Source: Halococcus hamelinensis 100A6 | Lineage (GTDB): Archaea > Halobacteriota > Halobacteria > Halobacteriales > Halococcaceae | Direction: 5' to 3' | Assembly (NCBI RefSeq): GCF_000336675.1 | Contig: NZ_AOMB01000032.1 | Location: forward strand, 158,564 to 196,772 | DNA: 38,209 nt | The notes under the pieces: model-generated | The model's input: the letters and a program-made list of their open reading frames with translations, nothing else | Databases searched by the model: none | Told to the model about the DNA's origin: nothing | Shown: one piece after another, positions 1-38,209 of the stretch | Numbering within the stretch: position 1 is the stretch's first letter | Layout: the number at the start of each line of letters is the position of its first letter | Translations under genes and position numbers: made by a program

Positions 1-197
1 AGGGCGGCACCGGCGGCGGACAGACCCGAACCGGCGTTCCCGGCATCTTCGGTGCGGGCGACGTCGTCGACTCACACTACCAGCAGGCCGTCACCGCCGG
101 CGGCATGGGCGCGAAGGCCGCACTCGACGCCGACGACTATCTCGAAACCCACGACGTACCGACAGCGGAGAAGGCGACCGTCGGATCCGACGACTGA
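1..197 (+). CDS. Thioredoxin-disulfide reductase family flavoprotein, C-terminal end
   Basis: Only the last 64 codons are inside the window; the gene starts upstream of base 1 and stops at the TGA at 195-197. The visible residues include TGVPGIFGAGDV, followed by YQQAVTAGGMGAKAA. This is the second FAD-binding motif (GxxAxGD type) and the following helix that closes the FAD domain of thioredoxin reductases and related pyridine nucleotide disulfide oxidoreductases. The usual role is to pass electrons from NAD(P)H through FAD and a redox CxxC pair to thioredoxin in the cytoplasm. The catalytic cysteines would lie upstream, so family membership is well supported but the exact partner is not. It converges on the minus-strand acyl-CoA synthetase with a 54-bp gap. 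Confidence 0.85.
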   Translation, partial: GGTGGGQTRTGVPGIFGAGDVVDSHYQQAVTAGGMGAKAALDADDYLETHDVPTAEKATVGSDD

Positions 198-251
198 TTC
201 GCGTCGGCGTACTCGGCAGGTCCCGCGACGGTGTGAGGGGCGGCCGTCGCC

Positions 252-1784
252 CTATTCGAAGAAGCGCTCGATCGCCACCGCGCGCTGGAGGGTTCCGGTG
301 TCGGTCCGTGGGAGGGGTTCCGTGGTGAGCGCGTACCGTCGGGGTCGCTTGAAATCCGCGAGGTCGTCGTGGTCGATACAGAACGCATCGAGTCCGGCTT
401 CGGTGACCGCTTCGGTCGTCGAGATCACCGCGCAGAGGGCCTCGCCCCACTCCTCGTCCGGCCGGCCGAAGACGACGGATTCGCGCACGGCGTCGTGGTC
501 CTCGAAGACACGCTCGATCTCCTGGGGGTAGACGTTCTCGCCCCCGGTGATCACCATGTTGTCGACCCGGTCGACGACGTGGAGGTAGCCGTCCTCGTCG
601 AGGCGCACGACGTCGTTGGTGCGGAGCCATCCGTCGACGAACAGCGTCTCCGCGGCCGGTGGGTCCCCGAGATAGCCATCGGTCATCGCGGGACCACGCG
701 CGAGGAGTTCGCCCGTCCCGCCGGGCTCGACCACCGACTCGGCGTCGGGAAGCTCGTCGGGTGAGGCGGTCTCCACGACCCTGAGCTCCCACATGAACGA
801 CTCCGTGCCGATGGTACCGGTGTGGTCGGTCTGTCGCGATGGATGGGCGAACGCGAGGTTCGGGCCGCCTTCGGTCAGCCCGTAGGTGTTGTAGACGCCC
901 TCGGTGAGGTGTTCCGAGGCCCGCCGGACCAGTCGTGGCGTCACGACGGAGCCGCCGGTACGGATGTACGAGAGCGTCTCGACGTCGTGTTCGGCCTCGG
1001 TCTGGGCGTCGATCATCGCGGTCAGCTGGGTCGGCACCGCGAGCAGCCCCGTGAGGTCGTGGTCGGCGATGTGTTCGAGCGCGACGTCGGGGTCGAACGT
1101 GGGCTGGAGCACGAGCGTCGCGCCCGCCTGGAGATGCGGAAGTATCCACGCGTCGGTCGTCACCATGTGGAACCACGGCGTCGTGACCAGCGCACGGTCG
1201 GTCTCCTCGATGCTCATCTCCATGATGACCTGGGTGCTGCCGTGCCACAGCTGCTCCTGGTCGAACAACAGCGCCTTCGGGTCGCTGGTGGTACCGCTGG
1301 TGAAGAAGACGCCGTACTCGTTCCCCGCTCGGTCCGGTTCGCCGTCGGGTGCCGTATCGAGAGCGGTTCCGTAGTCCTCGACCAGCGGGCGTTCGATGGG
1401 GCTCTCGCCCGTCCGGAACGCACAGTCGAGGTCGGTTCGGGCGAGGACGGCCCGTGCGAGGTCGGCGTTCGCGTCGTCGAAGACGAGCCCCGACGCGTCC
1501 GCCGTGTCGAGCATGGCTTCGAGTTCCGCCGGGGCCGCCCGGTAGGGAAGCTGGACGGTTCCGTGGCCACGCTTGCCGCCGGCGATCATCGAATCGACCG
1601 CCGCGAGACCGTTGTGGGTCAGGACGGCACATCGCTCGCCGGGGATACGTTCTTCGAGCGCGTTCGCGAGCCTCCCCGCCCGGTCGTTCAGTTCGTCGTA
1701 CGTGACCGTCCCCCTGTCGGCGATGACGGCCGTTTCGTCGCCGTGACAGCGCACCGTTCGCCGAAATACGTCGATGAAGTTCAT
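252..1784 (-). CDS. AMP-dependent acyl-CoA synthetase / ligase with altered A10 motif
   Basis: A 510-aa member of the ANL superfamily, which activates a carboxylate as acyl-AMP and transfers it to CoA. Visible motifs are the P-loop TSGTTSDPK (residues 162-170), YGLTE (301-305), the hinge-region TND (389-391) and GGENVYP (414-420). The C-terminal A10 motif reads PRTDTGTLQR (492-501), so the lysine that normally contacts the carboxylate and AMP phosphate is Thr498. The codon is acc, read directly. The enzyme may therefore be weak in adenylation or specialised. The ATG at 1784 was chosen over upstream in-frame starts because homology begins there and a TATA-like element lies about 40 bp upstream. 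It sits downstream of the iclR gene on the same strand, at the edge of the aromatic island. The substrate is unknown. Confidence 0.85.
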   Translation of the reverse strand: MNFIDVFRRTVRCHGDETAVIADRGTVTYDELNDRAGRLANALEERIPGERCAVLTHNGLAAVDSMIAGGKRGHGTVQLPYRAAPAELEAMLDTADASGLVFDDANADLARAVLARTDLDCAFRTGESPIERPLVEDYGTALDTAPDGEPDRAGNEYGVFFTSGTTSDPKALLFDQEQLWHGSTQVIMEMSIEETDRALVTTPWFHMVTTDAWILPHLQAGATLVLQPTFDPDVALEHIADHDLTGLLAVPTQLTAMIDAQTEAEHDVETLSYIRTGGSVVTPRLVRRASEHLTEGVYNTYGLTEGGPNLAFAHPSRQTDHTGTIGTESFMWELRVVETASPDELPDAESVVEPGGTGELLARGPAMTDGYLGDPPAAETLFVDGWLRTNDVVRLDEDGYLHVVDRVDNMVITGGENVYPQEIERVFEDHDAVRESVVFGRPDEEWGEALCAVISTTEAVTEAGLDAFCIDHDDLADFKRPRRYALTTEPLPRTDTGTLQRAVAIERFFE

Positions 1785-1820
1785 GACAGTCCCACCAATA
1801 CACAACGGTGCTGTGCGTGA

Positions 1821-1829
1821 GTATAATAG
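1821..1829 (-). promoter_or_regulatory. TATA box of the acyl-CoA synthetase gene
   Basis: On the minus strand the sequence reads ctattatac, centred about 41 bp upstream of the ATG at 1784. That predicts a start site near 1799 and a leader of about 15 nt. Confidence 0.5.
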
Positions 1830-2310
1830 TGTTGCCCTTCGGCGGATCGTTCGGAACCCGAGAAGTGGATGGGGAATGGACGATGAATGGAGCACTCGGG
1901 ATCGAACCCAGGCGTTTTCACCCTGAAAACATTTGCCATCCACGCAAGCGAACGGCAACTCGTCGAAGGTTCACCTAGCGGTAGGCAACGCACCCAGTAC
2001 AGAAGTTCTACAAACGCACGGAGTCAGTCGAGAAGGGAAGACGGCTCGGAAGATCTTCGGTAAGCGTGCACTCATCACGGTCGTGTTTTCAAAAACAAAA
2101 CAGAGCTTGCGGTTCGGTGGACGGTGTCGTTTGCTTCGGTGTGGAACGCCGGTACGCGACCCAGGATTCGTGAGAACCCTTCGACCACGAATCGACGGGA
2201 AGTAACGGAGGTATGTGTGTCACGGGAGCGTGCCCGGGCGTTTGTCCCGCTACATCGTGTGTCGAAATCCGACGATATCGGATGGGAGTCGACGGACCCG
2301 TTCGGTACGC
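1830..2310. other. Intergenic stretch between iclR and the acyl-CoA synthetase gene
   Basis: About 480 bp without a convincing gene. It contains a tRNA T-arm-like string on the minus strand near 1898-1911, an A/T-rich tract at 2085-2101, and an inverted repeat ATCCGACGATATCGGAT at 2267-2283 just past the iclR stop. Short open frames across it are rich in Arg and Ser and lack haloarchaeal codon and acidity patterns. Confidence 0.5.
2085..2101 (-). terminator. T-rich tract, possible terminator of iclR
   Basis: Read on the minus strand this is gttttgtttttgaaaac, two T-runs about 210 nt past the iclR stop codon. Archaeal termination commonly uses oligo-T tracts. The distance makes this a tentative call. 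Confidence 0.3.
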
Positions 2311-3072
2311 TCACGTGCCGTACTGGTAGTTGACCGAAACGGTGTCCTCCATCTCGTCGAGGTAGTTCAGCAGCTCGTCTCGACGCGATTGCTTTTTGAT
2401 TCTCCCTGTCGGGACGATGATGCCCAGCGAACCGAGTACCTCGTTCCGGACGCGGACCGGGACCGCCGCCATCCCCATTCCGACCACCTGTTCGTCCCAG
2501 TCGATCGCGTAGCCGTCCCGTCGGACCTCCGCGAGTTCGGACCGCAACCGGTCGGGGTCGGAGATGCTGTATTTTGTCTGTTTCGTCAGGCTCTCCGTGC
2601 CGATAACCTCGTCGAGGGTGTCCTCGGGGAGGTGGGCGAGGATCGCTTTGCCCGTCGCGACGGTGTGGAGGGGGGTTCTCGCGCCCGGATAGGTGCCGAG
2701 GCTCAGCGCGTGGTTTCCCTCCTCCTGGTGGAGGATGACCGCCATCCCCTGGTCCTCGATGGTGAGGCCGACCAGTTCGTCCGTCTCGGCCGCGACCCGC
2801 CGCATCTCGGGCTTGGCCACCTGAAAGAGGTGGTTACGGTACCGCATCTTGCCGGCGGTCGTGAGGACGTAGGAACTGAGGTAGTACTCCCCGCCTCGTC
2901 TGGTCACGTACTTCGTGTTGCTCAGCGATTTGAGGTAGTCGTAGACGGTGCTGTTCGGTAGGTCCATCCGCTCGGCGAGTTCGGTGGGACCGACCCCGTC
3001 CAACTCCCCGATCAGGTCCATGACCTCGAACGCCCGCTGTACCGACCCGAGGGAGGTCCGTTCTCGTGTCAT
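2311..3072 (-). CDS. IclR family transcriptional regulator
   Basis: A 253-aa protein of normal IclR length. Residues about 8-60 form the N-terminal winged helix-turn-helix (SVQRAFEVMDLIGE, GPTELAERMDLPNSTVYDYL). Residues about 75-250 form the GAF-like effector domain, with the typical PLHTVATGKAILAHLP and GMAAVPVRV stretches. IclR proteins often control aromatic acid degradation (PcaR, PobR types) by binding a pathway ligand. The ATG at 3072 lies about 25 bp downstream of a TATA-like element at 3091-3100, so the transcript is probably leaderless. A direct repeat flanking an inverted repeat lies just upstream (3106-3138) and may be its own operator. Neighbours are the acyl-CoA synthetase and a thioesterase, both on the same strand, which suggests local control of the island. 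Confidence 0.92.
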   Translation of the reverse strand: MTRERTSLGSVQRAFEVMDLIGELDGVGPTELAERMDLPNSTVYDYLKSLSNTKYVTRRGGEYYLSSYVLTTAGKMRYRNHLFQVAKPEMRRVAAETDELVGLTIEDQGMAVILHQEEGNHALSLGTYPGARTPLHTVATGKAILAHLPEDTLDEVIGTESLTKQTKYSISDPDRLRSELAEVRRDGYAIDWDEQVVGMGMAAVPVRVRNEVLGSLGIIVPTGRIKKQSRRDELLNYLDEMEDTVSVNYQYGT

Positions 3073-3105
3073 GCCCTCCCTTGCGCATCATCGATAATGT
3101 GGCTT

Positions 3106-3138
3106 CCGGTCAATTCGGATTACGAATCCACCGGTCAA
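3106..3138. promoter_or_regulatory. Candidate IclR operator: direct repeats around an inverted repeat
   Basis: The octamer CCGGTCAA occurs at 3106-3113 and again at 3131-3138, 25 bp apart. Between them lies the inverted repeat GGATTACGAATCC (3117-3129). The element is directly upstream of the probable iclR TATA box at 3091-3100 and runs over the stop codon of the thioesterase gene. Position and symmetry suggest a regulator-binding site; that IclR binds it is inference. Confidence 0.4.
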
Positions 3139-3539
3139 CTGTTTCCTTCGTCGAGGATATCCCGAAGGTCGCCGGGCAGTTCCCTGCTCTGGTTGTCCGC
3201 CGCCGAAACGCAGACGTGCTGTTCGTGGCCGGTGTACGCGACGGATCCGTCCTCGTGGGTGGCGGTGAAGTCGAACCCGAGGCTCTTGGTCCCGAGGTCG
3301 GGTTCGACCGCTATCTCGATCGTGTCCCCGACCATCACGGGACGCTCGAACTCGAAGTCGACGGCGACGAGCGGGAGGTGGACGTCGTAGTCGTCCGGGA
3401 TATCCCAGTAGGCGACGCCGGCTTCGTCCATGAACTCCTCCCCGGCCCGGTGCATCGCGTTCACCAGTCGAGGGTAGTACGCGATCCCCTGCGGGTCCGC
3501 GTGTCCCCACGCACACTTCCATCGGTAATGGAACATCAT
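3135..3539 (-). CDS. Acyl-CoA thioesterase, 4-hydroxybenzoyl-CoA thioesterase (hotdog) family
   Basis: A 134-aa single hotdog-fold protein. Its N-terminal motif WGHADPQGIAYYPRLV matches the 4HBT/YbgC signature, in which the Asp of HxDPxGI(V/A)YY is the usual catalytic residue. These enzymes hydrolyse aromatic or short acyl-CoA thioesters in the cytoplasm. I chose the ATG at 3539 because a TATA box (3561-3568) sits about 25 bp upstream, which fits a leaderless message. A GTG at 3551 would add only four residues and would lie inside the promoter spacer. It is next to the iclR gene and on the same strand. With two acyl-CoA synthetases nearby it could reset CoA thioesters of aromatic acids, but the substrate cannot be read from sequence. 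Confidence 0.85.
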   Translation of the reverse strand: MMFHYRWKCAWGHADPQGIAYYPRLVNAMHRAGEEFMDEAGVAYWDIPDDYDVHLPLVAVDFEFERPVMVGDTIEIAVEPDLGTKSLGFDFTATHEDGSVAYTGHEQHVCVSAADNQSRELPGDLRDILDEGNS

Positions 3540-3560
3540 AGAGGAGTGCACGAGCGGTGG

Positions 3561-3568
3561 TTAAATAG
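3561..3568 (-). promoter_or_regulatory. TATA box of the thioesterase gene
   Basis: The minus strand reads ctatttaa, centred about 25 bp from the ATG at 3539. This spacing supports that start codon and a leaderless transcript. Confidence 0.55.
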
Positions 3569-3636
3569 CTTTCCGACGATGGGCTGGGGCCACGGACCAC
3601 CCGTTCGACGTACTCGACCGGCCGAACACGGCCACA

Positions 3637-3651
3637 TCCGATACTATCGAA
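3637..3651. promoter_or_regulatory. Imperfect palindrome upstream of the thioesterase gene
   Basis: TCCGATACTATCGAA resembles the perfect palindrome at 15107-15121 (TCCGATATTATCGGA). It lies about 100 bp upstream of the thioesterase start. It may be a shared regulatory site, but only a few copies are visible. Confidence 0.3.
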
Positions 3652-3774
3652 TCGAGTTCGTCGACCGTCGCAGGGGAGTTCTATGGGAACTGCTTCCCGG
3701 AGACCGGCCGCCCTCTCCGTGTTGTAGAGGAACATCGTGATGGTCATCGGCGGGCCAGCGAAGCGAACGGGGGG

Positions 3775-4632
3775 TTACTCGGCGAGCCGGCCCCGCCGCC
3801 ATGACTCGGTATCGGGTGTTTGGTTGAAGGTGTAGACGTGAACCCCCCGGATATCGTAGTCGGGGTCCTCGGCGTAGCGAGCCAGTCCGTCGATGAGGTC
3901 GTCGGGCGCGTACTTCCCGCGCGAGCCGATGAGCTGGCGGACGAACCCGACGATCCCCGTCGTCTTGCGGAGGAAGTGGACCGAGTCGCCGACGCCGACC
4001 TTCTGTGAGATCTCGAGGAGCCGCTGGTACTTCATCACGCCGGGGATGCCGACCTCGACGGGGAGGTCGACACCCCGACCCCTGATCGTCTCGACCCACT
4101 CGACGACCGCGTCCGAGTCGTAGCAGAGCTGTGTGACGATGTACGTCGCGTACGGTTCCTTTTCGGCCATCGATTCGGCGAGCGTCTCGGCGGGGATGAA
4201 GTCGTGGCCCTCGGGGTAGCCGGTGATCCCGACCTCCTCGAACTCGTAGTCGAGGTCGTCGAGAACGACGAGCAGGTCGTGCGCCGACTCGAACTCACCG
4301 GCTGGCTCCTCGAGGTCGCCGCCCGGAACGAAGATATCCGTGACACCAGCGTCCGCGAGCCGCCCGACGATCCCCTCGAACTGCTCCCTATCCTTCACGT
4401 ACCGCGCGGCGATGTGCGGAACGGGTTCGTAGCCCCGAGCGGCGGCGCTCTCCGCAGCCTCGACGGTCGCGTCGACGCCCAACGAGGGGGACGTCGTGAT
4501 CGCCACTTCGGCACCGTCGGGCAAGTGGGTCAACTGTTCGTCGAAGCTATCGAACGGCATCAGTTCGAACCGGGGGTTGGCGAGGAGGCCCGATACACCA
4601 TCGGCCGTATCGGGTATCGTTTTTACTGACAT
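3775..4632 (-). CDS. metF: Methylenetetrahydrofolate reductase (MetF family)
   Basis: A 285-aa TIM-barrel protein of the MTHFR family, which interconverts 5,10-methylene-THF and 5-methyl-THF using FAD and NAD(P)H. The N-terminal RFELMPFDSF (residues 21-30) aligns with the family's FEFFPP region, which carries the catalytic Glu (here Glu23). Later segments VTDIFVPGGD, GIPGVMKYQRLL and VHVYTFNQ match the folate- and FAD-binding strands and the C-terminal HxYTxN motif. The ATG at 4632 was preferred to a GTG at 4653 because the TATA-like element at 4661-4670 predicts initiation near 4639. It diverges from an acyl-CoA synthetase gene and lies about 2 kb from the LigM-like demethylase. A likely job is oxidising the methyl-THF made by that demethylase; a role in methionine synthesis is the alternative. 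Confidence 0.85.
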   Translation of the reverse strand: MSVKTIPDTADGVSGLLANPRFELMPFDSFDEQLTHLPDGAEVAITTSPSLGVDATVEAAESAAARGYEPVPHIAARYVKDREQFEGIVGRLADAGVTDIFVPGGDLEEPAGEFESAHDLLVVLDDLDYEFEEVGITGYPEGHDFIPAETLAESMAEKEPYATYIVTQLCYDSDAVVEWVETIRGRGVDLPVEVGIPGVMKYQRLLEISQKVGVGDSVHFLRKTTGIVGFVRQLIGSRGKYAPDDLIDGLARYAEDPDYDIRGVHVYTFNQTPDTESWRRGRLAE

Positions 4633-4660
4633 TGTCCCGTACGGTGTCGTCACACCGGAG

Positions 4661-4670
4661 CGTATTGAAT
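4661..4670 (-). promoter_or_regulatory. TATA-like element of metF
   Basis: The minus strand reads attcaatacg, centred about 33 bp from the ATG at 4632, giving a very short leader. It lies within the roughly 140-bp divergent promoter region shared with the second acyl-CoA synthetase. Confidence 0.4.
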
Positions 4671-4749
4671 GTACGGTGTCCCTCGGTCAGCTTCGGACGG
4701 GATGGTCAGGACCGGTCGACGTGAGGACCGGCCACACCGCGCCGCACAA

Positions 4750-4758
4750 TTTTTATTA
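4750..4758 (+). promoter_or_regulatory. TATA box for the small ORF and acyl-CoA synthetase unit
   Basis: The T/A run tttttatta is a strong TATA-like box. It predicts a start site near 4780, just before the ATG at 4784 of a 50-codon frame and about 155 bp ahead of the synthetase start. Confidence 0.5.
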
Positions 4759-4783
4759 ACGACCCCGATAGACGATGAGGCAG

Positions 4784-4936
4784 ATGACCCGAAATTCGAC
4801 CGGGGAAGTCGTCGTCCGACCGCCGTGCCGGCAGCCGGAAGTGACCGACGACGGGCCGTCAGGAGTAGCCGGCGACGGGCCGCACTGGCCGGACACGCAG
4901 GACGCGAACCGCCCTTCGAAGCGGGGCGGCGAGTGA
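4784..4936 (+). CDS. Possible leaderless small upstream ORF (50 aa)
   Basis: An open frame of 50 codons begins about 30 bp after a strong TATA box and ends with TGA at 4934-4936. The stop overlaps a GTG at 4933 and lies 2 nt before the ATG at 4939 of the acyl-CoA synthetase, a typical translational coupling arrangement. An ATG at 4775 in the same frame is an alternative start. The product is hydrophilic, rich in Gly, Pro and Asp, with one Cys, and I recognise no family. It may be a real microprotein, a leader ORF that sets synthetase translation, or chance. The promoter position is the main support. Confidence 0.4.
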   Translation: MTRNSTGEVVVRPPCRQPEVTDDGPSGVAGDGPHWPDTQDANRPSKRGGE

Positions 4937-4938
4937 CG

Positions 4939-6504
4939 ATGCACCACACCTCGACGGTCGACCTGCCGGTTCTCAAGGACCTCTCGAGTACCGCGGCCGC
5001 GAACAGTCCCGACAAGGTCGCCTTCGGGAACGGACTCGACGGGCGGACGGTCACGTGGCGAACGTTCGACGACGAGAGCAATCGGGCGGCCAACGCGTTC
5101 GCCGCCCGTCTCGGACAGGGCGACAAGGTCGCGTTCTTCTGTCAGAACTCCATCGAGCACACCGTTCTCTGGAACGGCGCGCTCAAGGCCGGGTGTGTGG
5201 TCTCGAACCTCCACAGCCGTGAGTCGGTCGAGTCGGTCCAGTACTGCATCGACTCGTTCAGTCCCCGCGCGCTCGTCGTCGACGAGACGACCGCCGAGTT
5301 CTTCGAAGAGCGGGTCCGGGACGGACTCGATACGAACGTCGACGTGCTCGTCACGACCGGCGAGCCGCGAACGGACCACGAGCAGGGGTTCGATTCGTTC
5401 ATCACCGAGCGGTCGACTACTGCACCTGACGTGCGGGTGCGCGAGGACGACCTCGCGGCGGTTCTCTGGACCTCGGGGACGACGGGGACGCCGAAGGGGT
5501 GGTGTCACACGAACCGGGGCCTCTATCTCCGCGGTATCAACAACGTCGACGTCCTCGGTCTGGACCGGTCCGCACGCCAGCCGAACACGTTCAGCCCCGC
5601 GTTCGCGGCGTGGTACTCGGTGATGCTCCCGGCGCTGGCGTCGGGAGCGAGCACGTTCTTCCTCAGTCGGTGGGACCCCGAGGACTACCTCCGGATGGTG
5701 GAACGACACGCGATCACCGTGACCAACATGGTGCCGACGATGTATCGGGAGATCCTCGACGTCGACGGCTTCGAGGCGTACGACACGAGTTCGCTCAAGA
5801 CCGTGGTCTCCGCGGGCGAAGTCCTCGACCCGACGACGCTGAACCGCCTCCGCGAGAACCTCTGTGAGGTCGTGAAGAACTCGTACGCGGCGACCGAGGT
5901 CTACGCGACGGTGATGGCGAACGACGAACTCAACGAGGAGCGTGCCAAGAGCGTCGGCAAGCCGGTTCCGGGGGCCCGGATCCGGGTGATAGACCGGAAC
6001 GGTTCCTACCGCGACACCAAGCCGACGGGCGAGGTCGGCGAGCTCGCGATCAAGGCCCCGGACTGTCCGGTCTGGGCGTGGGGGCGGACCGACCGCACCG
6101 AGGAACTCTTCGAGGACGGGTGGTGGTACTCGGGTGACCTCGGCCACCGCGACGAGGACGGCTATCTCTACATCGAGGGCCGCACCGACTTCATGATCCT
6201 CTCGAAGGGGATCAAGGTGTACCCCGCGCCGGTCGAGGAACGCCTCAACGCCCACCCGGGGGTGAGCGAATCGGCCGTCGTCGGTGTCGAGGACGACGAA
6301 TACGGCCAGCGGGTCACCGCCTACGTCCACCGCTCCGACCCGGAGGTGACCCCCGACGACCTCGACGAGTGGTGTCTCGAAAGCGACAAACTCGCCCGGC
6401 TGGAACGGCCACGCACCTATCACTTCGTGGACGAACCCCTACCTCGAACCTCGACCGGCAAGCTCGACCGACGGAGCACCAAGGGTCTCGAACGACCGCG
6501 GTAG
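4939..6504 (+). CDS. AMP-dependent acyl-CoA synthetase / aromatic or fatty acid CoA ligase
   Basis: A 521-aa ANL-superfamily ligase of normal length with all core motifs: P-loop TSGTTGTPK (178-186), YAATE (316-320), YSGD (397-400), KGIKVYP (423-429) and an intact A10 motif PRTSTGKLDRR with Lys508. It should activate a carboxylic acid to its CoA thioester with ATP. The ATG at 4939 was chosen because the homologous N-terminus begins there; GTG at 4933 is possible. It follows a short coupled frame and diverges from metF. The LigM-like gene follows after 97 bp with its own promoter. In this setting an aromatic or methoxylated acid is a plausible substrate. The alternative is a short-chain acid such as a DmdB-like substrate, and I cannot separate these by eye. 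Confidence 0.88.
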   Translation: MHHTSTVDLPVLKDLSSTAAANSPDKVAFGNGLDGRTVTWRTFDDESNRAANAFAARLGQGDKVAFFCQNSIEHTVLWNGALKAGCVVSNLHSRESVESVQYCIDSFSPRALVVDETTAEFFEERVRDGLDTNVDVLVTTGEPRTDHEQGFDSFITERSTTAPDVRVREDDLAAVLWTSGTTGTPKGWCHTNRGLYLRGINNVDVLGLDRSARQPNTFSPAFAAWYSVMLPALASGASTFFLSRWDPEDYLRMVERHAITVTNMVPTMYREILDVDGFEAYDTSSLKTVVSAGEVLDPTTLNRLRENLCEVVKNSYAATEVYATVMANDELNEERAKSVGKPVPGARIRVIDRNGSYRDTKPTGEVGELAIKAPDCPVWAWGRTDRTEELFEDGWWYSGDLGHRDEDGYLYIEGRTDFMILSKGIKVYPAPVEERLNAHPGVSESAVVGVEDDEYGQRVTAYVHRSDPEVTPDDLDEWCLESDKLARLERPRTYHFVDEPLPRTSTGKLDRRSTKGLERPR

Positions 6505-6559
6505 ATCCGGAACCGGGACGGGAGGGGAACCTTCCCGAAAGAACACGATGGATGCGTAA

Positions 6560-6568
6560 TGTATAAGT
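6560..6568 (+). promoter_or_regulatory. TATA box of the LigM-like gene
   Basis: The element tgtataagt lies about 38 bp upstream of the ATG at 6602. It predicts a start near 6590 and a leader of about 12 nt, so this gene can be transcribed separately from the upstream synthetase. Confidence 0.5.
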
Positions 6569-6601
6569 GAGCATACGGTGTCGTGGTAGTACGGAGCACC
6601 A

Positions 6602-7957
6602 ATGAGTAGTCAACGAGCGTGGTCGTTCGACGATAGTATGGAAGAGGCGATCGCAGCCGCCGGTAGTCCCACGGAACTCATTCGAGACCTGGGCGTGGGG
6701 CGGTTCACGAGAGCCCGTGACGAGTACACCCACTGGATCGAGGAGCAGCGTTCCTGGCAGGAGACCTGTGCGCTCGCCGACCAGTCCTACCACATGACCG
6801 ACCTCCACGTCGAGGGGGCCGATGCACTCGAGTTCTACTCGGAGTTCGCCGTGAACAATTTCGAGGGGTTCGAGCCCGGAAAGGCCAAGCAGATGGTGGT
6901 GGCGAACCCCAACGGCTACTTCATCGGCGACGCCATCCTGTTCTGTCTCGGCGAGGAGGAGTTCCTGAGCGTGGGGGCTGCGGCCGCGCACAACTGGCTT
7001 CGCTATCAGATCGAGACCGGCGACTACGACGTCACCGGCGACCTCCAGCCCCGACCCGCCGCGACCGGCGACGACCCGAACAACTACCGATACCAGGTGC
7101 AGGGGCCGGAAGCCATCGAGATCATGGCGGACGCGACCGACGAGCCGCTGCCCGACCTCTCGTTTTTCAACTTCGAGACCGTCTCGATCGACGGGAAGGA
7201 CGTCAATCTCCTGCGTCACGGGATGGCCGGCCAGCCCGGCTTCGAGTTCTGGGGGCCCTACGACGAGGGCGAGGAGATCAAGAGCGCGGTTCTCGACGCC
7301 GGCGAGGAGTACGGGATCCGCCGGCTCGGGGGCAAGAGCTACCAGACCCCGAACGTGATCCTCGGCTGGATCCCGCTCGTGGTTCCGGCGATCTTCGACG
7401 AGGAAATGGAGGAGTACCGGGAGTGGCTTGACGTCCGGAGCGGACTGCTCTCGCTCGGCGGGAGTTTCGACTCCGACGACATCACCGATTACTACGTCTC
7501 GCCGGTCGAACTCGGCTACAGCCACATCATCGACTTCGACCACGACTTCGTGGGGAAGGAGTCCTTGGAGGCAGAGGTCGACGACCCCGACCGCGAGCGG
7601 GTGACGCTGGTGTGGAACAGCGACGACGTGCTCGACGTCTTCGCGTCGCTCTTCGAGGAGGGCGAGACGCACAAGTTCATGGAGTTCCCCCACCCGCGGG
7701 CCTCGGCGTGTGTCTACGACGAGATCCACGTGGACGGGGAGACCGTCGGCGTGTCGACCGATAAGAGCTACATCTACAACGAGCGCGAGATGCTCTCGCT
7801 GGCGCTGGTGGACACCGAGTACAGCGAGCCGGGAACGGAGGTCGCGTTCACCTGGGGCGAACCGGAGGGCTCGTCGAACCCGATGGTCGAACGACACACC
7901 CAGACGGAGATCAGAGCGACGGTCGCCCCCTCGCCCTACCGCGAGGACCAGCGGTAG
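6602..7957 (+). CDS. LigM-like tetrahydrofolate-dependent aryl O-demethylase (GcvT-fold aminomethyltransferase family)
   Basis: A 451-aa GcvT-fold protein. Its N-terminal domain contains DQSYHMTDLHVEG (60-72), GFEPGKAKQMV (89-99) and GYFIGDAILF (105-114). As I recall, these closely follow the bacterial vanillate/syringate O-demethylases LigM and DesA, which are about 460-470 aa, rather than classical GcvT or DmdA (about 365-370 aa). A tyrosine is present at residue 247 in GGKSYQTPN; LigM is reported to use a catalytic Tyr at the equivalent place, and here even the number matches. Such enzymes move the methyl group of a methoxyaromatic to THF, giving a phenol and 5-methyl-THF. metF and purU flank it, as expected for C1 disposal. 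Other possibilities are a dimethylglycine/sarcosine-type or DMSP demethylase. Demethylase class is well supported, aromatic substrate moderately. Confidence 0.75.
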   Translation: MSSQRAWSFDDSMEEAIAAAGSPTELIRDLGVGRFTRARDEYTHWIEEQRSWQETCALADQSYHMTDLHVEGADALEFYSEFAVNNFEGFEPGKAKQMVVANPNGYFIGDAILFCLGEEEFLSVGAAAAHNWLRYQIETGDYDVTGDLQPRPAATGDDPNNYRYQVQGPEAIEIMADATDEPLPDLSFFNFETVSIDGKDVNLLRHGMAGQPGFEFWGPYDEGEEIKSAVLDAGEEYGIRRLGGKSYQTPNVILGWIPLVVPAIFDEEMEEYREWLDVRSGLLSLGGSFDSDDITDYYVSPVELGYSHIIDFDHDFVGKESLEAEVDDPDRERVTLVWNSDDVLDVFASLFEEGETHKFMEFPHPRASACVYDEIHVDGETVGVSTDKSYIYNEREMLSLALVDTEYSEPGTEVAFTWGEPEGSSNPMVERHTQTEIRATVAPSPYREDQR

Positions 7958-8115
7958 ATTCCCCGTCCGTCGCTGTCCGGTTCGTCCTCGTCACCACTCG
8001 AAATCGTTCAAAACAGATAGCGAACGAGCCCGTCGTTCCTGCTCTTCCTCGAAGCGACGGAGAGTAACTGGCTATCCGGTGACCGAATCCCGCGACCGAC
8101 TATCCCGCCGTCGGG
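7958..8115. other. Convergent intergenic gap
   Basis: A 158-bp gap between the LigM-like gene and purU, which face each other. No clear terminator hairpin is seen; it presumably holds both 3' ends. Confidence 0.4.
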
Positions 8116-9075
8116 TCACTGATTCGGAGCGCCCTCGTTTCCGTCGAGCGGTGCTTCGGCGTCGACGGGTTCGGCGGGGTTCAGTTGGTCGATCTCGCTC
8201 GGCAGCCCGAGCACTCGTTCTTCCGGGTTCTGGACGTGCGTTCGGCCGCGACCGACCGAGACATTCCCGTCGAGATGGAGGTGGACGGCCTCGACGAGGG
8301 CTTCGGCTTCGAGCGGCTGGCCTCGCCGTTCCAGATCCGCCTCGGTGGCGTCGTCGGGGACGTTGAACGCTCGCTGGGTGATGATCGGCCCCTGGTCGAG
8401 GTCGGGGGTCACGTAGTGGGCGGTGACGCCCGCGATCCGGACGCCCTTCTCGATGGCCTGCATGTACGCCGAGGCACCGGGGAAGGCGGGCAACAGGCTG
8501 GGATGGACGTTGATGATGCGCTTCTCGTACCGGAAGACGACCTCCGGACCGAGGATCCGGATGTAGCGTGCCAGGGCGATCAGGTCGGTATCGTACTCGG
8601 CGAGCAGCCCGAGCAGTTCGTCCTCGTCGGGGCTGCCCTTGCTGTCGCCGACGTCGTGGAACGGGACGTCGTACCGTGCGGCTATCGGTTCCAGTTCCGA
8701 ATGGTTCCCGATCACGACCTCGACCTCGGCCCCGGAGCCGTTCGCGGCGAACTCCTCCAGCATCGCTTCGAGACAGTGGCGCTCCTTCGTGACGAGGACG
8801 GCGATCGAGTCCGGCTCCGAACGGGTCGGGAACCGGACCTTCACGTCCAGGCCCAGTTCGTCGCACAGGTCGGTGAGCGAACGCCGGAGGTCCGCCTCGG
8901 AGCCGTCCATCCCCGAGGTATCGACCTGGAGGGTCATCCGGAAGACGTCGTCCCGTACTGCCTGGTCCATGTCCTCGATGTTGACCCCCCGGTCGAACAG
9001 CAACGAGGTGACCCGGGCGATGAGCCCGGTACTGTCGTTCCCGACGACCGTGATCTCGGTCAGTTCCTGATTCAT
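8116..9075 (-). CDS. purU: Formyltetrahydrofolate deformylase PurU
   Basis: A 319-aa protein with an N-terminal ACT domain (residues 4-85) and a C-terminal formyltransferase/hydrolase domain (about 90-270). The latter has the IINVHPSLLPAFPG motif, with Asn189 and His191, and DLDQGP with Asp227, the Asn-His-Asp triad of the PurN/PurU/GART fold. PurU splits 10-formyl-THF to formate and THF, controlling the THF pool. The ATG at 9075 was chosen because the ACT domain begins there; the upstream extension is Arg-rich and non-homologous. A C-terminal tail of about 45 residues goes beyond the core. The gene converges on the demethylase gene and diverges from the pabB operon. Here it probably regenerates free THF during methyl catabolism, although PurU also serves purine and glycine balance. 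Confidence 0.9.
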   Translation of the reverse strand: MNQELTEITVVGNDSTGLIARVTSLLFDRGVNIEDMDQAVRDDVFRMTLQVDTSGMDGSEADLRRSLTDLCDELGLDVKVRFPTRSEPDSIAVLVTKERHCLEAMLEEFAANGSGAEVEVVIGNHSELEPIAARYDVPFHDVGDSKGSPDEDELLGLLAEYDTDLIALARYIRILGPEVVFRYEKRIINVHPSLLPAFPGASAYMQAIEKGVRIAGVTAHYVTPDLDQGPIITQRAFNVPDDATEADLERRGQPLEAEALVEAVHLHLDGNVSVGRGRTHVQNPEERVLGLPSEIDQLNPAEPVDAEAPLDGNEGAPNQ

Positions 9076-9285
9076 CTCCACCGCCCCTGATGAGTGCTCA
9101 TAGCGTCTTCGTCTTGTCGCCACACGACAAAAGTCCATCGCAACACGCTCCCTGTGGGGGCGTTCTCGCCGTGAAACGGGACGGCTCGTTTCGTGAGGAC
9201 GGGTAGGTAGGGTGGGTGGAGAGGGGAAAATAGTGTTGCTTTTTGGACCGAAATCCTATTGGTCGCGTTCCTGGTACCGGTTGGC
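9076..9285. promoter_or_regulatory. Divergent promoter region purU / pabB
   Basis: A 210-bp region between divergently transcribed purU and pabB. It holds TATA-like stretches on the plus strand (aaaatagtg near 9227, aatcctatt near 9252) and a short inverted repeat TGTCG/CGACA near 9117-9131 in front of purU. Shared control of folate supply and THF recycling is possible. Confidence 0.35.
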
Positions 9286-10872
9286 ATGCACGAAACGGAC
9301 GTCATCACGACCGAAGGCGGGTTCGAGGCGGTCGCCCGTGGGGTGGCCGACGGAACCCGGGTTCCGGTCGAGGTTCGGGTCGCCGTCGACGACCCGTTCG
9401 ACGCCTACCGCCGTGCTCGACGCGGCGGTGGGCAGTGGGATTTCTACCTCGAAACGACCGGCGGACAGCCCGGCTGGGGCTACTTCGGGGTCGACCCGGT
9501 CGACCGGCTCGAAGTCACGGGGGACGAGACGCCGACGCTCGCCGCGCTCGCCAACCGGCTCGACGAGGAGCGCCTCGTTCGCGGCCCCTGTGACGTCCCG
9601 TATCCCTGTGGCGCGGTCGGCTGGCTCTCCTACGACGTCGCCCGCGAGCTCGAAAGCCTCCCGGCGAGCGCGACCGACGACCGCGAGCTGCCGACCCTTC
9701 AGCTCGGGGTCTACGACCGGGTCGCGGCCTGGGAACACGGGGGCGATCCGGACGACCGAACCACGCTCCGGGTCACTGCCTGTCCGCGGGTCGGTGGAGC
9801 CACGGCGACCGAGACCGGCTCCGGGGCGGACGAAGCCGATCGGGCCGCGGCGGCGTACGAGCGCGGGCGTGAACGGGCGCTCGATCTGGCTCGGCGGGTG
9901 GTCGACGGCGACCCCGCCGTCGGGGAACCGCCGGTCGCCACCCGAACGGCGCGGTTCGAGAGCGACTGTGGTCGGGCCGCGTTCGCCGACCGCGTTCGAC
10001 GCGTCAAGGAGCACGTTCGGGACGGGGACACGTTCCAGGCGAACATCTCCCAGCGGCTCGTCGCCCCGGCGGCGGTCCACCCCGTCGAGGCGTTCGCCGC
10101 CCTCCGGGACGTCAACCCGGCACCCTACTCCGCCCTGCTCGAATTCCCCGGCGTCGACCTGGTCAGCGCGAGCCCCGAACTCCTGTTCGCCCGGGACGGC
10201 GACCGCTTGTCGACCGAACCGATCGCGGGGACGCGGCCGCGTGGCGATTCTACAGCGGCCGACGCGGCGTACGAGCGCGACCTCCTGACCGACGAGAAGG
10301 AACGCGCCGAGCACGCCATGCTCGTCGACCTCGAACGGAACGACCTCGGGAAGGTCTCGGAGTACGGGTCGGTCGACGTCACCGAGTACCGCCGCGTCGA
10401 TCGCTACTCCGAGGTCATGCATCTCGTCTCCCAGGTCGACGGGACGCTCCGGGGGGATGCGGGCCTCGCCGAAGCGGTCGCCGCCCTCTTCCCCGGCGGA
10501 ACGATCACCGGCGCACCGAAACCTCGGACCATGGAGATCATCGAGGACGTCGAAGCCACCCGTCGCGGCCCCTACACGGGCTCGATCGGTATCTTCGGTT
10601 TCGACGACCGGGCGACCATGAACATCATCATCCGAACGCTGGTCCGTCACGGGGACGAGTACCACCTCCGCGCGGGAGCCGGGATCGTCCACGACTCGGT
10701 CCCCGAGCGGGAGTACGAGGAGACGCTCTCGAAAGCCCGGGCGCTCGTCTCGGCCGTCGACGAGGCGCTCGGTCGGACGGCGGACCTCTCGATCGAGCAC
10801 GCGGACCCCGAAACCGAGCGCGACGAAGCGGAGGGAGCGGAGAGCGGACGAGGGGGGTCGGCGGCGCGATGA
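9286..10872 (+). CDS. pabB: Chorismate-utilising enzyme: aminodeoxychorismate synthase component I (PabB) or TrpE-like
   Basis: A 528-aa TrpE/PabB family protein. The C-terminal chorismate-binding domain (about 225-495) shows [23 protein letters not shown] (312-320), [21 protein letters not shown] and [11 protein letters not shown]. It takes ammonia from the amidotransferase partner and aminates chorismate. Residue 314 is Ala in PIAGT. Anthranilate synthases typically have PIAGT, whereas enterobacterial PabB has a Lys there, so residue identity alone would allow TrpE. I call it PabB because pabA and a pabC-type lyase follow in the same operon and folate genes surround it. The ATG at 9286 fits the TATA-like element near 9252; a GTG nine codons upstream is possible. 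Its 3' end overlaps the next gene by 4 bp (ATGA). Confidence 0.75.
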
Positions 10873-11450
10873 CGATACTGGTCATCGACAACTACGACTC
10901 GTTCGCCTACAACCTCGTCCAGTACGTCGGCGTCCACACCGATGTGGTCGTTCGACGGAACGATGCGATCGACCTCGCCGGGATCGGCGCGCTCGACCCC
11001 GACGGGATCGTCGTCTCCCCTGGCCCGGGCAGCCCGGAGTCGGCCGGCGTCTCCGTCCCGCTCTTCGCGGAACTCGACTACCCGACGCTCGGGGTCTGTC
11101 TCGGTCACCAGGCGCTGTGTGTCGCCAACGGCGCTCCCGTCGGCCACGCCGAGTCGGTCGTCCACGGGAAACCCTCGACGGTCGCACACGACGGGGGTGG
11201 CGTGTTCGCGGACCTTCCGGACCGGTTCGACTGCGGTCGATACCACTCGCTCGCCGTGCGACGGGCGGACCTCCCGGACTCGCTAGTCGAGACGGCGACG
11301 ACCCTCGACGAGGAGGGGGTCGTCATGGGCGTTCGCCACGTCGACCGCCCACACGAGGGCATCCAGTTCCATCCCGAAAGCGTGCTCACCGACGTCGGGG
11401 AACAGCTGATAGCCACGTTCTGTGACCGATGCGAAGGGAGTGATTCGTAA
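10869..11450 (+). CDS. pabA: Glutamine amidotransferase, aminodeoxychorismate/anthranilate synthase component II
   Basis: A 193-aa class I glutamine amidotransferase. It has [12 protein letters not shown] at the N-terminus, the oxyanion strand SPGPGSP (50-56), the nucleophile elbow GVCLGHQ with Cys77, and the IQFHPES triad residues His168 and Glu170. It hydrolyses glutamine and channels ammonia to the chorismate-binding partner. Start and stop are tightly set: the ATG overlaps the pabB stop as ATGA, and the next gene begins 1 nt after its TAA. PabA and TrpG cannot be told apart by sequence; the following pabC supports the folate branch. The product is cytoplasmic and presumably forms a heterodimer with the upstream protein. 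Confidence 0.88.
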
Positions 11451-11451
11451 C

Positions 11452-12348
11452 ATGGAACGATACTACCACGTCGACGGGGAGCTACGACCGGCCGACGAGG
11501 CGACGGTGAACGTTCGGGACCGGGGGTTCCTCTACGGCGACGCCGCCTTCGAGACCCTGCGGACCTACGGTAGAAGCGTCTTCGAGTGGTCGATGCACCT
11601 GGAGCGGCTTCGTTCGACCGCGAGGACGCTCGGGATGGGCGCTGCGGTGCCGACCGACGAGGACCTCCGGACGCGCGTCCGTGAGACGCTCAGCGCGAAC
11701 GACCTGACGGACGCCTACGTCCGTCTCTCGGTCACTCGCGGCGTGCAGCCGGGGAAGCTCACCCCGGACCCCGACGTCGACCCGACGGTCGTCGTCATCG
11801 TCGACGGGCTTCCCCGGGGGGGAACGGAGGGGCCACCCGTCTGGGACGACCGGGCCGTCGTTCGCACGGTCGAAACCCGCCGCGTGCCCGACGAAGCCGT
11901 CCCGGCGACCACGAAGACGCACAACTACCTCAACGGGATCCTGGCCCGGCTCGAACTGCGTCGGTCCGGAGCCGATCCGAGCGGGACGGACCCGACCGCC
12001 GACGAAGCACTGCTCCGCGACGGGGAGGGATACCTCGCCGAAGGTACGACGAGCAACGTCTTCTTCGTCGCCGACGGCGTGCTTCGGACGCCGAGTACGG
12101 ACGGGTCGCTCCTCCCCGGCGTGACCCGGTCGGTCGTGCTCGACCTCGCTCGCGATTCGGCGATCCCCGTCGAGACGGGCCGGTACACGGTTCGGGACCT
12201 CCAGTCGGCCGACGAGGCGTTCCTGACGAACACGACGTGGGAGATCCGACCGATCGCCACCGTCGACGGCGTCGAGTTCTCGGAGGGTACGACGAGCCGT
12301 CGTTTGCGGGATCGATTCGACGAACTGGTCGAGGAACGGCACTACTGA
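11452..12348 (+). CDS. pabC: Aminodeoxychorismate lyase, class IV aminotransferase fold (PabC)
   Basis: A 298-aa PLP enzyme of fold type IV. The PLP lysine is in TTKTHNYLNGI (Lys155). The motif YLAEGTTSNVFFV and a C-terminal EAFLTNTTWEIRPI strand match the PabC / branched-chain aminotransferase / D-alanine aminotransferase family. PabC removes pyruvate from 4-amino-4-deoxychorismate to give p-aminobenzoate, the aromatic part of folate. The ATG at 11452 is 1 nt after the pabA stop; an upstream frame extension overlapping pabA is unlikely. Because the operon is pabB-pabA-pabC, the lyase function is favoured over transamination (IlvE-like). Making pABA next to a THF-dependent demethylase and purU fits a cofactor-supply role. 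Confidence 0.83.
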   Translation: MERYYHVDGELRPADEATVNVRDRGFLYGDAAFETLRTYGRSVFEWSMHLERLRSTARTLGMGAAVPTDEDLRTRVRETLSANDLTDAYVRLSVTRGVQPGKLTPDPDVDPTVVVIVDGLPRGGTEGPPVWDDRAVVRTVETRRVPDEAVPATTKTHNYLNGILARLELRRSGADPSGTDPTADEALLRDGEGYLAEGTTSNVFFVADGVLRTPSTDGSLLPGVTRSVVLDLARDSAIPVETGRYTVRDLQSADEAFLTNTTWEIRPIATVDGVEFSEGTTSRRLRDRFDELVEERHY

Positions 12349-12388
12349 TCCGTCGAGATTCGAACCGCCGCCGGGGGAGCGAGCAAAA

Positions 12389-12396
12389 CGTATAAG
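12389..12396 (+). promoter_or_regulatory. TATA box of the HpcH/HpaI aldolase gene
   Basis: The element cgtataag lies about 31 bp upstream of the ATG at 12424, giving a near-leaderless transcript separate from pabC. Confidence 0.55.
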
Positions 12397-12423
12397 CCGC
12401 TTGGAGAAGCGATCACAGTCGTC

Positions 12424-13203
12424 ATGGAGCAGCAAAACGGTTTCAGGCGGACCATCGAGAACGGCGACGTCGCCTTCGGCGCTCGGGCATCGACGTTCTC
12501 GCCGACGGTCATCGAGGTGTTCGGCGAGTTGGGGTTCGACTTCGTCTGGCTGGACTTCGAGCACATGGGGCCGAGCCCCTACGACAGCCGCGTCTTCGAG
12601 GACCTCACCCGAGCCGCCGAGGCCGGCGGGACGGAGCTGTTCGTCCGGCTTCCGTCGGGGGATCCGGCCCTCATCAGGAAGGTGCTCGACGCGGGCGTCC
12701 GGACGCTTCTCGTCCCCCGGGTGGACACCGCCGAGGAGGTCAGGGAGGCCGTGGAAGCCACCCGGTTCGTCTACGACGGCGAACCCGGCGAACGCGGGAT
12801 GGCGAGCGGCCGCGCCCGCAGCTGGGGCAGCAGCGATGCCTACGTTCGGACGGAGGACGAGGAGGTCTGTATCGGGGCGATGGTCGAGAAGACCGGCGCT
12901 GTGGAGTCGATCGAGGAGATCCTGTCGGTGCCGGAACTCGGGTTCGTCTTCGTCGGGCCCTCCGACCTCTCGGTGCAGCTGGGTCATCCCACGGACAAGA
13001 CCCATCCCGAGGTGCTCGAAACCATCGAAGGGATCGAAACGGCCGCTCGGTCGGCGGGGGTCCCGATGGGGAAGATAGCCAACGACCCGGCGGCCATCGA
13101 GGACGCCACGGAAGCCGGCTATCGGATCGTTCGGATGGGCGGCGACCTCGCCTCGATCCGAACGACGCTCCGTGACCGGCTGGCGGCGGTCGAGCGGCAG
13201 TGA
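12424..13203 (+). CDS. HpcH/HpaI family class II aldolase
   Basis: A 259-aa TIM-barrel aldolase of the HpaI / 2-keto-3-deoxy-rhamnonate aldolase type. Metal and substrate residues are visible: DFEHMGPSPYD (catalytic His47), VRLP (Arg75), GAMVEKTGAVE (metal ligand Glu155) and VGPSDLSVQLG (metal ligand Asp181). The family cleaves 4-hydroxy-2-oxo acids into pyruvate and an aldehyde. In homoprotocatechuate meta-cleavage, HpaI performs the last carbon-carbon cleavage. Here an extradiol dioxygenase and an aldehyde dehydrogenase are nearby, so an aromatic meta-cleavage role is plausible. A sugar-acid aldolase is the main alternative. It has its own TATA box and is monocistronic or followed by the ALDH after 124 bp with another promoter. 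Confidence 0.85.
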   Translation: MEQQNGFRRTIENGDVAFGARASTFSPTVIEVFGELGFDFVWLDFEHMGPSPYDSRVFEDLTRAAEAGGTELFVRLPSGDPALIRKVLDAGVRTLLVPRVDTAEEVREAVEATRFVYDGEPGERGMASGRARSWGSSDAYVRTEDEEVCIGAMVEKTGAVESIEEILSVPELGFVFVGPSDLSVQLGHPTDKTHPEVLETIEGIETAARSAGVPMGKIANDPAAIEDATEAGYRIVRMGGDLASIRTTLRDRLAAVERQ

Positions 13204-13289
13204 CCGACCGGTAGACCGGTACGGGAGACGGTGACGTGTGCGAGTTCGCTACTGTATACATCCCGCATCCGTTCGTGTTGGTGCGGCGA

Positions 13290-13300
13290 TACATTTTTAC
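13290..13300 (+). promoter_or_regulatory. TATA box of the aldehyde dehydrogenase gene
   Basis: The AT-rich element tacatttttac lies about 32 bp upstream of the ATG at 13328, so the transcript is near-leaderless. Confidence 0.5.
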
Positions 13301-13327
13301 GTGATTGGACCGTTCGGTAGCGTGGCC

Positions 13328-14818
13328 ATGCAAAACGATTTGGCGACCGACGCGGGCTGGAACGCCCTCTACGTCGACGGTGAGTGGGCGAGCGGCGAAA
13401 GCGGGGAGACGATCCCGGTCGAGGACCCATCGACCCGTGAGACCGTCGCCGAGGTCCCGGCCGCGACCGAGGCGGACGTCGATGCCGCCTACGAGGCGGC
13501 GGCGGCAGCACAGCGCGAGTGGGGGGCACAGCCGCCGGCACGGCGGCAGGAGGTCGTCCAGCAACTCATGGGGGTCATGCAGGACAACAGCTCCGAGATC
13601 GTCGATCTCCTGCGGGACGAGGTGGGTGGCTCGGGGATCATGGGTGAGACGTCGATCCAGATCGCGGCCGACCACGCGAGCGAGGCCGCGACCCTCCCGC
13701 GGCGGATGAAGGGCGAGTACGCCGACTCGAACATCCCGGGGAAGGAGAACGTCCTCCGACGCGGTCCGAAGGGTGTCGTGACGGTCATCTCGCCGTGGAA
13801 CTTCCCGCTCAACCTCTCGATGCGCGCCGTCGCGCCCGCCATCGCGGCCGGCAACAGCGTCGTGTTGAAACCCTCGACGGAAGCGCCGATAACGGGCGGG
13901 CTGCTCTTCGGCGCGCTCTTCGAGATGACCGACCTCCCGGCCGGCGTCCTGAACGTCGTCACGGGCTGTGGCTCCGAGATCGGTGACCGCGTCGCGGGCC
14001 ACCCCGAGAGCGACGTGGTCGCGTTCACCGGCTCGACCGAGGTCGGCCAGCACGTCTCGGGGATCGCGGGCGAGAACCTCGCCGTGCCGGCGATGGAGCT
14101 CGGCGGCAACAACGCCCACGTCGTGACCGCGGACGCCGACCTCGACCGGGCGCTCGACGGTGCCACGTTCGGGTCGTTCGTCCACCAAGGGCAGGTCTGC
14201 ATCTCGATCAACCGCCACATCGTCCACGAGGACGTCTACGACGAATACGTCGAACGGCTCGTCGACCGTGCGGAGTCCCTCGCTACCGGGAGCGCACACG
14301 AGGCGGAGACGATAGTGGGGCCGATCATCAACGAGTCCCAGCGCGACGAGATGCTCGACTACGTCGAGCGGACGGTCGATGCGGGTGCCACGCTCGAAAC
14401 CGGCGGCGGGGTCGTCGACCTCGACGGGGTCGACGACTCGCTGGTGGTCGAACCCACAGTATTGTCGGGCGTGACCAACGAGATGGCCGCCGCCTGTAAC
14501 GAGCACTTCGGTCCGATAGCCCCGGTCATCCCGTTCTCGACGGTCGACGAAGCCATCGAGCTCGCCAACGACACCGAGTACGGGCTTTCGGGCTCCGTCC
14601 ACGCTGGCGACCTCGACGTCGGCATCGATATCGCCGAACGGATGGAGACCGGCAACGTCCACATCAACGACCAGCCGATCAACGACGAGGCACACGTCCC
14701 GTTCAGTGGTATCGGCGCGTCCGGCGTCGGAACCTACAACAGCGACGCGTTCCTCCACGAGGTCACCGAGACGAAGTGGATCTCGATCCAGCACGAGGCG
14801 CGCGAGTACCCGTTCTAG
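13328..14818 (+). CDS. NAD(P)-dependent aldehyde dehydrogenase, vanillin/benzaldehyde dehydrogenase-like
   Basis: A 496-aa ALDH of standard length. Catalytic residues are all visible: ISPWNFP with Asn158, LKPSTEAP with Lys181, FTGSTEVG (NAD loop, 233-240), MELGGNN with Glu257 and HQGQVCISINR with the nucleophile Cys291. The strings HQGQVCxxxNRxIVHEDVY and VHINDQPxNDEAHVPFSG are, from memory, typical of the vanillin/benzaldehyde dehydrogenase branch (Vdh, YfmT) rather than of betaine or succinate semialdehyde enzymes. It would oxidise an aromatic aldehyde to the acid in the cytoplasm. Vanillin to vanillate would feed the LigM-like demethylase in the same island. A semialdehyde dehydrogenase of a meta-cleavage pathway is the alternative. 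The start at 13328 fits the TATA box. Confidence 0.8.
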   Translation: MQNDLATDAGWNALYVDGEWASGESGETIPVEDPSTRETVAEVPAATEADVDAAYEAAAAAQREWGAQPPARRQEVVQQLMGVMQDNSSEIVDLLRDEVGGSGIMGETSIQIAADHASEAATLPRRMKGEYADSNIPGKENVLRRGPKGVVTVISPWNFPLNLSMRAVAPAIAAGNSVVLKPSTEAPITGGLLFGALFEMTDLPAGVLNVVTGCGSEIGDRVAGHPESDVVAFTGSTEVGQHVSGIAGENLAVPAMELGGNNAHVVTADADLDRALDGATFGSFVHQGQVCISINRHIVHEDVYDEYVERLVDRAESLATGSAHEAETIVGPIINESQRDEMLDYVERTVDAGATLETGGGVVDLDGVDDSLVVEPTVLSGVTNEMAAACNEHFGPIAPVIPFSTVDEAIELANDTEYGLSGSVHAGDLDVGIDIAERMETGNVHINDQPINDEAHVPFSGIGASGVGTYNSDAFLHEVTETKWISIQHEAREYPF

Positions 14819-15246
14819 CGCTCCCGATCCTCGGCCGGGGGGTCGTCGTGCGGTGGCTCTCCGAACTTGACCCGTTGTTCGCGATGAGGCTTCTCGCTCG
14901 CGAATAGCATCTATCCGTACATATCGGAAAAACGTCGAGAGCGAAACCAGAAGTTGCGCTCGTCGGTGGCCGGTGGCTACTGATGGATCCCGTCCATCGT
15001 TCAGGCTCTCCCGCGGGCGCTATTTCGTCCAACGAACGTAATATCGGTAGCAGTGTTACGACGGTATTGTGGTGAGGAGACCCAATGCTAACGAGGGATC
15101 TTCGTATCCGATATTATCGGACCAACTCCTGCCGAACGGTTCCGTAGCACACACCGCAGACATGGAAACCGTCTCGGACGTCACCCTCCAGATCCGAAGA
15201 GCCGACCGCTGCTATCGGGGACGGAGGACACTTTCCATGAGACAAA
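14819..15246. other. Intergenic region upstream of the extradiol dioxygenase gene
   Basis: About 430 bp without a supported gene. A 7-bp hairpin (TTCGCGA at 14878-14884, TCGCGAA at 14898-14904) lies 60 nt past the ALDH stop. The stretch 14930-15120 is AT-richer than the surroundings and contains several atatcgg half-sites and the perfect palindrome at 15107-15121. This looks like regulatory DNA of the dioxygenase gene. Confidence 0.45.
15107..15121. promoter_or_regulatory. Perfect 7-bp palindrome, candidate operator
   Basis: TCCGATATTATCGGA is a perfect inverted repeat with a single central base, about 130 bp upstream of the TATA box of the extradiol dioxygenase gene. A near copy lies at 3637-3651 upstream of the thioesterase gene. 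Binding by a dimeric regulator is likely in principle; which one is unknown. Confidence 0.4.
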
Positions 15247-15255
15247 CGTTTATTG
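15247..15255 (+). promoter_or_regulatory. TATA box of the extradiol dioxygenase gene
   Basis: The element gtttattgc is centred about 29 bp upstream of the ATG at 15280, supporting that start and a leaderless transcript. Confidence 0.5.
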
Positions 15256-15279
15256 CCCCATCGAGCGAGGTATCACGGA

Positions 15280-16212
15280 ATGACACCGGAGATCCACTCC
15301 CTGGGCCACGTCGCGCTCGAAACCCCCGACCTCGACGCATCGCTGTACTTCTTTCGCGATTCGGTTGGGCTGGAGGAGGTCGCGCGGGCCGACGACACCG
15401 TCTATCTCAGAGGTGTCGACGAGTTCGACCACCACTCGCTCAGTCTGACCCCCGCCGACGAACCGGGTGTCGACCACATCGGCTGGCAGACGGTCGACCG
15501 CGAGAGCATCGCGGGGTTCGCCGACCGGCTCGTCGACAGGGGGATCGAGGTCACGTGGCAGGATGCCGGGGACGAACTCGGACAGGGCGAATCGATCCGG
15601 TTCGCGGTTCCCGACGGGCACGTCTTCGAGCTGTACGCCGAGATGGAAAAGCCCGAACCGCCGGCCGAGCGCCGCTCGAAACTCAAGAACAAGACGTACA
15701 TCGGCGACGAAACGCGTTCGATCGCGCCCCGACGTATCGACCACGTCCAGGTCTGGGACCCGGACGCGAAGGCCTGTGCCGACTGGCTTCAGGAGGTGCT
15801 GGGCTTTCGAGTTCAGGAGTACTACGACAACGCGGACGGGTCGCGATGGGGGACGTTCCTGAGCGCCTGTGGAACCAAGATCGAGGCCGCGGTGATCCAG
15901 CACGACGACGAAACCGACCCGGCCGCGCTCCACCACACCGCCTACAAGGTCGACCGTGGCGACGACCTCTTCGACGCCGCCGCCGCCATGAACGAACGGG
16001 GCGTTCCGACCGACGGGTTCGGCCAGCACTCCATCTCCCGTGGAAAGTTCCTCTACGCCCGTGACCCCGCCACCGGCCACCGCATCGAGTTCAACGCCGG
16101 CGGCTACCTCGTCTTCGACCCCAACTGGGAACCCATCGCCTGGCAGGAGGGCGACCTCGAGGACCGGCAGTGGATCGGCGGCCTCCACGGCGACGGGAAG
16201 GTCTCCTACTGA
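15280..16212 (+). CDS. Type I extradiol (catechol 2,3-) dioxygenase, VOC superfamily
   Basis: A 310-aa protein with two VOC modules (about 5-125 and 150-275), the normal size of catechol 2,3-dioxygenases. The Fe(II) facial triad is visible in the second module: His155 (RRIDHVQVW), His218 or His219 (ALHHTAYKV) and Glu270 (GHRIEFNAGGY). Active-site acid/base residues also appear, with His250 and Tyr259 in QHSISRGKFLYARDP. The protein ends with FDPNWEPIAW, typical of the HPCD/metapyrocatechase group. Such enzymes open catecholic rings next to the hydroxyls using O2. The ATG at 15280 was preferred to an earlier in-frame start because of the TATA box. It is a strong marker that the island degrades aromatics. 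The exact catechol (catechol, homoprotocatechuate or other) cannot be told. Confidence 0.87.
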   Translation: MTPEIHSLGHVALETPDLDASLYFFRDSVGLEEVARADDTVYLRGVDEFDHHSLSLTPADEPGVDHIGWQTVDRESIAGFADRLVDRGIEVTWQDAGDELGQGESIRFAVPDGHVFELYAEMEKPEPPAERRSKLKNKTYIGDETRSIAPRRIDHVQVWDPDAKACADWLQEVLGFRVQEYYDNADGSRWGTFLSACGTKIEAAVIQHDDETDPAALHHTAYKVDRGDDLFDAAAAMNERGVPTDGFGQHSISRGKFLYARDPATGHRIEFNAGGYLVFDPNWEPIAWQEGDLEDRQWIGGLHGDGKVSY

Positions 16213-16315
16213 CGACGGCATCACGACCTCGATAGCGGGACGGTCGTCGAAGGGGAATGGTGGGCGAGCGAGTCGCCGGCCGCTTCGTGTCAGTTCGCAC
16301 CACTGCACCGAAACC

Positions 16316-16323
16316 ACTAATAC
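16316..16323 (+). promoter_or_regulatory. TATA-like element of the small VOC gene
   Basis: The element actaatac is centred about 27 bp upstream of the GTG at 16347, suggesting a leaderless GTG-initiated transcript. Confidence 0.4.
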
Positions 16324-16346
16324 CGATTGCGGCCTTGCGTTCGAAC

Positions 16347-16712
16347 GTGTTCAGCAAGATAGACCACATCGAGATCGAGGCGAGCGATGCGGACGAGATG
16401 GCGGATTTCCTGAAGACGCTCGGCTACGAGGAAGTGCGCACCACCGAACACCACGGGACCTCCTACGAACTCCAGCCCGCCGACTGGGAGGGACCGATCA
16501 TCGAACTCCACACCGTCGAAGGCGAGGAGACGCCGGGCATCAACCACATCGCCTTCGCGACCGACGACATCGAGGACGTCACCCAGACCCTGAAGGACGA
16601 GGGCGTCGACCAGGTCTCCGATCCCTACCACGTCGAGAAGACGGGTCGGACGATAACGAACTTCCGGGACCCCGACGGCCGTCGGTTTCAGGCGGTCTCG
16701 TCCGAGGAGTAG
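16347..16712 (+). CDS. Small VOC-family protein (glyoxalase / epimerase-like)
   Basis: A 121-aa single-module VOC protein. It has the expected beta-alpha-beta repeat with metal-ligand positions: KIDHIEIEASD at the N-terminus, IIELHTVEG, GINHIAFATDDIED in the middle, and NFRDPDGRRFQAV at the end. This class includes methylmalonyl-CoA epimerase, glyoxalase I and single-domain dioxygenase relatives; the reaction cannot be assigned here. The GTG at 16347 was chosen because homology starts with FSKIDHIE and a TATA-like element sits at the leaderless distance. Upstream in-frame residues are not VOC-like. It follows the extradiol dioxygenase on the same strand after 134 bp and may handle a ring-cleavage product or detoxification. 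Confidence 0.72.
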   Translation: MFSKIDHIEIEASDADEMADFLKTLGYEEVRTTEHHGTSYELQPADWEGPIIELHTVEGEETPGINHIAFATDDIEDVTQTLKDEGVDQVSDPYHVEKTGRTITNFRDPDGRRFQAVSSEE

Positions 16713-16741
16713 CCAACCACGCGGTCGGGTCCTCATCCGAG

Positions 16742-16766
16742 ATCGGTGTCCGGATAGGACACCGAT
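16742..16766 (+). terminator. Perfect 10-bp hairpin after the VOC gene
   Basis: The arms ATCGGTGTCC (16742-16751) and GGACACCGAT (16757-16766) pair perfectly around a 5-nt loop, 29 nt past the stop codon. It is a strong RNA hairpin at the 3' end of the last gene of the island. It could mark transcript termination or stability, or be a DNA-binding palindrome. Confidence 0.45.
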
Positions 16767-17444
16767 AAGTGATTCTAGTAGGCCAGTGGCGTCGGCACAG
16801 CGCGAGCTCCGCCTCGAAGCTCGGGAACGTCTCGAAGCGGTGGTACGAGGCCGTTCGTTGAACGATACTAGTGCACTCTCGCGATACTTCGTACTTATTG
16901 AACGTTTCGCGTCGCAAAATCTGGACGGTTCGTATTTACATCGGAATCTTCGACTGATGGTCGGATCTGCTCCGCCGTCGACGACGTTCTGGAACGGTTC
17001 GAGCCGGAGTCGGTCGACCGAACGAGTCGAAGGGGTGTCGATGCATCGGTGTATTCGTATCGTTTCGCGGTCGCTTTCCCAGTAGTATCGCCCGCTTCGA
17101 GCGCACTGACCACACCCACGAGACGTTGTGTGGGCGTTTCCGGCTACTGTTACCGGGGGCTCTCCGAAGCCGATCCTGAAACGGCTCCCGACGACAACAC
17201 TACCCGGCACTCTACCACTCAAAAATCTTTGTCTGTATTCTTCCCAGCCGGACTCTAGAGACCCTGGAGACCATGGGCTAGCAATCGGCGGTCGCCCGAA
17301 GGGTTTCGTGGAGTTCGTCGGTGAGCACGGTTCCCGACCCGACGACGCTACTACAACTCGAGCTCCCACACAAACACTTGGTATGCGAACGAGAAAGACG
17401 AGCGGCACCCGACTGGCGTTGCCTATCTGCTGGCCGAGTGCCAC
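16767..17444. other. Gene-poor stretch at the right edge of the aromatic island
   Basis: About 680 bp with no open frame of convincing haloarchaeal character. A plus-strand frame at 16786-17085 starts with an acidic-basic helix-like part (ELRLEARERLEAVVRG) but then loses coding character. A minus-strand frame ends at 17278 with VLTDELHETLRATADC, which looks protein-like for only about 20 residues. Decayed genes are possible, and the stretch is AT-richer at 16860-16960. Confidence 0.4.
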
Positions 17445-18122
17445 CTATCCTATCTGTGGAGCGTCCGCCGAGGCGGGAGCCCACAGCGTATCGAACACGC
17501 CGCTTTCGAGGAGGTTCGAGAGGCCACGACGGAGGCGTTCGGACGCCGCCTGGTCGGAGACCCCACACTCCGCAGCGAGTTCGACCATGCTGGTCCGGCG
17601 TGGCACCTCGAAGTACCCACGACCGACGGCCAGCGCAACGATCTCGCGTTGCGACCGGGTCAGCGGCTGGGAGCGAACGCCTGGTTCCGTGCCGGCGTCG
17701 GTCAGGCTGTTCAGCGAGAACCCCATGCCTCGTTCGGAACACCGTTCTCGATACGTCCGCAAAGCCTCCTGGTCCGGGAACTCCATTCGGGTCGTCGCTC
17801 CGTGACGTGTGACGGTGGAGGCGAGGAGCACACCTCCGACGGCGGTCCACTCCCAGTACGTGGTCGTCGAAGCGGGCACGTGGAGCTGATAGCGTTCCCG
17901 GCCGTCCTCCGATCGGAGGTGCCGGACCGCTCCCGTGGTGTCCGAACGTTCGAGTTCGGTTTCGAACGCCCCCACGTGGTTCGTCTCGGCCCAGAACGTT
18001 ACCAGGAGAGTGTCGGGGTCACACGCGACTACTTGTTCGATTTCGAGTCGGAGGTCGGACACCCGTTCGAAAAGCGAGTCGTAGGCGGGGGCATCGAGGT
18101 GGTAGGTCGCGACGAGGCTCAT
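17445..18122 (-). CDS. Bat-type helix-turn-helix regulator (bacterio-opsin activator HTH domain)
   Basis: A 225-aa protein with the typical haloarchaeal Bat-family layout: an N-terminal sensor-like domain (1-145) and a C-terminal HTH_10 domain (about 153-205). In the latter, PLTRSQREIVALAVGRGYFEVPRRTSMVELA and the following VSDQAASERLRR form the helices; the first long part spans residues 153-183. These proteins act as transcription factors for light, oxygen or metabolic responses; the ligand is unknown here. The start at 18122 (MSLVATYHL) fits family N-termini. An in-frame ATG at 18206 would add 28 residues and lies closer to the TATA-like element near 18285, so it remains possible. It has no operon partner: the next gene upstream is divergent. 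Confidence 0.85.
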   Translation of the reverse strand: MSLVATYHLDAPAYDSLFERVSDLRLEIEQVVACDPDTLLVTFWAETNHVGAFETELERSDTTGAVRHLRSEDGRERYQLHVPASTTTYWEWTAVGGVLLASTVTRHGATTRMEFPDQEALRTYRERCSERGMGFSLNSLTDAGTEPGVRSQPLTRSQREIVALAVGRGYFEVPRRTSMVELAAECGVSDQAASERLRRGLSNLLESGVFDTLWAPASADAPQIG

Positions 18123-18565
18123 CCCCCCATCCCGCCTCCTCGGTGTCGATGCCGGGTTCGTTCGGACGTACGAGTCACCGGTTCCGGTGTGGAGATCTCC
18201 GTCCACTGCGTTCCATGCGTCATTCCAACCACCCCCGGAGCCCGCTTCGGGATAGATGCCCTCAAACGCCCGATCACATCATATGTAGGTTTTGTCACGC
18301 AGTTCCGGAACGTACGAAATCGTATGCCGTGTGGTGGTTCTCTTTCTCTTCCGTTCCACTCCTGCAATGATTTCCTAATGAAATTCCCTACTAACAGAAT
18401 TTTAACGTTCGAGTTCGAGAAACGATTGTTGATATTGTGTAATCTACTCCGATGTTTCGTGATCGGTTGCTAAAGAAATGGTTGCGACGAGACAAACGTT
18501 GTAGAACACTGACCGGTGACGAAACGACTATGCTGCCGCTCGCGTGTGTCTCCGTGTGCATCACA
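18123..18565. other. Divergent AT-richer promoter region
   Basis: A 443-bp region between the Bat-type regulator and the first small gene. It holds a TATA-like ctacatatg on the minus strand near 18283-18291 and AT-rich segments on the plus strand at 18360-18480. No gene is supported. Confidence 0.4.
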
Positions 18566-18745
18566 ATGGACGGCGATGAATTCAAACGGCAACTTCGTCA
18601 GCTCGTCGAGGCGGCACAGAAGGACGACGTCTCGCTTCCCGGCTGCTACGACGTCCAGAGTTCCGAGACGCACGACAGACGTCTCCAGATCGAGATCACG
18701 GAAGTCGCCGATTACAACCGGCTTCGGGCACTGTCGAACGACTAA
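18566..18745 (+). CDS. Small conserved-looking protein (59 aa), unknown function
   Basis: An open frame starting with ATG at 18566. The product is acidic and begins MDGDEFKRQLRQLVEAAQKDD, an amphipathic helix, followed by strands around YDVQSSE and RRLQIEITEV. Codon use is GC-rich at third positions, as in real haloarchaeal genes, whereas overlapping frames are Arg/Ser-rich. No family is recognised. It is the first in a series of very short genes on the plus strand. Confidence 0.55.
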   Translation: MDGDEFKRQLRQLVEAAQKDDVSLPGCYDVQSSETHDRRLQIEITEVADYNRLRALSND

Positions 18746-18947
18746 CTCGTCGTCCGGTACCGGCCGGGGAGTACACCACCGCTCAAAGGCTGGTCGGTCT
18801 CCATTGTCACCCATGTCTTCCCTTTTTCCTTCGGCCGCAACACGGGAGACTAGGCGCGGAAGACGGGAGGAAACCGACCTGTGGAGCGGTTCGACCGTTC
18901 GGACCTCTCTGGCATCACCCAGGTGCCGTCCTTCGCGCCCACGACCC
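18746..18947. other. Short gap, nothing recognised
   Basis: Non-coding 202 bp between two small genes; a ccctttttcc run lies near 18819-18830. No clear promoter is seen. Confidence 0.3.
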
Positions 18948-19112
18948 ATGACCGACACCGGATCACACGGGCGTCAGCTCTCGATGTGCGAGCGCTGTGG
19001 CGTCGTTCGTTCCGTCTCCAACGCGGGAGACGAGCCGGTACCCCACAACAAGGAACGAGACGGACGATGTGAGGAGTGCGGTTGTAACGAACTGTCCTCC
19101 GTGCGTCTGTGA
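18948..19112 (+). CDS. Small zinc-ribbon protein (54 aa)
   Basis: A 54-aa protein with two CxxC knuckles, MCERCG (residues 13-18) and RCEECGC (40-46), spaced as in rubredoxin-like zinc ribbons. It ends with NELSSVRL. Such microproteins are frequent in haloarchaea and several affect swarming, biofilm or stress phenotypes; the specific role is unknown. ATG 18948 is the first start in frame that gives a compact domain. The four cysteines and the acidic linker support coding. Confidence 0.6.
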   Translation: MTDTGSHGRQLSMCERCGVVRSVSNAGDEPVPHNKERDGRCEECGCNELSSVRL

Positions 19113-19309
19113 CCACCGTCCACGAAGACGGGTGACCTCGTCCCTCGGACTAGGCGTGCTGACGGGAGATATCCCGCTCATCGTCCGTGGCCCCGACCAG
19201 GATTGGTGACCGCCGGAATGCCGGTGCAGGTCGAGCGGCACCTCGACATTGACTTCCATGTTTCACAACTATGGAACGATCGGGACCCGATCCTGACGGG
19301 AAAGAACAG

Positions 19310-19456
19310 ATGCCACGATGTCAGAACTGCAGTGGGTTCGTCACCAAGCAGTACGTCCGCGTCTTCGCACCGACGGGAACGAACACCGTCCGGGTTTGCC
19401 CTCAGTGTGAGAACAAACTCCGGGATGGGGCTACCGTCCGTGATGCTCGTTCATAG
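19310..19456 (+). CDS. Small zinc-ribbon protein, DUF7563-like
   Basis: A 48-aa protein beginning MPRCQNCSGFVTKQYVRVF and ending with VCPQCENKLRDG and RDARS. The CxxC pairs at its start and end and the FVTxQYVRVF block match, from memory, the haloarchaeal DUF7563 zinc-finger family. The ATG at 19310 was chosen because family members start with MPxCQNC. An ATG at 19271 would add 13 residues. Its function is unknown; a nucleic-acid or protein-binding role is usually assumed for such ribbons. It is the second zinc ribbon within 400 bp. Confidence 0.72.
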   Translation: MPRCQNCSGFVTKQYVRVFAPTGTNTVRVCPQCENKLRDGATVRDARS

Positions 19457-19708
19457 CTCGACGACGAACTGGAACGGCGAACCGAACCGGCGGCTCCGAG
19501 CCGCCTAAATAGGGCATTGCGGTCCAGCAATCACAGTCAATACGGTCCCGTACGGTAGTGAACGGTAGCTCACGAGGGGAGCACCGTCGAACGTACGTTT
19601 CGGTCGGTATCGGCCGGTGAGGGGCGTTGGGATGTGGATAACGGATCCGCCGCGGACTCCTCTTCGTGCGCCCGTTCCGGAGGGAAAGCGAACTGGTGGG
19701 GAAACACG

Positions 19709-19957
19709 ATGGGAGAAAGCCACGACGACCGAACGTCAGCGAGGAGGGAGCTCATACTGGAACGGTACGACTGGGAGATCGCTCCGAGCGAGGACGGCTG
19801 GAAAACCATCCCGAACGGAAGCGCCCGGAGCCGTATCAGGAGCGAAGAGTTAGAGCTCTCCGAACTCGAACGAACGATCGCGCCCCTGGTCGGGTTCGTG
19901 GTCGCGATGTTGCTTCTGGTCTCACTAGGGTACTTCCTGCTCTCGACGGTCGTGTAG
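19709..19957 (+). CDS. Small single-TM protein (82 aa), unknown function
   Basis: An 82-aa product with a soluble, charged N-terminal part (RRELILERYDWEIAPSEDGW and a following Ser/Arg segment) and one C-terminal TM helix (about residues 60-80, APLVGFVVAMLLLVSLGYFL). It resembles a tail-anchored membrane microprotein. No family is recognised. ATG 19709 is the most downstream start that keeps the whole acidic segment. The hydrophobic segment and codon use support coding. Confidence 0.6.
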   Translation: MGESHDDRTSARRELILERYDWEIAPSEDGWKTIPNGSARSRIRSEELELSELERTIAPLVGFVVAMLLLVSLGYFLLSTVV

Positions 19958-20088
19958 TCCTCAAGCGAGCCGTTCGGTCCCCCTTTCGTGGTTCTCGACG
20001 GATTTTGTCGGTGAGCGAGCGTTTCGGTGTCCGGAGCGACCATCCCCGACGAACGAGGCTCATAACGGTCCGGGAGGGTCAAGCAAGC

Positions 20089-20097
20089 GTTTACTAC
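20089..20097 (+). promoter_or_regulatory. TATA-like element of the DUF1508 gene
   Basis: The element gtttactac is centred about 26 bp upstream of the ATG at 20119, indicating a leaderless transcript. Confidence 0.45.
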
Positions 20098-20118
20098 CGG
20101 GGACCGTGATTCCCGCGT

Positions 20119-20328
20119 ATGATCGGGACGAACACACCCGCTCGTTTCGAGGTCGCCAGGGGTGCCGACGGGCACTGGCGGTGGCGATTCGTCGACGAGA
20201 ACGACACCCTCATCGCCAAATCCTGTCGCGGTTATACCTCAAAGCAGGAGACGGTCCGAGACCTGCGGAACCTCCAGGCCAACGCTTCGAGCGCACCGGT
20301 AGTCCTTCCGGAAGACTCCGTCTCGTGA
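20119..20328 (+). CDS. HVO_2922-type DUF1508 (YegP-like) protein
   Basis: A 69-aa protein with one DUF1508 unit: FEVARGADGHWRWRFVDEND, then LIAKSCRGYTSKQETVRDLR. The family forms small beta-beta-alpha dimers and is widespread in haloarchaea as the HVO_2922 family; its biochemical role is not known. The leaderless ATG is supported by the TATA-like element. It is not in an obvious operon but sits in the small-gene cluster. Confidence 0.85.
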   Translation: MIGTNTPARFEVARGADGHWRWRFVDENDTLIAKSCRGYTSKQETVRDLRNLQANASSAPVVLPEDSVS

Positions 20329-20725
20329 GCATGTTCCTCTCCATCCGATAGTTCCCGGTCCCGAGGTGGAGTCCCCGACCACCACCCGAGGGACTCCATC
20401 GGTTCGTTCGTTGGTAGGTCGCTCTCGATCGAATCGAGTATCGGTTCACACCGCCCATACCGATCAGCGTCGTTCGTCCCGACATCGCGTCGTCCCCCGA
20501 GGTTCCCGAACTCGTCGATGCTACCCGGCGATAACGAAGTCGTGTATGGAACTGAACCAACGGATGAATCCGAACGAACGATCGATTTGGGTCGGGAACC
20601 GACTTGCCTCCAGTCCGTAGCCGACTACCGATAAGAAGAGAACGGCATCATTTAAGAAAACGACAATCGATCCCGGTGGATCAATCAGCCCCGTTATTAT
20701 CCAATACATGTGACGTTATCGGTAC
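20329..20725. other. Intergenic region upstream of the 81-aa membrane protein
   Basis: About 400 bp without a supported gene. The right half (20630-20725) is AT-rich, including catttaagaaaac and gttattatccaatac. Short frames across it are basic and unlike haloarchaeal proteins. Confidence 0.4.
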
Positions 20726-20738
20726 GCATAGTTAAGTG
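20726..20738 (+). promoter_or_regulatory. TATA box of the 81-aa membrane protein gene
   Basis: The AT-rich element gcatagttaagtg lies about 48 bp upstream of the ATG at 20781, predicting a leader of about 20 nt. Confidence 0.4.
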
Positions 20739-20780
20739 CAAACTTCTCGTAGGGGCGATAGCGTCACCGCAGGAGACATC

Positions 20781-21026
20781 ATGGACCCAAACGAACGAAA
20801 CCGGGATCGCAGCGCCGTCGGCTCGGTCTCGGCAGGTGTATTCGAGGCGAGCGTGGGAACAGCAGTGACGACCCTCCGATACGTGTTCTGGTCGATCCCG
20901 GGAATGCGTCCCCGGGCGACGAAACGAAACGTCCTGGTGGTGCTGGTCGGACTGCTCGCGCTCGGGGTCGTCCTCTCCGTCGCTCTCGATCTGAACATAC
21001 AGCAGTGGATACCGCTCGCACCCTAG
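20781..21026 (+). CDS. Small single-TM protein (81 aa), unknown function
   Basis: An 81-aa product with a hydrophilic N-terminus (MDPNERNRDRSAVG), a central region containing VFWSIPGMRPRATKRN, and one C-terminal TM segment (about residues 50-70, VLVVLVGLLALGVVLSVAL). It converges on the DUF7344 gene with a 34-bp gap. No family is recognised. Membrane location is the only functional hint. Confidence 0.6.
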   Translation: MDPNERNRDRSAVGSVSAGVFEASVGTAVTTLRYVFWSIPGMRPRATKRNVLVVLVGLLALGVVLSVALDLNIQQWIPLAP

Positions 21027-21060
21027 GACGACACCGGTGAGTACCTCGGCCCCGGCGTAC

Positions 21061-21588
21061 TCAGCGGGACCGACCGAGACGGAGTTTCTGCTGGCTGTGG
21101 AAGTAAACGAGCCCCGAGACCAGGTACAGTCCGACGAACCCGCCGGCCCACAACGAAACCGGGAGGGCTGCAAACAGGGGCATCCCGAGGCTCGAGAGCG
21201 AGACGACGACCAGCGAGACCAGCCCCACCACGAAGTAGTAGGTGGCGTACGGTACCCCCTCGTTCGGGACGACCTCCATGTACACCTCGACCTGGTGGGC
21301 GTCGTTGAGGAGGTGGACGACCTTCCGGTTCTGCTCGTACTGGATGATCCCCAGGTCGTCGAGTTTCGGGAGGTGGGTCTGATGCAACGAGTTGTAGACG
21401 CTCTCACGCTTGTTGCGGGGCGGCGGTGACTCCCCCGTCTCGATGCTCGCCAGCTCCTCGGAGAGTTCCCGTAGCGTGACGGTTTCGTCCCGACTTCTGA
21501 GGTACTTCAGCGTCCGTGCCCGTCTCCTGTTTCGCAGCACGTCGTGTATCTCGTGTTCGGTGAGTCGTTGATTCGTTGACGCTGACAT
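21061..21588 (-). CDS. DUF7344 helix-turn-helix protein with two TM segments
   Basis: A 175-aa protein. Residues about 8-95 form the haloarchaeal DUF7344 winged-HTH domain: LTEHEIHDVLRNRRRARTL, VTLRELSEELASIETG, SVYNSLHQTHLPKLDDLG and a beta wing IIQYEQNRKVVHL. Two TM helices follow (about 115-135 and 140-163). Such proteins look like membrane-tethered transcription regulators. The ATG at 21588 gives the family N-terminus; in-frame starts further upstream add a basic stretch not seen in the family. The likely promoter lies in the AT-rich region at 21690-21725. The gene is between the small-protein cluster and the glycan locus, so a role in surface regulation is possible but unproven. Confidence 0.82.
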   Translation of the reverse strand: MSASTNQRLTEHEIHDVLRNRRRARTLKYLRSRDETVTLRELSEELASIETGESPPPRNKRESVYNSLHQTHLPKLDDLGIIQYEQNRKVVHLLNDAHQVEVYMEVVPNEGVPYATYYFVVGLVSLVVVSLSSLGMPLFAALPVSLWAGGFVGLYLVSGLVYFHSQQKLRLGRSR

Positions 21589-22240
21589 GTATTTGAGTGG
21601 GTGTCGTCTGCGGGGTGCTCGATCGAGCCGTCCACAACGGACGAGAGTGCTCCACCGGATCGGTTCGGCCGGCGGCTCCCGTTCGTTGGTTAAGCCAGCC
21701 ATAACCCTATACATAGATAACATAAACGCTTAGCTGTCAAGGGTATTTATGTACGTACGAATGAATATCACGGGAATCGAGGGGTACACTATCCACAAAC
21801 GCCGAAAAAACATACGGATACCGTCCTATTTGTAATCATCGCTGTTCTATAATAACCGATCGATCGATACGGATTATGGGGTTGCTGTCGGGAATCTACG
21901 GCGGGGAACGACGACATCGTTCGGGACGATCACGACCGTTTCCCTCGATGGAAGCCGATCCGACAGCCGTGCCCGTGCCACCGCGTGCACCGTCGCCACG
22001 CCCTTCGGCAGCTCCCTGCCGCCGGTTCGAGGGGAGGCCGACGGGCCGACTACCCAGTCCCCCTTGCTCTCGTGCGTACCGGCGACCGACCAGGCCACGG
22101 AACGGACGGTTACGCCGGCACAACGTCTCAATGAACGGTCCGATACTGGGTTGAGTGGCCGCATAGGTAAGTCGTCCCCGGACCGAACGAGAGTCGATGA
22201 TCGGCCCGTACCCGAACACCAGTCGTCGGCCCACGAGACG
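21589..22240. other. Long AT-rich divergent region before the glycan locus
   Basis: About 650 bp. The segment 21700-21875 is clearly AT-rich and holds a TATA box (tctataata, 21846-21854) and the self-complementary run CGATCGATCG. A frame of 92 codons starts at the ATG 21876, exactly at the leaderless distance, but its product is Arg/Pro-rich and basic, unlike real proteins here. The region may be a long leader of the glycosyltransferase gene or contain a decayed gene. Confidence 0.4.
21846..21854 (+). promoter_or_regulatory. Strong TATA box upstream of the glycan locus
   Basis: The element tctataata lies about 27 bp ahead of an ATG at 21876 and about 390 bp ahead of the first glycosyltransferase start. 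It is probably the main rightward promoter of the locus. Confidence 0.45.
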
Positions 22241-23467
22241 ATGAAGGTCCTCTACGTCCTCTCCCAGGACAGCGGCGGCCTGCCGCACTACGCCGCGGAG
22301 CTCGCGAACGCGATGTCCCACCACGCCGAGGTGGTCGTGCTCAAACCGTTCGAGACGACCGCCGACGAACTCTTCGACGACGCCGTCGACCGTGTCGAGG
22401 CGTTCGAGAACCTCGACATCGCGGCGACGGACCTCTACGCCGGCGACTGGAACCCGGTGGCGGCGTTCCGGGCGGCGCTGTCCTACCGCAGCCTCGCCCG
22501 CATCGAATCGTTCGACCCGGACATCGTGCACTTCACCTCGCCGGCCAGCATGTTCCCGCAGGTCCAGTTGTTCACCGCCCTCTACGGGATCGACGACGAC
22601 TATCCCGTGATCGAGACCTACCACGACGTGCTTCCGAACAAGCTCCTTCGCCGTGGCGAGGAGTTGGCGGCGAGCGAGCCGCTCTCGAACGTGCTCCTCG
22701 ACAACGTGATGAAGCTCGGACACCGCGCGCTCCCGGCGCTCGATCGGGCACACACCGTCGTACACACCGAGACGAACCGCGACACCCTCGTCTACAACGG
22801 CTTCGACCGGTCGGACGTCTCCGTCGTTCCACACGGAATGTACGAACTCTTCAGCCAGTACGACCACGCCGACGTCTCCGTCGAACCGCGAACGGTCCTC
22901 TGTTTCGGACAGATCGTCCCGACGAAAGCCCACGACATCGTCGCGAAGGCTATCCCGCTGGTGGCCGAACGCATCGGCGACGTCACCTGTGTCGTCGCCG
23001 GCTCCGGCGACCTCCCCGAGGAGGCGGAACGGGTGATCGACGCCCACCCGGAGCTGTTCGAGGTCGAGAACCGCTTCGTCCCGAACGAGGAGGTCGGCGC
23101 GTACTTCCGGCGAGCGCGGGTCTCGGTCCTGCCCCACCAGCGCCAGAACGGCCACAGCGGCGTGATGACCATCTCGTACGCCTACGGGACGCCCGTGGTC
23201 GCGGCCGACGTCGCGGATTTCCCCCGACTGGTCGAGGAGAGCGGCTGCGGGGTCGTCGTTCCGATGGACGACCCTGAACCACTGGCCGACGCACTCGCGA
23301 CCGTTCTGACGGACGACGACCGCTGGAGGGAGATGCGACGGAACACACAGCGCCTCCGCGAGGAGTTCTCCTGGGCGAACGTCGCGCGTGAGCACGTCGA
23401 GATCTATCGGGACGTGCTCGACGACCGACCGGAACGCACCGTCGCCGCACGACCCAGGTCTCGATGA
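22241..23467 (+). CDS. GT4-family glycosyltransferase
   Basis: A 408-aa GT-B fold enzyme. The N-terminal domain begins MKVLYVLSQDSGGLPHYAAEL, with the Gly-rich acceptor loop. The C-terminal domain has VLCFGQIVPTKAHDIV (nucleotide-sugar domain start) and the donor-site segment HSGVMTISYAYGTPVVA. The usual EX7E motif is not intact there: the first Glu is missing, as in the SGV-type subgroup of GT4. It should transfer a sugar from an NDP-sugar to a lipid-linked or surface glycan on the cytoplasmic side. ATG 22241 starts the canonical first beta strand. The next glycosyltransferase gene follows after 53 bp, probably in the same transcript. Confidence 0.85.
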   Translation: MKVLYVLSQDSGGLPHYAAELANAMSHHAEVVVLKPFETTADELFDDAVDRVEAFENLDIAATDLYAGDWNPVAAFRAALSYRSLARIESFDPDIVHFTSPASMFPQVQLFTALYGIDDDYPVIETYHDVLPNKLLRRGEELAASEPLSNVLLDNVMKLGHRALPALDRAHTVVHTETNRDTLVYNGFDRSDVSVVPHGMYELFSQYDHADVSVEPRTVLCFGQIVPTKAHDIVAKAIPLVAERIGDVTCVVAGSGDLPEEAERVIDAHPELFEVENRFVPNEEVGAYFRRARVSVLPHQRQNGHSGVMTISYAYGTPVVAADVADFPRLVEESGCGVVVPMDDPEPLADALATVLTDDDRWREMRRNTQRLREEFSWANVAREHVEIYRDVLDDRPERTVAARPRSR

Positions 23468-23520
23468 GATGGCCCCCGAACACCGCCACGTCGTCGATCG
23501 ACGATCCTTCGGAGAATAGC

Positions 23521-24654
23521 ATGAACGTCATCCAGATCCCACACGTCTACCGCCCGTCGCTCGGCGGCGTCGAGAACTACGTCCACCGGCTGAACCGCTC
23601 GCTCGAAACGCGCGGGCACGACACGGCGACGATCACGACCGACGTCAGCCTCGCGAACACGGACTCGCCGCTCGACCCGCAGGCGAACGTCGCCTACTGT
23701 GACACCGACTTCACGGTGTTTCGGAACCCGTTCTCGCTCGACCTCCACCGGCGCGTCGAGCGAAGCACGGCGGACCTCTATCACCTCCACAACCTCGAGT
23801 TCTTCTCGACGGTCGAAGCCGTCCACGCGCTCCCGGCGGATGCCCCGTCCGTGCTGACGGTCCACGGTTTCCGTCCGTCGCCGGACAGTTTCCTGCAGCG
23901 CGCGCTCACGGGGCTCTATCACCCGGTCGCGGCGTACGTCCTCGACCACGTCGACAGAACGATCGTGCTCGGCGCGACCGAGAAGGACGCGCTCGTCGAC
24001 GCGTTCGACGTCGATCCGTCGACCGTCGACGTCGTTCCGAACGGTATCCATCCCGAGGAGTTCGAGGTGACACGCGAGCGAGTCGTGGCGTTCAACCGCC
24101 GGTACGGCCTCGACCCGGAGACACCCACCATCCTGTTCGTCGGGCGGATGGTGCCCCTGAAACGCCCACACCTCCTCGTCGACGCGCTCGCCGAGTACCT
24201 CCCCGACCGCGACCTCGATGCGGTGATCGTCGGCACCGGCAGCGGCGAGTACGAACGGAACGTCCGCGAGCGCGCCGACGACCGCGTTCACTTCCTCGCC
24301 AATCTACCCTTCGACGAGCTGAAGGCGGCCTACCACGCCTCGGACCTGTTCACCCAGCTCTCCGGTGCGGAAGGGTTGCCGACGGTCGTGCTCGAAGCGA
24401 TGCACGCTGAGCTCCCCGTGGTCGCGACGTCCGTCGGCGCGCTTCCGGACGTCCTGAGCCACCGCGAGAACGGCTGGCTCCTCGACGCCGCACCCGAGGT
24501 CGGGGACGTCGCCGAGGCAATCCGGTTCTACCTCGACCGTCCCGACGAACGGCGACGGGTCGGTGTGCGGAACCGCGAGCTGGTCTACGACCGATACGAT
24601 TGGTCGCACGTCGCCGACGATATCGTGTCGACGTACGCTCGCGCGCTCGATTGA
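23521..24654 (+). CDS. GT4-family glycosyltransferase
   Basis: A 377-aa GT-B enzyme. The acceptor domain begins MNVIQIPHVYRPSLGGVENYV, a GT4 N-terminal signature. The donor domain has ILFVGRMVPLKRPHLLV and an intact EX7E motif in GAEGLPTVVLEAMHAELPVV. It probably adds a hexose or related sugar during surface polysaccharide or lipid-linked glycan assembly at the inner membrane face. It lies 53 bp downstream of the other GT4 gene and converges on the ATP-grasp gene with a 24-bp gap. The donor and acceptor are unknown. Confidence 0.9.
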   Translation: MNVIQIPHVYRPSLGGVENYVHRLNRSLETRGHDTATITTDVSLANTDSPLDPQANVAYCDTDFTVFRNPFSLDLHRRVERSTADLYHLHNLEFFSTVEAVHALPADAPSVLTVHGFRPSPDSFLQRALTGLYHPVAAYVLDHVDRTIVLGATEKDALVDAFDVDPSTVDVVPNGIHPEEFEVTRERVVAFNRRYGLDPETPTILFVGRMVPLKRPHLLVDALAEYLPDRDLDAVIVGTGSGEYERNVRERADDRVHFLANLPFDELKAAYHASDLFTQLSGAEGLPTVVLEAMHAELPVVATSVGALPDVLSHRENGWLLDAAPEVGDVAEAIRFYLDRPDERRRVGVRNRELVYDRYDWSHVADDIVSTYARALD

Positions 24655-24678
24655 AAATCTACGGCTTTTGCCGACCCG

Positions 24679-25929
24679 CTACTGGCCGGCCATCTCGGTC
24701 CCCGAACGCCCACCGATCGGGAGCTGATTGAGAACCCCGTGGATGAAGGGGCCAGGATCGTCGAGGTGGAGGTAGTCGAAGTGTGGCTGGTCGTAACACG
24801 ACGAGAGGACCTCCCACACCGCGGTTCGGAAGGCGGGCGGTTCGATGGCGGGATAGCGCTTCCGGAGGATGCTCCAGAGATACTGGAATTCGCCGAAGAG
24901 GAGGTGATTGCCGGCTCCCACCTCGTACTCCGTTTCGATGCGGTCCGGCTCGCCCGTCGCCAGCAGCCAGTGCGCGTGGGGGAAGTCGGCCCCCGCGATG
25001 ACGTCCATCTCGATCGACGCCCAGACGCGGGGGTTGATCTCGGTGAACTTGTACTCCCCGGTGTCTGGCTCCTTGAGGAACTGGACCGAGGCGAGGCCGT
25101 GCCAGTCGAGGTGGTCGAGCATGGCTCGCCCCATCTCCTCGATCTCGGGGTCGTACATCGTCTCCCGGTAGACGCTCGCGCCGCCGGCGTAGGATTTCCC
25201 GCGGATCTGGCGCTTCTGGCACGTCAGCACCGATTTTCCCTCGTCGTAGAGCCCCCTGAAGCCGTATTCGGTGCGGGTGTCCCGGACGAGTTCCTGGACG
25301 ATCGGAACGTGGTCGGGGACGTGGCGACCGCTCTTGTGCATCGTCTCCTGTATCGCCTCCAGGTCGGGTTCGGTGCCGGCGGCGGTGTAGATCACCTCCA
25401 TCTTCCCCTCACACTCGTCCTCCGAGAGCGAGTCCACGTAGTCGGGCGTGAGGATCGAGTACCGGGGTTTGACGATCAGCTCCCGGCTCCAGTCGTCGAC
25501 CTCGTCGAAGGAGTACGTCTCCGGGATGGCGATCCCGGCCTCGCGTGCGGCCTCGGCCTGTCGAAGCCGGTCGTGGACCGTCCGGACCTGCTCGAAGGAC
25601 GGCCAGAGCGCGACGACGTGTTCCTCGAACTGGTCGCGATACTTCCCCAGCACGTAGCTGTCGACCTCCCGATGGGGAACGATCGTGTAGACGTCCGGCC
25701 GCTCGGCGAGCGAGAGGAGAGCGTCCTTGTAGGCCAGGAGGTCCTCGTAGGGCGAGGGGACGATGGCCGTCTCATCACAGTACCGGGACGCGAGGGCCGG
25801 TCGGTCCCGGTGTTCCGAGACCGCGATGGTGTGGACGCCGCGTTTCCCGAGCGAGCGAAGACACGAGATGCTGCTCCCGGAGTCGTTGATCGGGAGCAGT
25901 ACCGAGCGACCATCGGATTGTGGTTTCAT
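24679..25929 (-). CDS. ATP-grasp ligase-like protein
   Basis: A 416-aa ATP-grasp protein. The N-terminal domain (VLLPINDSGSSISCLRSLGKRG) is the pre-ATP-grasp Rossmann-like fold, with SRYCDETAIVPSP. The ATP-grasp core shows ELIVKPRYS (ATP-binding Lys), PIVQELV, and FTEINPRVWAS, in which Glu and Asn bind metal. Such proteins form amide or ester bonds between a carboxylate and an amine through an acylphosphate. In haloarchaeal and bacterial surface loci they are common and often uncharacterised. A palindromic TATA-like element (catagctatg near 25954-25963) is centred about 29 bp from the ATG, giving a leaderless transcript. It is at the end of a leftward run of glycan genes. Linking amino acids to a sugar acid is a reasonable guess. 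Confidence 0.8.
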   Translation of the reverse strand: MKPQSDGRSVLLPINDSGSSISCLRSLGKRGVHTIAVSEHRDRPALASRYCDETAIVPSPYEDLLAYKDALLSLAERPDVYTIVPHREVDSYVLGKYRDQFEEHVVALWPSFEQVRTVHDRLRQAEAAREAGIAIPETYSFDEVDDWSRELIVKPRYSILTPDYVDSLSEDECEGKMEVIYTAAGTEPDLEAIQETMHKSGRHVPDHVPIVQELVRDTRTEYGFRGLYDEGKSVLTCQKRQIRGKSYAGGASVYRETMYDPEIEEMGRAMLDHLDWHGLASVQFLKEPDTGEYKFTEINPRVWASIEMDVIAGADFPHAHWLLATGEPDRIETEYEVGAGNHLLFGEFQYLWSILRKRYPAIEPPAFRTAVWEVLSSCYDQPHFDYLHLDDPGPFIHGVLNQLPIGGRSGTEMAGQ

Positions 25930-25953
25930 TCGTCGATCCCAGGGACAGCGGCC

Positions 25954-25965
25954 ACATAGCTATGC
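25954..25965 (-). promoter_or_regulatory. TATA box of the ATP-grasp gene
   Basis: tgcatagctatg on the minus strand, centred about 29 bp upstream of the ATG at 25929. Confidence 0.45.
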
Positions 25966-26162
25966 AGTCGTTTGAGCTATCGACCGGACGAACCGCGCGA
26001 CACTGCGGGAGGAATCGAGCGTCGAATCGGTCGTGCTGACACGTCTCGGAGGTGAGCTCGATACACGAGGGGCCACCGAACCGAACCCGGAATCGTCCTC
26101 CACTCGAATCGTCCTAACGACGGAATTGAATCGGCTCCCGGAGTTGAATACGTCGGTGGATA

Positions 26163-26999
26163 TCAACGGTGTGCGTGAACGAAGTAGACGCCGGAGCGCC
26201 GGTCCGCCGGCCCGCCGAGGGGTGTGAGCGAGTAGCCCGCCGCCCGGAGAAACGCCTCGACCTCCTCGGCGCTCGTCCCGTACCGACGACACTTCGCCGA
26301 GTGAACTTCGAGATAGACCGACTCGACGGTATCGAGAAGATCCCCCAATCCACGGAGGACGAGGAGTTCCGCGCCCTGGACGTCGATCTTGACCACGTCG
26401 GGCGGCGCGAATTCATCGTCGAGGAGGTCCGCACCGCGGCGGGTCTCGACCGTTCGACCGACGCCGTCGGGTGCGAGATAGTGATGGCCGCCGCCGGCGT
26501 CGACGACTTCGGACGAGAGGGTCGTCGTTCCGTTCTCGTCCGAGAGCGCTATCGGCGAGACCGTCCAGCGTTCGGCGGGAGCGGTGGTTTCGAGGTTGGC
26601 CCGGAGCCGCGACCGATTCACCGCCTCGGGTTCGAACCCGACGACCTGACCGGTGGTCAGCGCGCTCGCGACGAAGCAGGTGTACGTCCCCACGCACGCC
26701 CCGACGTCCCAGACCGTCTCGGTGCCGTCGAGGCCCGAAAGCAACGCCGCGACCAGGTCCCGTTCACCACCGAGCGTCGTCGCCCGGCGGTACTCCGCCA
26801 CCGTCGAAACCCCGAACCGAACCGTTTCGCCGGCGACCGTCGTCTCGACGGTGTCGCCGGCCATCGCCGCCCGAGCCATCCAGTAGGCCGTCTCGACACG
26901 CCAGTAGACCGACGAGACGAACGGCGGAACTCCGTATCTGGCGGCCAGCCGATACGGGGCGTTGCGCAGTCGGTCCTTCGTCGTTCGAGTGTCTTGCAT
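26163..26999 (-). CDS. FkbM-family SAM-dependent methyltransferase
   Basis: A 278-aa methyltransferase. Motif I is VWDVGACVGTYT (96-107), followed by VVGFEPEAVNRSRLRANLE (acidic residue that binds the SAM ribose). The FkbM signature DVVKIDVQGAELLVLRGL lies at 201-218. FkbM proteins O-methylate hydroxyls of sugars and secondary metabolites. Inside this locus it probably methylates a glycan residue, which often caps or modifies chains. It follows the C-Ala-like gene by 72 bp on the same strand and precedes the ATP-grasp gene by 233 bp. The N-terminal 45 residues are an amphipathic helical extension. Confidence 0.87.
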   Translation of the reverse strand: MQDTRTTKDRLRNAPYRLAARYGVPPFVSSVYWRVETAYWMARAAMAGDTVETTVAGETVRFGVSTVAEYRRATTLGGERDLVAALLSGLDGTETVWDVGACVGTYTCFVASALTTGQVVGFEPEAVNRSRLRANLETTAPAERWTVSPIALSDENGTTTLSSEVVDAGGGHHYLAPDGVGRTVETRRGADLLDDEFAPPDVVKIDVQGAELLVLRGLGDLLDTVESVYLEVHSAKCRRYGTSAEEVEAFLRAAGYSLTPLGGPADRRSGVYFVHAHR

Positions 27000-27071
27000 T
27001 TCGATGAGTGAGGTCGTTTCGTCCGCCGGTTCGATGGGGATCGGTCGGCAGTGGGAAGGTGTCCCGGCCGG

Positions 27072-27734
27072 TCACGCGGGGGTGAGCGGCCCCGTGCGCA
27101 GGAGCCGCTGTCCGACCCGTTCTGCGGTCTCGCCGAGCGCTCCCGTCGCGCCGCCGCCGGCGGCCAGCCGGTCGTTACCACCGGCCCCGCCGCCCGCCTC
27201 CTCGGCGATCTCGCGGCCGATGGCCGTCGCGCTGAACTCGTCCGCGAGCGCTTCGTCGACGGCGACGGCGAACGAGCCATCGCCGTGGGCGACGACGAGG
27301 GTGATCCCCTCGCCGTCCATCGCGCGCTTCGCGAGCGCCCGCGCGTCGGGGAGTTCCCCGTCCTCGAACTCGACGACGCGAACGGTCGGGTCGTCACCGC
27401 CCGATCCGTCGTCGACCGACCGATCCTCCGAGAGCGATCCCCACCACGAATCGGCCCATCGCGTGCGGACGGCATCGAGCTCGCGCCGCAGGTCGCGGCG
27501 TTCGTCGTCGAGCGCGGTGACCCGCTCGGGGAGGTCCTCGACCCTCGCATCGAGCCGTTCGGCCGCTTCCCGCGCCGCGCGTCGGTTCTCGCGGTCGACG
27601 TCGTTCGTGTTCGACTCCCAGTCCTTGCTCACGGTCAGACTCTCGCGAACCGTCCGTTCCCGCCGTCGCCAGTAGAGTGTCGTTCCGACGAGTGCGATGC
27701 TCGAAGCCAAGCCGACGCGTGTGGTGTTATTCAT
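27072..27734 (-). CDS. Membrane-anchored protein with AlaRS C-terminal (C-Ala / DHHA1)-like domain
   Basis: A 220-aa protein. Residues 7-22 form one TM helix, and 45-95 a likely coiled coil (EDLPERVTALDDERRDLRRE). Residues 118-212 resemble the DHHA1/C-Ala domain that ends alanyl-tRNA synthetase: TVRVVEFEDGE, ITLVVAHGDGSFAVAV, SATAIGREIAEEAGGG, and the Gly-rich loop GGGAGGNDRLAAGGG (181-195). In AlaRS this domain binds the tRNA elbow and is preceded by the same kind of coiled coil. No catalytic or editing HxxxH motif is present. The ATG overlaps the upstream FemAB-like gene by 8 bp, which suggests co-translation. It may bring tRNA or another nucleic acid to the membrane; this is inference. DHHA1-type domains in phosphodiesterases are the alternative parent. 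Confidence 0.65.
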   Translation of the reverse strand: MNNTTRVGLASSIALVGTTLYWRRRERTVRESLTVSKDWESNTNDVDRENRRAAREAAERLDARVEDLPERVTALDDERRDLRRELDAVRTRWADSWWGSLSEDRSVDDGSGGDDPTVRVVEFEDGELPDARALAKRAMDGEGITLVVAHGDGSFAVAVDEALADEFSATAIGREIAEEAGGGAGGNDRLAAGGGATGALGETAERVGQRLLRTGPLTPA

Positions 27735-28767
27735 GGATGAATCCCTTGAGTTTCGGCCCCAGGGTGGGGTGGGTTATCAGCGGAGCCAGCCGAGGCGTGA
27801 TCGTCGCGAGCCGTCCGTAACCGTCGAGCGAAGCGCGTCCAGCCCGCTCGGGTGGACTGACGAAGCTCACGAGCGGGTACTCGAACCCGCCGAACTGTGC
27901 TTTGAAACCGTGAACGCTGGAGCCGCGTCGCGAACGCCCGAAATCCACGACCGAGCGTCCGGCGCGACAGGCCCGCTCGATCGACTCGACGTAGAGCAGG
28001 TGGTTCGGTCGGTGGTCCCAGTGGGCGCGCTTCGAGGCCGGGGTCCACACCATCGTGGTGTCGCCCCACTCGAAGAGGAACACACCGGCGATCGGTTCGC
28101 CCGCGCGCTCGGCGAGCAGAACCGTGGCGGCCTCTCCGAGCCCGTCGGCGAGCGACGCGAAGAATTCCTCGGGGAACTGCGGGCTCCCGAGACGACGCAT
28201 CGTTTCGAGATACAGCGGGTAGAACTCGGCGACCGTGCCCTCGGTCACGGTGACGCCGTGGTCGCGGGCGGTTCGCACGCACCGGCGGATGTCCTTCTCG
28301 AACGTGGACTCCCAGAGCGTCTCGAACGGCCGATCGAGCGACAGTCGGATCGACGACCCGGTCGGAACCCCGCCGTAACCCGCCTCGTTGTACCCGCTCA
28401 CGCCGCTCCAGCCGCCGTCCTTGACGATGCGGGTGTCGCCGTCGAGTTCGGACAGGACCGACGTCGTGGAGACGGCCTCCTCGACCAGCGGAAAGCCGTA
28501 CTCACAGAATGGGTTGACCACACTGTGGCCGACCCCCTCCCGGACGCTGAACCCCGGGACCATCCCTCGGGTCGCGCCGGAGTCGGGATCCGTCAGGAGG
28601 CGGTGTCGGGGCTCGTACCCGAACGCCGTCTCGACGGCGGCCGCCCACTCCGGGGTGTGAAACACCGTCGCAGCGGGGTGGTCCTCGACGATGGACCGCC
28701 ACTCCGACGACCGAGTGGACACGGGTTGGGTCTCGACGTCGCTACCGTCGATCGTCGTCCGGCTCAT
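27727..28767 (-). CDS. FemAB-like / GNAT-fold transferase (XrtA/PEP-CTERM-type)
   Basis: A 346-aa protein with two GNAT-like halves. The opening ATVFHTPEWAAAVETAFGYEP and later MRRLGSPQFPEEFFASL, AGVFLFEWGDT and FGRSRRGSSVHGFKAQFGG are, from memory, those of FemAB-like proteins tied to exosortase/PEP-CTERM exopolysaccharide loci (acetyltransferase_6 fold). Bacterial FemXAB enzymes transfer amino acids from aminoacyl-tRNA onto peptidoglycan precursors; other members N-acylate sugars. It overlaps the deacetylase gene by 4 bp upstream and the C-Ala-like gene by 8 bp downstream. The deacetylase could create the amine it acylates. The acyl donor (aminoacyl-tRNA or acyl-CoA) is not determined. Confidence 0.75.
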   Translation of the reverse strand: MSRTTIDGSDVETQPVSTRSSEWRSIVEDHPAATVFHTPEWAAAVETAFGYEPRHRLLTDPDSGATRGMVPGFSVREGVGHSVVNPFCEYGFPLVEEAVSTTSVLSELDGDTRIVKDGGWSGVSGYNEAGYGGVPTGSSIRLSLDRPFETLWESTFEKDIRRCVRTARDHGVTVTEGTVAEFYPLYLETMRRLGSPQFPEEFFASLADGLGEAATVLLAERAGEPIAGVFLFEWGDTTMVWTPASKRAHWDHRPNHLLYVESIERACRAGRSVVDFGRSRRGSSVHGFKAQFGGFEYPLVSFVSPPERAGRASLDGYGRLATITPRLAPLITHPTLGPKLKGFIHE

Positions 28768-29687
28768 CGTTCACCCCCGATCCGAAGCGGGGCGGTGCCG
28801 TCGGTAGCCACCTCGCCCGGGTCGGCGTACCCGTCCGCGACGGCACCGGCCGTCCCGAAGGCGAACTCGTCGAGCAGCGCTTCGAGCTTCGCCGCCAGTC
28901 GCTCGATCCCGTGGAAGCTAACGAAGCGTGCGTGTGCCGGGATCGGGGCGTGTTCGGCCGCGGACCGAACGGCCGGGTTGAACTCCCAGGGGTGGAAGTA
29001 GATCGTCGCCGGATGCCCGCGTGCGTTGAGGCTCCGTATCCCGCGTTTGACGGGCCAGGTCGGCAGCACTCGCGCGTAGAACCCGCCAGCGACCGGCAGC
29101 CGAACCCGCGGGTGGAACACCGCGAGCGGGAGTTCGACGAGCCGACCGTCGGCCTCGTCACCCGAATCCGTGAACGGCGCTCGCGGGTCGAGGCGGTAGG
29201 GCCGAACCGGTGCGTCGGCCACACCGTACATCGGCGTCTTGACGGGGAAGACGCTGGAATCGTACCGATAGCCGGCGGCTTCGAGCGCCTCGATGGCCCA
29301 CGCCGTCCGGGGGGTCACCGAGAAGTTGGGCGCACGAAATCCCGTCGGCCACGTTCCGGTCGCGTCGTGGATGGCGACGGCGCTCGCTTCGAGCTCCGCG
29401 GCGAACTCGTCCCTGTCGAGTTCGAACAGCGGCCGGTGGGTGTGGCCGTGTGAGCCGACCTCGTGACCCGCATCGGCGATCCGTGCCACGAGGTCCGGCC
29501 GTTCGTGGGCCAGTTCGCCGACGACGAAGAACGTCGCCCGGACGTCGAACCGGTCGAGGATAGCGAGAACGCGTTCGACCGATGCCTCGACGTGTGTCGC
29601 CGGGTCCGTCACTCGCTCCCGAAGCAGCGTCGCCGAGTACCAGTGTTCGACGTCGAACGAGAGGACGTTCGTCACCTCGTCGCTCAT
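28764..29687 (-). CDS. Polysaccharide deacetylase (NodB fold), PEP-CTERM-locus type
   Basis: A 307-aa NodB-type deacetylase. Catalytic elements are visible: SFDVEHW (Asp12), SHGHTH (His80 and His84 metal ligands), GFRAPNF (Arg118) and ATIYFHPWEF near the end. The order and the block YRYDSSVFPVKTPMYGVADA are, from memory, those of deacetylases found with FemAB in bacterial exosortase-linked exopolysaccharide loci. It should remove N-acetyl groups from a polymer, leaving free amines. No signal peptide is visible, so it may act on lipid-linked intermediates in the cytoplasm. The ATG at 29687 overlaps the GT2 stop as ATGA; the extra upstream codons are inside the GT2 gene. Confidence 0.88.
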   Translation of the reverse strand: MSDEVTNVLSFDVEHWYSATLLRERVTDPATHVEASVERVLAILDRFDVRATFFVVGELAHERPDLVARIADAGHEVGSHGHTHRPLFELDRDEFAAELEASAVAIHDATGTWPTGFRAPNFSVTPRTAWAIEALEAAGYRYDSSVFPVKTPMYGVADAPVRPYRLDPRAPFTDSGDEADGRLVELPLAVFHPRVRLPVAGGFYARVLPTWPVKRGIRSLNARGHPATIYFHPWEFNPAVRSAAEHAPIPAHARFVSFHGIERLAAKLEALLDEFAFGTAGAVADGYADPGEVATDGTAPLRIGGER

Positions 29688-30787
29688 CGGCTCCTCCCGT
29701 CGATCCCGGCGTTCTCGAAGTAGGTGCTGAGCGAGTGGAGGACGATCGCGGTGAAGCACGCGAAGATACCGACCAGCACGAGGAACACCGCGCTGAGCGA
29801 GAGCCCGACCGGAAACGTTCCCGACTGGACGTAGCTGACGACCGCCCAGTAGCCGACGCCAAGCCCGCCGAAGGTGAGCGAAAAGCCCGGCAGCGCGAGC
29901 GCCGTGAGCGGGCGTTCGCGTTCGACGGTCTTCAGGATGTTCTGGAGGAGGATCATCCCGTGGGAGAGCGGGTCCTGACTGCTCGCGTTCGCCACGTCGT
30001 AGGTGACCGTGATCGGGACCTCCTCGACGGGGTAGTCGTGGTGGTGGATGTGATAGAGGATGTCCGTGCTCGCGTCCATCCAGTCGCCGATGGTCATGTC
30101 CTCGGCGAGGGTCTCGATCGCCTCCCGGTCGTACGCCCGAAAGCCGCTCTGTGTGTCGCTCATGCGCGAGTCGGCTCGCACGATGCCCATGCTCAGGTTC
30201 GTGAGCACGTTGATGACGCGGAGCCCCACGCGGCGGTAGAACGGCGCGTTCGATACGGCCCCGTCCACGAACCGGCTGCCGATGACGAGCGGGGCGTGCG
30301 TGGTGGCTTGCGCCCTGACCAGCCGGGGAACGTCCGCGGGGTCGTGCTGTCCGTCGGCATCGAGAACGACGAGATGGGTCACGTCGTGACCCTTCGCGGT
30401 CTCGAAGGCGGTCTTGAGGGCAGCACCGTAGCCCCGATTCCGGTCGTGGGCGCTGACGACCGCGCCAGCCTCCGCGGCCCTGATCGCGGTGCTGTCGCCG
30501 CTCCCGTCGTCCACGACCAGCACCAGATCGGCGTGCTCGGCCACCCGCCGCACCACGTCGCCGATGGTGGCTTCCTCGTTGTACGCCGGGATCGCTACCA
30601 TCACGTCGGGGTCGGCGTGGGCGGATGCCGACCCCGACCCCGACGTGTGTTCGGTCGGCTGTCGGCCGTTTTCGGACCTATCGCTTTCGAGGGGGTGAAC
30701 CCGGTCCGGAACGTGGTCGTCGACGACGTCGACGGCCGAACCCACCCCCTCACTCGCGGAAACGCCGTCAGCAGTGTGTTCGCTCAT
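29684..30787 (-). CDS. GT2-family glycosyltransferase with C-terminal TM segments
   Basis: A 367-aa protein. After an acidic, Ser-rich N-terminal extension (about 60 residues), the GT-A domain begins with VMVAIPAYNEE, followed by LVVDDGSGD and the metal-binding DADGQHDP (143-150). The order resembles dolichol-phosphate sugar synthases (DPM1/AglJ-like), with the lipid-facing RMSDTQSGFRAYDREA stretch. Two C-terminal TM helices (about 295-350) hold it at the membrane. It probably starts or charges a polyprenyl/dolichyl-phosphate sugar. The ATG at 30787 fits a TATA box at 30821-30830. It is the first gene of a tightly overlapping leftward operon with the deacetylase, FemAB-like and C-Ala-like genes. 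Confidence 0.87.
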   Translation of the reverse strand: MSEHTADGVSASEGVGSAVDVVDDHVPDRVHPLESDRSENGRQPTEHTSGSGSASAHADPDVMVAIPAYNEEATIGDVVRRVAEHADLVLVVDDGSGDSTAIRAAEAGAVVSAHDRNRGYGAALKTAFETAKGHDVTHLVVLDADGQHDPADVPRLVRAQATTHAPLVIGSRFVDGAVSNAPFYRRVGLRVINVLTNLSMGIVRADSRMSDTQSGFRAYDREAIETLAEDMTIGDWMDASTDILYHIHHHDYPVEEVPITVTYDVANASSQDPLSHGMILLQNILKTVERERPLTALALPGFSLTFGGLGVGYWAVVSYVQSGTFPVGLSLSAVFLVLVGIFACFTAIVLHSLSTYFENAGIDGRSR

Positions 30788-31304
30788 TCTCCTCCGGGCC
30801 TTCGTTGACCGTATCGGACGATAGATATTCTCCAATTGTGTGTTTCTGAACGGCGTATTTGGTGACGAACACACACTCAAACGCGAAATTATTCCACGAT
30901 TCGGGCAGATAGTTGCGGGTAGAACGCTCGAACTGAAAGGATAGAACAACGAATATTCCTCGATGGCACAACCGAGGGAGCTATCGAATCAACCGACGAG
31001 ACCGTCGCTGCTCGGGCCGAGGGACGGGGCTCGTTCCCGGGACCCCAAGCACGGCTGACTCGATGGACGCGGAAGGGACCGAATCGAGCGGCCGATACGT
31101 TCGGCAGTGGCGCTCGGCACACGTCGTCGGAGGTGCGAGCCTCGTGACGACCGGCCGTTCACCGCGTTCGCACTGACCCCCACGAACCAGTGCAGGCGTC
31201 CACGACGCGTCGTCCGAAACGGCCCCGGGAACCGTTTTCGCTCGTCCGGTGACCCGTTCAACGGGACAATAGTCAATCGGCCCGGAGGACGACCGTCCGC
31301 TACA
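30788..31304. promoter_or_regulatory. Divergent promoter region GT2 operon / beta-helix lipoprotein
   Basis: A 517-bp region. For the leftward operon, gaatatctat (30821-30830, minus strand) gives a leader of about 12 nt. An inverted repeat TGTGTGTT (30837-30844) / AACACACA (30868-30875) lies just upstream of that box. For the rightward gene, caatagtcaat near 31267 is a TATA-like element. Nothing coding is supported in 30880-31304. Confidence 0.45.
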
Positions 31305-32636
31305 ATGGGCCAGGAACGTGTCTCGATCGGACGGCGAACGTTCCTGGCGCTCGTCGCCGCGGGCAGCGGTACCATCGCCGCCTGCTCGTCGCCGAACCGG
31401 CCCGCAGAACGACCCCCCACGGAGATCCCAATGTCAAACCTCGATCGCGTATACGAGATCACGGAGAACTACCACGTCGGACCGAAACGAGAGCGCCCGG
31501 AACCGGGTGACGCCGCGGGAACGATCTGGGAGGCGACCGACCCGGGCCCGGCGGGTGCGACCCGGCGGTCGCTCTCCGACGGCGACCGCTGGATACCGTT
31601 GGTCGTCGAGCCCGAATCGCCGAGGGCGACCGGCGAGTACCACCTCACCGCCGACGACGGCTTCGAGGGGATCCAGAACGTGATCGACCGAACGGGCGGC
31701 AACGTCGTGATTCGGCTCGCGCCGGGGACGTACGTCGGGCGCGAACTCACCCTCGAACACGGCGTCGTGCTGGTCGGGTCGGGTCGCAACGCGACCACGC
31801 TCAAGCTCGAGGACGGGGCGAACGCGGACCTCGTGACGACGCCCGACCTCCCCGACCGAAACGTGATGGAGTGTACCCTCCGGGACATCACGTTCGACGG
31901 GAACAGGGCGAACAACGCCTCCGGGAACGCGGTGTACGGGGCGTTCTGGAACAGTCGGTTCGTGGACTGCAACTTCTACGCCGCACCCGGGAACGGGTTC
32001 TGGCTCGCCGGGTCGACGGCGAGCACCGACGACAACCAGTTCCGTGGCTGTCAGTTCCTCAACAATCGGGCCGCCGGGCTCCGCGGTGGCGGCAACAAAC
32101 GTTCCTATCCCTCCGTCGGTGTCGCCCGCGTCGATACCAACTGGTTCGGCTACAATGGGGGCCCCGCCGTCACCGCCCGGGGGGAATCCTGGAAGATCAG
32201 CGATTCGAAGTTCTACGCCAACGGGCTGGACGGCGACCCGACGATCGAGTTCGACCGGTGTAGCTACTCGAACGTCACCGGCTGCGACATCCACTCGGAC
32301 TACCCCGACCACCCGCTCATCCTGGTCTCGGCGTCGAAGGGGGTCGAGAGCATCGGCAACCAGATCAAGAGCAACGACCTGCGGGGGAACTACCGGTCGG
32401 CGGTAGGGTGTCTCGTCGACGGGAACGACATCGTGGCGCTCCAGATCCACGACAACACGATACAGAGCAACGGTCGCTCGGGGTCGGGGATCGTCGCGCG
32501 CGAGACCGGACCGGGGTCGTTCGTCGACTGTTCGTTCAGGAACAACACGTTCGTCGGCACCACGACCGGTCGTGCGGTCAGACTCCCGGACAGCTGGCGC
32601 ACGAACGGGAACATCAACGCCGGCCGAATCGATTGA
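31305..32636 (+). CDS. Tat-exported lipoprotein with right-handed beta-helix
   Basis: A 443-aa secreted protein. The N-terminus has a twin-arginine motif SIGRRTFLAL (Arg10-Arg11), a hydrophobic segment and the lipobox-like IAAC (Cys27), as in haloarchaeal Tat lipoproteins. From about residue 115 onward there are short repeated turns rich in Asn and Gly, for example RDITFDGNRANNASGN, VDCNFYAAPGNGF and RGCQFLNNRAAGLRGG. These form a right-handed parallel beta-helix as in pectate lyases and polysaccharide-modifying enzymes. It would be anchored outside the cell. A role in trimming, binding or epimerising the locus's polysaccharide is plausible; catalytic residues were not identified. ATG 31305 sits right before the Tat signal. 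Confidence 0.8.
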   Translation: MGQERVSIGRRTFLALVAAGSGTIAACSSPNRPAERPPTEIPMSNLDRVYEITENYHVGPKRERPEPGDAAGTIWEATDPGPAGATRRSLSDGDRWIPLVVEPESPRATGEYHLTADDGFEGIQNVIDRTGGNVVIRLAPGTYVGRELTLEHGVVLVGSGRNATTLKLEDGANADLVTTPDLPDRNVMECTLRDITFDGNRANNASGNAVYGAFWNSRFVDCNFYAAPGNGFWLAGSTASTDDNQFRGCQFLNNRAAGLRGGGNKRSYPSVGVARVDTNWFGYNGGPAVTARGESWKISDSKFYANGLDGDPTIEFDRCSYSNVTGCDIHSDYPDHPLILVSASKGVESIGNQIKSNDLRGNYRSAVGCLVDGNDIVALQIHDNTIQSNGRSGSGIVARETGPGSFVDCSFRNNTFVGTTTGRAVRLPDSWRTNGNINAGRID

Positions 32637-32707
32637 ATCGGCGCATAGTAATGGCTCGGTGGGGGTAATCCGAACCCGACAATGGTACCGGAACGCCGGA
32701 GGGGCGG

Positions 32708-34135
32708 ATGAGTCAGTCGACGATCGTTCGGTCCTCGTTCGGAACGTTCTTCGCCCGGGTCGCGACCTCCGTCTCCGTGTTCCTCGCCGTCTTCTATCTC
32801 GCGACCACCGGCGCGTCGGTCCTCGGGGTGTATTCGCTGTTCATCGCCGTCGTGGAGGTCGTCGGGCTGGTGACCGACGCCGGCCTTTCCGCGGCCGCGA
32901 AGAAACGGATCAGCGAGGGCGTCGAGCGCGACGAGTTCTTCACCGCCGCTCTCCTCACTCGTCTCGGCATCTTCGTCGGCGTCGCGGCCGTTCTGGTCGG
33001 CTTCAGGGGCGAGATCACCGCCTACATCGGCCACGAGTTCGCGGTGCCGTTCTTGTTGCTGTGCTCGCTCACCTATCTCGTCCAGTCGACGCTCTACGAA
33101 TCCCTGAGCGGCGAGAAACGGGTCGCCAGAGCCGGACTGCTGGGGTTCGTCTCCAACGGCGGCCGTCTGGTCGCGTGGATACCCTTGTTGGCACTGGACT
33201 ACGGCCTGTTCGGGATCCTCGTCGGGGTTTGGCTCGGGCAGGTGCTGGCCGTCGTCGTCGGCGTGGGCATGCTCTCGTTGCGGCTGCGACGACCGGCACG
33301 GCGACACTTCGAGAGCCTGTTCCGGTTCGCGAAGTACAGCTGGATGGGGGCGCTCCAGGAGACCTCCTGGATCTGGACGGACACGCTCATCCTCGGGGTC
33401 TTCGTCGCCCCCTCGTTCGTCGGGGTCTACGAGCTGAGCTGGCAGATCACCGGCGTCCTGTTCTTCGTCGCGTCGGCGATCAGTTCGGCGCTGTTCCCGA
33501 ACATCAGCGAACTCGCGGCTCGAAACGACTACGACCGGGTCACCGACCTCCTCGAACGCTCGCTGGTCTACGTCGGTATCATGTCGATCCCGGGGTTCGT
33601 CGGCGGGGTCATCTTCGCCGAGCCGATACTTGGGATGTTCGGCGACGAGTACCGGGTCGGTGCCACCGTCGTCATCGTGTTGCTCCTCGCGCGCGCGTTC
33701 CACAGCTACGAGGTGGTGTTCGGCGAGGCGCTCAACGCGCTCGACCGTCCGGACCTGATGTTCAGAACGAACCTCGTCTTCCTCGTGTTGCTCATCTCGC
33801 TCAACGTCGTCGGTATCGTCGTCTTCGGGTGGGTCGGTGCGGCGTTCGCCACGACGGTGGCGATGGTGGTCCGGACGGCGCTCTCGTTCTACTTCATCCG
33901 GTCGATACTCTCGTTCACGGTTCCCACGAGGGAGATCGGCTTCGAGGTCCTCGCCGCGCTCTTCATGGGTGCGTGTCTCTGGGTACTCACCCCGCGTTCG
34001 ACGCTCGCGACCCCGACCGTCGTTCTGTTGGTCGGGACGGGAGCGGCGATCTACGCGCTCACCGTTCTGGTGTTGATAGAACGGGTACGCATCGAGGCGT
34101 CCGGGCTCGTCTCGAACGTCCGGACGCTTCTCTAG
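32708..34135 (+). CDS. Oligosaccharide flippase (Wzx/MATE-like, polysaccharide transporter family)
   Basis: A 475-aa polytopic protein with about 12-14 TM helices. It begins STIVRSSFGTFFARVATS, typical of polysaccharide-export flippases, and contains amphipathic loops such as FRFAKYSWMGALQETSW and SALFPNISELAARNDYD that mark the family. It should move lipid-linked oligosaccharides or repeat units across the membrane to the outside (AglR/Wzx role). It lies 71 bp downstream of the beta-helix gene with a weak TATA-like element near 32643. Its stop codon overlaps the stop of the convergent DUF2206 gene in a shared CTAG (34132-34135). Confidence 0.87.
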   Translation: MSQSTIVRSSFGTFFARVATSVSVFLAVFYLATTGASVLGVYSLFIAVVEVVGLVTDAGLSAAAKKRISEGVERDEFFTAALLTRLGIFVGVAAVLVGFRGEITAYIGHEFAVPFLLLCSLTYLVQSTLYESLSGEKRVARAGLLGFVSNGGRLVAWIPLLALDYGLFGILVGVWLGQVLAVVVGVGMLSLRLRRPARRHFESLFRFAKYSWMGALQETSWIWTDTLILGVFVAPSFVGVYELSWQITGVLFFVASAISSALFPNISELAARNDYDRVTDLLERSLVYVGIMSIPGFVGGVIFAEPILGMFGDEYRVGATVVIVLLLARAFHSYEVVFGEALNALDRPDLMFRTNLVFLVLLISLNVVGIVVFGWVGAAFATTVAMVVRTALSFYFIRSILSFTVPTREIGFEVLAALFMGACLWVLTPRSTLATPTVVLLVGTGAAIYALTVLVLIERVRIEASGLVSNVRTLL

Positions 34136-36411
34136 GCGTTCGTCCGGTTCCCTCGAATGTAGTAGACCGAGGCGCGGTCGTTCTCGTAGACCGGTTCTCG
34201 GTCGGCGAGAACGGTCCGGTAGAACGACGTCCGCTCGACGGAGACGTACGCCGAGTCGCTCCCCGGCTTCGTCATGGGTCGCTCGCTCACGTAGACGTAA
34301 CCGGGCCCCTCGAAACTTGTTCGCCCCAGCCATATCGACTCGATCCGGTCGCTCGGGACGACCTCCCCGACGAGTAACCCATCCCGGCTCTTGACCCGGT
34401 CGTAGTTGTTGTAGACCGCCACGTCCGTACCGGGGTTCGACGAGCGTTCCGCGAGCCACCGAGTGGCGTCGACCTCGTCCTGGCTGTAGACCGGCCAGCC
34501 AGCGCTCTGGTTGTAGTTGATGCTGTACGCCGGCTCCGGCTGGTCGGCGACCGCGAAGGCGGTTCCCGAGCTGAACAGGAAGAGGAGCGCGAGGAACACC
34601 GCGAAGACGCCCTCGGCCGGGATGGCGCTGAGGCGCGGACGTGGCCCGACGCGTGGAAGCCGTGCGGCACCCCGTCCGAGGACGGCGAGGGCGGTTCGCA
34701 TACCGGTGATGGCGAACGGTGCGAGGACGAACAGGGCGATCTGGAGCGTCCGGTCGAAGCCCATCCCGAACGTGACCACCGCCGACGAGACGAGGAACCC
34801 GAACACCCCGACCGAGAACAGCGTGTACTCGGCGTTCCGGACGGCATCGCGGTCGGTGGCGAGCGCGTAGAGGGCGGCGAGGATGCCGAGACCGACGAGG
34901 CCGACGAGCGCGATGTAGAGGAGCTTCGAGGCGAGCCAGTAGACCGACTCGGTCTCCGTCATCGCATAGCCCACACCGCTCCGGCCGGAGTCCGAGAGCG
35001 GAAACGCCTCGAACACCTCGCCGGCGACGCTCACGACGCTATCGAGGTTCTCCCCGGACGCGGTGAGGGCGTACCACAGCACCCAGAAGCCACCGAAGAA
35101 CGCGACGAGCGCCGGTCGCGTGATTCGAGTGACGACACCGACGCCGCTCACCAGCCGAACGACGTGCCGGGCGACGAGACCGAACCCCAGGAACGCGACG
35201 AACAGCAGGCTGACGCCGTAGTGGGCGAAGACCACCGACATCGCGAACGCGAGCCCGAGAACCCACCGCTGGAGCGCCGAGAGCCGTTCGTCGAGGAACA
35301 CCATGAGCAGGAGGACACCGAACAGGCCGGCGACGAGCTGTTTGTCGGGCATGTCCTTGAAGAACCCGTAGTAGAACACGAGCGTGAACGGCGCGAGCAC
35401 GGCGACCGAGCGCTCGCGAAACTCGGCCCGTGCGATGTACCAGAGACAGACCGGAAGCAACGAGACCAAGAGCGGGTAGACGAGCTTGTAGACCCAGACG
35501 ATCTCAAGCCCGGTGACCATCGAATAGACCGCTGCCAGCAGCGTGATCGCGACCAGGGAGGCGTTCGAGTCGCCACCCGTCGCGTTCCAGTACCCGTCCT
35601 CGAGGATCGTCGCGGCCGTGGCGTACTCGTAGTGGATGTCGAACCCCCAGATGTGCCCCGAGACCAGTGTCATCTGTAACAGCACCGTCGCCGCCACCGC
35701 CCAGACCCCGTAGGGGTAGAGCACCGCCGAGCCCCGCCACCGGAGGAGTGCCAGTGGAACGACCGCGACCACACACGACAGGGCGACGAGCACCCCATCC
35801 GAACCCGGAGCGGTGCCGGGGAGCGTCACGAGGACGGCACCGAGCGGAAGCGCCGTCACGGCGGCGAGCGCGAGCCAATCGCGTGGCGACAGCCCTCGGA
35901 CGACCGACCGAGCCGTGCGTTCGTCGTGACCGAACTCCCAGCCGATCACCCGGGGCTGCAACCGGTCGGAGATCCCGACGACCGAGACGGTAGCCCACTC
36001 GAAGACCGCCAGGGGTTGGAACGGCCGTCGAAGCACCCCCGACCCGACGGAACGGGCGGCTTGCAAACAGAGCACGAGCGCTGCGACGGCGAGCGTCATG
36101 CTCAACGGGGTGAGCGGTCGGTCGATAGCCAGCCCCGACAGCACGACGTCGACCGTTATCGAGAGACAGACGACGAGGGGGAGGCTGAGTCCGACGGAGT
36201 AGACGACGATGGGGCCGGGCGAGCGGTCGTCGAGCCCGAGCAGCGAGACGAGCAGGTACCCCGGCACCACCCCGAGGAGAACACAGCCGAGGACCGCTCG
36301 GAGGACGGTCGTTCCCGGCACGTCGATATCGAGGGTTACGACCACCAGGAGAACCGAGACCATCACGGCGAGCGACGCCACCTCCAGTTCGTTCGAGCGG
36401 GTGTCCATCAT
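34132..36411 (-). CDS. DUF1616/DUF2206 membrane protein, GT-C-like
   Basis: A 759-aa protein with many TM helices. The N-terminal part (about 10-120) looks like DUF1616, with VVPGYLLVSLLGL and a second hydrophobic pair. The central part resembles DUF2206: GFDIHYEYATAATILEDGYW, then VWVYKLVYPLLVSLLPV. The acidic motif DIHYEY (258-263) after a TM helix is placed like the DxD/DxE of GT-C glycosyltransferases. The C-terminal about 140 residues form an extracellular domain. It may transfer sugars from a polyprenyl phosphate donor outside the cell; this is inference. A TATA-like element at 36440-36447 gives a near-leaderless start, with two consecutive ATGs (36411 and 36408). Confidence 0.75.
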   Translation of the reverse strand: MMDTRSNELEVASLAVMVSVLLVVVTLDIDVPGTTVLRAVLGCVLLGVVPGYLLVSLLGLDDRSPGPIVVYSVGLSLPLVVCLSITVDVVLSGLAIDRPLTPLSMTLAVAALVLCLQAARSVGSGVLRRPFQPLAVFEWATVSVVGISDRLQPRVIGWEFGHDERTARSVVRGLSPRDWLALAAVTALPLGAVLVTLPGTAPGSDGVLVALSCVVAVVPLALLRWRGSAVLYPYGVWAVAATVLLQMTLVSGHIWGFDIHYEYATAATILEDGYWNATGGDSNASLVAITLLAAVYSMVTGLEIVWVYKLVYPLLVSLLPVCLWYIARAEFRERSVAVLAPFTLVFYYGFFKDMPDKQLVAGLFGVLLLMVFLDERLSALQRWVLGLAFAMSVVFAHYGVSLLFVAFLGFGLVARHVVRLVSGVGVVTRITRPALVAFFGGFWVLWYALTASGENLDSVVSVAGEVFEAFPLSDSGRSGVGYAMTETESVYWLASKLLYIALVGLVGLGILAALYALATDRDAVRNAEYTLFSVGVFGFLVSSAVVTFGMGFDRTLQIALFVLAPFAITGMRTALAVLGRGAARLPRVGPRPRLSAIPAEGVFAVFLALLFLFSSGTAFAVADQPEPAYSINYNQSAGWPVYSQDEVDATRWLAERSSNPGTDVAVYNNYDRVKSRDGLLVGEVVPSDRIESIWLGRTSFEGPGYVYVSERPMTKPGSDSAYVSVERTSFYRTVLADREPVYENDRASVYYIRGNRTNA

Positions 36412-36792
36412 TTCAGATCGGTGATCCGAACCACGCGGCCATAGTCAATGAGTGCATGAAGCGGTCAATTGCGCCGTTGAAACGCGAGATCGGTGTCGAA
36501 CCGAACGGTGACCCCATCGAAACGGACGAGAGACCTCGCCCGACATCCTCTCCCGTGGGCATCGTGAGGCGCGACGTGGCGAACACGGCACGGTCCCGTC
36601 ACGTCGTGGAACGGCTCAGCGCCGGTGGATTCGGCTGATGGCCGCCGAGTGAGTCGGCTCTCTTAGACCGGAACCGACCGGAGCAACGGGACCGGAAGGA
36701 AGGAGAATCGTGGCTCGAATTCCGGAACTAACCACTGATTCCGACGACTCAAGCACCGAATAGCTATGATTTGATGTGCTATCGGTAGGGTC
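36412..36792. promoter_or_regulatory. Divergent promoter region DUF2206 gene / tbsP
   Basis: A 381-bp region with a minus-strand TATA-like gactatgg at 36440-36447 and a plus-strand AT-rich element gaatagctatgattt (36759-36773) centred about 27 bp before the tbsP ATG. No gene is supported between them. Confidence 0.45.
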
Positions 36793-37623
36793 ATGGCACT
36801 ACGCCCGTCGACCGTCGAAACGGCTACCGCCGAGGTCTTCCAGGACGTACTCTCGGGTTCGTCGGATGGCGTCCTCGCGATCGGGTTGAACGAAACGGCC
36901 ACGGCCGAACTCCTTCACAGTCTGGACGGGATGGAGGACCCGCCGTTCGTTCGGTTGCTCACCTACGAGTCGGTGCTCAAGTGGATCCGGGAGGACTTCG
37001 TGACGGCGAGCGTCGCAGCGGAGCTCGTCGCCACGAACACGCTCTCCGCGCAGATGGCGGAGGGACCGTTCGAGAACGTCCTGCTCGTCACCGACGAGTC
37101 CGTCACCGCGATCATCTCGACGAAGGACGACGTCGTCGGGCTCAGTACCGAGAACCCCGAACTCGTCGAGGGCACACGCGCGTACTGGGAGGGGCTCTAC
37201 AAGGAATCGGGGAGTTTCCCGCTGCGCACCCCGGCGTACTCGGCGGTCGGGGACTCGCTCGTCGCCGAGTTCGGTCCCGAACTGGTCGACGATTTTCGAT
37301 CGATGCTCGACGCGCTCGAAAGCACTCGCGGCCAGAACCCCGACGAGGTGGTGATCGCGCTCCTCGTCGCGGCGAAGCACGAGAAGCTCCTGTACGACAT
37401 CTCGAGGTGGGGTGAGAACATCGGGATAGCGAGCAAAGCGACCTTCTCCCGGGAGAAGATGCGGCTCGAAGAGGCCGGACTCATCGCGACGGAGAAAGTA
37501 CCCGTGGACGTCGGTCGGCCACGGCTGCGCCTGCTCCTGGGTGACGAGCGCCTTCGAACGGAGGCCGCCGAGGAGTTCGTGAGCGTCGTTCGGGACGAGC
37601 TCCCGGCCGGAGTCAGCCCATGA
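36793..37623 (+). CDS. tbsP: Transcriptional regulator TbsP (DUF5821 family)
   Basis: A 276-aa haloarchaeal regulator. The N-terminal domain runs through VLLVTDESVTAIISTKDD. The C-terminal part (about 185-265) is a winged helix with VIALLVAAKHEKLLYDISRW, IASKATFSREKMRLEEAGLI and VGRPRLRLLLGDER. This matches, from memory, DUF5821 proteins named TbsP, reported to act with TrmB in control of gluconeogenic and cell-shape genes in Haloferax. The ATG at 36793 is at the leaderless distance from the TATA-like element. Its stop overlaps the start of the epimerase gene (ATGA), so the two are co-translated. The link of a sugar-metabolism regulator with an NDP-sugar epimerase and a glycan locus is notable. 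Confidence 0.85.
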   Translation: MALRPSTVETATAEVFQDVLSGSSDGVLAIGLNETATAELLHSLDGMEDPPFVRLLTYESVLKWIREDFVTASVAAELVATNTLSAQMAEGPFENVLLVTDESVTAIISTKDDVVGLSTENPELVEGTRAYWEGLYKESGSFPLRTPAYSAVGDSLVAEFGPELVDDFRSMLDALESTRGQNPDEVVIALLVAAKHEKLLYDISRWGENIGIASKATFSREKMRLEEAGLIATEKVPVDVGRPRLRLLLGDERLRTEAAEEFVSVVRDELPAGVSP

Positions 37624-38209
37624 AGCCGGCCATCGAGGACCGGACCGTCGTCGTCACCGGCGGGAGCGGCTTCATCGGGAGCCACCTCGTCGAGGCGGTC
37701 GCGCCGACCAACGACGTCCGCGTCGTCGATACCGCCGGGGGCCAGCAGTCCCGTCGGTTCCCGACGGACGTCGACGTCGTCACGGGCGACGTTCGCGACG
37801 CGGCCACGCGGGACGCGGCGCTCGACGGTGCCGACGTCCTCTTTCACGAGGCGGCCATCGCGAGCGTCGAGCGGTCCATCGAGGAACCCGAGGAGAGCCA
37901 CGCCGTGAACGTCGATGCCACGCTGTCGCTCCTCGAAACGGCTCGCCGAACCGGGACCCGAGTCGTCTTCGCGTCGAGTGCGGCCATCTACGGGGACCCC
38001 GACCGGGTGCCGGTCTCGGAGGACGAACCGAAGGCCCCGAACTCGCCGTACGGGCTCGAGAAGCTCTCCGGCGACCACTACTGCCGCCTCTACAACCACC
38101 TGTACGACGTCGAGACGGTCTCGCTACGGTACTTCAACGTCTACGGGCCTCGTCAGTCGGCGGGGTCGTACAGCGGGGTGATCTCGACGTTCGTCTCCCA
38201 GGCCCAGTC
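37620..38209 (+). CDS. NAD-dependent nucleotide-sugar epimerase/dehydratase, N-terminal part
   Basis: The frame opens with ATG at 37620, overlapping the tbsP stop by 4 bp, and runs off the window after 196 codons. It is an extended short-chain dehydrogenase/reductase: the NAD motif TGGSGFIGSHL (14-24), VLFHEAAIASV (strand 4 region), VVFASSAAIYGD (catalytic Ser), SPYGLEK (Tyr and Lys pair) and YFNVYGPRQ. Members interconvert UDP-glucose and UDP-galactose or make related sugars (GalE, WbpP, RfbB types). The cut end prevents closer assignment. It probably supplies a sugar donor to the adjacent glycan genes and may be controlled together with TbsP. Confidence 0.87.
   Translation, partial: MKPAIEDRTVVVTGGSGFIGSHLVEAVAPTNDVRVVDTAGGQQSRRFPTDVDVVTGDVRDAATRDAALDGADVLFHEAAIASVERSIEEPEESHAVNVDATLSLLETARRTGTRVVFASSAAIYGDPDRVPVSEDEPKAPNSPYGLEKLSGDHYCRLYNHLYDVETVSLRYFNVYGPRQSAGSYSGVISTFVSQAQ

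Follow-up and report, generated by a model that had tools for sequence, protein, structure and literature searches.

The window analysed here, a 38,209-nucleotide stretch of a contig of Halococcus hamelinensis 100A6, carries a cluster of surface-glycan genes in which two genes overlap on the minus strand. One encodes a FemABX-type transferase of 346 aa (27727–28767, minus strand; assigned by profile, model and alignment), and the other a membrane-anchored C-Ala-like protein of 220 aa (27072–27734, minus strand) that, from sequence, profile and model, consists of an N-terminal anchor, a helical hairpin and a DHHA1/C-Ala globular domain with the motif GGGAGGNDRLAAGGG. Both reading frames, and the 8 bp common to them (27727–27734, minus strand, ATGAATAA), are as described in a first-pass annotation of this DNA; the FemAB frame ends with H-E-stop and the C-Ala protein starts with M-N-N within the overlap. 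The FemAB start overlaps by 4 bp with the gene of a polysaccharide deacetylase (28764–29759, minus strand; DUF3473 and Polysacc_deac_1), an XrtA-type relative scoring 209.5 bits against TIGR03006 (XrtA polysaccharide deacetylase), short of the curated cutoff of 276.2. A family 2 glycosyltransferase (GT2) related to AglJ/PpgS-type glycosyltransferases is encoded at 29684–30949 (minus strand), and a MATE/Wzx/MurJ-type flippase of the same cluster at 32708–34135 (plus strand). Downstream of the pair are an FkbM-family methyltransferase (26163–26999, minus strand) and an ATP-grasp ligase-like protein (PRK12767-type/ATPgrasp_Ter; 24679–25929, minus strand); in loci of Halococcus and Halocatena the latter stays next to the pair, and it is a potential second amide-forming enzyme of the cluster. 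Two further genes recur near the cluster: a right-handed beta-helix protein with a Tat/lipobox-like N-terminus (RRTFLALVAAGSGTIAACSS) at 31107–32636, conserved in several genera, and a winged-helix-like protein with C-terminal hydrophobic segments at 21061–21723, present in several loci and a possible regulator.

The presence of a C-Ala/DHHA1-type domain in the 220-aa protein had been proposed from the letters of the sequence, and the proposal was borne out by the fold tests. Taken alone, the protein scores 17.9 bits against Pfam DHHA1, under the cutoff of 25.9, and matches the archaeal AlaRS family TIGR03683 at 1.8e-8; the match is limited to the C-terminal end of that model (positions 743–886 of 902), and the catalytic and editing domains of AlaRS are absent. 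All 15 members of the C-Ala family match TIGR03683 independently. When the 15-member family profile was compared with the PDB, the C-Ala domain of Archaeoglobus fulgidus AlaRS was retrieved at 1.5e-15 (2zvf), with hairpin and globe both covered (profile positions 49–196, beginning at residue ~49), along with 3wqy (5e-14) and the Aquifex C-Ala (3g98, 1.4e-11). The AlphaFold model, built from the 15-sequence alignment (mean pLDDT 84.3, pTM 0.63), has a long helix at residues 4–60, of which the membrane stretch is a part, another helix at 65–103 and an alpha/beta domain at 118–214, and a Foldseek search with it places AlaRS C-Ala first (2zvf, 7.2e-9; 3g98, TMt 0.79). The hairpin resembling the C-Ala helical subdomain is thus delimited by model and profile alignment at residues ~45–103 (27426–27602, minus strand), and the globular (DHHA1) subdomain by profile, model and Foldseek at residues ~118–214 (27093–27383, minus strand). 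Within the GG-rich motif, G182, G185, G186, A191 and G193 are invariant in the 15 family sequences; the genome's own AlaRS has GGGGGGPADFAQGGG there. These matches are far beyond chance, and the 220-aa protein carries a genuine C-Ala domain.

The first-pass annotation had also named a transmembrane helix in this protein, which was confirmed with a reservation on its hydrophobicity. Residues ~4–21 are hydrophobic and are followed by WRRRERTVR, and the anchor with its conserved juxtamembrane motif, outlined by alignment of relatives, spans residues ~4–32 and ends in LYWRRRERTVRESL (27639–27725, minus strand). Nearly all of the 15 homologues have the anchor at this position, a basic flank behind it (the flank charge is 0 in L044) and the YW followed by a basic stretch (YW-RRER motif); on the other hand, the stretch in the window is only weakly to moderately hydrophobic, with a mean Kyte-Doolittle value of 0.94, the relatives reaching up to 2.3. 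These features indicate a single-pass membrane protein whose C-Ala domain, by the positive-inside rule, is probably in the cytosol.

The tree of C-Ala domains resolves three separate groups: the family of the C-Ala protein as one clade (94/88), AlaRS (99/97) and AlaX-like proteins of ~410 aa (100/99), the last being labelled from their size and C-terminal C-Ala. Since the family forms a clade of its own, the protein is no recent AlaRS fragment. The idea that it is a decayed remnant of AlaRS, or a chance neighbour without function, draws on the single-sequence Pfam score under the curated cutoff; we rejected it as scarcely credible, being contradicted by conservation, as the reading frame with its motifs is found in all 15 genomes, the clade is distinct, and the position and overlap beside the FemAB gene are fixed. 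An origin from RecJ/NrnA-type (non-AlaRS DHHA1) proteins was likewise rejected, with scores far under those of AlaRS both with the family profile (only ~0.4 in the PDB) and in Foldseek, where RecJ-type DHHA1 ranks later.

As to what the domain may bind, the net charge of its globular part, -9, counts against tRNA, although the C-Ala of the genome's own AlaRS is at -19 and most other haloarchaeal AlaRS and AlaX-like C-Ala at -10 to -18. An acidic globular domain is expected for haloarchaea, and the lower acidity, as calculated from the sequence, would be mildly favourable to tRNA binding. In AlaRS, C-Ala is the major tRNA-binding module, and its target is the tRNA elbow (PMC10036535; PMC10485164). 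Human C-Ala has lost tRNA binding and binds DNA instead (PMC10485164), and therefore the C-Ala fold alone is no proof of tRNA binding. A different role would be the recruitment of AlaRS instead of free tRNA, the helical subdomain forming a mixed dimer with the C-Ala helices of AlaRS; the synthetase would thereby be drawn to the membrane and charge tRNA with alanine next to the FemAB protein. Such a role would agree with the importance of prokaryotic C-Ala for AlaRS dimerisation via the helical subdomain (PMC10485164), with the inclusion of the helical part in the family match to C-Ala (profile positions 49–196), and with the single full-length AlaRS, having its own C-Ala, encoded in the genome (L002). 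However, the residues invariant across the family lie mostly in the globular part with the GG motif, which would be needless for a mere dimerisation adaptor, and we consider AlaRS recruitment unlikely.

The partner protein of 346 aa resembles aminoacyl-tRNA-dependent FemX and Sba18 by sequence and by its predicted fold. Its best named family is TIGR03019 (FemAB family, XrtA/PEP-CTERM system-associated; 2.5e-36), which is matched by all 14 aligned sequences; the score of the window protein, 125.4 bits, is short of the curated cutoff of 260.35. In the PDB, the FemAB profile retrieves the aminoacyl-tRNA-dependent peptide synthases 9wqy and 9wqw (2.9e-10, for Sba18, and 2.1e-9), then FemX at 4e-8 and, at 1.7e-7, lipid II:glycine glycyltransferase, followed by a single match at 0.6. 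With the structure model (pLDDT 81, pTM 0.83), the top 11 Foldseek hits are all FemX/FemA or Sba18/Sbb17 (2.5e-14 to 1.3e-12), and the double-GNAT fold is recovered with 7z6a at 2.5e-14 (TM 0.63–0.66 over 337 columns). Residues F288-K289 are invariant in 14/14 aligned sequences, and their counterparts in FemX Wv, towards the end of that match, are Phe304-Lys305; catalytic lysines have been reported as Lys305 in FemX and Lys329 in DhpH-C (PMC12945691).

Alternatively, the FemAB protein might use acyl-CoA or another activated donor, with the C-Ala-like protein repurposed as a structural or scaffolding subunit, and the pair would then function without aminoacyl-tRNA. In Pfam it scores best with Acetyltransf_6 (1.8e-19), a GNAT family of wide scope; CoA-using tandem GNATs share its fold (Foldseek ranks 22 and below), and the ligand of C-Ala can change in evolution (PMC10485164). 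By contrast, the top sequence and structure matches are all aminoacyl-tRNA users, no acyl-CoA P-loop motif is conserved in the FemAB-clade alignment, and a CoA enzyme would hardly be expected to have, as its conserved neighbour, a protein with the fold of a tRNA binder; we give this reading a low probability.

The conservation of the pair, proposed as a check in the first-pass annotation, was found to be strict. Among 293 haloarchaeal genomes of the order, the C-Ala family occurs in 16 (one gene being cut by a contig end) and the FemAB clade, with membership set at >150 bits, in 15, each of which has the C-Ala gene adjacent (15/15). The co-occurrence table (15/1/0/277) gives a Fisher value of 3e-24, uncorrected for relatedness, and pairwise identity in one family correlates with that in the other (r 0.87). 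The genes overlap by 8 bp in most loci examined and by 4 bp in two, with a short gap in L040, and this arrangement suggests translational coupling. The pair is kept in L040 and L042, although the deacetylase and GT2 genes no longer adjoin it there. This reciprocal conservation strongly supports a functional link between the two genes.

Named carriers of the FemAB clade include Halococcus, Halocatena, Actinarchaeum, Halobacterium bonnevillei, Halalkalicoccus and Salinarchaeum. The cluster is also found in the same-genus genome G069 and on contig_88 of Halococcus thailandensis, and a further annotated pair lies on a plasmid of Halocatena salina, where NCBI names its members 'GNAT family N-acetyltransferase' and 'DHHA1 domain-containing protein'. 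For the scan of contigs the FemAB alignment was used, the C-Ala alignment being too variable, and a degenerate-pattern scan of genome contigs with the C-Ala protein gave no confirmed relatives (0). No match beyond Halobacteriales was obtained with a strict cutoff in 393 genomes sampled across the phylum. Two loci depart from the common arrangement: in the 16th genome (G231; L044:9608–11488) the C-Ala gene is divergent beside a FemAB gene from a different subfamily, an arrangement seen in no other locus, and in G241 (L048:8646–9715) the FemAB gene is split in two frames next to an intact C-Ala gene, by frameshift or sequencing error.

FemAB relatives also occur without this partner. A second haloarchaeal FemAB subfamily (type 2; L074–L078), 27–30% identical, occupies glycan clusters of a similar kind, where in two cases it adjoins a deacetylase >50% identical to that of the window, and no C-Ala gene was found beside it at the five genes examined; none is annotated beside the bacterial XrtA-type FemAB genes viewed. 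The bacterial XrtA-type relatives and this second haloarchaeal subfamily are mostly without the partner. The existence of such relatives means that the C-Ala partner is dispensable for FemAB function in general, and that the C-Ala protein is an addition observed in one archaeal lineage.

The frequent gene order around the pair is GT2, polysaccharide deacetylase, FemAB, C-Ala protein, FkbM methyltransferase and ATP-grasp protein, with a flippase and glycosyltransferases nearby in many loci. It is this gene neighbourhood that points to a glycan as the putative acceptor. Charged tRNA could also serve a module that modifies a membrane lipid or a protein, making the pair a functional analogue of MprF, which would suit the membrane anchoring of the C-Ala partner and the fold shared with MprF-type domains (Foldseek 4v35, 3.5e-10, below the top 11 hits and above the CoA-using GNATs). 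Against this stand the surrounding glycosyltransferases, deacetylase and flippase, and the nearest bacterial FemAB relatives, which lie in clusters for exopolysaccharide next to a deacetylase of this type. Moreover, neither the N-terminal flippase domain nor DUF2156 of MprF-type proteins gives a Pfam match in the 346-aa protein, and its fold match to MprF is weaker than that to FemX. We therefore regard a lipid or protein acceptor as rather improbable.

FemX-type enzymes use charged tRNA, and the reading we favour, and hold to be moderately probable, is that the C-Ala protein is a membrane tRNA holder feeding a transferase of FemAB type, which would attach amino acids to a glycan or its lipid carrier. 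The inference of the first-pass annotation, delivery of alanyl-tRNA or another charged tRNA to the membrane for the aminoacylation of a surface glycan, is thereby supported in part. The two proteins would form one functional module, in which the FemABX-type protein would be an aminoacyl-tRNA-dependent transferase forming amide bonds, and the C-Ala protein a dedicated tRNA recruiter, anchored by its single N-terminal helix with the C-Ala domain in the cytosol. The latter may grip the elbow of (alanyl-)tRNA, alanine being the favoured amino acid, and, at the membrane face, hold its charged acceptor end out to the transferase. A glycan made by the cluster, or its polyprenyl carrier, at the cytosolic leaflet would be the most likely acceptor, with an amine freed by the polysaccharide deacetylase encoded next door as a plausible site; the product could then be flipped outward by the MATE/Wzx-type flippase.

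The individual domains have known counterparts. Like AlaRS C-Ala (2zvf, 3wqy, 3g98), the C-Ala protein combines a helical subdomain with a DHHA1-fold globe and a GG-rich motif, but it is devoid of the catalytic, tRNA-recognition and editing domains of AlaRS, has an N-terminal membrane anchor instead, and belongs to a separate clade. The haloarchaeal AlaX-L-like proteins (~410–440 aa) also have C-Ala outside AlaRS, but with ~250 aa more ahead of it, and again form a separate clade. The FemAB-like protein shares the double-GNAT fold, the Phe-Lys catalytic motif and the absence of a conserved CoA motif with FemX Wv, Sba18/Sbb17, DhpH-C and PacB; it differs from FemX and the tRNA-dependent natural-product enzymes in being archaeal, in its surface-glycan cluster and in its constant membrane-anchored C-Ala partner. 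To our knowledge, archaea have no murein. With the XrtA FemAB proteins of TIGR03019 it has in common the XrtA-type polysaccharide deacetylase next door, whereas it scores under their cutoff (125 vs 260 bits) and a C-Ala partner is missing from the bacterial loci examined. MprF and LysX, the latter being the LysRS-fused MprF of mycobacteria, resemble the pair in joining tRNA handling to transfer at the membrane and in a related fold; however, theirs is a transferase fused to a flippase or synthetase, while here the anchor is separate and C-Ala-only, and the transferase is of the FemAB branch, not DUF2156. Open-access full text, the coverage of which is partial, yielded no account of a pair like this or of haloarchaeal FemAB function, and the free-standing anchored C-Ala as the constant partner of an archaeal FemAB protein appears to be new.

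We see an even chance that this free-standing anchored C-Ala, a third lineage beside those of AlaRS and the AlaX-like proteins, diverts charged tRNA to a glycan-aminoacylating FemAB protein in Haloarchaea. If true, archaea would draw on charged tRNA to decorate their cell-surface polymers, and would do so by a new route, in which the tRNA-gripping tail of a synthetase has been detached, anchored in the membrane and permanently paired with a transferase. The proposal yields testable predictions on the amino acids of haloarchaeal glycans, and may also hint at what the XrtA-associated FemAB family does in the exopolysaccharide clusters of bacteria.

Follow-up and report, generated by a model that had tools for sequence, protein, structure and literature searches.

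A deacetylase-FemAB operon with a stand-alone C-Ala gene in Halococcus hamelinensis: a predicted tRNA-dependent aminoacylation cassette for surface-polysaccharide sugars

The operon and its surroundings

The DNA analyzed here (the window) is a stretch of 38,209 nucleotides from contig NZ_AOMB01000032.1 of Halococcus hamelinensis 100A6. The features on which this study is based are as follows (window coordinates).

22241-23467 and 23464-24654, plus strand: two GT4 glycosyltransferases (Pfam Glycos_transf_1 family matches)
24679-25929, minus strand: ATP-grasp protein, a possible second amide ligase or sugar-transfer ATP-grasp (ATPgrasp_Ter, 29.9 bits)
26163-26999, minus strand: FkbM-family methyltransferase (TIGR01444, 94.5 bits)
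27072-27734, minus strand: protein with an N-terminal hydrophobic helix, a helical arm and an AlaRS C-Ala (DHHA1) globular domain (TIGR03683, E 1.8e-8)
27727-28767, minus strand: FemAB-type (double GNAT) transferase, predicted to depend on aminoacyl-tRNA (TIGR03019, 125.4 bits; PDB profile matches to FemX and FmhB)
28764-29687, minus strand: NodB-type polysaccharide deacetylase with DUF3473 (TIGR03006, 209.9 bits; motifs intact)
29684-30787, minus strand: GT2 glycosyltransferase of the polyprenyl-phosphate-sugar synthase type, AglJ/PpgS-like (Glycos_transf_2, E 8.8e-22)
31305-32636, plus strand: right-handed beta-helix protein, lyase/epimerase-like (Beta_helix, E 3e-10)
32708-34135, plus strand: MATE/Wzx-like polysaccharide flippase (MatE, E 9.5e-11; about 14 predicted TM segments)
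34132-36411, minus strand: DUF2206 polytopic membrane protein (DUF2206, E 1.2e-27)

Four minus-strand genes, encoding GT2, the deacetylase, FemAB and the C-Ala protein, follow one another between positions 27072 and 30787. The original prediction held that the deacetylase and FemAB genes overlap by 4 bp and that, together with the GT2 gene, they make one unit. The overlap was borne out, with a shared ATGA at 28764-28767, and the GT2 and deacetylase genes are joined by the same 4-bp ATGA junction. The proposed unit was nevertheless too short: the C-Ala gene (27734-27072) starts in the stop region of FemAB, with an 8-bp overlap between the two, and belongs to it as well.

The surrounding genes recur to different extents. 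The DUF2206 protein is kept across the compared loci, the FkbM gene lies 3' of the C-Ala gene in 8 of them, and the beta-helix gene also adjoins the operon in Halocatena. Of the C-Ala loci, 8 contain the ATP-grasp gene, as do many of the sister pair's loci, which have no C-Ala gene. The window yielded no Rfam match. It yielded no tRNA gene either, and no aminoacyl-tRNA synthetase was recognized among its scanned proteins, two points that weigh against a tRNA-dependent function. In our preferred reading, the window is probably a surface-polysaccharide locus carrying a tRNA-dependent aminoacylation cassette.

The GT2 protein, with one predicted C-terminal TM segment, scored 118.6 bits with the AglJ model and 118 bits with the PpgS model, both under the cut-offs. 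The best NCBIfam match of the deacetylase was TIGR03006 (E 3.9e-62, residues 7 to 283), accompanied by Pfam matches to DUF3473 (90 bits) and Polysacc_deac_1. Its NodB/DUF3473 catalytic architecture is present, with the motifs FDVEHW, HGHTH, RAPNFS and HPWE all intact, and prediction of TM segments found none. The sole NCBIfam match of FemAB was TIGR03019 (E 2.5e-36).

These best matches are in agreement with the kinship that had been proposed between this pair and the deacetylase and FemAB proteins of bacterial XrtA/PEP-CTERM loci. The scores of 209.9 and 125.4 bits fell short, however, of the curated cut-offs of TIGR03006 (276.2) and TIGR03019 (260.35), the latter being passed in none of 194 Halobacteria genomes, and thus, by sequence, the two proteins are related to the XrtA equivalogs without belonging to them. 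As in the bacterial loci, such as that of Nitratidesulfovibrio vulgaris pDVUL01, the deacetylase and FemAB genes are adjacent and overlapping, and the polysaccharide locus includes GT2, ATP-grasp and flippase genes. The haloarchaeal pair differs in scoring under the cut-offs, in having no exosortase partners and in the additional C-Ala gene.

Relatedness to TIGR03006 and TIGR03019 would also speak for a role of the locus in surface-protein sorting, as in the bacterial XrtA/PEP-CTERM systems, and a link to archaeosortase had been suggested. We rejected this link on the distribution and position of ArtA and exosortase. Whereas all 194 Halobacteria genomes carry ArtA, about 10 carry the adjacent pair, so that most genomes with ArtA do without the pair. 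In H. hamelinensis, where an archaeosortase or PGF-CTERM gene had been sought beside the locus, ArtA and the pair lie on different contigs (C23 and C32, respectively), and no ORF of the window has a PGF-like C-terminus. The exosortase profile PF09721 had no match in this genome (G000, 96.4% complete). In three other pair-bearing genomes (G019, G056 and G100), the PF09721 match on the pair's contig was the ArtA gene, more than 300 kb away. A sorting function is therefore very improbable.

Linkage and distribution of the C-Ala gene

A count of stand-alone C-Ala genes in 391 Halobacteria genomes, with a threshold of at least 115 bits, gave 18 genes in 18 genomes; below these the scores dropped to 66 bits, mostly from genes of AlaRS or AlaX length. 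A FemAB gene was located within 165 bp of the C-Ala gene in all 18 cases. In 17 of them the C-Ala gene was directly downstream of FemAB on the same strand (the remaining one, in G166, is divergent), and 13 of these 17 showed the identical 8-bp overlap. Similarly, a profile of the FemAB clade retrieved 16 intact genes with at least 500 bits plus two broken ones (G303 and G113), after which the scores fell to 142 bits, and the C-Ala gene was present in 17 of the 18 genomes with this clade; in the exception, G339, about 110 bp separate the end of the FemAB gene from the edge of the contig. The C-Ala-linked FemABs formed a single clade (support 98/98). Pairwise distances of FemAB and C-Ala correlated with an r of 0.95, a value that shared ancestry alone can raise, and protein identities across the holders went down to 28%.

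Besides H. hamelinensis, the holders include Halococcus thailandensis, Halocatena marina, Halocatena pleomorpha, Halocatena salina, Halalkalicoccus paucihalophilus, Actinarchaeum halophilum, a Salinarchaeum MAG and Halobacterium bonnevillei. In Halocatena salina the operon sits on a 532-kb plasmid, and the annotation of its genes reads simply GT2, polysaccharide deacetylase, GNAT, DHHA1 domain protein, FkbM and ATP-grasp.

Adjacent deacetylase-FemAB pairs recur not only across families of haloarchaea but also in methanogen-type Halobacteriota and in the XrtA loci of bacteria, and this recurrence indicates that the pairing is not due to chance. The C-Ala gene was missing from the sister FemAB clade, from the pair of methanogen-type Halobacteriota and from the bacterial XrtA pair. 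The pair has the appearance of a portable module for modifying polysaccharides, which C-Ala would have joined in one haloarchaeal lineage.

The existence of sister FemABs without C-Ala would fit a C-Ala protein that binds nucleic acid for regulation or structure, or that is a membrane scaffold only, with FemAB working independently. C-Ala domains may indeed bind DNA instead of tRNA in some species, as is the case with human cytoplasmic AlaRS (PMC10485164). The exact gene overlap and the reciprocal presence of both genes over such deep divergence argue against independent functions, and we regard this explanation as decidedly unlikely.

The C-Ala protein, the FemAB fold and the predicted donor

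The C-Ala protein has 220 amino acids, of which residues 48 to 197 match the C terminus of archaeal AlaRS. A profile of the six-member C-Ala family matched 2zvf, a structure of the AlaRS C-terminal part (E 5.7e-12), as well as 3g98 (4.4e-11) and 3wqy (1.2e-10). The AlphaFold model (pLDDT 84) consists of an N-terminal helix, a helical hairpin and a DHHA1 globular domain, and it superimposed on the Aquifex C-Ala domain (3g98) with a Z score of 15.1 and an rmsd of 1.8 Å over 100 residues; the globular domain resembles its RecJ counterpart too. In the window copy the N-terminal helix is only weakly hydrophobic, with a 17-residue mean of 1.07.

The helical arm and the DHHA1 domain with its GG-x-GG...A..GG motif are shared with AlaRS C-Ala and type II AlaX. 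In contrast to AlaRS and AlaX, the haloarchaeal protein is tied to FemAB and has a hydrophobic N-terminal helix, and only the C-Ala region was found in its 220 residues, with no aminoacylation or editing domain. A complete AlaRS is encoded elsewhere in the same genome (contig C8), which rules out a piece of a split AlaRS and means that the tRNA-binding domain is present here as an additional copy. In other AlaRS the GG motif is flanked by basic residues, which this protein does not have; since the sampled haloarchaeal AlaRS are likewise without them, this was set aside as an argument against tRNA binding. From its sequence and model, we predict that the C-Ala protein is a membrane-anchored tRNA-docking partner of FemAB, although the weak hydrophobicity of the helix and the likeness to RecJ count against this role.

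A 28-row FemAB profile matched the Fem enzymes FemX, FmhB and Sbb17/Sba18 of the PDB with E values spanning 1e-12 to 3e-17 (FmhB, 6snr, 3.2e-17; Sba18/Sbb17, about 5e-16; FemX, about 5e-13), and the C-Ala-linked subset alone matched Sbb17/Sba18 and FemX (E 1.9e-8 to 2e-6). The structural comparison was in agreement with these results. Thus, the best 11 matches of the FemAB AlphaFold model (pLDDT 89) were all aminoacyl-tRNA-dependent Fem enzymes, with Z scores of 24.5 to 25.6, among them 4ii9 (Z 25.6, rmsd 3.1 over 287 residues), indicating a double GNAT fold like that of FemX, and 9wqy (Z 25.3). The structure of Sba18 with streptothrisamine was also among the best fold matches. MprF and aminoacyl-PG synthases (aaPGS) gave Z scores of 17 to 20, and acyl-CoA GNATs 16.3 or less. 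Lys289 of FemAB, invariant in the 28 sequences, aligned with Lys305 in the FK motif of FemX, the key active-site residue of that enzyme (PMC12945691).

The strongest Pfam match of FemAB was Acetyltransf_6 (70.8 bits), and the Halocatena homologues are annotated as GNAT, both of which are consistent with an acyl-CoA-dependent N-acyltransferase that would re-acylate the deacetylated aminosugar, C-Ala having an unrelated role. We consider such an enzyme unlikely: acyl-CoA GNATs fit the model far worse than Fem ligases do, the canonical acetyl-CoA loop [QR]xxGx[GA] was missing from the window FemAB in a motif check, and a strictly linked tRNA-binding domain would be left without a purpose. Given the match of fold and sequence to Fem ligases and the constant adjacency of an AlaRS C-Ala protein, aminoacyl transfer from tRNA is the preferred reading, and to judge from sequence and model the donor is most likely aminoacyl-tRNA rather than acyl-CoA. 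The deacetylate-then-acylate logic originally put forward was supported by these data, and sharpened to a probable aminoacyl transfer.

With the FemABX enzymes that build peptidoglycan bridges (FemX, FmhB and FemA), the protein shares the double GNAT fold (Z about 25), the equivalent of Lys305 and the logic of modifying a wall precursor. It differs from them in belonging to an archaeon without peptidoglycan, in its predicted sugar-amine acceptor and in having a separate AlaRS-derived partner.

The predicted acceptor, the proposed pathway and Halococcus walls

In the streptothricin-type compound BD-12, a Fem-like enzyme loads glycine from Gly-tRNA onto the C2-amine of streptothrisamine, and the streptothricin gulosamine pathway, according to work cited in the same paper, includes an N-acetyl-D-gulosamine deacetylase (PMC10156733). 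The action of a deacetylase and then of a Fem enzyme on an aminosugar is therefore a logic documented elsewhere; the BD-12/streptothricin glycyltransferase (Orf11; Sba18/Sbb17) resembles the haloarchaeal protein in its fold and offers a parallel in its tRNA-dependent aminoacylation of an aminosugar C2-amine, although it serves a small-molecule antibiotic in Streptomyces. We know of no C-Ala partner for that enzyme.

The BD-12 precedent, being a sugar amine, bears on the choice of acceptor. Peptidoglycan Fem ligases use peptide amines, and in several of the 18 C-Ala loci FemAB is not immediately preceded by a TIGR03006-like deacetylase. Both points would fit an acceptor amine that this deacetylase does not supply, for instance that of a peptide, of an aminolipid or of some other amino sugar; the deacetylase would then work elsewhere, on another residue within the same polysaccharide. 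The adjacency of deacetylase and FemAB in haloarchaea, methanogen-type Halobacteriota and bacteria points, like BD-12, in the opposite direction, and an acceptor of other origin seems to us a minor possibility. We favor, at somewhat better than even chance, a pathway in which an aminosugar, once freed by the deacetylase, receives from FemAB an amino acid carried by a tRNA that C-Ala docks.

In this pathway, GT2 would form a polyprenyl-phosphate-linked N-acetyl-aminosugar, from which the deacetylase, judging by its intact motifs and lack of a TM segment, would strip the acetyl group on the cytoplasmic side to leave a free amine. FemAB, consistent with its family and fold, would transfer an amino acid, likeliest glycine or alanine, from aminoacyl-tRNA to this sugar amine. 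The co-translated C-Ala protein, in line with its domain and linkage, would hold the tRNA elbow at the membrane beside FemAB, and the flippase would export the decorated unit.

The walls of Halococcus consist of sulfated heteropolysaccharides; in Halococcus morrhuae, N-glycyl-glucosaminyl bridges provide part of the connection between the three wall domains, and wall glycine amounts to 100 nmol/mg, versus 7 in Halococcus salifodinae (PMC4187196). The N-glycyl-glucosamine of the H. morrhuae wall, which that paper cites from Steber and Schleifer 1979, resembles the predicted product in carrying an amino acid on a sugar amine, and it comes from the same genus. The operon was found in 4 of the 9 good Halococcus genomes (G000, G209, G236 and G250) and was missing from G044, G073, G157, G253 and G323. 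The 16S data place G157, G253, G209 and G236 (H. thailandensis) together, and H. morrhuae would be expected in this group; the operon is present in two of the four genomes and missing from the other two. By analogy, the N-glycyl-glucosamine of H. morrhuae gives the genus a chemical precedent, but it does not prove what the operon does.

A fuller version of the pathway, which we put forward tentatively and rate short of probable, is a two-part membrane-bound aminoacyl-tRNA transferase, in which C-Ala would bind tRNA in trans for a Fem-type enzyme acting on deacetylated surface-polysaccharide sugars, and the ATP-grasp protein might close interstrand amide bridges comparable to the N-glycyl-glucosaminyl links in Halococcus walls.

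Fem-type tRNA-dependent transferases are enzymes of bacterial peptidoglycan and of Streptomyces antibiotics. In the open-licence literature we found no report of such a transferase in archaeal surface glycans, nor did we find genes assigned there to the N-glycyl-glucosamine reported in a Halococcus wall. The operon provides a concrete candidate gene set for N-glycyl-glucosamine-type chemistry in Halococcus. The present results also suggest that aminoacyl-tRNA may likewise be the substrate of the uncharacterized FemAB in bacterial XrtA loci. If the dedicated C-Ala partner is what we predict, a part of the translation apparatus would have been reused to pass aminoacyl-tRNA to wall synthesis, and wall chemistry resembling peptide bridges would have evolved outside peptidoglycan, in archaea.

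Flanking parts of the window

Two further stretches of the window lie outside the operon, the first of which is unrelated to it:
252-14818, two AMP-binding acyl-CoA ligases, an IclR regulator, MTHFR-like, GcvT-like and ACT-formyltransferase genes, an HpcH aldolase and an aldehyde dehydrogenase
36793-38207, a TbsP-type transcription regulator and, after it, an NAD-dependent epimerase that is truncated by the contig end

Irregular FemAB/C-Ala pairs

At locus L103 (G113:C17:193788-194914), the FemAB gene adjoining C-Ala was broken into two frames, being either a pseudogene or the product of a sequencing error. In L144 (G166:C43:43000-52000), a sister-clade FemAB and C-Ala were found in divergent orientation, which suggests partner replacement or a second association.

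Neighboring genes and a second FemAB-like gene

Sulfatase-fold genes were observed close to the operon in Actinarchaeum (L046:3557-4816) and Halocatena (L149:17389-18723), and deserve attention given the sulfated walls of Halococcus (PMC4187196). Both loci also carried an additional PF13480/FemAB-like gene (L046:12592-13593 and L149:5667-6662, respectively), divergent from GT2 and adjoining a beta-helix gene.

For its part, H. hamelinensis contains a distant second FemAB-like gene that lacks C-Ala (locus L126, G000:C43:82541-83056), with relatives in genomes G250, G209, G157, G253 and G236. This gene is another candidate for Halococcus wall aminoacylation.
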